Below, piece by piece: positions 1 through 42,450 of a DNA stretch of 42,450 nucleotides. This DNA comes from an uncultured Porphyromonadaceae bacterium. GTDB lineage: Bacteria > Bacteroidota > Bacteroidia > Bacteroidales > Muribaculaceae. The stretch is taken from the NCBI GenBank assembly GCA_947177635.1, contig CAMWVQ010000020.1:1-42450 (forward strand), in the 5' to 3' direction. How positions within the stretch are numbered: the stretch's first letter is position 1; each line of letters opens with the position of its first letter. A program made the position numbers and the translations under genes. The notes beneath the pieces were generated by a model. That model worked only from the letters and a program-made list of their open reading frames with translations. It was not told the DNA's origin and did no database searches.

Positions 1-39
1 GGAGAGGGGGTGAGGGCAGTTTGACAGCGGGGGTATGAC

Positions 40-393
40 TCAGAGGGTGGATTGCGGCGCTGATGGGCGTGAGAGAATGTCGAACGTGTCGACGTAGATT
101 TCTGTTGTCCGGCGTTTTATGGCATTGAAATCCTGCCATTCACGGGTGCGCAGCTTCCCCTCGAGATATAGCTTGGTGCCCTTGGTGACGTATCTTTCTG
201 CGATTTCGGCGTTGCGGTCCCACATGACGATGTTGTGCCACTCGGTGCGTTCAGGCACCTCCGTGCCGTTTGGCGCCCGGTAGCCGCGCTCTGTGGTGGC
301 CAGCGAGAATGTCGCGCAGGGACGCGAGTCGATATACCTTATCTCGGGATTCTTCCCGACGTTTCCCACCAAAATCACCTTGTTTACAGACAT
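40..393 (-). CDS. ssb: Single-stranded DNA-binding protein, short form
   Basis: A 117-residue OB-fold protein that coats single-stranded DNA during replication, recombination and repair. The N-terminus (MSVNKVILVGNVGKNPEIRY), the central TEWHNIVMWDRNAEIAERYV block and the KLYLEGKLRTREWQD strand are the classic SSB core, covering residues 1-108. Bacterial SSBs normally continue with a flexible linker and an acidic tip ending in D-D-[IL]-P-F that recruits partner proteins. This one stops at about ten residues past the core (SRPSAPQSTL) with no acidic tip, so it may be a secondary or specialised SSB. It has its own promoter and a hairpin in its leader, 139 bp after obg. Family assignment is firm; the specialised role is inference. 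Confidence 0.93.
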   Translation of the reverse strand: MSVNKVILVGNVGKNPEIRYIDSRPCATFSLATTERGYRAPNGTEVPERTEWHNIVMWDRNAEIAERYVTKGTKLYLEGKLRTREWQDFNAIKRRTTEIYVDTFDILSRPSAPQSTL

Positions 394-421
394 GGGCCGG
401 CTGTTTTATTGTTGTTAAGGG

Positions 422-454
422 CAGCTGTCAGGCGACCGAGAGTCGCTTGACAGC
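422..454 (-). promoter_or_regulatory. Hairpin in the ssb 5' leader
   Basis: An inverted repeat with outer arms AGCTGTCA/TGACAGCT and inner arms GCGAC/GTCGC around a short loop lies between the ssb -7 box and the start codon. It would fold at or very near the 5' end of the ssb mRNA. As DNA it could equally be an operator palindrome. The symmetry is seen directly; its function is unknown. Confidence 0.6.
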
Positions 455-456
455 TA

Positions 457-488
457 CAAAATTAGCCAACTTTCGGCAAACATCCAAA
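457..488 (-). promoter_or_regulatory. Bacteroidota-type promoter of ssb
   Basis: On the minus strand TTTG (488-485) is followed after exactly 20 bp by TAATTTTG (464-457). This matches the primary sigma consensus of Bacteroidota, TTTG at -33 and TAnnTTTG at -7. Transcription would start near 450 and run into ssb. Confidence 0.75.
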
Positions 489-495
489 AGTTGGC
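465..495 (-). terminator. Terminator-like hairpin after obg, overlapping the ssb promoter
   Basis: The arms GCCAACTTT (495-487 read on the minus strand) and AAAGTTGGC (473-465) form a 9-bp stem, followed by TAATTTTG. It lies 38 bp past the obg stop codon and contains the -33 box of ssb, so obg termination and ssb initiation share the same bases. The T-run is imperfect, so termination strength is uncertain. Confidence 0.5.
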
Positions 496-532
496 TTCTC
501 ATAATAGGGTAAAAATGGTGTTATTCCACCGA

Positions 533-1849
533 TTATTTCTTCTTGCGGGGCTGCCCGTCGGGGCCGGCCTCGTAAAGGTCGTCGTAGATGTCGGAATATG
601 TGTCGAGCGACGTGGGGTCGAACTGTTCGGGATAATCCCCCTCGTTGTCAAGCTCGTCGATGTCGTCGAGGCTGTCATCGCCATATTCTCCTCCGTCATC
701 ATACTCGAAGTCGTCGACCATACGGCCTCCCGCGTCGGGTGCTTCCTCCTCATCCTCGATGGGGTCGGGGGAGAAGATGAACTCATCCTCCTCCCTCACG
801 CGGTGGTGGCCGTCGAGCGGACGGTGGGTGATGGGTATCTCCTCGATACGGTTGGAGTCGTCGGTTATCGCCTTCCAGAGCGCATCCTTTAGTTCAACCA
901 GCCCTTCGCCGGTCACGGCGGATATGAATACATGCGGTATGTCGGTCGGCAGGGTAGGCTCGATTTCATCTTTCAGCTCATCGTCGAGCATGTCGCTCTT
1001 GGATATGGCCAGCACCCTCTGCTTGTCGACCAGCTGGGGGTTGAAGCGGCGCAGCTCTTCAAGCAGCACCTCATACTCCTTGGCGATGTCGTCGGCGTCG
1101 GCCGGCACCATGAACAGCAGCACGGCGTTGCGCTCGATGTGGCGCAGGAACCTGAGGCCAAGCCCTTTCCCCTCGCTGGCTCCCTCGATGATGCCGGGGA
1201 TGTCGGCCATCACGAAAGAGCGGTTGCCGCGATACTCCACGATACCCAGCTGGGGCTCCATTGTTGTGAAAGGATAGTCGGCAATCTTCGGACGGGCGGC
1301 TGAAAGAGACGACAGCAATGTGGATTTACCGGCGTTGGGGAATCCGACGAGGCCGACGTCGGCCAGCAGCTTCAGCTCCATCACGACGCTGCGCTCCACG
1401 GCAGGCTCACCCGGCTGGGCGTATCGAGGGGCACGGTTGGTGGCCGTTTTGAAATGCCAGTTGCCCAGGCCTCCGCGGCCTCCCCTCAGGAGGTTGATTT
1501 CCTGGCCGTCTTCGGTGATTTCGCAGAGGAACTGTCCGGTCTCGGAGTCGAACACGACGGTGCCACACGGCACCTCGATTATCTGGTCTTCACCATCCTT
1601 GCCGAAGCTTCGTCCCCCCGAGCCTGCCTGGCCGTTTCCGGCGAAGACGTGGCGGCGGTATTTCAGGGGCAGGAGAGTCCACATGTTCTTGTTGCCACGC
1701 AGTATGACGTGACCTCCGCGGCCCCCGTCGCCTCCGTCAGGCCCACCCTTGGGGATGTATTTGGCACGGTAGAAGTGGCTCGAACCGGCTCCACCCTTGC
1801 CGCTGCGGCAAAGTATCTTGACGTAATCTATAAAGTTTGAGTCTGCCAT
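533..1849 (-). CDS. obg: GTPase Obg (CgtA), ribosome-assembly GTPase
   Basis: A 438-residue cytoplasmic GTPase involved in maturation of the 50S subunit and growth-rate or stress control. The N-terminal glycine-rich Obg domain (about residues 3-158) shows the [13 protein letters not shown] and GGRGGLGN signatures. The G domain begins with GFPNAGKS (169-176, P-loop), then DIPGII (switch II) and SKSD in the G4 position, where most GTPases have NKxD. The last roughly 80 residues are highly acidic (runs of D and E) and end in a basic RKKK. This acidic tail replaces the OCT domain found in Bacillus Obg. The gene lies 84 bp downstream of the nucleotidyltransferase on the same strand; no clear promoter was seen in that gap. 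Confidence 0.97.
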
Positions 1850-1933
1850 AAATAAACTGTCTGAAAAGTTGAACGTAGGGGGGAGGAGAGGTCTCCGGCC
1901 CGCAAGGGGGCGTATCCCGGGGAGTGGATGGGC

Positions 1934-2980
1934 TCAGAAGCGCCCCATCGCGCGGTGATGGCGCATCAGCTCCTCGGCATGCCGGAAGTCGGCCGGCGAA
2001 CCGATGTCTATCCAGGTGCCGTCTATGGGGAAGAACACCACTTTTCCCCCATCCGAGATGGCCTTCTCTATCAGCTCCGGCGCGTCGGTCGGAGTTGACG
2101 GGGATATGGAGTTGAGCAACCTGTTGGAGAAGATGTATATCCCGGCGTTGGCGTAGTAGGAATATGTGGGTTTCTCCTCCAGGGATTTCACCCGTCGGCC
2201 GTCTGTCGCGAGAATCGCGTAAGGCACCGAGACGGAGTAGGGGATGGCGGCGATTGTGACATCGGCCTTCTCCGCCTTATGCAATAAGAACATTTCTTCG
2301 AGCGAAAGAGTTGTCAGCAGGTCGGAATTCATCACCAGGGTGTCGCCGTCGTCGGGGCGGCTGATGAGAGAGGCTGCCCCGATGGTGCCCAAGGGCTGTT
2401 CCTCGACGACACATTTCACATCGATGCCGAACACCGGCCGTGAGAAATGGCTGATTATCTGGTCGGCAAGGTAGCGGGTGGTGACGGTGACATCGGTGAT
2501 TCCGGCCCGGGAGAGATTGCGCACATTGTAGTCTATAATCGGCATGCCGTCTATCTCGAGCAGCGGCTTGGGGGTGGTGAGGGTCAGCGGGCGCAGCCGT
2601 TCTCCTTTCCCTCCGGCCATAAGGATGGCGCTGAGCGGCAATATGGTCTCAACCTGCGTCAGGTCAAGGGCGCGAACCAGTTTCCCGTCGCAGTCGATTA
2701 CCGGCAGGAGCCGTATCCCCTTGAGGCGCGCCTCCTTGATTCGGTCTACCGGAGTGTCGGGTCCGGTAAAGGCGAAGTCCTTGTGGGCGGCCTCACCGGC
2801 GGGGCTTTGCAGGGAGGCACCGCGCAGCAGCGCGCGGCGGATGTCGCCGTCTGTCATCGTTCCCCTGACACATCCCTCGGTGTCGGTGACGATGAGTGTC
2901 ATCACCCCGTCGGTCAGCGAGTTGAGTTGCTCGAGAGCCTGGAGTATGGTGGCGTTTATGTCGATTATATGGTTGTCCAT
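1934..2980 (-). CDS. CBS-domain sugar-phosphate nucleotidyltransferase (PtmE-like)
   Basis: A two-part protein of 348 residues. Residues 1-115 are a pair of CBS domains (TMTDGDIRRALLRG, LLPVIDCDGKLV), which usually bind adenosine nucleotides and regulate an attached enzyme. From about residue 118 comes a nucleotidyltransferase with LMAGGKGERLRPLT and PKPLL, the GlmU/RfbA-type nucleotide-binding signature, and later NSDLL and DIGSP. The architecture matches Campylobacter PtmE, which makes GDP-glucosamine for legionaminic acid; related proteins are annotated as mannose-1-phosphate guanylyltransferases. ATG at 2980 is preferred over the in-frame GTG at 2983. It starts 18 bp after the CMP-sugar synthetase stop, so it is in the same operon. 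Nucleotide (GDP or UDP) and sugar specificity cannot be read from sequence. Confidence 0.85.
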   Translation of the reverse strand: MDNHIIDINATILQALEQLNSLTDGVMTLIVTDTEGCVRGTMTDGDIRRALLRGASLQSPAGEAAHKDFAFTGPDTPVDRIKEARLKGIRLLPVIDCDGKLVRALDLTQVETILPLSAILMAGGKGERLRPLTLTTPKPLLEIDGMPIIDYNVRNLSRAGITDVTVTTRYLADQIISHFSRPVFGIDVKCVVEEQPLGTIGAASLISRPDDGDTLVMNSDLLTTLSLEEMFLLHKAEKADVTIAAIPYSVSVPYAILATDGRRVKSLEEKPTYSYYANAGIYIFSNRLLNSISPSTPTDAPELIEKAISDGGKVVFFPIDGTWIDIGSPADFRHAEELMRHHRAMGRF

Positions 2981-2998
2981 CACAGAGAAGGGTAAAAG

Positions 2999-3790
2999 TC
3001 AGATTACATCGGTTTTGTTCCCCACCTCTCCGGCAAGACGGGAGGCCATGACGGCCCGGGCCACAGTCAGGTCGAGGGGGGTGTCGATGTCGAGCGAGTC
3101 CTCCCGAGTCATCCCATAGGGAATCCTGCGGGGGAATGCCCCGAGGGGCATCTCGCGTATAGAGGCGGGATTGATGACATACACGGCTCCATTGTATTCC
3201 CACGCTTCGGGGGCGTCCTGGCGGCGTGTCAGCAGCCCGTCACCTTTTGAGACGTGGAGGTATCCGGTTTCCGGGTCGGTCTCGAAACAGTTGTAATAAG
3301 GGTTGGCCGAAGCCTCGCATACCGAGACCACCATATCGGTCTCTCCGGGTTTGAAGAGCGCGAGGGCATCCGCCACATGTGTGGCGTCGCGGAAGGGGGA
3401 GGTGGGCTGGAGCAGCACCACACAGTCATACGCGATGCCTTTGCTGTCGGCGAAATCCATGGCGTGGATAATCACCTCGCGTGAACCGGCGGTGTCGGTT
3501 GAGAGTTCAGCGGGGCGCAGGAACGGCACCTCTATCCCCTCCTCCCCGGCCTTGGCGGCTATTTCGGGGGAGTCGGTCGAGATGATGATCCGTTCGGAGC
3601 CGAGTTTCTCACCCTGACGTCGGCTGTTGAGAATGTCCATGCATCCGAGGGCGGCGTCTATGGAGTATGCGATGAGCGGCCGTCCGCAGAGGTCGGCGAT
3701 GTTCTTCATCGGAATCCCCTTGCTGCCTCCGCGGGCTGGGATTATGAAAATAGGCAGTCTGTATGTCATATGGTCGCCCATCGGTGTCAT
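2999..3790 (-). CDS. CMP-N-acetylneuraminate (acylneuraminate) cytidylyltransferase family
   Basis: This 263-residue enzyme of the NeuA/LegF/PseF family activates a nonulosonic acid with CTP to give the CMP-sugar used by a glycosyltransferase. Residues 13-30 (PIFIIPARGGSKGIPMKN) are the family nucleotide-binding signature, and VVLLQPTSPFRDATHV and YEYNGAVYVIN-like segments follow in the expected order. Its start overlaps the stop of the epimerase gene by 4 bp (ATGA), indicating translational coupling; an internal ATG at 3769 is an alternative start. Whether the product is CMP-Neu5Ac, CMP-legionaminate or another nonulosonate depends on genes outside the window, because no synthase (neuB/legI) lies here. 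Confidence 0.9.
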   Translation of the reverse strand: MTPMGDHMTYRLPIFIIPARGGSKGIPMKNIADLCGRPLIAYSIDAALGCMDILNSRRQGEKLGSERIIISTDSPEIAAKAGEEGIEVPFLRPAELSTDTAGSREVIIHAMDFADSKGIAYDCVVLLQPTSPFRDATHVADALALFKPGETDMVVSVCEASANPYYNCFETDPETGYLHVSKGDGLLTRRQDAPEAWEYNGAVYVINPASIREMPLGAFPRRIPYGMTREDSLDIDTPLDLTVARAVMASRLAGEVGNKTDVI

Positions 3791-5004
3791 ATTTCGTTGT
3801 CGTAGGTGAATGTCGGCACATTCATTATGGGATAGGGGTCTACAAACCGTTTTGATGACAGCTTGTCGAGACGTATGTGGGCGAGGGTGTCGACTATGCG
3901 GTTCGCCGTGTCACGCTTGGCGTATGGGTTGTCGGTCTCCAGGGCCAGGCGTTTGCCGGCGGGGGAGAGGGCAAAGGATATCGCCTGGTGGATGCTGTCA
4001 TGCTCCCCGTCGCAATGGATGACCGACGAGGCGGCGATGCGTCCTTGCTGGCGTATGCCGATGTCGACGGTCGGAATCCTCATTGTCGGAACCTCCACTA
4101 TGCCGCTCGAAGAGTTGCCCACCACCGCGCTTACGAAATGGAGGGCGGAGAGGTAGCGGCGGCGGCCAAGGGAGGGAACCACAGCCACGCGCCCCGGATT
4201 CCGGGCCGCGTATTCGTTTATCATATCGATTATCACCTCGCCGTCAGGGTCATTGTTGGGATATGTGAAGATGATGTGGGAGCTGATGAAGCCGTCAAGG
4301 GCGTGGAGAAGAGCCTCGCAGCGCTCACTGACCGGCACCGGATCCATTGTCGCGGGGTGGAAGGTGACCAGCAGGGTGGAGGCGTTGATGTCTATGCCGA
4401 TGAACTTCTCGAGTTCGTGCTTCGGTATCACCGGCTCGTGGATGATGTTGTAGACCCCGAGCGCGCCGGTGTTGAACACGAATTCGGGGTTCTCACCCAT
4501 CGAGATTACGCGGTTGCGGTAGGCGTTGGTCGCGGTGAAGTGGAGGGTGGATAGCTTTGTCAGGGCGTGGCGGATGTTGTCGTCGAACGCCCCCTCCGAG
4601 ATTTCCCCCCCGGCGATATGGGCGATAGGCACGCGCATGATTGTCGCCGCCGTGGCCACGGCAAGCATCTCATACCTGTCGCCGAGAAGCACGAGGATGT
4701 CGGGCTTGAGGCGTTCGAGTGCGCGGGCCATCCCCATGAGGCATCTTCCGGTCGCGGCGGCGGTGTCGGCCGGGGAGTCGCTGGCGGCGTTCATCTCGAC
4801 CCGCTCGTCGACATGGAAGCCGTCCTCGATGATTTCATTGACAGTCATGCCGTAACGGGCGTCGAGGTGCATGTTGGTGGCGATAATCTGCAACTGCACG
4901 GTGTCTAATGCCTGCAGTTCACGGGCCACACCGCTGAGGAGGCCCCAGTCGGCGCGAGTTGAGGTCACTATGCAAATCTTACGTCGGATGAAATCGTTGT
5001 TCAT
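3787..5004 (-). CDS. UDP-N-acetylglucosamine 2-epimerase (hydrolysing), NeuC/LegG type
   Basis: This enzyme hydrolyses and epimerises a UDP-N-acetylhexosamine, giving the ManNAc-type precursor of a nonulosonic acid. The reading frame is open back to 5139, but the ATG at 5004 (MNNDFIRRKICIVTSTRADW) gives the normal family start and 405 residues, and the upstream extension looks unstructured. Visible features are TSTRADWGLLSG at the N-terminus, LVLLGDRYEMLA, HIAGGEISEGAFDDNIRHA, VTFHPAT and the C-terminal VGNSSSGIVEVP, all typical of the NeuC/LegG branch rather than WecB. It is the first of three coupled nucleotide-sugar genes. The choice between the sialic and legionaminic route is inference; a PtmE-like neighbour favours legionaminic. 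Confidence 0.9.
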   Translation of the reverse strand: MNNDFIRRKICIVTSTRADWGLLSGVARELQALDTVQLQIIATNMHLDARYGMTVNEIIEDGFHVDERVEMNAASDSPADTAAATGRCLMGMARALERLKPDILVLLGDRYEMLAVATAATIMRVPIAHIAGGEISEGAFDDNIRHALTKLSTLHFTATNAYRNRVISMGENPEFVFNTGALGVYNIIHEPVIPKHELEKFIGIDINASTLLVTFHPATMDPVPVSERCEALLHALDGFISSHIIFTYPNNDPDGEVIIDMINEYAARNPGRVAVVPSLGRRRYLSALHFVSAVVGNSSSGIVEVPTMRIPTVDIGIRQQGRIAASSVIHCDGEHDSIHQAISFALSPAGKRLALETDNPYAKRDTANRIVDTLAHIRLDKLSSKRFVDPYPIMNVPTFTYDNEI

Positions 5005-5066
5005 TGTGGGGGTGTTTTGGAGGGGAGTTGTGGAAAAAGAGTCAAAGTCTTCAAACCGCCACGTCA

Positions 5067-5092
5067 CGGTTCCTTCCCTTGGGAAGAAACCG
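5067..5092 (-). terminator. Strong hairpin between the lipoprotein gene and the epimerase gene
   Basis: The arms CGGTTCCTTCCC and GGGAAGAAACCG form a 12-bp stem (one G-U) with a two-base centre, inside the 131-bp gap. No T-run follows in either direction, so it may be a processing or attenuating structure rather than a true intrinsic terminator. Confidence 0.4.
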
Positions 5093-5135
5093 CGACGGGT
5101 ACGAAGAGGGGGATATGTCGGCCGTGTGGCTCCGG

Positions 5136-5987
5136 TCAATACGCGGTTCCGGCCACGGTGACTTTGCGGTTATACTTCTCACACTCGAAGGTGAGCGACA
5201 AGGTCTTGCCTGCCACGACAGTCCCTTCGAGGTGGGTGATGGCGAATGCGGGATAAGGCACGTTGGCTATCTCGGGGATGAGGCTGCTTGTCTTGAAGGT
5301 GAATCCATCCTTGGTGTAGGTCAGGGGGATGTCGGGGAAGCGCATTATGCCGAGGTTGGAGGGCATGCCGTCGATGAACTTGGGATATGCGATCTGCACT
5401 TCTGCCTTCTTGGTCTTGCCGTCGAAGATGACAAGGTAGCGCGACTGGTTGGTCGAGAAGGGTTTGTCGTCAGGGTCGGAAATGTCGGTCGAACGGGTCT
5501 CGCCGATGAACTGGTTGTGGGTGAAGAATGTCGTCACCTCATATCGTCCGTCAATCACGAATGCGAGTGTCGCGAGGTTCTGGGAGCCGTCTGCACGAAG
5601 CACGAAGTAGACCTTGATGTCTGACACAGTCACCTCTGACGCCCCGGCTTGCACGCGGATGGGGTCGGGAGCGTTGAGCTGCCAGCCGGTCTTGGTGTAG
5701 TCCATCCTGAGTTCGGGAAGAGAGAAAGAGATGGCCCGCTCGCTGGCATCGTATTGGAAGTTGTTGACATTCAGCTGCAGGGTGGATCTGTCGAGGTTGA
5801 CAAGAATGCCGTAGTCCGCCCCGATCAGGACAGACTGGGTGTTGTCGTCGCGGTCGATGACCGATACATAGTTGAGCGATGACTGGATGGTCAGCGCCTG
5901 GGTGTTCTCCGTGGGGCCGTCATCTCCGCAAGAGGTGTAGATGAAGGCTGACAGGAAGAGGAGGGGGAGGAATTTGAGAAATTTCAT
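5136..5987 (-). CDS. Lipoprotein of unknown function, partner of the TonB receptor
   Basis: A 283-residue protein with a lipoprotein signal: MKFLKFLPLLFLSAFIYTSC, then GDDG after the cysteine at residue 20. It should therefore be lipidated and envelope-anchored. The rest is rich in beta-strand-type segments and has no catalytic motif I recognise. I could not assign a family from sequence alone; it resembles the many Bacteroidota-specific DUF lipoproteins. It starts 33 bp after the TonB-dependent receptor stop, so the two are most likely one operon, and a role as surface or periplasmic helper of that transporter is a reasonable guess. A hairpin and 131 bp separate it from the sugar genes downstream. 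Confidence 0.75.
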   Translation of the reverse strand: MKFLKFLPLLFLSAFIYTSCGDDGPTENTQALTIQSSLNYVSVIDRDDNTQSVLIGADYGILVNLDRSTLQLNVNNFQYDASERAISFSLPELRMDYTKTGWQLNAPDPIRVQAGASEVTVSDIKVYFVLRADGSQNLATLAFVIDGRYEVTTFFTHNQFIGETRSTDISDPDDKPFSTNQSRYLVIFDGKTKKAEVQIAYPKFIDGMPSNLGIMRFPDIPLTYTKDGFTFKTSSLIPEIANVPYPAFAITHLEGTVVAGKTLSLTFECEKYNRKVTVAGTAY

Positions 5988-6020
5988 GTTATGTGTCAGT
6001 TGTTTTAGTTTTACCGTGTT

Positions 6021-8285
6021 TTAAAAATCAAGTTTCCAACTTAGCGTCGCTCCGGCAGAGAAGCCGTTGCCTCGTTGCAGGAACGCGTTCCCTATTGAAA
6101 CGAAATAAAACGTCGCATATTGCGTGGCTGTGATGTTGTCGGCCCAAAGTTCCAGGCGGAATCCTTTGTGGGTGGCCGCCACTGAGGCGTTGAGCAACAT
6201 GTAGAATGGCTGTCTTGCGGTGTTGGCCTCGTCCCACCAGATGCTTCCTGTGCCCCGGGTGTTGATTTCGGCGGAGATGCCGTCGACGAATCCCTGCAAG
6301 GGACGCGAGTATCCGGTTCCCAGGAATAGGGTGTTTGACGGGGCGTAGGGGACACGCTTGCCCGAGTAGTCGGCCCGGCCGTTGTCGAATTCGATGAAAC
6401 GGGCGTCGGTGAATCCGTAGGCCCCTCTGGCGAACCATCCGCCCGGAGCCTGGTATGAGGCAGACAGCTCCACCCCCCTTGAGCGGGCGCGTCCGGCGTT
6501 GGCCATTATGCGCCCGGTTATGCTCCCTTCCGGGAACATGGTCACCTGCTGGTTGTGGATTTCTATCCAGAAAGCGGAGAAGTCAACCGCCAGGGCCTGG
6601 TCGAGCAGCCCCAGATGGGCGCCGATTTCGTAGTTCCAGTCGGTTTCCGGCCTGTATGAGACAGTCTGGTCGACATCATATTGCTGCACGAGTCCCATCT
6701 CGGTCATAAGCCTCTGCTGGAGGAAGTCAGAGAACATCTGGGTGTTGTATCCACCGGCCTTGTATCCCTTTGTCGCCGAGGCGTATATGTTGCCGAGGCT
6801 TCCGGGAAGGCGGTAAGATATGGAGAGCTTGGGCAGAAGCTGGGTGTAGTCGTGAGAGAGGTGGTCACGCTCATCTATGTCGACGCCTACCCGGCTGTAG
6901 ACCGGCAGGGGGGATATTGACGGGTCGGTGTTGTCGTAGATGGTGTAGGCCGTGTTGCAGAAACTGCGGAAGTCAAGGGCAGTCCGTTCCCAGTCGAAGC
7001 GCAGTCCGGCGGTGATGGTGAAGTCGCCGAGCCTGAGCGAGCTTTCGTGGTAGGCCGACAGCCCTCCCGACGGCATCGTGAAGTCGCTTCCGAGGGTGAA
7101 CGACGGTTCATCCCATCCGATGGGGTAGTAGGGGTTGGCGTTGTTGCGGTTGGCCTCTATCAGATTGTCGATTCCGGTCTGCCAGAATGTCACCGGGGCC
7201 TCCATCCTGGAGCGCCGGTAGAAGCCGAAAGCTCCTGTCAGCCAGGAATAACGGCCGCTCTGCGGGCCACGGGCGACGAAATCCCCGGTGAAAGCCCACT
7301 CCTTGCGTTTCTGGCGCAGGGTGAAATAGTCGGCTTCGGTGAAATCCTGGTCGAGCACCATGTCGTCGTCGAGATACTGGACGCTCATTATGGATGAGAA
7401 GGTGATACCCTTGAAGGTGTGTTTGACTGTGAGGCCGTCTACAAACGACAGGCGGCTGTAATAGCAGGTGTCGTTGTAGGCGATTCGGTCTGTGGCTGCG
7501 GTCAGGTATGGGTAGCCGTTCTGGCGTCCGCGCGTCAGCATCGCCGTGTTCTCGACCACCACCTTCCCTGTGGGGCGGAATGAGGTCTTCCAGCGCAGGG
7601 CCGCCATGCGCTCACGCCCGACCTTGCTTCCGTTGTGCTCGTTGCGGAAGAAACCGTCGGTGCCGGATGTCTCCCCGGTGAGCGACATCCCGAGTTTCCC
7701 GGAGAGCTTGCCGTAGACACCGGCCGAGGCGCGCCAGCTGTTTTGGGTGCCGTATGTGAGCCGGGCCCTGACCCCCTCGAAACTCAGCGGTGAAAGGGTG
7801 TAGATGTTGACAAGGCCACCCATGGTGTTGCGGCCGTAGAGTATGTTCTGCGGGCCGCGCAGAATCTCGACCCTGTCGATGTCGGCAAGGTCGAAATCGA
7901 AGTTGTCCTTATTTATTATAGGAATATTGTCGATGTTTAGGCCCACGACAGGCTGGTCGATGCGGGTTCCGAGCCCTCTGACATAGATAGAGGAGGTCAT
8001 CCTTGAGCCGTAGGCCGGAATGTAGAAGTTGGGGGCCAGGGCCGAGGCCTCGCGCAGGTTTACCAGGTCGTATGTCTCCACGGCGCTGCTGCCGATATAA
8101 GTGACAGCCTCGTCGGCGTTGGGGTGGTCGCCCCCCTTTATCGCGGTCACGGAGACCTCGCCAAGCACGACTCCGCTGCGCTGGGTGCCGACCGAGTCTG
8201 CGGGGAGGCTCCCCTCCACGGCCACGGCGGTCGCCGGCAGGAGGGCGGAAAACAAAGTGAATATGGCTGGCGTCAAGTCTCGCAT
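6021..8285 (-). CDS. TonB-dependent outer-membrane receptor (iron-complex type)
   Basis: An outer-membrane gated beta-barrel of 754 residues. Starting at ATG 8285 gives a signal peptide (MRDLTPAIFTLFSALLPATAVA). The reading frame continues back to 8447 but would then start upstream of the predicted promoter, so the short form is chosen. The plug domain follows (RGLGTRIDQPVVGLNIDNIP, DIDRVEILRGPQNILYGRNT, GGLVNIYT), then a barrel of about 550 residues ending in aromatic KLDF. It lacks the N-terminal carboxypeptidase-regulatory-like domain of SusC proteins and has no SusD neighbour. It therefore resembles siderophore receptors of the FyuA type more than glycan importers. The ligand is unknown. 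A lipoprotein gene follows 33 bp downstream. Confidence 0.9.
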   Translation of the reverse strand: MRDLTPAIFTLFSALLPATAVAVEGSLPADSVGTQRSGVVLGEVSVTAIKGGDHPNADEAVTYIGSSAVETYDLVNLREASALAPNFYIPAYGSRMTSSIYVRGLGTRIDQPVVGLNIDNIPIINKDNFDFDLADIDRVEILRGPQNILYGRNTMGGLVNIYTLSPLSFEGVRARLTYGTQNSWRASAGVYGKLSGKLGMSLTGETSGTDGFFRNEHNGSKVGRERMAALRWKTSFRPTGKVVVENTAMLTRGRQNGYPYLTAATDRIAYNDTCYYSRLSFVDGLTVKHTFKGITFSSIMSVQYLDDDMVLDQDFTEADYFTLRQKRKEWAFTGDFVARGPQSGRYSWLTGAFGFYRRSRMEAPVTFWQTGIDNLIEANRNNANPYYPIGWDEPSFTLGSDFTMPSGGLSAYHESSLRLGDFTITAGLRFDWERTALDFRSFCNTAYTIYDNTDPSISPLPVYSRVGVDIDERDHLSHDYTQLLPKLSISYRLPGSLGNIYASATKGYKAGGYNTQMFSDFLQQRLMTEMGLVQQYDVDQTVSYRPETDWNYEIGAHLGLLDQALAVDFSAFWIEIHNQQVTMFPEGSITGRIMANAGRARSRGVELSASYQAPGGWFARGAYGFTDARFIEFDNGRADYSGKRVPYAPSNTLFLGTGYSRPLQGFVDGISAEINTRGTGSIWWDEANTARQPFYMLLNASVAATHKGFRLELWADNITATQYATFYFVSIGNAFLQRGNGFSAGATLSWKLDF

Positions 8286-8332
8286 CGCAGATAAGTGAAC
8301 AAAGTCCGGGACGGGGCCGGGAAATCCGGATG

Positions 8333-8340
8333 CAAAGTTA
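8333..8340 (-). promoter_or_regulatory. -7 box of the TonB receptor promoter
   Basis: The minus strand reads TAACTTTG here, a full match to TAnnTTTG. The expected -33 TTTG is poor (TTTC nearby), which suggests an activated promoter. It would place the transcript start about 40 bp before ATG 8285. Confidence 0.5.
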
Positions 8341-8405
8341 CGATTTTTCCGCGACATATGAAACCTGAGAGTAGGGGCCGCGACGGAAACCTCCCGAATC
8401 CGGCA

Positions 8406-8427
8406 CAAATCGTAAATAAATCGTAAA
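8406..8427. repeat. Short direct repeat AAATCGTAAA in the divergent promoter region
   Basis: AAATCGTAAA occurs twice in immediate succession between the TonB receptor and sigma-factor promoters. It is located where a regulator of either gene could bind. The repeat is seen directly; binding is speculation. Confidence 0.4.
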
Positions 8428-8440
8428 AAAGGCTGTCGGT

Positions 8441-8472
8441 TTTGCAAGACCGGAATTTAATTGTTAAATTTG
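8441..8472 (+). promoter_or_regulatory. Bacteroidota-type promoter of the sigma-factor gene
   Basis: TTTG (8441-8444) is separated by exactly 20 bp from TAAATTTG (8465-8472), matching TTTG-N20-TAnnTTTG. The start would fall near 8479, leaving a leader of only about 13 nt before ATG 8492. The gene is therefore read by the housekeeping sigma rather than only by itself. Confidence 0.75.
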
Positions 8473-8491
8473 AGGCTCAAAACCACTGTTG

Positions 8492-9052
8492 ATGGCAAAA
8501 GAACTACCCCGCGAAGATTCAAAACTCATAGAACGGCTACGGCAACCTGAGACTTGCCGGGAGGCGTTCAATGACGTTATGCGGCAGTATTCCGAGCCGC
8601 TGTACTGGCAGATACGCCGTATGGTCGAAAGCCACGACGATGCCAATGACATCCTCCAGAACACGTTCCTCAAGGCGTGGCAGTCGGTGGAGGGGTTCCG
8701 TGGCGACGCGAAGCTTTCCACCTGGCTCTACAAAATCGCGCTCAACGAATCCATAACCTTCCTGTCGAAGGAACGCAAACGCTTGAGCCTCAGCATCGAC
8801 GATGAGGAAAGCCATCTTGTCAACCTCATAGAGAGCGACGAGTATGTCGACGGCGACGCCCTCGCCCTCAAGCTGAGGAAGGCTGTGGCGTCGCTTCCCG
8901 AGAAGCAGAGGCTTGTGTTCAATATGAAATATTATGACGAGATGAAGTATGAGCAGATGTCTGAGATACTCGGTACATCGGTCGGCGCGCTGAAAGCCTC
9001 ATATCATCTCGCGGTCAAGAAAATCGAACAATATTTCGCTGACAATGACTGA
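8492..9052 (+). CDS. ECF-type RNA polymerase sigma factor
   Basis: This protein of 186 residues has sigma region 2 (SHDDANDILQNTFLKAW through FRGDAKLSTWLYKIALNES) and region 4 (LPEKQRLVFNMKYYDEMKYEQMSEILGTSVGALKASYHLAVKKIE). Region 3 is absent, as expected for the extracytoplasmic-function group. ATG 8492 is preferred over the TTG at 8489. The two plus-strand genes behind it encode a one-TM protein and a periplasmic helix-rich protein. This layout is common for Bacteroidota sigma/anti-sigma/envelope-sensor cassettes. The divergent TonB receptor could be a target, but no TonB N-terminal signalling domain is present, so a FecI/FecR-type circuit is not indicated. Confidence 0.93.
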   Translation: MAKELPREDSKLIERLRQPETCREAFNDVMRQYSEPLYWQIRRMVESHDDANDILQNTFLKAWQSVEGFRGDAKLSTWLYKIALNESITFLSKERKRLSLSIDDEESHLVNLIESDEYVDGDALALKLRKAVASLPEKQRLVFNMKYYDEMKYEQMSEILGTSVGALKASYHLAVKKIEQYFADND

Positions 9053-9174
9053 TTTCGCCGGATTGCAACCGGCGTGGGCCCGTTGCCGCAAAGAAAAAAG
9101 ATTGAAAGAATTTAAACCTTTCATTTCCATTTCAGTCAAAATTCCGTAAAGCGACAGCTTCAAAAACAACAGCG

Positions 9175-9609
9175 ATGAGAACTGACAAGGAAAATATGCT
9201 TGACAAAATCGGCCGGAAGGATGGGATGACCGTCCCTGACGGCTACTTTGCCGATTTCCAGAAGAGGATGGAAGCCATGCTCCCCGTCAACGAGCAGGCC
9301 GAGACCCCGAGGAAAATCGAGGCTCCCCGTTCTTTCTGGGACAGGGTAAGGCCGTTTGTCTACATGGCGGCTATGTTTGCCGGCGTGTGGTGCATGGTCA
9401 AGATGTTCGCGATGCTCGGCACCGGGGGCGTTGACCTCTCGATAGACAACAACGAGATTCTGTCGAGCGCCCTGTCAGACGATACATTCATATATGAATA
9501 CCTCCGCGACGATGTTTCGGGGCGCGAGGTGCTGGAAGACATGTATCTCGACAGCATCTCGGTTGACGATATGGTTCCCGCAGACTCCCTTGACGAGGCT
9601 TTTTATTGA
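9175..9609 (+). CDS. Small single-TM protein, candidate anti-sigma factor
   Basis: A 144-residue protein. A charged cytoplasmic-type N-terminus contains DGYFADFQKRMEAMLP. One hydrophobic segment follows at about residues 62-82 (VYMAAMFAGVWCMVKMFAML), then an acidic C-terminal part (LSDDTFIYEYLRDDVSG). The pairing of a short N-terminal domain, one TM helix and an outside domain directly after an ECF sigma gene is what an anti-sigma factor looks like. However, no HxxxCxxC zinc anti-sigma motif is present, so the role is inferred from context only. It lies 122 bp after the sigma gene and 43 bp before the next one. Confidence 0.8.
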   Translation: MRTDKENMLDKIGRKDGMTVPDGYFADFQKRMEAMLPVNEQAETPRKIEAPRSFWDRVRPFVYMAAMFAGVWCMVKMFAMLGTGGVDLSIDNNEILSSALSDDTFIYEYLRDDVSGREVLEDMYLDSISVDDMVPADSLDEAFY

Positions 9610-9652
9610 TTCGCGGATGTCAGTGATTGTCAGATAACCAAAAAGACCGCAT

Positions 9653-10138
9653 ATGAACATCAGGATATTCACACTGGCGGCGCTCCTGTGGCTCACCCTC
9701 TCCGCCTCGTTCTCTGTCTCGGCCGCCCCGCAGACTCCCGGCGAGCGCGAGCAATGGATGACCGAGATGCGCCAGTATAAACGTATCTACATCACCAAGG
9801 AGCTTGAACTCTCTCGCGAGCAGCAGGCCAAGTTCTATCCCCTTTACGAGGAGATGGAGGAAAACGAGGCCAGAATAAACGATGAGGCCCGGGCAATGGA
9901 GAAACGTGTGGCCGAGACGCAAAACGCGTCTGACCTGGAATATGAGAAGGCCACCGAGGCTGTCTATGACGCGGCAGTGCGCTCCGCCCAGCTTGAACGG
10001 GAATATATGGAGAAATTCAAGGAGATCCTATCCCGCAAGCAGCTTTTCAGGCTAAAGGCAGTCGAACGTCAGTTCAACCGCGAGATGATGAGGCAACACC
10101 ATCGCCTCCGCACCAAGGTAAAAGGGGCCGAAAAATAA
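9653..10138 (+). CDS. Small periplasmic helical protein, Spy/CpxP-like
   Basis: A 161-residue protein with a signal peptide (MNIRIFTLAALLWLTLSASFSVSAA), then an almost fully helical, highly charged body. The segment ITKELELSREQQAKFYPLYEEMEENEARI followed by a second long helix and KEILSRKQLFRLKAVERQF resembles the LTxxQ-repeat fold of Spy/CpxP chaperones. In many Bacteroidota such proteins follow sigma/anti-sigma pairs as envelope-stress sensors. The similarity is by pattern only. It is the third gene of the sigma cassette. Confidence 0.8.
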   Translation: MNIRIFTLAALLWLTLSASFSVSAAPQTPGEREQWMTEMRQYKRIYITKELELSREQQAKFYPLYEEMEENEARINDEARAMEKRVAETQNASDLEYEKATEAVYDAAVRSAQLEREYMEKFKEILSRKQLFRLKAVERQFNREMMRQHHRLRTKVKGAEK

Positions 10139-10195
10139 GGAAAAGCGCCTGTATCGGAGAAAATCCACAAAAAGCAAAAGCGAACATTGAACATT

Positions 10196-10240
10196 CGGGC
10201 CCAGGCCCGGTGTTTATCTGACGCAGCGTGCTGCGTTTGT
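10196..10240 (+). terminator. Two short hairpins after the sigma cassette, possible terminator
   Basis: CGGGCC-CA-GGCCCG (10196-10209) is followed by ACGCAGC-GT-GCTGCGT (10221-10236) and TTTGT. The second one has the shape of a weak intrinsic terminator. It lies between the small periplasmic gene and the macroglobulin gene. Confidence 0.4.
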
Positions 10241-10336
10241 CCCGGTCAGATTGTCATTGACGGGCAAACTACGGCACGCTGCGGCGTTTCAACATATCCC
10301 GTACGAATCCTAATCACATCCGCTATGACATCAGCG

Positions 10337-13300
10337 ATGAAGTTGCCGAGGCCCGGCATTTTAAGGGCCGTCTTGATACTGTCATTTATGTTGTTGATTC
10401 CATTTTCAGGCAAAGGGGCCGACCCTGATTTCGCCTTCCCCGAAAAGGTGGAGAAGACTGCGTCCGCCGACCTGCGCGCGGCCCTGAAGGCCGGAGACGG
10501 CAAGGGCGCCGTAAACGCGATGATACGTCTCGGACTTGCCAAGGCGCAGGTCAACACCGACTCCCTGCCGACTGTGCTGAGGGATGTCGCCGACCTCGCC
10601 GCGCGTGAGAAAGACCCAGCCGCCAAGGCGTTGCTCAATGCGTTGTCGGCCAAGATTTACACCCAGATTTACACCGCTGACCGCTGGACATATGACCGTC
10701 GGGAGAGTGTGGCCGCCCCGGGGGATGACTACCGGGTGTGGAGCTCGCGCCAGTTCCTCGACAAGGTGATGTCGCTGACCCAGGAATCGCTGGCCGGCGG
10801 GGCGGCTCTGAAGCAGTTGTCGCTGGGGGATTACGATGGAATCGTGGAGACCTCGGAAAGCGATCGTCGCTTTTATCCCACGCTCTTTGATTTCATTGCC
10901 GTGACCGGCGTCAGGAACCTTGAGGCCTTCGCCTCGGCGCAGAATATGAGGGTGTTGAACGGGAAACTGATGCAGACTCCCTGCGACCCCACATTGCGTC
11001 CCGGGCCGACATGTCGCCCGCTGGGGATGATACTCGGCATATACACGGCGTTGATAGACTTCCACAAAGACCGCCCCGCGCCCCGTTTCCTGGAGGAAAT
11101 CGCGGTCAGGGAGTTTGTGAACCGGTATATGTTCTCTGCCACCCCGGTTATGGCGCGTGGAATTTCAGGGGAGTCGGCCGTCAAGCTCTCCCCCTTCACC
11201 TCGGAGATGCTTCGACTTTATGACCTCAACAAAGAGGATGAGTACGCGGGCCTCTTCCTTGACAAGGCTGCCGCCGGGTTTGCCCCCGGAGAGGATGCCA
11301 GGGAGGTGTATCCCCTGTTGACCGCTTACCGTGACCGCTTCCCCTCGGGAGTGCTTGTCAACGACATAACGAATGACATCAACAGCCTGTCGCAGGCGTC
11401 GGCGCGTTTCATCATGCCGGCGCAGGTGTCGCCGGGGAAACCTGTGACGTTTGATGTATTCACCAACAACGGCAAGACCATTAAGCTGGAACTGTTCGAT
11501 GTGACGGAGACCGGACGCCTCGAACCGAATGACTATTGGGTCAGGTCGGCGAACCTCGGGAAAGCCGTGGAAAGCAAGACACTCGAATTTGACAACGCTG
11601 TGCCATTCTCGGCGTCGGCCTCCACCTCCCTAACATTCCCGGGCTATGGCCTCTATGCTGTCAGGATGTCGGTCGACGGCAAATATCAGAGTGGCAGCCT
11701 GCGTGTGGTGCGCTGCAGCGACCTCTCCCTCTCGACCTTGACTGTCGGGGAATCATCTTCGGCCTGGGTGGCCGACGCCACCTCCGGAAAGCCTGTCAGG
11801 GACGCGGAGATATATTTCCTCCCCTGGTCGCGCCGCAAGCAGGCGGCTCCCCTTGAGGGGAAGACTGACGCCCAGGGAGAAAAATCGCTGACAATACAGG
11901 AGTATGGCCTTCTGTCGGTAGCGAAAGGCAACGACAGGTATGCGCCGGGAGTCAATGCCTCCGCTCCTTACGGAATCAATGATAAAAGCCAGCTTGAAAT
12001 CGAGCTGTTCACTTCCCTGGGGCTTTACCGCCCCGGAGATGAGGTGGAGTTCGCGCTGGTGGCCTACGACAACATGCCCCAAAGCCGAACGGTGGCTGCC
12101 GGGCGTAGAATCGGTGTGGAACTGCTCGACGCCAATTATCAGCCGGCAGACACATTGTATCTCACCACTGACGCATGGGGACGCGCGGAGGGGAAGTTCA
12201 CCCTCCCGTCGGCCGGACTGACCGGTAATTTCCAACTCAGGGCCGGCGAGGCTCCCGGAGCAGCGAAGGAGATAAACTATTGTGGCTCCGAGTCATTCAT
12301 GGTAAGCGACTACAAGCTCCCGACATTTGAGGTGAAGACCACGGGCATCAACCGCCCCGTGTCGGTGGCCGACAGTGCATCGGTGAGCGGCGAGGCGGTG
12401 GCCTATTCCGGATTCCCGATTGCCGATGCGCAGGTGAAAGCCTCGCTGAAAGTGCAGCAGGGATTCTGGTGGTGGAAGACAGAGTCCCCGGTGTTCTACA
12501 CCGTTGACACCGTCACCGGCCCGGACGGCAGTTTCACGGTTGTGATTCCCCCTTCGGCCATATCCGCGAGTCCGGCCCCCGGCGGAATATTCGTCTGCGA
12601 CGTGGAGGTGACATCTCCCGACGGCGAGACCCGCAGCCTGACCGCCCGCTTCAATATGGGGAAACCGTTGGGCATCGTTGCCTCCATCCCGCCGCTTGTC
12701 AATCTTGCCGAAGGGTTCGCGGCCACGGTAGAGGCGCGTGACGCCAATGGAGACCGCAAACCTCTTGATATGACTTACACCGTTACCCGTGACAGCGTCA
12801 CAGTGGCCCGGGGAACGGTTGAGAATGGTTCGGTGGCCGATGTGCTGAAACAGCTGCCGGTCGGAAGCTACTCGATGGAGTTCGCGCCGGTTGACTCAGC
12901 GATGGCCGACCCGTCCGCCCCGTGCCAGATAGTGCTTTACCGCCCGAAAGATGCGGTTTGTCCGGTTGAAAAGGCGTTGTGGGTTCCTGTCTGCGAACTC
13001 ACGGCTGATGCCGACGGTAAATACAGGCTGATTGCCGGTTCTGCCAGTGGCGATGTGCACGTCAGGATGATTGTCTCGGCCTATCCCGGCAAGGTGATAG
13101 ACAAACGGTGGATTACCCTTGGAAAGGGGATGCAGGAGATTGAGGGCACCCTCCCGTCAGGAGTGGAGTCGGCCCGGGTGTTGCTCGAATGTGTCAGCAA
13201 CTTTGAATCTTTCGGGTATGAGGCCGCGGTGAAGTCCGGCGGCTCCCGCCGCTCTGTCAGCTTGGAAATCGAGACATTCCGCGACCGGGTGCTACCCGGC

Positions 13301-16048
13301 AGTGAGGAGAAAATCACCTTCAGGGTGAAACCCGCAGAGGGAGCCTCAGCCAGCAGCGCGGTCTTCCTTGATATGTCAAACAAAGCGATTGATGTCCTGG
13401 CCTCCAATCCTATGGACTTGCCGGAATTTTCTCCCCGTGGCTGGAACATGTTGTCAAACGGCTGGTCGTTCAGCGACATGTCGACTTCGGTCATCAAGGA
13501 TTTCAAATACAAGGATGGCTTCTCCATCGTCTCCCCCTCCTTCCAGCTCTATGGGATGAGTTTCACCGGTGGAGGCATACGCAATCTCCGGATAAGAGGA
13601 GGGGCCAGCAATGTTGTGTACAAGATGCAGGGTTCTGCGGAAATGGCTGAAGACGTTGTCTTGGAGGAGAGATCTGTCGCGGCTTCATTCGGATCGATGT
13701 CGGCCGGTGTGGGCGCCGCCATGGATGCAGGGGCAGCTGACGGTGAGGCCGAGGTTGTCACCGAGCATAAGGAGGAGGTGGATGTGTCCCTCAAAGAGGA
13801 ATCCGCCGAGGCATACCGCCCCTCTGAGATTCCGCTCGCTTTTTTCCGCCCGATGCTGACCACAGCCGAGGATGGTTCGCTTGAAATCAGCTATACGGTG
13901 CCTGACGCGAACACTACCTGGATTCTCCGCGCGCTGGCCTATGACAAGGAACTGCTTTCCGCCACGGCCTCAGCCGAAATCATCTCCTCGAAGCCTGTGA
14001 TGGTGTCGCAGAACGCTCCACGCTTCCTGCGCACAGCCGACGCAGTGGTGCTTGCCTCCTCGGTTATGAACAACACCGACTCGGTGCGTGACATCAAGGT
14101 CTTGTCTGAGGTGGCTCTCTCCGGCTCAGGGAAGGTTGTGGCCCGCGAAGAGACTGTGATGCGTCTTGAAGCCAAGGCTTCGGGAGTGGCGACCGTAGGG
14201 ATTACAGCCCCGGCGGGAACTGCGGGGCTTCTGTACAGGGTGCGTGCCACCTCGGGTGACTACACCGACGGCGAGCAGTCACTGTTGCCCGTCCTCCCCT
14301 CAGAGCAGGATGTGGTGGAGTCGGAGATGTTCTACCTCGCTCCTGACCAGGCGGCTTTCTCGCTCAACCTCCCTGCGATGTCGGGTGATGAACGCGCTTA
14401 CCTGAATTTCACCGAGAATCCTGCCTGGCAGGTTGTCTCGGCTCTTCCCGGACTGAGGGAGGGGGCGGTGAACTCTTCGGTCGATGCGGCGGCCGCGCTT
14501 TTCTCGGCGGCTGTGGCCGACGGAATACTGCGGGATAATCCGGAACTTGCCCGGGTGTTGCGTAAGTGGGCCGAAAGCGGTGATTCCGCTTTAGTGTCTA
14601 ACCTGGAGAAGAACCAGGAGCTCAAGAGTATGCTCCTGAACGCGACTCCCTGGGTGTCTGAGGCCCTTGGCGACACCGAGAGGATGCAGCGGCTGGTGCT
14701 GTTGTTTGACAGACGTCAGACCCGCAAGGTGATTTCCGACGCTGTCGACCGCCTTGCCCGGATGCGGGTCGATGGAGCCTGGAGCTGGTCTGACCGTTAC
14801 CCGGTGGCTTCAATGTGGGCGACAGAGGTGATTCTCGAGCAGCTCGGCGACCTCAACCGTATGGGTTGGCTCCCGGCTGACTCCCGCCTGCGCAAGATGA
14901 TAAATGAGTCGATTGCTTATCTCGACCGCGAGACCGCCAAGGATTTCAGCAAGAATCCCAAGGGGGACTACTGGCTGTATGTCGCCATACGCGACAAATA
15001 CCCTGAGGTGCGCCCCTCAACGGCTGCGTCACGCGTGATTGAGGCTGAGGTGCAGAAGGCGGTGGCCCGCTGGAAAGAAGCCTCGATACCGATGAAAGGG
15101 GTGTATGCCCTGATTCTCAACAACCACGGCTACAACGCCACTGCGCGCCAGGTGCTGCAGTCGCTGCGCGAGTATGCCACCTCCACTCCCGAGAGGGGGA
15201 TGTGGTGGCAGCAGCTCGACCGTTATGTGTCTCTCTGGAGCTTCGACAGGGTGGGCATCACCTCTATTCTGCTTGATGCCTTCCACGCCGTAGAGCCTGG
15301 TTGTGAGGATGTCGAGAAGATACGCCAGTGGCTGATTCTCAACAAGACAAACAATGACTGGGGGAATGCCGTGATGACAACCCAGGCTGTATCCTCGATT
15401 CTCACCAGTGGCAAACCGCTGAAAGTCAACACCCGGGGCACGGCTATCCATATCGGCGACGTGTTGTTGCAGCCTCAGTCTGAGGAGTATGCCACCGGGG
15501 CGTTCACCGAGCAGATAACCTCGATGCTGGCCTCTCCGGCCACCCTGACAATCGACCGCCAGGCCGATTACCCGTCGGTCGGTGGTGTGGTGATGATGCG
15601 CCGTCTGCCGATGGATTCCATCAAGGCGGTTGGATGTCAGGAGATTTCAGTCGGGAAATCGTTGTCTGTGTATGACGGTCAGCAGTGGGTGCCCGGCTCT
15701 GAATTCAAGGTCGGAGACCGGGTGAGGGTTGAGCTGACCCTGCGTGTCGAGGATGATTTGTCGTATGTCGTAATCGAGGATTTGCGTGCCGCGGGTCTGG
15801 AACCTGTCGAGCAGCTCCCCGCGCCGATTTTCTCGGAGGGGCTTTGCTTCTATCGTGAGAACCGCGACTCGCAGACAAACATATTCATAGATTTCCTGCC
15901 AAGAGGCACATACCGCCTGGCCTATGACCTTTTCGCCTCGCAGGCGGGAAGCTTCTCAAGCGGTGTGGCCCAGGTGCAGAGCCTCTACAACCCGGTTGTG
16001 TCGGCCCATTCCGCAGGTATGAACCTTGAAATCGTGGCCGGCAGATGA
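10337..16048 (+). CDS. Alpha-2-macroglobulin family protein without thioester
   Basis: A very large exported protein of about 1900 residues, related to bacterial alpha-2-macroglobulins that trap or inhibit proteases in the periplasm. ATG 10337 gives a signal peptide (LRAVLILSFMLLIPFSGKGA); ATG 10325 is an equal alternative, and the frame is open from 10187. Tandem macroglobulin-type beta domains occupy the first two thirds, with a MG2-like start at IMPAQVSPGKPVTFDVFTNN. The A2M core segment AFFRPMLTTAEDGSLEISYT comes near residue 1170. The alpha/alpha-toroid begins at NPAWQVVSALPGLREG, but where CxEQ is expected it reads VNSSVDAA, so no thioester can form. A cytoplasmic partner is not apparent. 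The stop overlaps the next start (ATGA). Confidence 0.9.
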   Translation: MKLPRPGILRAVLILSFMLLIPFSGKGADPDFAFPEKVEKTASADLRAALKAGDGKGAVNAMIRLGLAKAQVNTDSLPTVLRDVADLAAREKDPAAKALLNALSAKIYTQIYTADRWTYDRRESVAAPGDDYRVWSSRQFLDKVMSLTQESLAGGAALKQLSLGDYDGIVETSESDRRFYPTLFDFIAVTGVRNLEAFASAQNMRVLNGKLMQTPCDPTLRPGPTCRPLGMILGIYTALIDFHKDRPAPRFLEEIAVREFVNRYMFSATPVMARGISGESAVKLSPFTSEMLRLYDLNKEDEYAGLFLDKAAAGFAPGEDAREVYPLLTAYRDRFPSGVLVNDITNDINSLSQASARFIMPAQVSPGKPVTFDVFTNNGKTIKLELFDVTETGRLEPNDYWVRSANLGKAVESKTLEFDNAVPFSASASTSLTFPGYGLYAVRMSVDGKYQSGSLRVVRCSDLSLSTLTVGESSSAWVADATSGKPVRDAEIYFLPWSRRKQAAPLEGKTDAQGEKSLTIQEYGLLSVAKGNDRYAPGVNASAPYGINDKSQLEIELFTSLGLYRPGDEVEFALVAYDNMPQSRTVAAGRRIGVELLDANYQPADTLYLTTDAWGRAEGKFTLPSAGLTGNFQLRAGEAPGAAKEINYCGSESFMVSDYKLPTFEVKTTGINRPVSVADSASVSGEAVAYSGFPIADAQVKASLKVQQGFWWWKTESPVFYTVDTVTGPDGSFTVVIPPSAISASPAPGGIFVCDVEVTSPDGETRSLTARFNMGKPLGIVASIPPLVNLAEGFAATVEARDANGDRKPLDMTYTVTRDSVTVARGTVENGSVADVLKQLPVGSYSMEFAPVDSAMADPSAPCQIVLYRPKDAVCPVEKALWVPVCELTADADGKYRLIAGSASGDVHVRMIVSAYPGKVIDKRWITLGKGMQEIEGTLPSGVESARVLLECVSNFESFGYEAAVKSGGSRRSVSLEIETFRDRVLPGSEEKITFRVKPAEGASASSAVFLDMSNKAIDVLASNPMDLPEFSPRGWNMLSNGWSFSDMSTSVIKDFKYKDGFSIVSPSFQLYGMSFTGGGIRNLRIRGGASNVVYKMQGSAEMAEDVVLEERSVAASFGSMSAGVGAAMDAGAADGEAEVVTEHKEEVDVSLKEESAEAYRPSEIPLAFFRPMLTTAEDGSLEISYTVPDANTTWILRALAYDKELLSATASAEIISSKPVMVSQNAPRFLRTADAVVLASSVMNNTDSVRDIKVLSEVALSGSGKVVAREETVMRLEAKASGVATVGITAPAGTAGLLYRVRATSGDYTDGEQSLLPVLPSEQDVVESEMFYLAPDQAAFSLNLPAMSGDERAYLNFTENPAWQVVSALPGLREGAVNSSVDAAAALFSAAVADGILRDNPELARVLRKWAESGDSALVSNLEKNQELKSMLLNATPWVSEALGDTERMQRLVLLFDRRQTRKVISDAVDRLARMRVDGAWSWSDRYPVASMWATEVILEQLGDLNRMGWLPADSRLRKMINESIAYLDRETAKDFSKNPKGDYWLYVAIRDKYPEVRPSTAASRVIEAEVQKAVARWKEASIPMKGVYALILNNHGYNATARQVLQSLREYATSTPERGMWWQQLDRYVSLWSFDRVGITSILLDAFHAVEPGCEDVEKIRQWLILNKTNNDWGNAVMTTQAVSSILTSGKPLKVNTRGTAIHIGDVLLQPQSEEYATGAFTEQITSMLASPATLTIDRQADYPSVGGVVMMRRLPMDSIKAVGCQEISVGKSLSVYDGQQWVPGSEFKVGDRVRVELTLRVEDDLSYVVIEDLRAAGLEPVEQLPAPIFSEGLCFYRENRDSQTNIFIDFLPRGTYRLAYDLFASQAGSFSSGVAQVQSLYNPVVSAHSAGMNLEIVAGR

Positions 16049-17634
16049 AACGGACTGGATTGCTGACAGTGTTGTTTCTGCTTGTTTCGCTGTTTTCCCG
16101 AGGCGTGGCCTCGCCGAAGTGTGAGATGCGCGGGCTGTGGGTGGCGACTGTTTACGGTATTGACTGGCCCTCCACCTCGGGGGCCACACCCGCCGCTGCC
16201 GAGGCTCAGAAAAAGGAGCTGACGGCGTTGCTCGACATGGCGGCCTCCTCCGGCTTCAACTCCGTGTTGCTGCAGGTGAGGCCTATGGCCGACGCGCTCT
16301 ACAAATCCTCGCTGGAACCCTGGAGCGCCTATCTGACCGGATGCAGGGGGGCGGCCCCAGCGAAGGGGTGGGACCCGCTGGAGTTCGCCGTCAGGGAATG
16401 CCATGCCCGTGGCCTTGAGCTTCACGCGTGGGTCAATCCGTTCAGGTTCTCCTCTTCCGCCAATCTCCCTTCCACTCCCGCCGACCGGCGCGCGATAGAG
16501 AAGGAGTGGGTTCTGTCTCAGTTGAAGACCGTGACGGTCGCGCCGCCCAAGTCCCGCGCCAAGGGGAAAAAAGGCTCCCGCAGGGCCCCCGCAAGGAAGA
16601 AAACCACCGTCAAGGGGGTGTCGATTCTTGACCCGGGTAATCCGGATGCGAGAAAACATATCGTGGAGGTGTGCCGCGAGATTGTTAAGAACTATGATGT
16701 TGACGGACTGGTGTTCGATGACTATTTCTATCCCGAGAAGTTCCCCGTTCCTGAGGGCGCGGACGCCAAGGAGGAGGGTGACCGCAGGCGCGCAAATGTG
16801 GCCGCGGCCATCTCCGAGGTGTACGGGATGATTCAGGAGGAGAAACCATGGGTGAGGTTCGGCGTGGCTCCTGCCGGAGTTGCCGGAGGCAACGGAAAGG
16901 CGTGTGCCGAGCATGGGCTCGAACCCCCTTCGGTCGGGAACGACTGGATGTATGACGATATTTATTGCGACCCGCTCAGGTGGCTCGCCGACGGCACTGT
17001 CGACTATGTCTCTCCGCAGGTCTACTGGCCGATGGAGCATGCCACCAACCCGTTCCAGCCGCTGGTCGAGTGGTGGGCCGGTGTGGCCCGGCATTTCGGC
17101 CGCCACCTGTTCGTGAGCCAGAATGTGCCGAGCCTCCCAGCGGGGGAAGCCGCCTGGAAGGAACAGCGGAAGGAGGTTGCGGTGACCAGGCTTGCCTCCC
17201 GCAAGGAGGGAATCCCCGCCGGACAGGTGTTCTATTCGGCGGCTCACCTCACCGGCAAGAAGGCCCGTGGGCTTGACCGCGAGCTGGCGATGAATGAGTA
17301 TTCCTCGATGGCGCTGATGCCCCCGATGGGATGGAAGAAGGCCCCTGCGCCGGAGAAGGTGAAGAACCTCACCCGCAATGACAACTCCCTGAGCTGGTTT
17401 GACCGAGGGAGCGGGCGATATGTCTGCTACGCCATCCCGATGGATGTGGGGCCTATTGACGCGCTCGCCCAGGATGGCCCCAATTTCGACGGGAAATATA
17501 TCGTGGGGGTGACTTACGGCAACTCTTTCGAGCTGCCGATGAGGGTGCTGAAAGGGTATTGGTATGCTGTCGCCCCTTACGACCGTTACGGCAACGAGGG
17601 GGAAGCTGTCACCCTGAACGCCCCCGGATTGTGA
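16045..17634 (+). CDS. Secreted GH10-like (GHL10/DUF187) glycosyl hydrolase
   Basis: A 529-residue exported protein with signal peptide MKRTGLLTVLFLLVSLFSRGVA. The body is the family-10-like hydrolase fold: MRGLWVATVYGIDWPS at the start, SGFNSVLLQVRPMADALY, LELHAWVNPFRF, DGLVFDDYFYP and VDYVSPQVYWP. Related proteins act on glycans or peptidoglycan, but the substrate here is unknown. Residues 169-190 form a strongly basic insertion (KSRAKGKKGSRRAPARKK) just before LDPGNPDARKHI. About 110 C-terminal residues look like a fibronectin-III-type module. Its start overlaps the macroglobulin stop by 4 bp and ribD follows 6 bp later, so these three genes are a tight operon. Confidence 0.9.
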   Translation: MKRTGLLTVLFLLVSLFSRGVASPKCEMRGLWVATVYGIDWPSTSGATPAAAEAQKKELTALLDMAASSGFNSVLLQVRPMADALYKSSLEPWSAYLTGCRGAAPAKGWDPLEFAVRECHARGLELHAWVNPFRFSSSANLPSTPADRRAIEKEWVLSQLKTVTVAPPKSRAKGKKGSRRAPARKKTTVKGVSILDPGNPDARKHIVEVCREIVKNYDVDGLVFDDYFYPEKFPVPEGADAKEEGDRRRANVAAAISEVYGMIQEEKPWVRFGVAPAGVAGGNGKACAEHGLEPPSVGNDWMYDDIYCDPLRWLADGTVDYVSPQVYWPMEHATNPFQPLVEWWAGVARHFGRHLFVSQNVPSLPAGEAAWKEQRKEVAVTRLASRKEGIPAGQVFYSAAHLTGKKARGLDRELAMNEYSSMALMPPMGWKKAPAPEKVKNLTRNDNSLSWFDRGSGRYVCYAIPMDVGPIDALAQDGPNFDGKYIVGVTYGNSFELPMRVLKGYWYAVAPYDRYGNEGEAVTLNAPGL

Positions 17635-17640
17635 TGACTT

Positions 17641-18654
17641 ATGGAGATTAATGAGAAATATATGCGCCGCGCGCTGCAGCTCGCGGCCAACGGCAAAGGA
17701 TTCACCGCCCCCAACCCGATGGTCGGAGCGGTGATTGTCGCATCCGACGGACGCGTGATAGGGGAGGGGTGGCACCGTCGGTGTGGCGAGGCCCATGCCG
17801 AGGTCAACGCCGTGGCGTCAGTCAGGGAGGCTGACCGACATCTGCTCGCTGACTCGACGATATATGTCACCCTTGAACCCTGTTCGCACTACGGCAAGAC
17901 CCCTCCGTGTGCCAAGCTGATTGCCGATACCGGCATTCCCCGTGTCGTGGTGGGAGCCGGAGACCCCAACCCGAAAGTGAACGGGAGGGGAATAGCGATG
18001 ATTCGTGAAGCCGGAGGGGAGGTTGTTACCGGAGTTCTGGCTGCCGAATCCATCGCGCTCAACAAAGTCTTTTTCACAGCGCAGACCCTCCGGCGCCCTT
18101 ACATAACCCTGAAATGGGCGCAATCGGCTGACGGATATATGGATGTGAAGCGGAACCCGGAAGAACCGGCATTTGCCTTCTCCACCCCTCTGACACGCGC
18201 GACAACGATGAGGATGCGGGCCGACAATGAGGCCATTCTGACCACCGCCGCCACCGTCAATGCCGACAATCCCCGCCTTACGCTCAGGGGATGGCCCGGA
18301 CGGCAGCCCCGTCCATTCATCCTCGACCGACACGGAGTGACCGATTCAGCGGCAGCCCTGCTTGGCTCTGCTGTCGTGTTGTCAGGCGATGCCCCGTTCG
18401 ATGCGCTGTTCCGTGATTACGGTGTCACTTCGGTGATTGTGGAGGCCGGCCCCCGTTACCTGGCCCATCTGCTTGACAGCGGCATGTGGGACGAACTTCG
18501 TGTCGAGATTGCCCCTGTCATCCTTGGTGAGAGGGGGGCGCATCCGGCTCCTCCTTTCCCGGAAGTGGGCGCAAGGCTTGAGAAGAGCTTGCAGGCGGGG
18601 CCAAACAGGATGCTCTTTTTCGTGCGTTGTCCGTCGGCTGATGTCCCCTCCTGA
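17641..18654 (+). CDS. ribD: Bifunctional riboflavin biosynthesis deaminase/reductase
   Basis: This 337-residue cytoplasmic enzyme carries out two successive riboflavin steps: deamination of the diaminopyrimidine and NADPH-dependent reduction of its ribose side chain. The N-terminal deaminase has the zinc site HAE (52-54) and PCSHYGKTPPC (Cys81, Cys90), with the substrate signature APNPMVGAVIV. From about residue 155 the reductase domain shows PYITLKWAQSADGYMD, TTAATVNADNPRLTLRGW and VIVEAGPRYLAHLL. Length is normal for the family. It is the last gene of the macroglobulin/GH operon; the other rib genes are not in this window. No FMN riboswitch was recognised upstream. Confidence 0.97.
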   Translation: MEINEKYMRRALQLAANGKGFTAPNPMVGAVIVASDGRVIGEGWHRRCGEAHAEVNAVASVREADRHLLADSTIYVTLEPCSHYGKTPPCAKLIADTGIPRVVVGAGDPNPKVNGRGIAMIREAGGEVVTGVLAAESIALNKVFFTAQTLRRPYITLKWAQSADGYMDVKRNPEEPAFAFSTPLTRATTMRMRADNEAILTTAATVNADNPRLTLRGWPGRQPRPFILDRHGVTDSAAALLGSAVVLSGDAPFDALFRDYGVTSVIVEAGPRYLAHLLDSGMWDELRVEIAPVILGERGAHPAPPFPEVGARLEKSLQAGPNRMLFFVRCPSADVPS

Positions 18655-18666
18655 TGTGGCCTTTTT

Positions 18667-18687
18667 GGCGGTTCGCCATACCCTTTT
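18667..18687 (+). terminator. Weak terminator-like hairpin after ribD
   Basis: GGCG-GTT-CGCC (18667-18677) followed by a TTTT stretch at 18684, 13 bp past the ribD stop. A second hairpin, CCCTC-GTT-GAGGG, follows at 18716-18728. Both are small; termination is plausible but not strong. Confidence 0.35.
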
Positions 18688-18799
18688 AGGCGTTAATTAA
18701 AGTTAATGGCTCGCCCCCTCGTTGAGGGTGATTTCGGTAAAATTGTCCGTAAGGAGAAATTTCCGGGAGTTTTTTAACTATTGGTTACTAAAAAATTCC

Positions 18800-18807
18800 T
18801 ATCTTTG
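18800..18807 (+). promoter_or_regulatory. -7 box of the nuo/atp operon promoter
   Basis: TATCTTTG is a perfect TAnnTTTG match in an AT-rich stretch, with a run of T at 18770-18775 upstream but no good TTTG at the proper -33 spacing. The transcript would start near 18814, giving a leader of about 210 nt before nuoA. This is the only clear promoter seen for the 18-gene block. Confidence 0.6.
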
Positions 18808-19025
18808 TAGCCGTAAATCCGCCCCCTGTGGAGTCGCGGCTTTGCTCTTCTGATTACAGATTGTTGATAACCAGAGGATAAGGTTGTGTCTTGCCTGTTG
18901 GCAATGCGCTTCACTTTGATTCGGTTGCCGGCAATGCAAGTTATCTAACCCTAATATGGCTGTCCCGAGGGCCTGTTGCCGTGTGGGATGACCACTGCAG
19001 ACCAGGAATCACAACAAAATAGTTC
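18808..19025 (+). other. Long structured leader of the nuo/atp operon
   Basis: About 210 nt without a gene. It holds two inverted repeats with the same arms, TTGCC/GGCAA (18891-18904 with a 4-base loop; 18925-18934 as a perfect 10-bp palindrome), each followed by ATGC. It also has two tiny open frames: 18904-18948 (MRFTLIRLPAMQVI) and 18956-18991 (MAVPRACCRVG). No known riboswitch was recognised. The rest of the 371-bp gap, 18655-18799, holds the ribD hairpins and the promoter. Confidence 0.45.
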
Positions 19026-19403
19026 ATGATATCTTTAGGAATTTTTGGCATCGACGCCGTAGTGTTCGCCATCGTGGCGCTGCTCACCGGAGCAGGGCTT
19101 GTATGGCTGGCTATGTGGCTCGCCGGCCTTATTTCTCCCCGCTCCTTCAACCCGCAGAAAGGAGAGGCTTATGAGTGTGGTATCCCGACCCGTGGCGAAT
19201 CAATGGCCCGCTTCCATGTCGGCTACTATCTGTTCGCCATCCTCTTCCTGATGTTCGACGTGGAAACCGTCTTCCTGTTCCCCTGGGCCGTCAAGATGCG
19301 CGCCCTCGGAGGCGAAGGGGTTCTCTGCGTCGCTGTTTTTTTCGCAATCTTAGTGCTGGGCCTCGTTTACGCCTGGCGGAAAGGAGCGCTTGAATGGAAA
19401 TGA
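19026..19403 (+). CDS. nuoA: NADH-quinone oxidoreductase subunit A
   Basis: A 125-residue membrane subunit of complex I next to the quinone site. It has three TM helices (first at about 8-32) and the conserved loop FNPQKGEAYECGIPTRGE, followed by ARFHVGYYLFAILFLMFDVETVFLFPWA, whose DVE motif is diagnostic. It is the first gene of the 18-gene block and overlaps nuoB by 10 bp, implying translational coupling. The usual small length and all key residues are present. Confidence 0.97.
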   Translation: MISLGIFGIDAVVFAIVALLTGAGLVWLAMWLAGLISPRSFNPQKGEAYECGIPTRGESMARFHVGYYLFAILFLMFDVETVFLFPWAVKMRALGGEGVLCVAVFFAILVLGLVYAWRKGALEWK

Positions 19404-20023
19404 AGCATGTGACCGCCCAGGGGCTTCCTTACGAGGCCTGGAAGGACAACGAATACATCGAGAAGCTCGTCACCGAGCTTCAGGAGTCGGGAACCAACGT
19501 GCTCGTCGGTTCGCTCGACAAACTTATCAACTGGGGGCGTTCAAACTCGCTCTGGCCGCTCACCTTCGCCACCAGTTGCTGCGGCATCGAATTCGTGTCG
19601 CTTGGAGCCGCCCGTTTTGACATGGCGCGATTCGGCTGGGAAGTAGCCCGTGCCTCGCCCCGTCAGGCCGACTTCATGATGGTTGCCGGAACGATTGTAC
19701 ACCGTATGGTGCCTGTCTTCCGCCGCCTCTACGACCAGCTTGCCGAGCCCAAGTATGTCATCGCCTGCGGTTCCTGCGCCATCTCCGGCGGCCCCTTCCG
19801 CAAAAGCTACCATGTGGCGAAGGGCATAGAGGACATCGTCCCTGTCGACGTGTTCTGCCCCGGATGCCCTCCCCGTCCTGAGGCGATGATTTACTCAATC
19901 ATGCAGCTCTCGCGCAAAATCAAGGTGGAACGCTTCTTCGGAGGCAAGAACCGCCAGGAGAACCAGAAGGAATTTCTCGCCGCACACCCCATCGAGGATG
20001 TCGCCGCGGCCAACATTGACTGA
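19394..20023 (+). CDS. nuoB: NADH-quinone oxidoreductase subunit B
   Basis: This 209-residue peripheral subunit carries iron-sulphur cluster N2, the last electron carrier before quinone. The cluster ligands are visible: TSCCGIEF (tandem cysteines), ACGSCAISGG and CPGCPPRPEA. The core covers about residues 35-165, and the charged tail after RKIKVERFF is a little longer than in E. coli. It overlaps nuoA by 10 bp and lies 20 bp before nuoCD. Confidence 0.98.
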   Translation: MEMKHVTAQGLPYEAWKDNEYIEKLVTELQESGTNVLVGSLDKLINWGRSNSLWPLTFATSCCGIEFVSLGAARFDMARFGWEVARASPRQADFMMVAGTIVHRMVPVFRRLYDQLAEPKYVIACGSCAISGGPFRKSYHVAKGIEDIVPVDVFCPGCPPRPEAMIYSIMQLSRKIKVERFFGGKNRQENQKEFLAAHPIEDVAAANID

Positions 20024-20043
20024 TAAACCATCATACGACATAC

Positions 20044-21666
20044 ATGGCTAACTTGCAGGAAAAAATCTCGCGTCTCTTCCCCGAAGCTACCTTCGAGGAG
20101 GGTGAGATTTTGCTGGTGAACATCCCCGACGCAAAACTTCACGACCTTGTGAAGTCGCTCCGCGACGACTGCGGTTTCGACTATCTCGTGACCATCGTCG
20201 GCATGGACTGGGTGTCCTCACTGGGATGTATATATTATCTGACTTCCTCAGCAACCAAGGAGTTCGTCTCGGTCAAGGTGCAGACCACCGACCGCGACAA
20301 CCCTATGATTCACTCTATCGCCGACCTTTACCGCATCGCCGGCATATATGAGCGTGAAGTCTATGATTTCTACGGGATTATCTTTATCAACAATCCCGAT
20401 ATGCGACGTCTTTTCCTCAATATCGACTGGGTGGGCTACCCCCTGCGCAAGGATTACGACGCTAACCCCGAAATCAACCCCGTCTCAATCGAAAACGAGC
20501 GTCAGACCGACCACACCGACACATGGGTGGAGCAGCCTGACGGTTCGATAAAGCACGAGCGTCCGAGGGTATTCAATGAGAATGACTTCGTCGTGAACAT
20601 CGGCCCGCAGCACCCCGCCACACACGGCGTGTTGCGTTTCCGCACTGCTGTCGATGGCGAGACAATCCAGAAAATCGACGTTTACATGGGTTATATCCAT
20701 CGCGGCGTCGAGAAGCTCTGCGAGGATCTGGGATACATGCAGACCCTCCACTTCATGGACCGTCTCGACTACTTCTCGGCCCACAATTACCACCACGGCC
20801 TCTGCCTGGCGATTGAGAAAGCAGCTGGCATCGAAGTGCCTCGCCGCGCCCAGGTAATCCGTGTGATGATGGACGAGCTGTCGCGTATCGCCTCCCACTG
20901 CCTCTTCATCGGTACATTCTGTATGGACCTCGGGGCTACGACAATGCTTTTCTACACACTCCGCGTGCGTGAGCAGATTCTCGACATCATGGAGAAGACT
21001 TGCGGCGCCCGCATGACTTTCAATTACGATTGTCTCGGCGGTGTGATGGCCGACCTCCATCCCGATTTCGTCAAGGATGTGAAGGAGCTTCTTGAGATTC
21101 TTCCCAAGAATGTGGCCGAATACAACAAACTCTTCACCGGCAATGTGATTGCCCACAACCGCCTCAAGAATGTGGGTGTGCTCACAAACGAGGATGCCCG
21201 TTCCTGGGCCATCACCGGCCCCTCCGGACGTGCTTCCGGCTGGGCCTGCGATGTCCGCAAGACCCATCCTTACAGCGTGTACTCTGAAATCAATTTCGAC
21301 CAGGTCGTGCGTACCGAAGGCGACTCACTCGCCCGTTTCAAGAACCGTGTCGACGAGATTCTCCAGTCGAAAGGCATCCTCGAGCAGCTTCTCGAGATGC
21401 TCCCCGAGGGTGAGTACTGCGCCAAGGTGCCAAAGGTGATCAAGCTCCCTGTCGGACACTGGTTCCAGGTTGTCGAGGGTTGCCGCGGTCTGTTCGGTGT
21501 CTACATCGAGAGCGACGGTTCCGCCAAGCCTTACCGCCTGAAACTTGTCACTCCCGGTCTCCCCGCCGCCGCTGTGGTCGACCACATCACCCGCGGGCAG
21601 AAGATTGCCGACCTCATCACCATCGGAGGCTCGATGGACTACATCGTGCCCGATATGGACCGCTGA
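20044..21666 (+). CDS. nuoCD: NADH-quinone oxidoreductase fused subunits C and D
   Basis: A 540-residue fusion of the 30-kDa (NuoC) and 49-kDa (NuoD) subunits, which lie in the connecting arm and help form the quinone pocket. NuoC spans about residues 1-145, with YEREVYDFYGIIF and a MRRLF segment. NuoD begins near residue 175 with NIGPQHPATHGVLRF and continues with MGYIHRGVEKL, RLDYFSAHNYHHG and the C-terminal PDMDR. The fusion is usual in Bacteroidota and enterobacteria. No peripheral NADH-oxidising module (nuoE, F, G) is found in the block, so electrons must enter from another donor, possibly ferredoxin or flavodoxin. Confidence 0.97.
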   Translation: MANLQEKISRLFPEATFEEGEILLVNIPDAKLHDLVKSLRDDCGFDYLVTIVGMDWVSSLGCIYYLTSSATKEFVSVKVQTTDRDNPMIHSIADLYRIAGIYEREVYDFYGIIFINNPDMRRLFLNIDWVGYPLRKDYDANPEINPVSIENERQTDHTDTWVEQPDGSIKHERPRVFNENDFVVNIGPQHPATHGVLRFRTAVDGETIQKIDVYMGYIHRGVEKLCEDLGYMQTLHFMDRLDYFSAHNYHHGLCLAIEKAAGIEVPRRAQVIRVMMDELSRIASHCLFIGTFCMDLGATTMLFYTLRVREQILDIMEKTCGARMTFNYDCLGGVMADLHPDFVKDVKELLEILPKNVAEYNKLFTGNVIAHNRLKNVGVLTNEDARSWAITGPSGRASGWACDVRKTHPYSVYSEINFDQVVRTEGDSLARFKNRVDEILQSKGILEQLLEMLPEGEYCAKVPKVIKLPVGHWFQVVEGCRGLFGVYIESDGSAKPYRLKLVTPGLPAAAVVDHITRGQKIADLITIGGSMDYIVPDMDR

Positions 21667-21728
21667 CGTCTGCAATAGGAACCAACTAAGAAACGAAAAA
21701 TTCCTGATACCCAATCACGTTACTTGTC

Positions 21729-22835
21729 ATGAGTAATTACACAATAGATAATTTCAGCAGCCTCTCGACCTGGTTCGACACGATGCTCAACAACTTTATG
21801 CCCTCCTGGCTCGCCACGACGCTGGAGTGCGTGCTGGTCGGCGTCGGCTTGCTGCTGGTCTACTCTGTGCTGGCGCTCTTCTACATCCTCTACGAGCGTA
21901 AGATTTGTGCCTACTTCCAGTGTCGTCTCGGCCCCAACCGCGTCGGCCCCTGGGGTCTGCTGCAGAGTGTCGCCGACATGTTCAAGATTCTCATCAAGGA
22001 GCTTATCTCCCTGAACCATGTCGACAAGTTCCTCTTCGCCCTGGCTCCCTACCTGGTGATTATCGCGTCAGTGCTCTGCTTCGCTGTGCTTCCCTGGGGT
22101 AACGGCCTGCAGATTATCGATTTCAACATCGGTATCTTCTTCCTGCTGGCCTGCTCGTCAATCGGAGTCCTCGGCATCCTCCTGGCCGGATGGTCGTCAA
22201 ACAACAAGTTCACCCTCATCGGTGCGCTCCGCTCAGGAGCCCAGATGGTCAGCTATGAACTTTCTGTAGGTTTATCCATTCTTACTATGGTGGTGTTCGC
22301 CGGCACGATGGATGTTGCCAAGATTGTGGAGGCCCAGGCCGACCACTGGTTCATCTTCTCGGCTCATATCCCCGCGATCATTGCTTTTGTGATTTACATG
22401 ATTGCCGGTACGGCCGAGACCAACCGTGGCCCGTTCGACCTTCCCGAAGCCGAGAGCGAGCTGACCGCCGGTTACCACACCGAGTATTCCGGTATCCACT
22501 TCGGATTCTTCTACCTCGCCGAATACCTCAACCTCTTCATCGTCTCAGGAGTGGCCACGCTTCTCTTCTTCGGTGGCTGGATGCCTTTCCGCGTCGCCGG
22601 CTGGGACGGTTTCAATGAGATTATGGGCTATATCCCCTCTGTGGTATGGTTCATCGGCAAGGCTTTCGTGATTTCTTTCATCATCATCTGGTTCAAGTGG
22701 ACATATCCCCGTCTCCGCATCGACCAGCTGCTGACACTGGAATGGAAATACCTCCTGCCCATCAACCTGGTAAACCTTGCCCTGATGGTTTGGATTGTGG
22801 TTGAAGGCTTCTACTTCGGCCAGCTTCCCCAGTAA
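21729..22835 (+). CDS. nuoH: NADH-quinone oxidoreductase subunit H
   Basis: A 368-residue membrane subunit that forms most of the quinone-access chamber. About eight to nine TM helices are visible. Diagnostic segments are [58 protein letters not shown] and the C-terminal [19 protein letters not shown]. In most Bacteroidota nuoI would follow directly; here the next gene, 48 bp later, is atpD. That 48-bp gap shows no hairpin with a T-run and no TAnnTTTG box. Confidence 0.97.
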
Positions 22836-22871
22836 ACCCGAAAATTCCCCCTGACAAAACAAACGCATTAA

Positions 22872-24386
<1,515 letters not shown>

Positions 24387-24402
24387 ACCTGTAGCAACCT
24401 GC

Positions 24403-24431
24403 CGGACACGGTGTAAGCCGCCGTGGCCGGA
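24403..24431 (+). other. Hairpin between atpD and atpC
   Basis: CCGG-a-CACGG pairs with CCGTG-g-CCGG around a 9-base loop in the 71-bp gap. No T-run follows. It could be an mRNA-processing or stability element, since beta is needed in three copies and epsilon in one. Confidence 0.4.
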
Positions 24432-24457
24432 TTCAATATCGAATCGACAACTCAATT

Positions 24458-24691
24458 ATGGTTCTCAAGATAATTTCAGCAGAGAAAGTGCTTTTCGAGG
24501 GGGAGGCCTCTTCGGTCACCCTTCCCGGCGAGATGGGACAGTTCACCGTCCTGCCACGCCACGCATCGCTGGTGTCTACCCTCGTAAAGGGTAAAATCAA
24601 GTATGCCGAAGGCACCGGGCACCATGAGATAGAAGTCGAAGGCGGGATTGTGGATGTCGACAACGACGTCGTTTCCGTCTGCATTTACTGA
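24458..24691 (+). CDS. atpC: F-type ATP synthase subunit epsilon, short form
   Basis: This 77-residue central-stalk subunit contains only the N-terminal beta-sandwich: LKIISAEKVLFEGEASSVTLPGEMGQFTVLPRHASLVS, ending with EVEGGIVDVDNDVVSVCIY. The C-terminal two-helix domain of the approximately 135-residue E. coli subunit, which locks the enzyme against ATP hydrolysis, is missing. Short epsilon subunits are common in Bacteroidota, so this is not a truncation. It means that this form of autoinhibition is not available. atpB follows after 32 bp, without an intervening small gene. Confidence 0.95.
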   Translation: MVLKIISAEKVLFEGEASSVTLPGEMGQFTVLPRHASLVSTLVKGKIKYAEGTGHHEIEVEGGIVDVDNDVVSVCIY

Positions 24692-24723
24692 CCGTTCAAC
24701 AAGACAATCACCAGGCTTCCAAA

Positions 24724-25929
24724 ATGAAGAAGTTGCTTTTTATACTGGTTCTGATGACAGGCTGGGCAATCTCCGCGATTGCCGCTGACAATGTCGCGCA
24801 GACCGCCGCCCCGGACACAACGGCCTCCGTTTCCGCCACCGCCGACGACAACCGTCTGGAGGAGGCTCTTGACAAGGCCGCCGAGGAGACCGACGAGCAT
24901 AAGTTCGACATCAAGGAAACCATCTTCGAGCATCTCGGGGACGGTTACGGTTGGGAAGTGCCTTTCAACCATCACAAGCGCATCCCCCTCCCCGTGATAG
25001 TCTGGGGCAAGGACGGCCTGCATGTCTTCTCTTCTTCCCGCGTGACCCACGGGGATGAGTATGTCGACGGCGACGCCACCTTCAAGATTGCCACCGAAGG
25101 AGACTACAAGGGGAAACTCGTCGAGATTGTCGACGGCAAGGAATACAAGCCGTGGGATTTCTCCATCACCAAGAATGTGTGTGCGATATTCATAGCCTGC
25201 ATCATAGTGTTGCTTCTTGTCCTTCAGCTTGCCCGCTGGCACAAGAAGAATCCTTTCAAGGCTCCCCGCAAGATGACCGGCGCCATCGAGGCCCTTGTGG
25301 AATTCATCTATGACGGGGTAATCAAACCCACCCTCAAGGAGAAGTCAGCGAAGTTCGCCCCCTACCTGCTGACGGTGTTCTTCTTCATCTTCTTCATGAA
25401 CCTGCTCGGGCTCATGGTTGTGTTCCCCGGCGGAGCCAACGTTACCGGCAATATCGCCGTGACAATGGTGCTGGCCATAATGACATTCGTGATGACCAAC
25501 GTGTTCGGCACAAAGGTCTACTGGAAGGAAATCTTCTGGCCTGATGTCCCCCTCTGGCTCAAGTTCCCCCTCCCCATCATGCAGATGATTGAGGTGTTCG
25601 GTATCTTCACCAAGCCCGCCGCGCTCACAGTCCGTCTGTTCGCCAATATGATGGGCGGCCATATGATTGTGCTGATTCTGACCCTCCTTATATTCATCTT
25701 CGCCAGCATGGGTGTGGCCGTCGCCTCCGGTACAGCCGTCATCTCTATCGCCTTCTCGGTGTTCATGCTCCTGATTGATGTTCTGGTCAGCTTCATCCAG
25801 GCCTATGTGTTCACGATGCTCTCCACAATCTTCATCTCCCTGGCTCAGGCCAAGCATGAGGAACACGCCGCCCACGGCGGCAAGGAGGGTGAAAACGTTG
25901 CCCACACCGCCCCCGAGGCCGCAAAATAA
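24724..25929 (+). CDS. atpB: F-type ATP synthase subunit a with exported N-terminal extension
   Basis: The 401-residue stator subunit that holds the proton half-channels. The essential arginine is Arg304 in PAALTVRLFANMMGGH, and the membrane part (from about residue 152) has five to six TM helices. Ahead of it is an unusual N-terminus: a signal peptide (MKKLLFILVLMTGWAISAIAA), then about 130 residues outside the membrane with HKFDIKETIFEHLGDGYGWE and WGKDGLHVF. Such extensions are known in Bacteroidota subunit a, but their role is unclear. The C-terminus is His-rich (KHEEHAAHGG). Upstream and downstream gaps are 32 and 48 bp. Confidence 0.96.
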   Translation: MKKLLFILVLMTGWAISAIAADNVAQTAAPDTTASVSATADDNRLEEALDKAAEETDEHKFDIKETIFEHLGDGYGWEVPFNHHKRIPLPVIVWGKDGLHVFSSSRVTHGDEYVDGDATFKIATEGDYKGKLVEIVDGKEYKPWDFSITKNVCAIFIACIIVLLLVLQLARWHKKNPFKAPRKMTGAIEALVEFIYDGVIKPTLKEKSAKFAPYLLTVFFFIFFMNLLGLMVVFPGGANVTGNIAVTMVLAIMTFVMTNVFGTKVYWKEIFWPDVPLWLKFPLPIMQMIEVFGIFTKPAALTVRLFANMMGGHMIVLILTLLIFIFASMGVAVASGTAVISIAFSVFMLLIDVLVSFIQAYVFTMLSTIFISLAQAKHEEHAAHGGKEGENVAHTAPEAAK

Positions 25930-25977
25930 GTAATAAACAGTAAAAGTTATAAACCCCCAAAACAAAAACTCTTCGCT

Positions 25978-26223
25978 ATGTTAGCAATGATTTTAGCAGC
26001 AGTCGAGGCTCTTCTTGGCCTTGGTGCATCCGTAGCTGCCGGCATCGCCGCAATCGCAGCCGGTATCGGTATCGGTAAGATTGGTGCTTCCGCCATGGAG
26101 GCCATCGCCCGCCAGCCCGAAGCTGCCGGCGACATCCGCTCGAACATGATTGTGATTGCCGCTCTTATCGAAGGTGTGGCTCTGTTTGCGGTCATCGTCT
26201 GCATCCTCGCCCTGTTCGTATAA
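25978..26223 (+). CDS. atpE: F-type ATP synthase subunit c
   Basis: An 81-residue two-helix proteolipid that forms the rotating c-ring. The glycine-rich helix 1 (ASVAAGIAAIAAGIGIGKIG), the polar loop ARQPEA and helix 2 with the ion-carrying Glu65 (AALIEGVALF) are all present. In sodium-coupled c subunits a Gln sits at position 32 and Ser-Thr follow the Glu; here these are Ile32 and Gly66-Val67. The ring is therefore predicted to carry protons (inference). A 125-bp hairpin-rich gap follows, the largest within the block. Confidence 0.97.
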   Translation: MLAMILAAVEALLGLGASVAAGIAAIAAGIGIGKIGASAMEAIARQPEAAGDIRSNMIVIAALIEGVALFAVIVCILALFV

Positions 26224-26233
26224 ACCTTGCTGA

Positions 26234-26303
26234 CCGGGGAGACTCCCCTCGGGCTGTTTCCCCGGCCAAGGCTTGATTACTGTCGGGAGCCGTCCGGCTC
26301 CCG
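26234..26303 (+). promoter_or_regulatory. Hairpin cluster downstream of atpE, with competing folds
   Basis: CCGGGGA (26234-26240) can pair either with TCCCC at 26244-26248 or with TCCCCGG at 26259-26265, which excludes both at once. Just after lies the perfect hairpin CGGGAGCCG-TC-CGGCTCCCG (26284-26303). No T-run follows. A 3'-stabilising or processing role for the atpE mRNA segment is plausible, because c is needed in about ten copies. Confidence 0.5.
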
Positions 26304-26348
26304 CTGCAAAACAAATGCTTAACCCTTAACAATGAGGTTGTTTTAACT

Positions 26349-26846
26349 ATGGAACTTTTCAAAGTTGATTTTGGCTTGACCATCTGGATGTTCGTGGCGT
26401 TCGCCATATTGTTTTTCATCCTGTGGAAATTCGCCTGGCCTGCCATCATGAAAGGCATTGACGGGCGTGCCGACCTTATAGACAAGGGTGTTGAGTATGC
26501 TCAGAACGCCAAGGAACAGCTTGACAACGCCCAGCTTGAAGCAGACCGCCAGGTACAGGAGGCCCGCCGCAAGGAGGCCGACATCATTGCCGAGGCCAAC
26601 CGCATGAAATCCCAGATAATCGAGCAGGCCCGTGAGGAAGCCAAGAAGGAGGCCCAGAAAGAGAAGGATGCCGCCAAGCTTTCAATCGAGCAGAGCCGCC
26701 GCGAGGCAGAGCAGAACCTCCGCGACGAGGTGAGCCGCGTCGCCTTGCAGATTGCCGGGAAAGTAACCCGCGGACAGCTTTCGGACGACGCCGCCCAGAA
26801 GAAGCTTGTCAACAGCTACCTTGATGAAATTGAAAGTCAGAACTGA
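26349..26846 (+). CDS. atpF: F-type ATP synthase subunit b
   Basis: This 165-residue peripheral-stalk subunit has one N-terminal TM helix at about residues 9-31 (LTIWMFVAFAILFFILWKFAW), then a long charged coiled coil rich in A, E, K, Q and R (EEAKKEAQKEKDAAKLSIEQSRREAEQN). The coil docks on delta and alpha to keep the F1 head from rotating. Length is normal for the family. It lies 33 bp before atpH. Confidence 0.97.
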   Translation: MELFKVDFGLTIWMFVAFAILFFILWKFAWPAIMKGIDGRADLIDKGVEYAQNAKEQLDNAQLEADRQVQEARRKEADIIAEANRMKSQIIEQAREEAKKEAQKEKDAAKLSIEQSRREAEQNLRDEVSRVALQIAGKVTRGQLSDDAAQKKLVNSYLDEIESQN

Positions 26847-26879
26847 CAACTGAGGACCCCATTGTAATCCAATATCGCA

Positions 26880-27461
26880 ATGAACGAAGGTTTGATTCCC
26901 AAACGCTACGCAAAGGCTCTTTACAAGTTCGCTTGTGAGAAAGGGGCCGACCTGGGACTTTACCGTCTCATGGGCAACCTCGGTAGGAGTTTTGCCGACA
27001 ATCCTGCCCTGGATTCCACTGTCGCCAACCCGTTTGTGAGCGACGACCAGAAAATCGGCTTGTTGAAGACCGCCGCGGCTGCCGTCGCCGCCCCGGCGGC
27101 GAAAGATGGCGCCGACGCCAAAGCCGGCGATGTTTATGCCGATTTCCTGAAGTTGCTCGGCAACAACAAGCGGCTCCCGATGGCCGGAGCCATCGCCCGC
27201 GCCTATTGCGACATATACCGCAAGGAGAACAGGATTTACAGGGTTACGGTTGTCTCGGCCAAGCCGCTTGACGCTCCCGAGCAGCAACGTCTGTTGAAGC
27301 TCATCGAGTCTCATCTCGACGGCGGGAAGATGGAATACTCTTTCTCGACTGATCCGGAGCTTATCGGCGGATTCACGGTCGACATTGACAACGAGCGTCT
27401 CGACGCCTCGGTAAAGAACGAACTTAAACAATTGCGATTAAAGCTTTTGAAGCAGGCTTGA
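26880..27461 (+). CDS. atpH: F-type ATP synthase subunit delta
   Basis: A 193-residue subunit that links the peripheral stalk to the top of the alpha/beta hexamer. It begins with the typical [19 protein letters not shown] and ends with [26 protein letters not shown] short Ala-rich segment with several Asp and Lys (about residues 67-85, [19 protein letters not shown]) interrupts the domain linker. Low sequence conservation is normal for delta; the position between atpF and atpA confirms it. Confidence 0.95.
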
Positions 27462-27504
27462 CGCCCGTAAAAGCTTAGAATGGCTCATAACAACTTTTGG
27501 ACAA

Positions 27505-29079
27505 ATGATTAATCCAAGCGAGATATCGGAAGTTTTAAAGCAGCAGCTTGAGAATGTCAACAAGTCGGTTGCTTTCGAAGAGGTAGGAACCGTTCTGGAA
27601 GTCGGCGACGGGGTCGCCCACGTCTACGGCCTTGACAACGTGTGCGCCAACGAGCTCGTAGAGTTCGAGAACGGCGTCAAAGGTGTCGCCCTCAACCTTG
27701 AGGAGAGCAATGTCGGGGTCATCCTGCTCAATGACGTGAACAAAGTTACTGAGAACATGACCGTGCGCCGCACAGGCGAGATTGCCTCCATTCCCGTGGG
27801 TGAGGGGCTTTTCGGCCGTGTCATCAATATCCTGGGCGAGCCTATCGATGGTCGCGGACCTATCGACGGGAAGCTCTACCGCATGCCCCTGGAGCGCAAG
27901 GCTCCCGGAGTCATCTTCCGCCAGTCTGTGAAGCAGCCCCTCCAGACCGGCATCAAGGCCGTCGACTCGATGGTGCCCATCGGCCGAGGCCAGCGAGAGC
28001 TCATCATCGGCGACCGCCAGATCGGAAAGACCGCCATCGCTCTCGACACCATCATCAACCAGAGAAAGAATTACGAGGACGGCAAGCCTGTCTACTGTAT
28101 CTACGTGGCAATCGGCCAGAAGGCATCTTCTGTGGCGGCCATCGTGGAGACCTTGCGTCAGCACGGCGCCCTCGACTACACCTGCGTGGTGGCCGCGACC
28201 GCCTCTGACTCCGCGGCCATGCGCTATTACTCACCCTTCGCCGGTGTGGCGATCGGGGAGTTCATCCGCGATACCGGGCGTGATGCCCTTATCATATACG
28301 ACGACCTGTCGAAGCAGGCTGTCGCCTACCGTGAAATCTCGCTGGTGCTGAAGCGTCCGTCAGGACGTGAGGCTTACCCCGGTGACATCTTCTATCTCCA
28401 CTCACGTCTGCTCGAGCGTGCCGCCAAGATTATCGACAACCAGCAGGTGGCCGAGAAGATGAACGACCTGCCCGAGGTGCTCAAGCCCATGGTCAAGGGT
28501 GGAGGTTCGCTTACCGCCCTCCCCATCATCGAGACCCAGGCCGGCGACGTGTCGGCTTACATCCCGACCAACGTGATTTCAATCACCGACGGCCAGATTT
28601 ATCTTGAGACCGCCCTGTTCAACCGTGGTATCCGTCCGGCCATCAACGTGGGTATCTCAGTGTCGCGTGTCGGCGGTAACGCCCAGATCAAGTCGATGAA
28701 GAAGGTGGCCGGTACGCTGAAAATCGACCAGGCGCAGTTCCGCGAGCTCGAATCGTTCACCAAGTTCGGTGGCGACATCGACCCGGTTACCGCCCGCGTC
28801 ATCGACCGTGGCCGCAAGAACGAGCAGCTTCTCATCCAGCCCCAGTACAAGCCCTGGGCCGTGGAGGAGGAGGTCGCCGTCATCTTCTGCGGTGTGAACG
28901 GACTTCTCTCAGACGTGCCCGTAGAGAAGGTGGCCGAGTTCCAGCAGGGACTTCTCCAGCTCCTCCACGCCAAATACCAGGCCGACGTGCTTGATGTCAT
29001 CAAGTCAGGACAGCTCACCGACGACTGCACCGCCAAGCTGACACAGGCCGCCACCGAAGTGGCCCAGCGTTACGCCTGA
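27505..29079 (+). CDS. atpA: F-type ATP synthase subunit alpha
   Basis: The 524-residue non-catalytic nucleotide-binding subunit of F1. Walker A is GDRQIGKT (169-176), followed by [53 protein letters not shown] and the alpha signature [14 protein letters not shown]. Length is close to the usual 505-525. It is 43 bp after atpH and 69 bp before atpG. Confidence 0.98.
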
Positions 29080-29148
29080 TTCCCGACTGACACAGTCACG
29101 TCAAACCCAACCAACAACAATTAACCGGATTCCCGCAAACAACCGTTA

Positions 29149-30027
29149 ATGGCAACCTTAAGAGAACTCAAAGGCAGAATCGGCTCGGTGGCTTCTTCCG
29201 AGAAAATCACCGGCGCGATGAAGATGATTTCGTCGGCGAAAATGCACAAGGCCGAGGGCGCGCTCCGTCAGCTCCGTCCCTACCGTGACCAGGTGGAGAC
29301 GATTATCGGCAACCTGCTCGCCTCCGACGCGGCATTCGATTCGCCGCTCATGACTCCCCGCGACGCTGTGGAGCGGGTGGCCGTGGTTGTGTGGGGTTCC
29401 GACGATGGCCTTTGCGGAGCCTACAACATAAACATCTTCAAGCAGCTCCTCGCCAAGATAGGGGAGTATCGCGAGACCCTTGGCGAGAATGTGAGAATCA
29501 CAGTGATTCCCGTCGGGGCGAAGATGGCGAAGGCTGTCTCCAAGATAAAGACCCCCGGGGTCGACATGCGGATGCCCCAGGGGGTCGATTCAAAGACCGC
29601 CGAGGTCAGGGATTTCACCTGGAGCCTGCGCGACAGCTTCCTCTCCGGAGAGTTCGACCGTGTCGATGTCCTCTATATGTCGTACAAGTCGGTCAGCCGC
29701 CAGCGCCTGGAGTCGGCCGAGCTTATCCCCGTCACTTCTGCAGCCTTCGCCTCGGTGAAAGGTGATGTCGCGGCTAAGCCCTACATCTTCGAGCCGTCGG
29801 CAGCAGCGATTTTCGCGAAAGTGTTGCCGATGTACCTCCTGGCGGTGATTCAGGACATCTTCACCGAGAACCGCGCCAGCGAGCAGGCCGCCAGGGTCAT
29901 GGCCATGCAGAGCGCCAACGACAACGCAAAGAAGCTCCACGACCAGTTGCAGCTTGAGTTCAACAAACTTCGCCAGCAGGCCATCACAACCGAGTTGCTC
30001 GACATCCTCGGCGGCCAGGTGAAGTAA
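29149..30027 (+). CDS. atpG: F-type ATP synthase subunit gamma
   Basis: The 292-residue rotating shaft of F1. The N-terminal helix (LKGRIGSVASSEKITGAMKMISSAKM) and C-terminal helix (RQQAITTELLDILGG) that form the coiled coil are conserved, with the Rossmann-like domain between them (VVVWGSDDGLCGAYNINIF). It closes the ATP synthase set. The next gene, 45 bp later, is nuoI; that gap is AT-rich and shows no terminator or TAnnTTTG box. Confidence 0.97.
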   Translation: MATLRELKGRIGSVASSEKITGAMKMISSAKMHKAEGALRQLRPYRDQVETIIGNLLASDAAFDSPLMTPRDAVERVAVVVWGSDDGLCGAYNINIFKQLLAKIGEYRETLGENVRITVIPVGAKMAKAVSKIKTPGVDMRMPQGVDSKTAEVRDFTWSLRDSFLSGEFDRVDVLYMSYKSVSRQRLESAELIPVTSAAFASVKGDVAAKPYIFEPSAAAIFAKVLPMYLLAVIQDIFTENRASEQAARVMAMQSANDNAKKLHDQLQLEFNKLRQQAITTELLDILGGQVK

Positions 30028-30072
30028 CTTCCACGAATAATAACAGACATTATCATATCGCTTAAAAACAAT

Positions 30073-30927
30073 ATGGGTAGTATTAAAGATTATTTTTCAG
30101 GTCTGGGAAAAGGAGTGACCAGCCTTGTCAAGGGTCTGCAAGTGACCGGCAAGGAGTTCGTCACCCCGAAGATTACTGAGAAATATCCCGACAACCGCGA
30201 GGACATGCACATCGCGCAGCGCTTCCGCGCCACCCTCCAGTTTATCTATGACAAAGAGGGTAACCACAAGTGCATCGCCTGCGGCACATGCGAGAGGAAC
30301 TGTCCCAACGGCACCATCACCATCGAGACGAAGATGGCAGACACTTGGGATGGAAAGAAAAAGAAAAAACTCGACCGTTATACCTACGATCTGGGCAGTT
30401 GCACCTTCTGCCAGCTCTGCGTGCAGACCTGTCCGACCAACGCCATCGAGTTCAGCAACGATTTCGAGCAGGCTGTGTTCACCCGTTCAAAACTTGTGAA
30501 GCAGCTCAACTACCTCCCCGAGAAGCCCGAACCCAAACCGACCCCCGAGCAGATTGCCAAGCTCGAGGCTGAGAAGAAGGCAAAAATCGAAGCTGCGAAG
30601 GCCGCTGCCGCCGCCAAGAAAGCCGCAGCAGCCGAAGCTCCCGCCGCAGTCGAGCTTGACGAGAAGGCCAAGAAGGCCCTCGCCGCCGCCGAGGCAACCG
30701 GAGACCCCGAGAAAATCGCCAAGGTGAAAGCCGCCCTCGAGAAGGCTGCAAAGCTCAAGGCCGCCCAGGCCCCCGCTCCGGCTGCACCCGCCGCAGTCGA
30801 GCTTGACGAGAAAGCCAAGAAGGCCCTCGCCGCCGCCGAGGCAACCGGAGACCCCGAGAAAATCGCCAAAGTGAAGGCCGCCCTCGAGAAGGCCGCCAAA
30901 CTCAAGGCCGAAAAAGGCAACGCCTGA
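30073..30927 (+). CDS. nuoI: NADH-quinone oxidoreductase subunit I with repeated Ala/Lys tail
   Basis: Ferredoxin-like subunit carrying two 4Fe-4S clusters that pass electrons toward NuoB. The ligands are CIACGTCERNCPNG (first) and CTFCQLCVQTCPTNAI (second). The core ends near residue 150. A tail of about 130 residues follows, rich in Ala, Lys, Glu and Pro, which is far beyond the normal 160-180-residue protein. The tail holds two near-identical units (VELDEKAKKALAAAEATGDP...AALEKAAKLKA) about 49 residues apart, joined by an Ala-Pro linker. Each unit would form helices. The tail's role is unknown; tethering a soluble electron donor or the missing NuoEFG face is a guess. It resumes the nuo order after the atp genes. 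Confidence 0.95.
   Translation: MGSIKDYFSGLGKGVTSLVKGLQVTGKEFVTPKITEKYPDNREDMHIAQRFRATLQFIYDKEGNHKCIACGTCERNCPNGTITIETKMADTWDGKKKKKLDRYTYDLGSCTFCQLCVQTCPTNAIEFSNDFEQAVFTRSKLVKQLNYLPEKPEPKPTPEQIAKLEAEKKAKIEAAKAAAAAKKAAAAEAPAAVELDEKAKKALAAAEATGDPEKIAKVKAALEKAAKLKAAQAPAPAAPAAVELDEKAKKALAAAEATGDPEKIAKVKAALEKAAKLKAEKGNA
30646..30912 (+). repeat. Tandem repeat in the 3' part of nuoI
   Basis: Two copies of a unit of about 120 bp, beginning GCAGTCGAGCTTGACGAG at 30646 and 30793 (147-bp period including the linker). They differ at only a few, mostly silent, third positions. The near identity implies a recent duplication or ongoing gene conversion. Confidence 0.85.
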
Positions 30928-30972
30928 TTTCACGGGCCTCACAAACCAATCAGAAAAAAGTAAAAAAATAAT

Positions 30973-31491
30973 ATGGAATCAGTAGGAAGTATCATCGTTT
31001 ATGTGGTAATCGCTCTGACGATTGTCATCTGCTCGGTGCTTGCTGTCACCACGCGCAAGATTCTGCGCGCCGCGACCTACCTGCTCTTCACCCTTTTTGC
31101 TACCGCCGCCCTTTATTTCAAGCTCGACTATGAGTTCCTCGGCGCGGTGCAGATTGCGGTGTACGCGGGCGGTATCGTGGTCTTGTTCGTCTTCTCAATA
31201 CTCCTGACGAGCCACCCCGGCGACAACAGTGCCAAACTTGCCTCCAGAAAACGCGCACTCGGGCTTGCCGGCTCGCTGTTGCTGCTGATTGTCGCAGGCT
31301 ACTCTCTGATGAGCCGCTGCGAGTTATGGTCGGCGCTCCCCCAGGGAGAGAACCCCTCAATGAATCAAATCGGCGAGACACTTATGGGTACGGCCCACGG
31401 CCAGTACCTGTTGCCTTTCGAGGCCATAAGCGTCCTGTTGCTCGCCTGTATAATCGGCGGTGTTGTCGTAGCCCGCAAAAATAAAAACTAA
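30973..31491 (+). CDS. nuoJ: NADH-quinone oxidoreductase subunit J
   Basis: This 172-residue membrane subunit of complex I has five predicted TM helices. The conserved segment YEFLGAVQIAVYAGGIVVLFVFSILL is in TM3, where a pi-bulge is known to matter for coupling. The C-terminal helix is PFEAISVLLLACIIGGVVVARK. It lies 45 bp after nuoI and 11 bp before nuoK. Confidence 0.96.
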   Translation: MESVGSIIVYVVIALTIVICSVLAVTTRKILRAATYLLFTLFATAALYFKLDYEFLGAVQIAVYAGGIVVLFVFSILLTSHPGDNSAKLASRKRALGLAGSLLLLIVAGYSLMSRCELWSALPQGENPSMNQIGETLMGTAHGQYLLPFEAISVLLLACIIGGVVVARKNKN

Positions 31492-31502
31492 GCCCCGCTA
31501 AT

Positions 31503-31814
31503 ATGGAACTTACAATCCTCTGGTATCTGATTCCGAGCCTGTTGATGTTCTGCTGCGGCGTTTATGGCTTCATCACCCGCAAGAATATGATCGCGATGCT
31601 CATCTCCCTGGAGCTGATGCTCAACGCGGTCGACATCAACTTCGTTGTCTTCAACCGTTTCCTCTTCCCCGGGGAGCTTGAAGGCATGTTCTTCACCCTG
31701 TTCGCCATCGCCCTGGCCGCTGCCGAGACAGCGTTGGCAATCGCCATCATCATCAATGTCTTCCGCGTCTCCGAGAAGATTGATGTCGACGATGTAACTA
31801 AAATGAAATTCTAA
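31503..31814 (+). CDS. nuoK: NADH-quinone oxidoreductase subunit K
   Basis: A 103-residue three-helix subunit with the conserved membrane glutamates in SLELMLNAVDINFV and AAAETALAIAIIINVFR, both part of the hydrophilic axis of complex I. Normal length. It lies 11 bp after nuoJ and 8 bp before nuoL, so the three are tightly coupled. Confidence 0.97.
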   Translation: MELTILWYLIPSLLMFCCGVYGFITRKNMIAMLISLELMLNAVDINFVVFNRFLFPGELEGMFFTLFAIALAAAETALAIAIIINVFRVSEKIDVDDVTKMKF

Positions 31815-31822
31815 GCACCGAT

Positions 31823-33853
31823 ATGGAACCTGTAATACCTATCATTATCCTGGCTTTGCCCCTGACGATGTTCCTGGTGCTGGGACTTTTCGGCCACAAG
31901 ATGGCCCACCGCACCGCAGGCATCCTCGGCACTCTCGGAATGGGAGTGACAATGGTGCTGGCCTACATCACCGCGTTCACATATTTCTTCTCAGGCTCCT
32001 CCGAGTTCATCAATGAGGAGGGTGTGCGCCTGCAGAGCCTCATTTTCAACTGGGACTGGCTGGCGTTCACCGATTCACTGGTAATCCGCCTCGGATTCCT
32101 GCTTGACCCGATTTCAGCCCTGATGCTTGTGGTCATAACGACCATCTCGTTTATGGTCCACCTTTACAGCAACGGCTATATGCGCGACCACCACGGCGTG
32201 TGGGAAACCGGTTTCCAGCGTTTCTACGCATTCCTGTCGCTCTTCAGCTTCTCGATGCTGGGCCTGGTTGTCGCCACCAACATTTTCCAGATGTATATCT
32301 TCTGGGAGCTTGTGGGTGCGTCATCCTACCTGCTGATCGGATTCTACTACACCAAGCCGTCGGCCGTGTCCGCCTCCAAGAAGGCGTTCATCGTCACCCG
32401 TTTCGCCGACCTCGGCTTCCTGATCGGTATCCTCGTGCTGAGCTTCTACACAGGGACATTCGACTTCACCAACTTCACCTCTGTCGGTGTCGAGGGTATG
32501 GCTAATGTATATCAGGTAGACATCACCACCGCCGAAGGCATCCGCAACTGGATTGCCACCTCACCCGCTCCCGTGTTCATGGGAGGCTCCGTGCTGACCT
32601 GGGCGCTCGTCCTCATCTTCATGGGCGGTATGGGTAAGTCGGCCATGATGCCCCTCCACATCTGGCTTCCCGACGCGATGGAAGGCCCGACCCCTGTGTC
32701 GGCCCTCATCCACGCCGCGACAATGGTTGTGGCCGGTGTGTTCCTCGTTGCCCGTCTCTTCCCCCTCTACCTTATGGAGGAGGCCGCCCTCAACATAATC
32801 ACGGTTGTCGGCGCGCTCACCGCCTTCTACGCCGCGATGGTGGCCTGCACCCAGGTCGACATCAAGCGAGTGCTGGCGTTCTCGACCATCTCGCAGATTG
32901 CGTTCATGATGGTTTCGCTGGGTGTGGCCCGTCCCGAGTTCCACCACGGTCTGGGTTACATGGCGGCCATGTTCCACCTCTTCACCCACGCGATGTTCAA
33001 GGCCCTGCTCTTCCTTTGCGCCGGTGCCCTCATCCATGCCATCGGGTCTAACGACTACACCGCAATGCACGGCCTGCGCAAGCATATGCCGATTACCCAT
33101 ATCACATTCCTGATCGGCTGTCTGGCAATCGCGGGTATCATCCCCTTCGCCGGCTTCTTCTCCAAGGATGAAATCCTGACAGCAGTCTTCGGCCAGTCTA
33201 TCTTCTGGTACATCTGGATGTCGGCCGTGGCCGGTCTGACCGCCTTCTATATGTTCCGTCTCTACTACCTGATTTTCTGGTGGAAGGAACACAAGATTCC
33301 CGAGGGACACCACGCTCCCCACGACCAGCCCTGGACTATGACCCTCCCGCTTGTCATCCTCGCGGTGATTTCCTGCGTGGCCGGATTCGTGCCTTTCGGC
33401 AACCTGGTTACCTGGAACGGCCATCCGATGTTCGAGTCTGTCAACTTCTTCACCAACCTCGGCGCGCTCGACTGGAGCGTGGCATCGATAAGCCTCGCGG
33501 TTGCAATAGTGGCCATCCTGCTCGCGACCGTGATGTACAAGAAGGAGAACACCCTCCCCGCTAAGATGAAGAACGCCCTGCCCGCTCTCTGGGACTGGTG
33601 CTACCACCGCTTCTACTGGGACGAGCTCTATATGTTCATCACCCACAAGATCATCTTCGGATGCATCTCCAAGCCCATCGCCTGGTTTGACCGTCACGTC
33701 ATCGACGGTTCGATGGACGGCATGGCCTGGGTGACACAGCGCATCTCGTTCGCCATCCGCGGTCTCCAGTCAGGCAACATCCAGTTCTACGTCTGGGTTT
33801 ACCTCATCGGCGTGATACTGCTTGGCGCGATAACCGCAGTCTGCCTCATCTGA
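31823..33853 (+). CDS. nuoL: NADH-quinone oxidoreductase subunit L
   Basis: The 676-residue distal antiporter-like proton-pump subunit, with about sixteen TM helices and a long lateral helix at the C-terminal end. Key segments are FWELVGASSYLLIGFYY (conserved glutamate), GKSAMMPLHIWLPDAMEGPTPVSALIHAATMVVAG, KRVLAFSTISQIAFMMVSLG and FFSKDEIL. Length is at the upper end of the family. The next gene, nuoM, starts 55 bp later. Confidence 0.97.
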   Translation: MEPVIPIIILALPLTMFLVLGLFGHKMAHRTAGILGTLGMGVTMVLAYITAFTYFFSGSSEFINEEGVRLQSLIFNWDWLAFTDSLVIRLGFLLDPISALMLVVITTISFMVHLYSNGYMRDHHGVWETGFQRFYAFLSLFSFSMLGLVVATNIFQMYIFWELVGASSYLLIGFYYTKPSAVSASKKAFIVTRFADLGFLIGILVLSFYTGTFDFTNFTSVGVEGMANVYQVDITTAEGIRNWIATSPAPVFMGGSVLTWALVLIFMGGMGKSAMMPLHIWLPDAMEGPTPVSALIHAATMVVAGVFLVARLFPLYLMEEAALNIITVVGALTAFYAAMVACTQVDIKRVLAFSTISQIAFMMVSLGVARPEFHHGLGYMAAMFHLFTHAMFKALLFLCAGALIHAIGSNDYTAMHGLRKHMPITHITFLIGCLAIAGIIPFAGFFSKDEILTAVFGQSIFWYIWMSAVAGLTAFYMFRLYYLIFWWKEHKIPEGHHAPHDQPWTMTLPLVILAVISCVAGFVPFGNLVTWNGHPMFESVNFFTNLGALDWSVASISLAVAIVAILLATVMYKKENTLPAKMKNALPALWDWCYHRFYWDELYMFITHKIIFGCISKPIAWFDRHVIDGSMDGMAWVTQRISFAIRGLQSGNIQFYVWVYLIGVILLGAITAVCLI

Positions 33854-33908
33854 GCGGCGCCTGAATCTTACAGTGAAAATATAGTATCATAGAAATACAG
33901 AAACAGAG

Positions 33909-35426
33909 ATGTTTTCAAACCTTCTGATTTACTTCGTGGTGATTCCCCTGCTGATGCTGGCCGGGTTCGCCATCTGCAAAAACATCAGGCAGGTGCGCAC
34001 GGTCGCCGTGGCCGGCTCGCTCCTGCTGGTGGGCCTGAGCGTGTGGGTCCTTTGCGACTACCTCGCCCTGCGCGCGGCAGGCAATATGGAGGAGATGCTC
34101 TTCCGTGGAGACTGGACATGGTTCGCTCCGCTGAACATCAAGCTCTCCGTCGGAGTCGACGGAGTCTCCATCGCGATGCTCATCCTCTCCTCAATCATCG
34201 TTTTCGCCGGCTCGTTCGCTTCCTGGAAGATTGACGATGCGCGCCACTTCTTCATGTGGCTCATCCTCCTCTCCACCGGTGTCTACGGTTTCTTCATCTG
34301 CATCGACCTGTTCACGATGTTCATGTTCTACGAGGTCGCCCTTATCCCTATGTACCTTCTCATCGGTGTGTGGGGAACCGGCCGCAAAGAGTACTCGGCG
34401 ATGAAGCTCACCCTGATGCTTATGGGTGGTTCGGCCTTCCTGATGCTCAGCCTCATCGGCATCTACTTCCACTCGGCTCCCGAAGGACAGGCCCTGACCT
34501 GGAACATCATTGACATCGCCCGCAACGTCGAGGAGACACAGTGCATCTCGAAGGGATGGCAGTATTTCCTCTTCCCGATGTGCTTCGTCGGCTTCGGTGT
34601 GCTGGGTGCTATGTTCCCCTTCCACACCTGGAGCCCTGACGGTCACGCCTGCGCGCCGACCGCCGTGTCGATGCTCCACGCCGGTGTGCTTATGAAACTG
34701 GGAGGTTACGGCTGCTTCCGTGTGGCCATGTACCTGATGCCCCAGGCCGCCAACGACCTCGCCTGGATATTCCTCATCCTGACTGGAATCTCGGTTGTCT
34801 ACGGAGCCTTCTCGGCTTGCGTGCAGACCGACCTCAAATACATCAACGCATACTCCTCGGTAAGCCACTGCGGTATGGTGCTCTTCGCCATCCTTATGAT
34901 CAACACCACCGCCCTCACCGGCGCGATCATGCAGATGCTCTCCCACGGTCTTATGACGGCCCTCTTCTTCGCCCTCATCGGTATGATTTACGGCCGTACC
35001 CACACCCGTGACATCCGCCTGATGGGTGGTCTGATGAAGATACTTCCCTTCCTCGGAGTCGGATACGTCATCGCCGGTATGGCCTCGCTGGGTCTTCCCG
35101 GTCTGTCGGGATTCGTGGCCGAGATGACCATCTTCGTCGGCTCGTTCGAGCATACCGACATGTTCCACAGGGTGTTCACCATCGTGGCCTGCTGCTCGAT
35201 TGTGATTACCGCTGTCTACATCCTCCGCACAGTCGGCAAGCTGCTGTTCGGCCCGGTGCTCGACCCCCATCACGCCGAGCTGACCGACGCTTCCTGGTGG
35301 GAACGCCTGTCGACCATCACGCTCATCGTCAGCGTGGCCGCCATCGGTTGCTTCCCCAACTTCTTCGAGAGCCTTATACGTTTCACCTTCAGCCCCGAAA
35401 TATTCCGCGCCATCGGCCTCAACTGA
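33909..35426 (+). CDS. nuoM: NADH-quinone oxidoreductase subunit M
   Basis: The 505-residue antiporter-like proton-pump subunit. Conserved features are SVGVDGVSIAMLIL, FMFYEVALIPMYLLIGVWG (pump glutamate), FPFHTWSPDGHACAPTAVSMLHAGVLMKLGGYG, KYINAYSSVSHCGMVLFA and LPGLSGFVAEMTIF. About fourteen TM helices are visible. It is 44 bp before nuoN. Confidence 0.97.
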   Translation: MFSNLLIYFVVIPLLMLAGFAICKNIRQVRTVAVAGSLLLVGLSVWVLCDYLALRAAGNMEEMLFRGDWTWFAPLNIKLSVGVDGVSIAMLILSSIIVFAGSFASWKIDDARHFFMWLILLSTGVYGFFICIDLFTMFMFYEVALIPMYLLIGVWGTGRKEYSAMKLTLMLMGGSAFLMLSLIGIYFHSAPEGQALTWNIIDIARNVEETQCISKGWQYFLFPMCFVGFGVLGAMFPFHTWSPDGHACAPTAVSMLHAGVLMKLGGYGCFRVAMYLMPQAANDLAWIFLILTGISVVYGAFSACVQTDLKYINAYSSVSHCGMVLFAILMINTTALTGAIMQMLSHGLMTALFFALIGMIYGRTHTRDIRLMGGLMKILPFLGVGYVIAGMASLGLPGLSGFVAEMTIFVGSFEHTDMFHRVFTIVACCSIVITAVYILRTVGKLLFGPVLDPHHAELTDASWWERLSTITLIVSVAAIGCFPNFFESLIRFTFSPEIFRAIGLN

Positions 35427-35470
35427 CACGGTTGACAACCCTTTGAAACGGAAGAAACCAATTCTGCAAT

Positions 35471-36940
35471 ATGGATTACTCTCAATTTTTGGCAATGAAA
35501 CAGGAAATCGCCCTGCTTGTGGTGTTCCTGTTGGTATTCCTCTATGATACGTTCATGCCCCGCAAGGCTCTGGGCGCCACCTCCGCCGTGACCTCAGTGC
35601 TGTTCCTCCTCTTCACAGTGTGGAGCTTCATCTGGGGTGTCCCCGCTGACTCCGTCGAGGCCTTCGCCGGGATGTATGTAACCTCCCCCGTGTGTGCGAT
35701 GATAAAGAACATCCTGAATGTCGGTGTGCTGATAGTCCTCATCCAGGCAACCTCCTGGGTCAACTCCGAATTCCAGATTGTCCGCCGCGGTGAGTACTAC
35801 GAGCTGCTGCTGGTGACCCTCTTCGGAATGTACCTGATGATTTCCGCCCGTCACTTCCTGCTCTTCCTCATCGGTCTTGAGTCGGCATCGCTTCCCCTGG
35901 CAGCGATGGTGGCATTCGACAAGCACCGTTACGAGAGCCATGAGGCTGCGGTGAAATACCTGATGACAGCCGTGTTCTCCTCGGCCATCTTCATGATGGG
36001 ACTGTCGTTTGTCTACGGTCTTTCAGGCTCGCTCTACTTCGAGGACATCGCGATGCAGCTCGGCTCGCAGAGCAACACCATGCTCGTCATGGCCCTCGCA
36101 TTCGTGGTTTCCGGTCTCGGATTCAAGCTCTCGCTTGTGCCCTTCCATCTCTGGACAGCCGACGTTTACCAGGGTGCGCCTACCCCCGTCACCTCCTATC
36201 TGTCGGTAATCTCGAAGGGAGCCGCCGCTTTCGCGTTCCTGGTGATTCTGGTGCAGGCTTTCGGCCAGTTCTACAGCCAGGTATGGGAGTGGATGCTCTA
36301 TGCCCTGATTATCGCCACCATCACCATCGGTAACCTCTTCGCCATCCGCCAGCGCAACATGAAGCGCTTCCTGGCATTCTCCTCAATCTCACAGGCCGGT
36401 TACATAATGCTCGGCGTCGTGGGCTGCAACGAGATGGGCCTCGCGGCGATGATGTATTACATACTTGTCTACATCTTCTCGAACCTCGCGGCTTTCGGCG
36501 TTATCGGCGCAATCGAGAACAAGACCGGAATGGTGGAGATGACCGACTACAACGGTCTCTCCAAGACCAACCCCTGGCTCTCCTTCTCGATGACCCTTGC
36601 GATGTTCTCCCTGGCAGGTATCCCCCCCTTCGCCGGATTCTTCAGCAAGTTCTTCATCTTCACCTCGGCTATCAACCAAGGCTCAATCGCCATCTATGTC
36701 CTGGTATTGATTGCCCTTATCAACACCATCATCTCCCTCTACTACTACCTGCTGGTAGTGAAGGCGATGTACATCTCACCTGAAGAACCCCGCATCGGGA
36801 AGTTCCGTTCAACCTGCAGCGAGCGTGTCAGCCTTTGGGTTACCGTCCTCGGCATCATCCTGCTGGGTATCGTGAGCTGCTTCTACAACACTATTTTCAA
36901 CGCGGCGTCTCTTTCAGAGCTGTTCGGCTTCATAGCCTGA
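35471..36940 (+). CDS. nuoN: NADH-quinone oxidoreductase subunit N
   Basis: The 489-residue third antiporter-like subunit and last gene of the 18-gene block. It shows LFLIGLESASLPLAAMVAFDK (conserved glutamate), SLVPFHLWTADVYQGAPTPVTSYLSVISKGAAAFAFL, KRFLAFSSISQAGYIMLG and IPPFAGFFSKFFIF. About fourteen TM helices. A strong intrinsic terminator follows within 75 bp. Confidence 0.97.
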   Translation: MDYSQFLAMKQEIALLVVFLLVFLYDTFMPRKALGATSAVTSVLFLLFTVWSFIWGVPADSVEAFAGMYVTSPVCAMIKNILNVGVLIVLIQATSWVNSEFQIVRRGEYYELLLVTLFGMYLMISARHFLLFLIGLESASLPLAAMVAFDKHRYESHEAAVKYLMTAVFSSAIFMMGLSFVYGLSGSLYFEDIAMQLGSQSNTMLVMALAFVVSGLGFKLSLVPFHLWTADVYQGAPTPVTSYLSVISKGAAAFAFLVILVQAFGQFYSQVWEWMLYALIIATITIGNLFAIRQRNMKRFLAFSSISQAGYIMLGVVGCNEMGLAAMMYYILVYIFSNLAAFGVIGAIENKTGMVEMTDYNGLSKTNPWLSFSMTLAMFSLAGIPPFAGFFSKFFIFTSAINQGSIAIYVLVLIALINTIISLYYYLLVVKAMYISPEEPRIGKFRSTCSERVSLWVTVLGIILLGIVSCFYNTIFNAASLSELFGFIA

Positions 36941-36978
36941 TAGATTGAACTCAGGCCGGTCTCCGGCAATAGAATATC

Positions 36979-37015
36979 GGCGGCGTTCCACACATAGGGT
37001 GGGACGCCGCCTTTT
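36979..37015 (+). terminator. Strong intrinsic terminator of the nuo/atp operon
   Basis: GGCGGCGTTCCAC pairs with GTGGGACGCCGCC (13 bp, one G-U) across a 7-base loop and is followed by TTTTG. It lies 38 bp after the nuoN stop and defines the end of the 18-gene transcript. Confidence 0.9.
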
Positions 37016-37033
37016 GTTCATACAAGGGATAAT

Positions 37034-37073
37034 GGTGTGGCAAATATGGCAACGAACGCGCCGGTGTGGCAAA
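37034..37073 (+). repeat. Direct repeats upstream of the T9SS-protein promoter
   Basis: GGTGTGGCAAA occurs at 37034-37044 and 37063-37073, 29 bp apart (about three helical turns), just upstream of the -33 box at 37086. This is the place and spacing expected for activator half-sites. The remaining part of this 350-bp gap is the terminator, the promoter and a leader of about 165 nt in which I saw nothing further. Confidence 0.45.
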
Positions 37074-37085
37074 ATGAGCCGGACA

Positions 37086-37117
37086 TTTGGATATGTGAGG
37101 TCAAAACGTTATCTTTG
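37086..37117 (+). promoter_or_regulatory. Bacteroidota-type promoter of the T9SS-protein gene
   Basis: TTTG (37086-37089), then exactly 20 bp, then TATCTTTG (37110-37117), matching TTTG-N20-TAnnTTTG. The transcript would start near 37124, leaving a leader of about 165 nt before the ATG at 37291. Confidence 0.8.
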
Positions 37118-37290
37118 TCTCGACAATGTTGCAAATTGGCGGTTACTGTGGTTTTGGCCAAGCAAAGTGATATGTCCATTCCCCGGGTTGAGCTTTGGAT
37201 GGTATCCTGTGGATTTATTTCATTGTCAAATCGTAGTAAGACACAGTTTAATTCGCACTAATCATAATATTCATTCTAACCAATCACTCT

Positions 37291-40200
37291 ATGAGAAAAA
37301 GTTTATCGCTTTTGCTTGGTGGCGCAATGGCTTTCGGGCTTGCGACGCAGGCTGGAGCCGCTCCATTGGGACAGGTGAGGTATGCTGCTGAACATGCGAG
37401 GAAGAGTCAGGAGACATGCCGTGCCGAGGCTTCGGGAGAGAGCCGCGTTATGGCAACAACAGGAATGGCCCGCAGGATCTTGACAGCCGGGCCGGGAATG
37501 TTCACGATGCCCGCTTCTCCTCTCAAGGCCAAGAATGCCAAGGCCCTCCGTTCGGCCACTGCAGCCCAACGGGTTTCGGCCACCCTCAATGTCTATGGCA
37601 CACTGATTTACAGTTCTACCTGGACGAACTACGACAACATCGGTGTCTACAAACTTCCGGTATCGGCGGGGAGCAGTTTCGCATTCCAGTTCAAGACCCC
37701 CAATCCGGTATATAGTTTCTATGACGGCGACAGCAAGGTCTACACTATGTATGAGCTCGCATATGGCTCATATGTGATGGGCTATGACCTCTATGTCTAC
37801 GACGCCGCGACCGGCGACGTCGAGCAGGTGATAGAGTTCGACGACATTCCGTTGAAGGCTACAGACGTTGCTTTCGACACCACCACCGGCCGTCTCTACG
37901 GGTGCTTCTCGGGAGACTATTACGGCGATATGTACCGCCACTGGGGCTATCTCGACATCCAGGCCAAGAAAGTTGTGAAGATCGCCGACCTCGACATATC
38001 TTTCCGTGGTGTGGCCATCGACAAGTTCGGCAAGGCTTACGGCATAGACCTGGCGGGTTCGCTGTACAAAATCGATAAGGAAACCGGCGCGATTTCGCTT
38101 GTAGGCGCCACCGGTTGCCCTACGCTGACTTATATGAGCTCCGCCGCATACAATGACAAGGACAACACCATCATACTTGCCTATTGCAACAAAGAGGAGG
38201 CCGGGCTTTCGGAGATAAATCCCCTGACCGGAGAGTCGGCCGTAATCTCCACTTTCACCAATGGAGAGGAGGTCGTAGGTATGTATATCCCCTTCCAGGC
38301 TCCCGACAAGGCACCGGCAACCCCCGCGTTTGAGGTGACCTGTTCGGAGGGTTCGATGGATGCAGAGTTCTCGATAACTCTCCCCACCGAGCTGTTCGAC
38401 GGCACGGACGTATCGGATACGCCGATGGGTTACAAGATTTATGCCGACGGTGTGGAGATATTGAGCGGAAACGCCACCGCAGGAGCTACGATAGAGACAA
38501 GCAAGACGCTTGACAACAGCGGTATGGTGCAGTTCGCCGCCGTGGCCACCAACGCCGACGGAGAGTCTAACCAGGCCAAGGCTTCCTGCTACATAGGCAA
38601 AGGCACCCCCGCCGTCCCCGGCAATGTGAAGCTTGTCTATGCAGACGGAAGTTTCACCCTGACCTGGAATGCTGTCACCGCCTCCTCGGATGGGGGATAT
38701 CTCAATCCCGATGATGTCAGGTATGAGATTGTCGACAGCGAGGGCGCGACTGTGGTGACAGACATCGCCGGTGAAAGCTGGAGCAAGCCCCAGGCCGTTT
38801 CTGATGAGTTCCGGGGCTACAGCTTCGGAGTGCTTGCCAGATATGATGCGAAGACATCCAAGGCGGCTATGTCAAACACCATCTTCCTCGGCCATTACAA
38901 TGCCCCCCTTGAGATGGATATGAAGCAACAGGAGGTGTTCGGTCAGCACACCGTAATCGATGCGAATGCCGACGGCAAGACCTGGAAATTCACCTCATCG
39001 AAGGGCACGGTTTACTCCTATGGCAACAAGGACGCCGATGACTGGTTGATTTCCCCCGCAATATGGCTTGAGGCCGGGAAGGCATATGACTTTACCGCCG
39101 TCGCCCGCGCTTATGGTGACAAATATCCTGAGAAGATTGAGATTAAGATGGGACTTTCTCCCGTTGCCGACGCGATGACGGTTACTCTCGTCGAGACCAC
39201 CACTCTGGGAGGAACCGACCTCGCTATGGAGGCCCCGATAGTCCCCGCCGTAACCGGTGAATATTACATCGGATTCCATGCTGTCAGCGATGGCGGACAG
39301 TGGGACCTCTATCTCAGCCGTTACACCATCTCGGCTCCTTACGGAGCTTCCGCCCCTGACGCCGTAACCGGCCTCAAGGCGGTGCCTGACCTCAAAGGTG
39401 ACCTCAAGGCTACCATCGAGTTCACTACCGCTTCGCAGACCGTAACCGGTGCCGACTACGCAGGCAATATGCTTGTGCGCGTGCTTCGCGGGGAGGAACT
39501 GGTGGTGGAGAAGACCGTCGGAAGCGGCGCCAGTGTCACCATCAATGATGAGGTGGCCGAGGCCGGACGTTACACCTACACCGTGGAATCCTGCACTCCC
39601 GACGGAGAGAAGGGACGCAGCGTTTCCGTTTCTGCCTATGTCGGCCCCAACGTTCCTAATCCTCCTGCAGCGGTAAAGGCGGTGGAGACCCCCGGAAAGA
39701 ACGGCGAGCTTACACTCAGCTGGGAACATCCCGCCGAGGATGTCGACGGCAATCCCCTCTATGAGGCCAACCTCGCATACAATGTTTATCTCTATGACGG
39801 CGACGCGGAGGATTGGAAACTCCTCACCGCAGAGCCTGTGACCGAACTCTCATACACCTTCCAGGCACAGCCCGAGAATGCTCCCCAGGCGTTCCAGCAG
39901 GTAGGAGTGCAGACCGTCAACCGTGGCGTCGCCGGAGAGTACCTCCAGGGTGCCGGGCTCGTGCCCGTAGGTCCTGCCTATGAGATTCCGTTTGCCATGA
40001 CCTGCATTGACGATGTCAGAAGCCATATCATAGGTATTGACCCGTGGGACGGCTGCGAATTCGGAATGAAGGGTGACGGCGACATGAGTGCTGTCGTTTC
40101 CCAGGATGGCGACGGCCAGTTCTTCTACGGAGAGCGCACAGGCTCCAGCTCTACCCTCGGAATGGGTAAGGGACGCGGCGACTTTATCTTCGGCAAGATA

Positions 40201-41886
40201 GACCTCGCCGGGGCTGCCCATCCCGTGTTCTCGCTCTACACATGGAAAATCACCGAGAATGACAAGACCAGGCTTGATATCATCGTCGTGTGTGAAGGTG
40301 TGCAGACACTCGTGACCACTATCGACTACACCGCTGACACCGACAATCTCTGGACAAAGAAGGTGGTCGACCTCGAGGCTTACGCCGGGAAGGTCATCCA
40401 GCCTATCATACGCTACCATTCAGATGGTCTGGTCTACTGCTTCTTCGACAACATCAAGATTGTGGATATGCCTGACTATGACCTCGGCGCGGTTTCCGTT
40501 GAAGCTCCCAAGAAGGCTGTGGCCGGGGAGGTATTCGAGGTCAAAGCTACCGTCGAGAATGTCGGACGTCTGGATGCCGGCAAATTCTCTGTCGAGCTGC
40601 TGGGCAACGGAGAGACCGTGGCAGAGAAGAGTGTCGACGGCCTCGCCGCCGGCGAGCAGGTTTCCGTCACCTTCGAGCAGGCCTTGTCTATGGCCGGCGA
40701 CAAGGAGGTTGTGTACACCGCCCGTGTGGTCTATGACGCAGACCTCGACCAGAGCAACAACCTCACTCCGAAGTCTGTGACCGTCACCCGCGAGGAAAGC
40801 CTCCTCCCCACCGTGAGCAACCTTTCAGGTGAGGCCAAGGAGACCGGCAACGTGCTTGCCTGGGATGCTATCATCCAGTCTGAACTGCCTTATGACCCAT
40901 ATCTTGAGTCGTTCGAGGATGCCGAGCCGTTCTCCAAGTCATACGACGGCTGGACTTTCATTGACCGTGACAACCGTCCTTCCGGAAACCTCGGCAACAT
41001 AAATGTCCCCAACCACGAGGGTACGGTCGATCCGGAGTCTTTCATCGTGATTGACGGCTCACACGACAACTTCGTGAACTCAGGATATGCCAAAGAGTAT
41101 GTGGCAGCCAGCGGCAACCAATACCTCGGTTCGATATATGCCCTCGGCGACGGCCCCACTGACATCGTTCCCTCTGACGACTGGGCCATCTCACCCCTGC
41201 TCAAAGGCATAGCCCAGACCGTGACCTTCAAGGGAAAGAACAGCTCAATCAACTACAGCGAGCTGATTCAGGTATGGTATTGCACCGAAAATTCGGTTGA
41301 TCCCGACGACTTCGTGCAGCTTGAGTCATTCAACAATCCCGGAGCCAGCTACCGCGTTGTGCGCACCGACGGATGGGGTGACTTCTCGTTCGAGCTTCCC
41401 GAGGGTGCCCTCCGGTTCGCCATCCGCGTCGTTTCCAACGACGGTATGATGTTCATGCTCGACGATGTGGAGTATATCGCCGCCGACGCAACCATCGGCC
41501 TTGAGCTGACCGGCTACAACGTGTATTGCGACGGTGTCAAGCTCAACACCGAGCCTGTGACCACCAACACATTCACCCATGCCGACGCCGATATGTCAGC
41601 CGACCATGTATACCATGTGACCGCGGTTTATAACCGAGGAGAATCGGAGGCCGTTTCAGTGACTGTCAAGAAGTCAGGTCTCGCCGACATCATTGCAGCC
41701 GGAGTAAAGGTTTCTGTTGAAGGCAAGCGTATCATCGTTACCGGAGCAGAAGGTGTGACAGTGGCAATCGTGGCCACCGATGGAAAGACCCTCTATTCAG
41801 CCGAGGGTGATGCCGATGTGGATATGCTTTCAGGCATATACCTCGTCCGCGTGAACCGCACCACCACCAAGGTTGTCGTTCGCTGA
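37291..41886 (+). CDS. Giant secreted multidomain protein with T9SS sorting domain
   Basis: A 1531-residue exported protein. The signal peptide is MRKSLSLLLGGAMAFGLATQAGAA. Residues of about 95-345 contain repeated blade-like segments (TTGRLYGCFSGDYYGDMY, FGKAYGIDLAGSLYKIDKET) typical of beta-propellers. Then come fibronectin-III-type modules (about 440-530, 690-880) separated and followed by jelly-roll segments of the choice-of-anchor J type (DADDWLISPAIWLEAGKAY; SFEDAEPF...DDWAISPLL). Near 1070-1165 there is a CARDB-like domain (VEAPKKAVAGEVFEVKATVENVG). The last about 65 residues (VSVEGKRIIVTGAEGVTVAIV...LSGIYLVRVNRTTTKVVVR) have the shape of a type A T9SS sorting domain. It is probably surface-attached; no catalytic residues were recognised, so an adhesin or binding role is inferred. 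Confidence 0.88.
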   Translation: MRKSLSLLLGGAMAFGLATQAGAAPLGQVRYAAEHARKSQETCRAEASGESRVMATTGMARRILTAGPGMFTMPASPLKAKNAKALRSATAAQRVSATLNVYGTLIYSSTWTNYDNIGVYKLPVSAGSSFAFQFKTPNPVYSFYDGDSKVYTMYELAYGSYVMGYDLYVYDAATGDVEQVIEFDDIPLKATDVAFDTTTGRLYGCFSGDYYGDMYRHWGYLDIQAKKVVKIADLDISFRGVAIDKFGKAYGIDLAGSLYKIDKETGAISLVGATGCPTLTYMSSAAYNDKDNTIILAYCNKEEAGLSEINPLTGESAVISTFTNGEEVVGMYIPFQAPDKAPATPAFEVTCSEGSMDAEFSITLPTELFDGTDVSDTPMGYKIYADGVEILSGNATAGATIETSKTLDNSGMVQFAAVATNADGESNQAKASCYIGKGTPAVPGNVKLVYADGSFTLTWNAVTASSDGGYLNPDDVRYEIVDSEGATVVTDIAGESWSKPQAVSDEFRGYSFGVLARYDAKTSKAAMSNTIFLGHYNAPLEMDMKQQEVFGQHTVIDANADGKTWKFTSSKGTVYSYGNKDADDWLISPAIWLEAGKAYDFTAVARAYGDKYPEKIEIKMGLSPVADAMTVTLVETTTLGGTDLAMEAPIVPAVTGEYYIGFHAVSDGGQWDLYLSRYTISAPYGASAPDAVTGLKAVPDLKGDLKATIEFTTASQTVTGADYAGNMLVRVLRGEELVVEKTVGSGASVTINDEVAEAGRYTYTVESCTPDGEKGRSVSVSAYVGPNVPNPPAAVKAVETPGKNGELTLSWEHPAEDVDGNPLYEANLAYNVYLYDGDAEDWKLLTAEPVTELSYTFQAQPENAPQAFQQVGVQTVNRGVAGEYLQGAGLVPVGPAYEIPFAMTCIDDVRSHIIGIDPWDGCEFGMKGDGDMSAVVSQDGDGQFFYGERTGSSSTLGMGKGRGDFIFGKIDLAGAAHPVFSLYTWKITENDKTRLDIIVVCEGVQTLVTTIDYTADTDNLWTKKVVDLEAYAGKVIQPIIRYHSDGLVYCFFDNIKIVDMPDYDLGAVSVEAPKKAVAGEVFEVKATVENVGRLDAGKFSVELLGNGETVAEKSVDGLAAGEQVSVTFEQALSMAGDKEVVYTARVVYDADLDQSNNLTPKSVTVTREESLLPTVSNLSGEAKETGNVLAWDAIIQSELPYDPYLESFEDAEPFSKSYDGWTFIDRDNRPSGNLGNINVPNHEGTVDPESFIVIDGSHDNFVNSGYAKEYVAASGNQYLGSIYALGDGPTDIVPSDDWAISPLLKGIAQTVTFKGKNSSINYSELIQVWYCTENSVDPDDFVQLESFNNPGASYRVVRTDGWGDFSFELPEGALRFAIRVVSNDGMMFMLDDVEYIAADATIGLELTGYNVYCDGVKLNTEPVTTNTFTHADADMSADHVYHVTAVYNRGESEAVSVTVKKSGLADIIAAGVKVSVEGKRIIVTGAEGVTVAIVATDGKTLYSAEGDADVDMLSGIYLVRVNRTTTKVVVR

Positions 41887-41898
41887 TAATCCCTTTAT

Positions 41899-41932
41899 GG
41901 AAGCTCCCCGGGAATCACTCCCGGGGGCTTCC
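41899..41932 (+). terminator. Hairpin terminator after the T9SS-protein gene
   Basis: GGAAGCTCCCCGGGA pairs with TCCCGGGGGCTTCC, with one bulged T and a 5-base loop, 12 bp after the stop. The following bases are TTCCCCC rather than a pure T-run. Stem stability makes termination likely. Confidence 0.7.
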
Positions 41933-41948
41933 TTCCCCCATAAACCAA

Positions 41949-41999
41949 TCGCTTCGCGATGTCTGCCCGGCTTCTACCGGCTCAAACATCGCGAAGCGA
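41949..41999. repeat. 14-bp inverted repeat
   Basis: TCGCTTCGCGATGT and ACATCGCGAAGCGA are perfect reverse complements, separated by 23 bp that themselves contain a CCGG...CCGG pair. It lies in gene-free DNA. It could be a bidirectional terminator, a REP-like element or a protein-binding site. Confidence 0.65.
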
Positions 42000-42063
42000 C
42001 ATTTATATCGGCTGACCATATATCGAGGTCTTTCGGATTTTAGGTGAATAAACGCGCAAATAA

Positions 42064-42098
42064 GCAAAGGGTGTGGCTCGACGAGCCACACCCTTTGC
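42064..42098. repeat. Perfect 17-bp-arm hairpin, likely terminator used as intron target
   Basis: GCAAAGGGTGTGGCTCG, one A, then CGAGCCACACCCTTTGC. Being fully symmetric, it could terminate transcription from either side. The group II intron-like sequence begins about 5 bp downstream, consistent with the habit of group IIC introns of inserting behind intrinsic terminators. Confidence 0.8.
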
Positions 42099-42103
42099 TG
42101 TTA

Positions 42104-42450
42104 GTTCGCCCGACATGGGCATAATCTAACGGGTGTAAGTCCCGAGCGCGCCCCGATAGCGGGAAGTGCATAGTCCGAAGCAACGGTGTCTACCGTGAGG
42201 AGAATCGGAAGGAAGCTAAGGACAAAAGTCTGGCTCCACGCACAGAAACTTGATACAAGGCTCAAAGTCAGGGGTAAGGTTGCAAAACAAACCAAAGCCC
42301 GATAGCTATCCGGACTGACGAGAGTAAATCAAGGGAGTATAAGACTGAAAGATTATGTTCTTAATCGGGGAGGTCTGTGGGGCGAGCCGAAAGGTAAGCA
42401 GTAACAACGAACCCACAGAAGTCAGCAGATGCCATAGTAGTGGTTGCCTT
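42104..42450 (+). mobile_element. Group II intron, 5' part (cut by window end)
   Basis: From about 42104 (GTTCG, close to the GTGYG start of group II introns) the sequence has the look of group II intron RNA domain I. Recognisable pieces are CGACATGGGCATAATC, ACGGGTGTAAGTCCCGAG, CAACGGTGTCTACCGTGAGG, GCTAAGGACAAAAGTCTGG and, near the end, CCCACAGAAGTCAGCAGATG, a stretch commonly seen shortly before intron-encoded reverse transcriptase genes in Bacteroidota. No protein frame is open here, so the RT/maturase gene should start beyond the edge. The exact 5' boundary and class are not certain. Confidence 0.75.

Follow-up and report, generated by a model that had tools for sequence, protein, structure and literature searches.

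The closest described counterpart of the locus analysed here comes from the S24-7 bacteria, which we take to be the Muribaculaceae. The accessible part of the report by Ormerod et al. (2016; PMC4936053), which covers 26 genomes of that family, describes F-type ATP synthase genes lying inside the complex I locus, an 11-subunit complex I, and Nqr in 27 genomes. The nested locus is therefore already known for the family and has been in print since 2016. The canonical counterpart is the headless nuo operon with 11 subunits that the accessible parts of PMC7002350 and PMC6560451 give for Bacteroides fragilis and Prevotella. A minor Bacteroidetes type of ATP synthase unit, with the order beta-epsilon-a-c-b-delta-alpha-gamma, is presented in PMC5709465 as a unit of its own; the main text of that paper contains no words beginning with 'nuo' or 'NADH'.

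The window, i.e. the whole stretch of 42,450 nucleotides that was analysed, belongs to a genome of the same family and likewise has its ATP synthase genes within the complex I locus. It resembles the S24-7 / 'Ca. Homeothermaceae' locus, as far as the available text of PMC4936053 describes it, in the nested arrangement, the family and the 11-subunit complex I. That text holds one statement on nesting, to which we add the distribution over seven family-level groups, the position of the carriers in one RpoB clade, a probable single origin, the native look of the atp genes, a comparison of promoter and terminator signals, and apparent relics of such signals.

As the initial annotation had read it, the region 19026-36940 carries 18 intact genes, all on the + strand, in the order nuoA-B-CD-H / atpD-C-B-E-F-H-A-G / nuoI-J-K-L-M-N. 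The first block consists of nuoA (19026-19403), nuoB (19394-20023), the nuoCD fusion (20044-21666) and nuoH (21729-22835). It is followed by atpD for F1 beta (22884-24386; TIGR01039), atpC for F1 epsilon (24458-24691), atpB for Fo a with an N-terminal extension (24724-25929), atpE for Fo c (25978-26223), atpF for Fo b (26349-26846), atpH for F1 delta (26880-27461), atpA for F1 alpha (27505-29079; TIGR00962) and atpG for F1 gamma (29149-30027), an order identical to that of the minor unit as given in PMC5709465. The AtpC product has 77 aa and is without the C-terminal half, as is common for the F1 epsilon of Bacteroidetes according to the accessible part of PMC4154653. The second nuo block comprises nuoI (30073-30927), nuoJ (30973-31491), nuoK (31503-31814), nuoL (31823-33853), nuoM (33909-35426) and nuoN (35471-36940). 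The nuoI product carries a C-terminal extension rich in Ala, Lys, Glu and Pro and reaches 284 aa, versus mostly 146-183 aa in loci outside the family. All of nuoA, B, CD, H and I-N were thus found, i.e. an 11-subunit Nuo, whereas nuoE, nuoF and nuoG have no counterpart in the locus and the 51K domain (PF01512) gave no match in the window's genome, which is 99.6% complete. Compared with the canonical headless operon as described in the sources above, the subunits are alike, nuoEFG are missing in both, and the order differs only by the atp genes standing between nuoH and nuoI. One NQR2_RnfD-type protein is encoded elsewhere in the genome, and is probably part of Nqr, a second ion pump.

The gaps had been put at 8-71 bp with one of 125 bp; these values held, the 125-bp gap being that between atpE and atpF, except that nuoA and nuoB overlap by 10 bp. 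Both junctions lie cleanly at gene borders, with 48 bp between nuoH and atpD (22836-22883) and 45 bp between atpG and nuoI (30028-30072). The motif TAnnTTTG, which we take to be the Bacteroidales -7-type promoter consensus, is absent from both. In the 250-bp stretches preceding the 18 start codons it occurs once, as TATCTTTG at 18800-18807 (+ strand), 218 nt upstream of the nuoA start, which is likely to be the start of the entire nuo-atp unit. The leader ahead of nuoA shows little conservation apart from this element, and an Rfam search of it gave no match. A generic sigma-70 scan of the region returned 13 sites versus 7.8 expected, with no + strand site in either junction. Terminator-like sites on both strands of 18500-37500 numbered 18 versus 15.4 expected by chance; neither junction contains one, a weak site of 7 pairs lies just within atpD (22917-22934), and the only long + strand site is found past nuoN (36979-37011; 13-bp stem, 7-nt loop and T run), where a clear intrinsic terminator had been noted before. 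The region combines a single strand, short gaps, no internal TAnnTTTG and a strong terminator at the end only, as would be expected of one operon.

NuoH was found in 137 of the 138 searched genomes of the window's family, and in every one of these 137, spanning 26 genera, an atpD match follows 17-177 bp downstream of NuoH on the same strand. Among 80 named (Muribaculaceae-type) loci, 77 have atpD next after nuoH, and the other three end within 136 bp of nuoH; all 56 loci with a complete atpG continue into nuoI. Gene order across the Bacteroidales was surveyed with the best 80 NuoH matches after the window's own, out of 167 genomes with any match, and the weaker matches that this leaves aside include further NuoH-like ones of 50-58% identity. 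In this survey the nested order was present in 21 of 21 loci from seven family-level groups (f1, f109, f22, f60, f88, f68 and f28); the 59 loci sampled from 38 further families all lack it and have nuoH adjacent to nuoI. The records of B. finegoldii, Phocaeicola massiliensis and Prevotella nigrescens also pass directly from nuoH to nuoI. The view that the two gene sets are normally separate in other Bacteroidota is thus borne out for those families and records; it fails for the window's own family, in which all NuoH-bearing genomes sampled are nested.

The adjacency search on a tree that the initial annotation had proposed places the carriers together. Quick trees were used throughout. In the RpoB tree, from which G088 and G190 were omitted because they had no RpoB match, the 20 carriers form one clade requiring one change (SH-aLRT 99), and none of 500 shuffles gave as low a number. 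A tree of concatenated nuo genes likewise groups them (support 99), and carrier-clade support in the ATP synthase trees, which leave out entries without atpA, is 76-93.

Promoter motifs were compared within 150 bp upstream of gene starts, using shuffles that preserve composition but not the relatedness of the loci. TAnnTTTG precedes nuoA in 57 of 73 named loci (8.0 in shuffles), atpD in 1 of 77 (3.9) and nuoI in 3 of 56 (2.0), whereas 19 of 23 free-standing atpD genes in other families carry it (3.9). This search covers one promoter type, and promoters of other types would escape it. No terminator-like site was detected at nuoH-atpD in 77 named loci or at atpG-nuoI in 56, but these zeros weigh little, since the detector is insensitive, recovering 7 of 43 nuoN ends of canonical loci and neither of the two carrier ends that were long enough. 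The 90 nt after atpG in the named loci fold no better than shuffles (median z 0.61; 6 of 56 below -2). For the remaining six families of carriers the degree of integration is either incomplete or hard to judge: the motif stands ahead of nuoA in 5 of 16 loci (2.0 in shuffles) and ahead of atpD in 5 of 18 (2.2), three of the latter being the f88 genomes (3 of 3, one genus), and a terminator-like site follows atpG in 7 of 17.

These patterns are in our judgement well accounted for, with good though incomplete confidence, by one move of the native atp operon into nuo and its gradual fusion into a single transcription unit. In an ancestor of at least seven family-level Bacteroidales groups, the whole operon, with its order beta-epsilon-a-c-b-delta-alpha-gamma, would have entered exactly between nuoH and nuoI, and the nested locus would then have been inherited vertically while slowly fusing with its host operon. 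As the window's family seems to have lost both the atpD promoter and the terminator behind atpG, the headless 11-subunit complex I and the ATP synthase would most likely be made from one transcript of roughly 18 kb, starting about 0.2 kb ahead of nuoA and ending past nuoN, and ATP synthase synthesis would follow the nuo promoter. The earlier suggestion of one transcript thus gains support from the promoter comparison, and keeps its conditional form. A polar mutation in nuoA-H of such bacteria would probably disturb ATP synthase as well, two central energy complexes of a gut family standing under one likely promoter.

More tentatively, and with the chances perhaps slightly against it, the clade may preserve successive stages of operon fusion. 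The promoter and terminator would have entered with atp, the f88 motifs and the atpG hairpins would linger as apparent relics, and the Muribaculaceae would have erased both signals, making ATP synthase a slave to the pump promoter; the atp part would also have passed to the distant family f106. On such a reading f88 is an early-branching carrier family. As carrier families seem to hold different stages, the loss of signals from an inserted operon could be compared among relatives, which also bears on whether it matters that the maker and the user of the gradient share transcription.

That the nesting is itself adaptive, one transcript fixing or coupling how much proton pump and ATP synthase is made, or how the two are assembled co-translationally in the membrane, seems to us unlikely. 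Its retention in all NuoH-bearing genomes of the family and in seven families, and the missing atpD motif in the window's family, would agree with such coupling, but retention is also expected if reversal requires a new promoter. A ratio fixed by one transcript can be overridden by translation and RNA processing, and the hairpin retained after atpG in several carrier families could uncouple the downstream half. Moreover, the probable Nqr outside the locus means that the gradient probably does not come from complex I alone.

Somewhat less probable still is that three or more independent transcription units are merely nested. The f88 motifs and the atpG hairpins would fit this, as would a possible internal start at nuoL, where 13 of 51 named loci have TAnnTTTG in the preceding 250 bp. 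However, none of the internal genes of the window's locus has such a motif in the 250 bp before its start, and the frequencies at atpD and nuoI in the named loci are below or near the shuffled level.

Replacement of the native atp operon by a horizontally acquired one appears very improbable. A foreign origin was first suggested by the long AtpA/AtpD stem (SH-aLRT 100) that the carriers share with f106, whose nuo operon is canonical; RpoB rejects this grouping (AU p = 8e-74), and so do the nuo data (p = 0.0016). The AtpA+AtpD data in turn reject an RpoB-like group without f106 (AU p = 1.6e-6, with f9, f105 and f41 placed inside; a first test, p = 0.0001, had left these three outside and was not clean). 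The nuo data also reject the RpoB-like core, so that nuo is no clean species marker. Once an outgroup and basal families were added, the foreign origin was abandoned: in the rooted AtpA+AtpD tree the carrier genes fall among Bacteroidales, where the larger group around them matches that of the RpoB tree but the exact sister does not, and the family that stands out is f106. With f106 set aside the two trees agree on that group, which makes f106 the simpler recipient. The carrier atp genes look native to the order, and among the class-sample matches listed no genome outside it exceeds 69% AtpA identity. The position of the long-branched f9 likewise depends on whether the RpoB or the ATP tree is used. 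When ORFs from five f106 loci were compared with the window, one weak match fell outside nuo and atp; the two gene sets of G106 have opposite orientations and are separated by about 11 kb, and those of G290 are on different contigs.

An assembly artefact, named earlier as a possible refutation and conceivable for a draft of 112 contigs, has a negligible probability, as the first junction recurs in 137 genomes, both are carried by the isolates Duncaniella muris and Paramuribaculum intestinale, and the single-contig genomes G364, G416, G259 and G292 agree with the nested order. In 4 of the 137 genomes the atpD beside nuoH is a fragment, a second piece lying on another contig. The sole family genome without NuoH, G326, has a contig that ends inside atpD, so that its missing NuoH reflects a gap and not a loss.

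All 18 nuo and atp genes named in the initial annotation were found undamaged at positions 19026-36940 (+ strand) and in the order it had given, nuoA-B-CD-H, atpD-C-B-E-F-H-A-G and nuoI-J-K-L-M-N. That is, the ATP synthase genes lie between nuoH and nuoI of complex I. Two further claims held on re-examination: neither junction, nuoH-atpD (48 bp) or atpG-nuoI (45 bp), contains the promoter element TAnnTTTG or a terminator-like site, and the single long + strand site comes after nuoN. The sole TAnnTTTG within 250 bp of any start of the locus is located at 18800, before nuoA; its consensus, taken from the initial annotation, matches the Bacteroides literature. The source genome (2.64 Mb, 112 contigs, 99.6% complete) carries one copy each of atpA and atpD, a third PF00006 match probably being rho.

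The arrangement is conserved among relatives. In the best 80 of 349 relatives by NuoH scan (hereafter named loci, treated as being of Muribaculaceae type), nuoH is followed by atpD in 77, the remaining three meeting a contig end at most 136 bp from nuoH, and atpG is followed by nuoI in all 56 with a complete atpG. By title they are assigned to Muribaculaceae, Duncaniella, Paramuribaculum, Amulumruptor or Limisoma, in many cases to nothing narrower than Bacteroidales or Porphyromonadaceae, and in some to different taxa (MAG labels). The set contains two isolates, Duncaniella muris DSM 103720 and Paramuribaculum intestinale DSM 100749, and its least similar members may come from neighbouring families with the nested locus. 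A search of 138 genomes of the window's own family, each at least 90% complete, found NuoH in 137, which represent 26 of 26 genera. Each of these 137 has an atpD match that begins downstream of nuoH, on the same strand and at a distance of 17-177 bp; the one remaining genome has its contig end within atpD. Nesting in Muribaculaceae is already known, as the consulted part of Ormerod et al. (PMC4936053) indicates; the titles and abstract openings of further literature contained no description of it, and its wider distribution may likewise already be in print.

The adjacency survey proposed in the initial annotation covered 295 genomes of the order, and gene order was examined in the best 80 NuoH loci after the window's own. 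The nested order occurred in 21 loci from seven family-level groups, and the canonical nuoH-nuoI order in 59 loci from 38 groups. The canonical order was also seen in three records with species names: Bacteroides finegoldii, Phocaeicola massiliensis and Prevotella nigrescens. In an RpoB tree of 48 genomes, 20 genomes with the nested locus (carriers) formed one clade (SH-aLRT 99), requiring one change against a shuffled mean of 15.4, and the 21 carriers in the nuo tree likewise formed one clade; both were quick trees, supported by SH-aLRT alone. The simplest reading of these trees is that the nested arrangement arose once. The carriers' atp genes look like Bacteroidales genes. Group f106 (L167, L169) combines a canonical nuo operon with a free-standing atp operon of carrier type, at odds with its RpoB position outside the carriers; a complete ATP synthase operon was probably transferred horizontally, most simply into f106. 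Of the 10 free-standing atp operons examined, 7 (L171, L172, L174, L175, L177, L182 and L183) have an extra ORF of 82-141 aa, perhaps atpI, between atpC and atpB; it is absent from f106, L176 and the window.

Upstream motifs were counted within 150 bp, and also within 250 bp, the latter alongside random coding pieces (motif in 9 of 530). At 150 bp, TAnnTTTG precedes nuoA in 57 of 73 named loci (8.0 expected from shuffles), atpD in 1 of 77 (3.9 expected) and nuoI in 3 of 56 (2.0 expected). Free-standing atpD genes of other families, in contrast, carry it in 19 of 23 cases (3.9 expected), suggesting that a putative atpD promoter was lost following the move into nuo. Promoter signals are less clear in carriers outside the family than in the named loci (nuoA 5/16, atpD 5/18, three of the latter being the three genomes of group f88). 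In the 250-bp count, 13 of 51 named loci and 6 of 17 other carriers also have the motif ahead of nuoL, where it could serve as an internal promoter; the window has none at that place. The leader from the element to nuoA (18808-19025) is 218 nt long, above most of the 65 element-bearing named loci (median 121 nt), and poorly conserved in sequence.

A terminator-like hairpin lies between atpG and nuoI in 7 of 17 carriers outside the family versus 0 of 56 named loci, zero counts being weak evidence because the pattern is insensitive (7 of 43 detected at canonical nuoN ends). As a second test, folding gave the 90 nt after atpG a higher stability than shuffled sequences among the other carriers (median z -2.56, 9 of 17 below -2), with no such excess among the named loci (median z 0.61, 6 of 56 below -2). 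Since strong hairpins also follow atpG in some free-standing atp operons (e.g. L169, L174 and L183 among 10), those of the other carriers may be relics of an atp terminator; they may also still act as attenuators.

A single transcript from the nuoA promoter would span nuoA-H, the whole ATP synthase and nuoI-N. The chief consequence would be an ATP synthase supply that tracks the regulation of nuo, which does not imply a strictly fixed pump-to-synthase ratio. The locus contains no nuoEFG, and the source genome encodes no protein with the 51K domain, which RnfC also carries, and one NQR2_RnfD-type protein, a type covering NqrB or RnfD. With the 51K domain missing, this protein is likelier to belong to Nqr than to Rnf, and the gene content as a whole makes NADH oxidation by Nqr more likely. 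Nqr was proposed as NADH oxidiser for the family in the same part of Ormerod et al. (PMC4936053), and the prediction resembles B. fragilis, for which the portion of PMC7002350 consulted reports measured NADH oxidation by Nqr and a NUO without NADH dehydrogenase activity.

NuoI (30073-30927) has an Ala/Lys/Glu/Pro-rich C-terminal extension in which a stretch of about 40 residues is present in two identical copies; in 52 of 56 named loci the protein measures 190-335 aa, and 16 of the 17 other carriers have a shorter one of 148-162 aa. In one family genome (L085, 12450-13217), nuoI enters unknown bases within the low-complexity extension, and the genes beyond it are unrelated; the repeat probably caused an error in scaffolding. 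Elsewhere in the window, genes for a nucleotidyl transferase with CBS, a cytidylyltransferase and a UDP-GlcNAc 2-epimerase cluster at 1934-5139, possibly serving a nonulosonic acid, an alpha-2-macroglobulin-type protein of 1953 aa is encoded at 10187-16048, upstream of the nuo-atp locus, and a group II intron RNA (RF02001, D1-D4; 132 bits) lies at the window's end (42189-42359, + strand).
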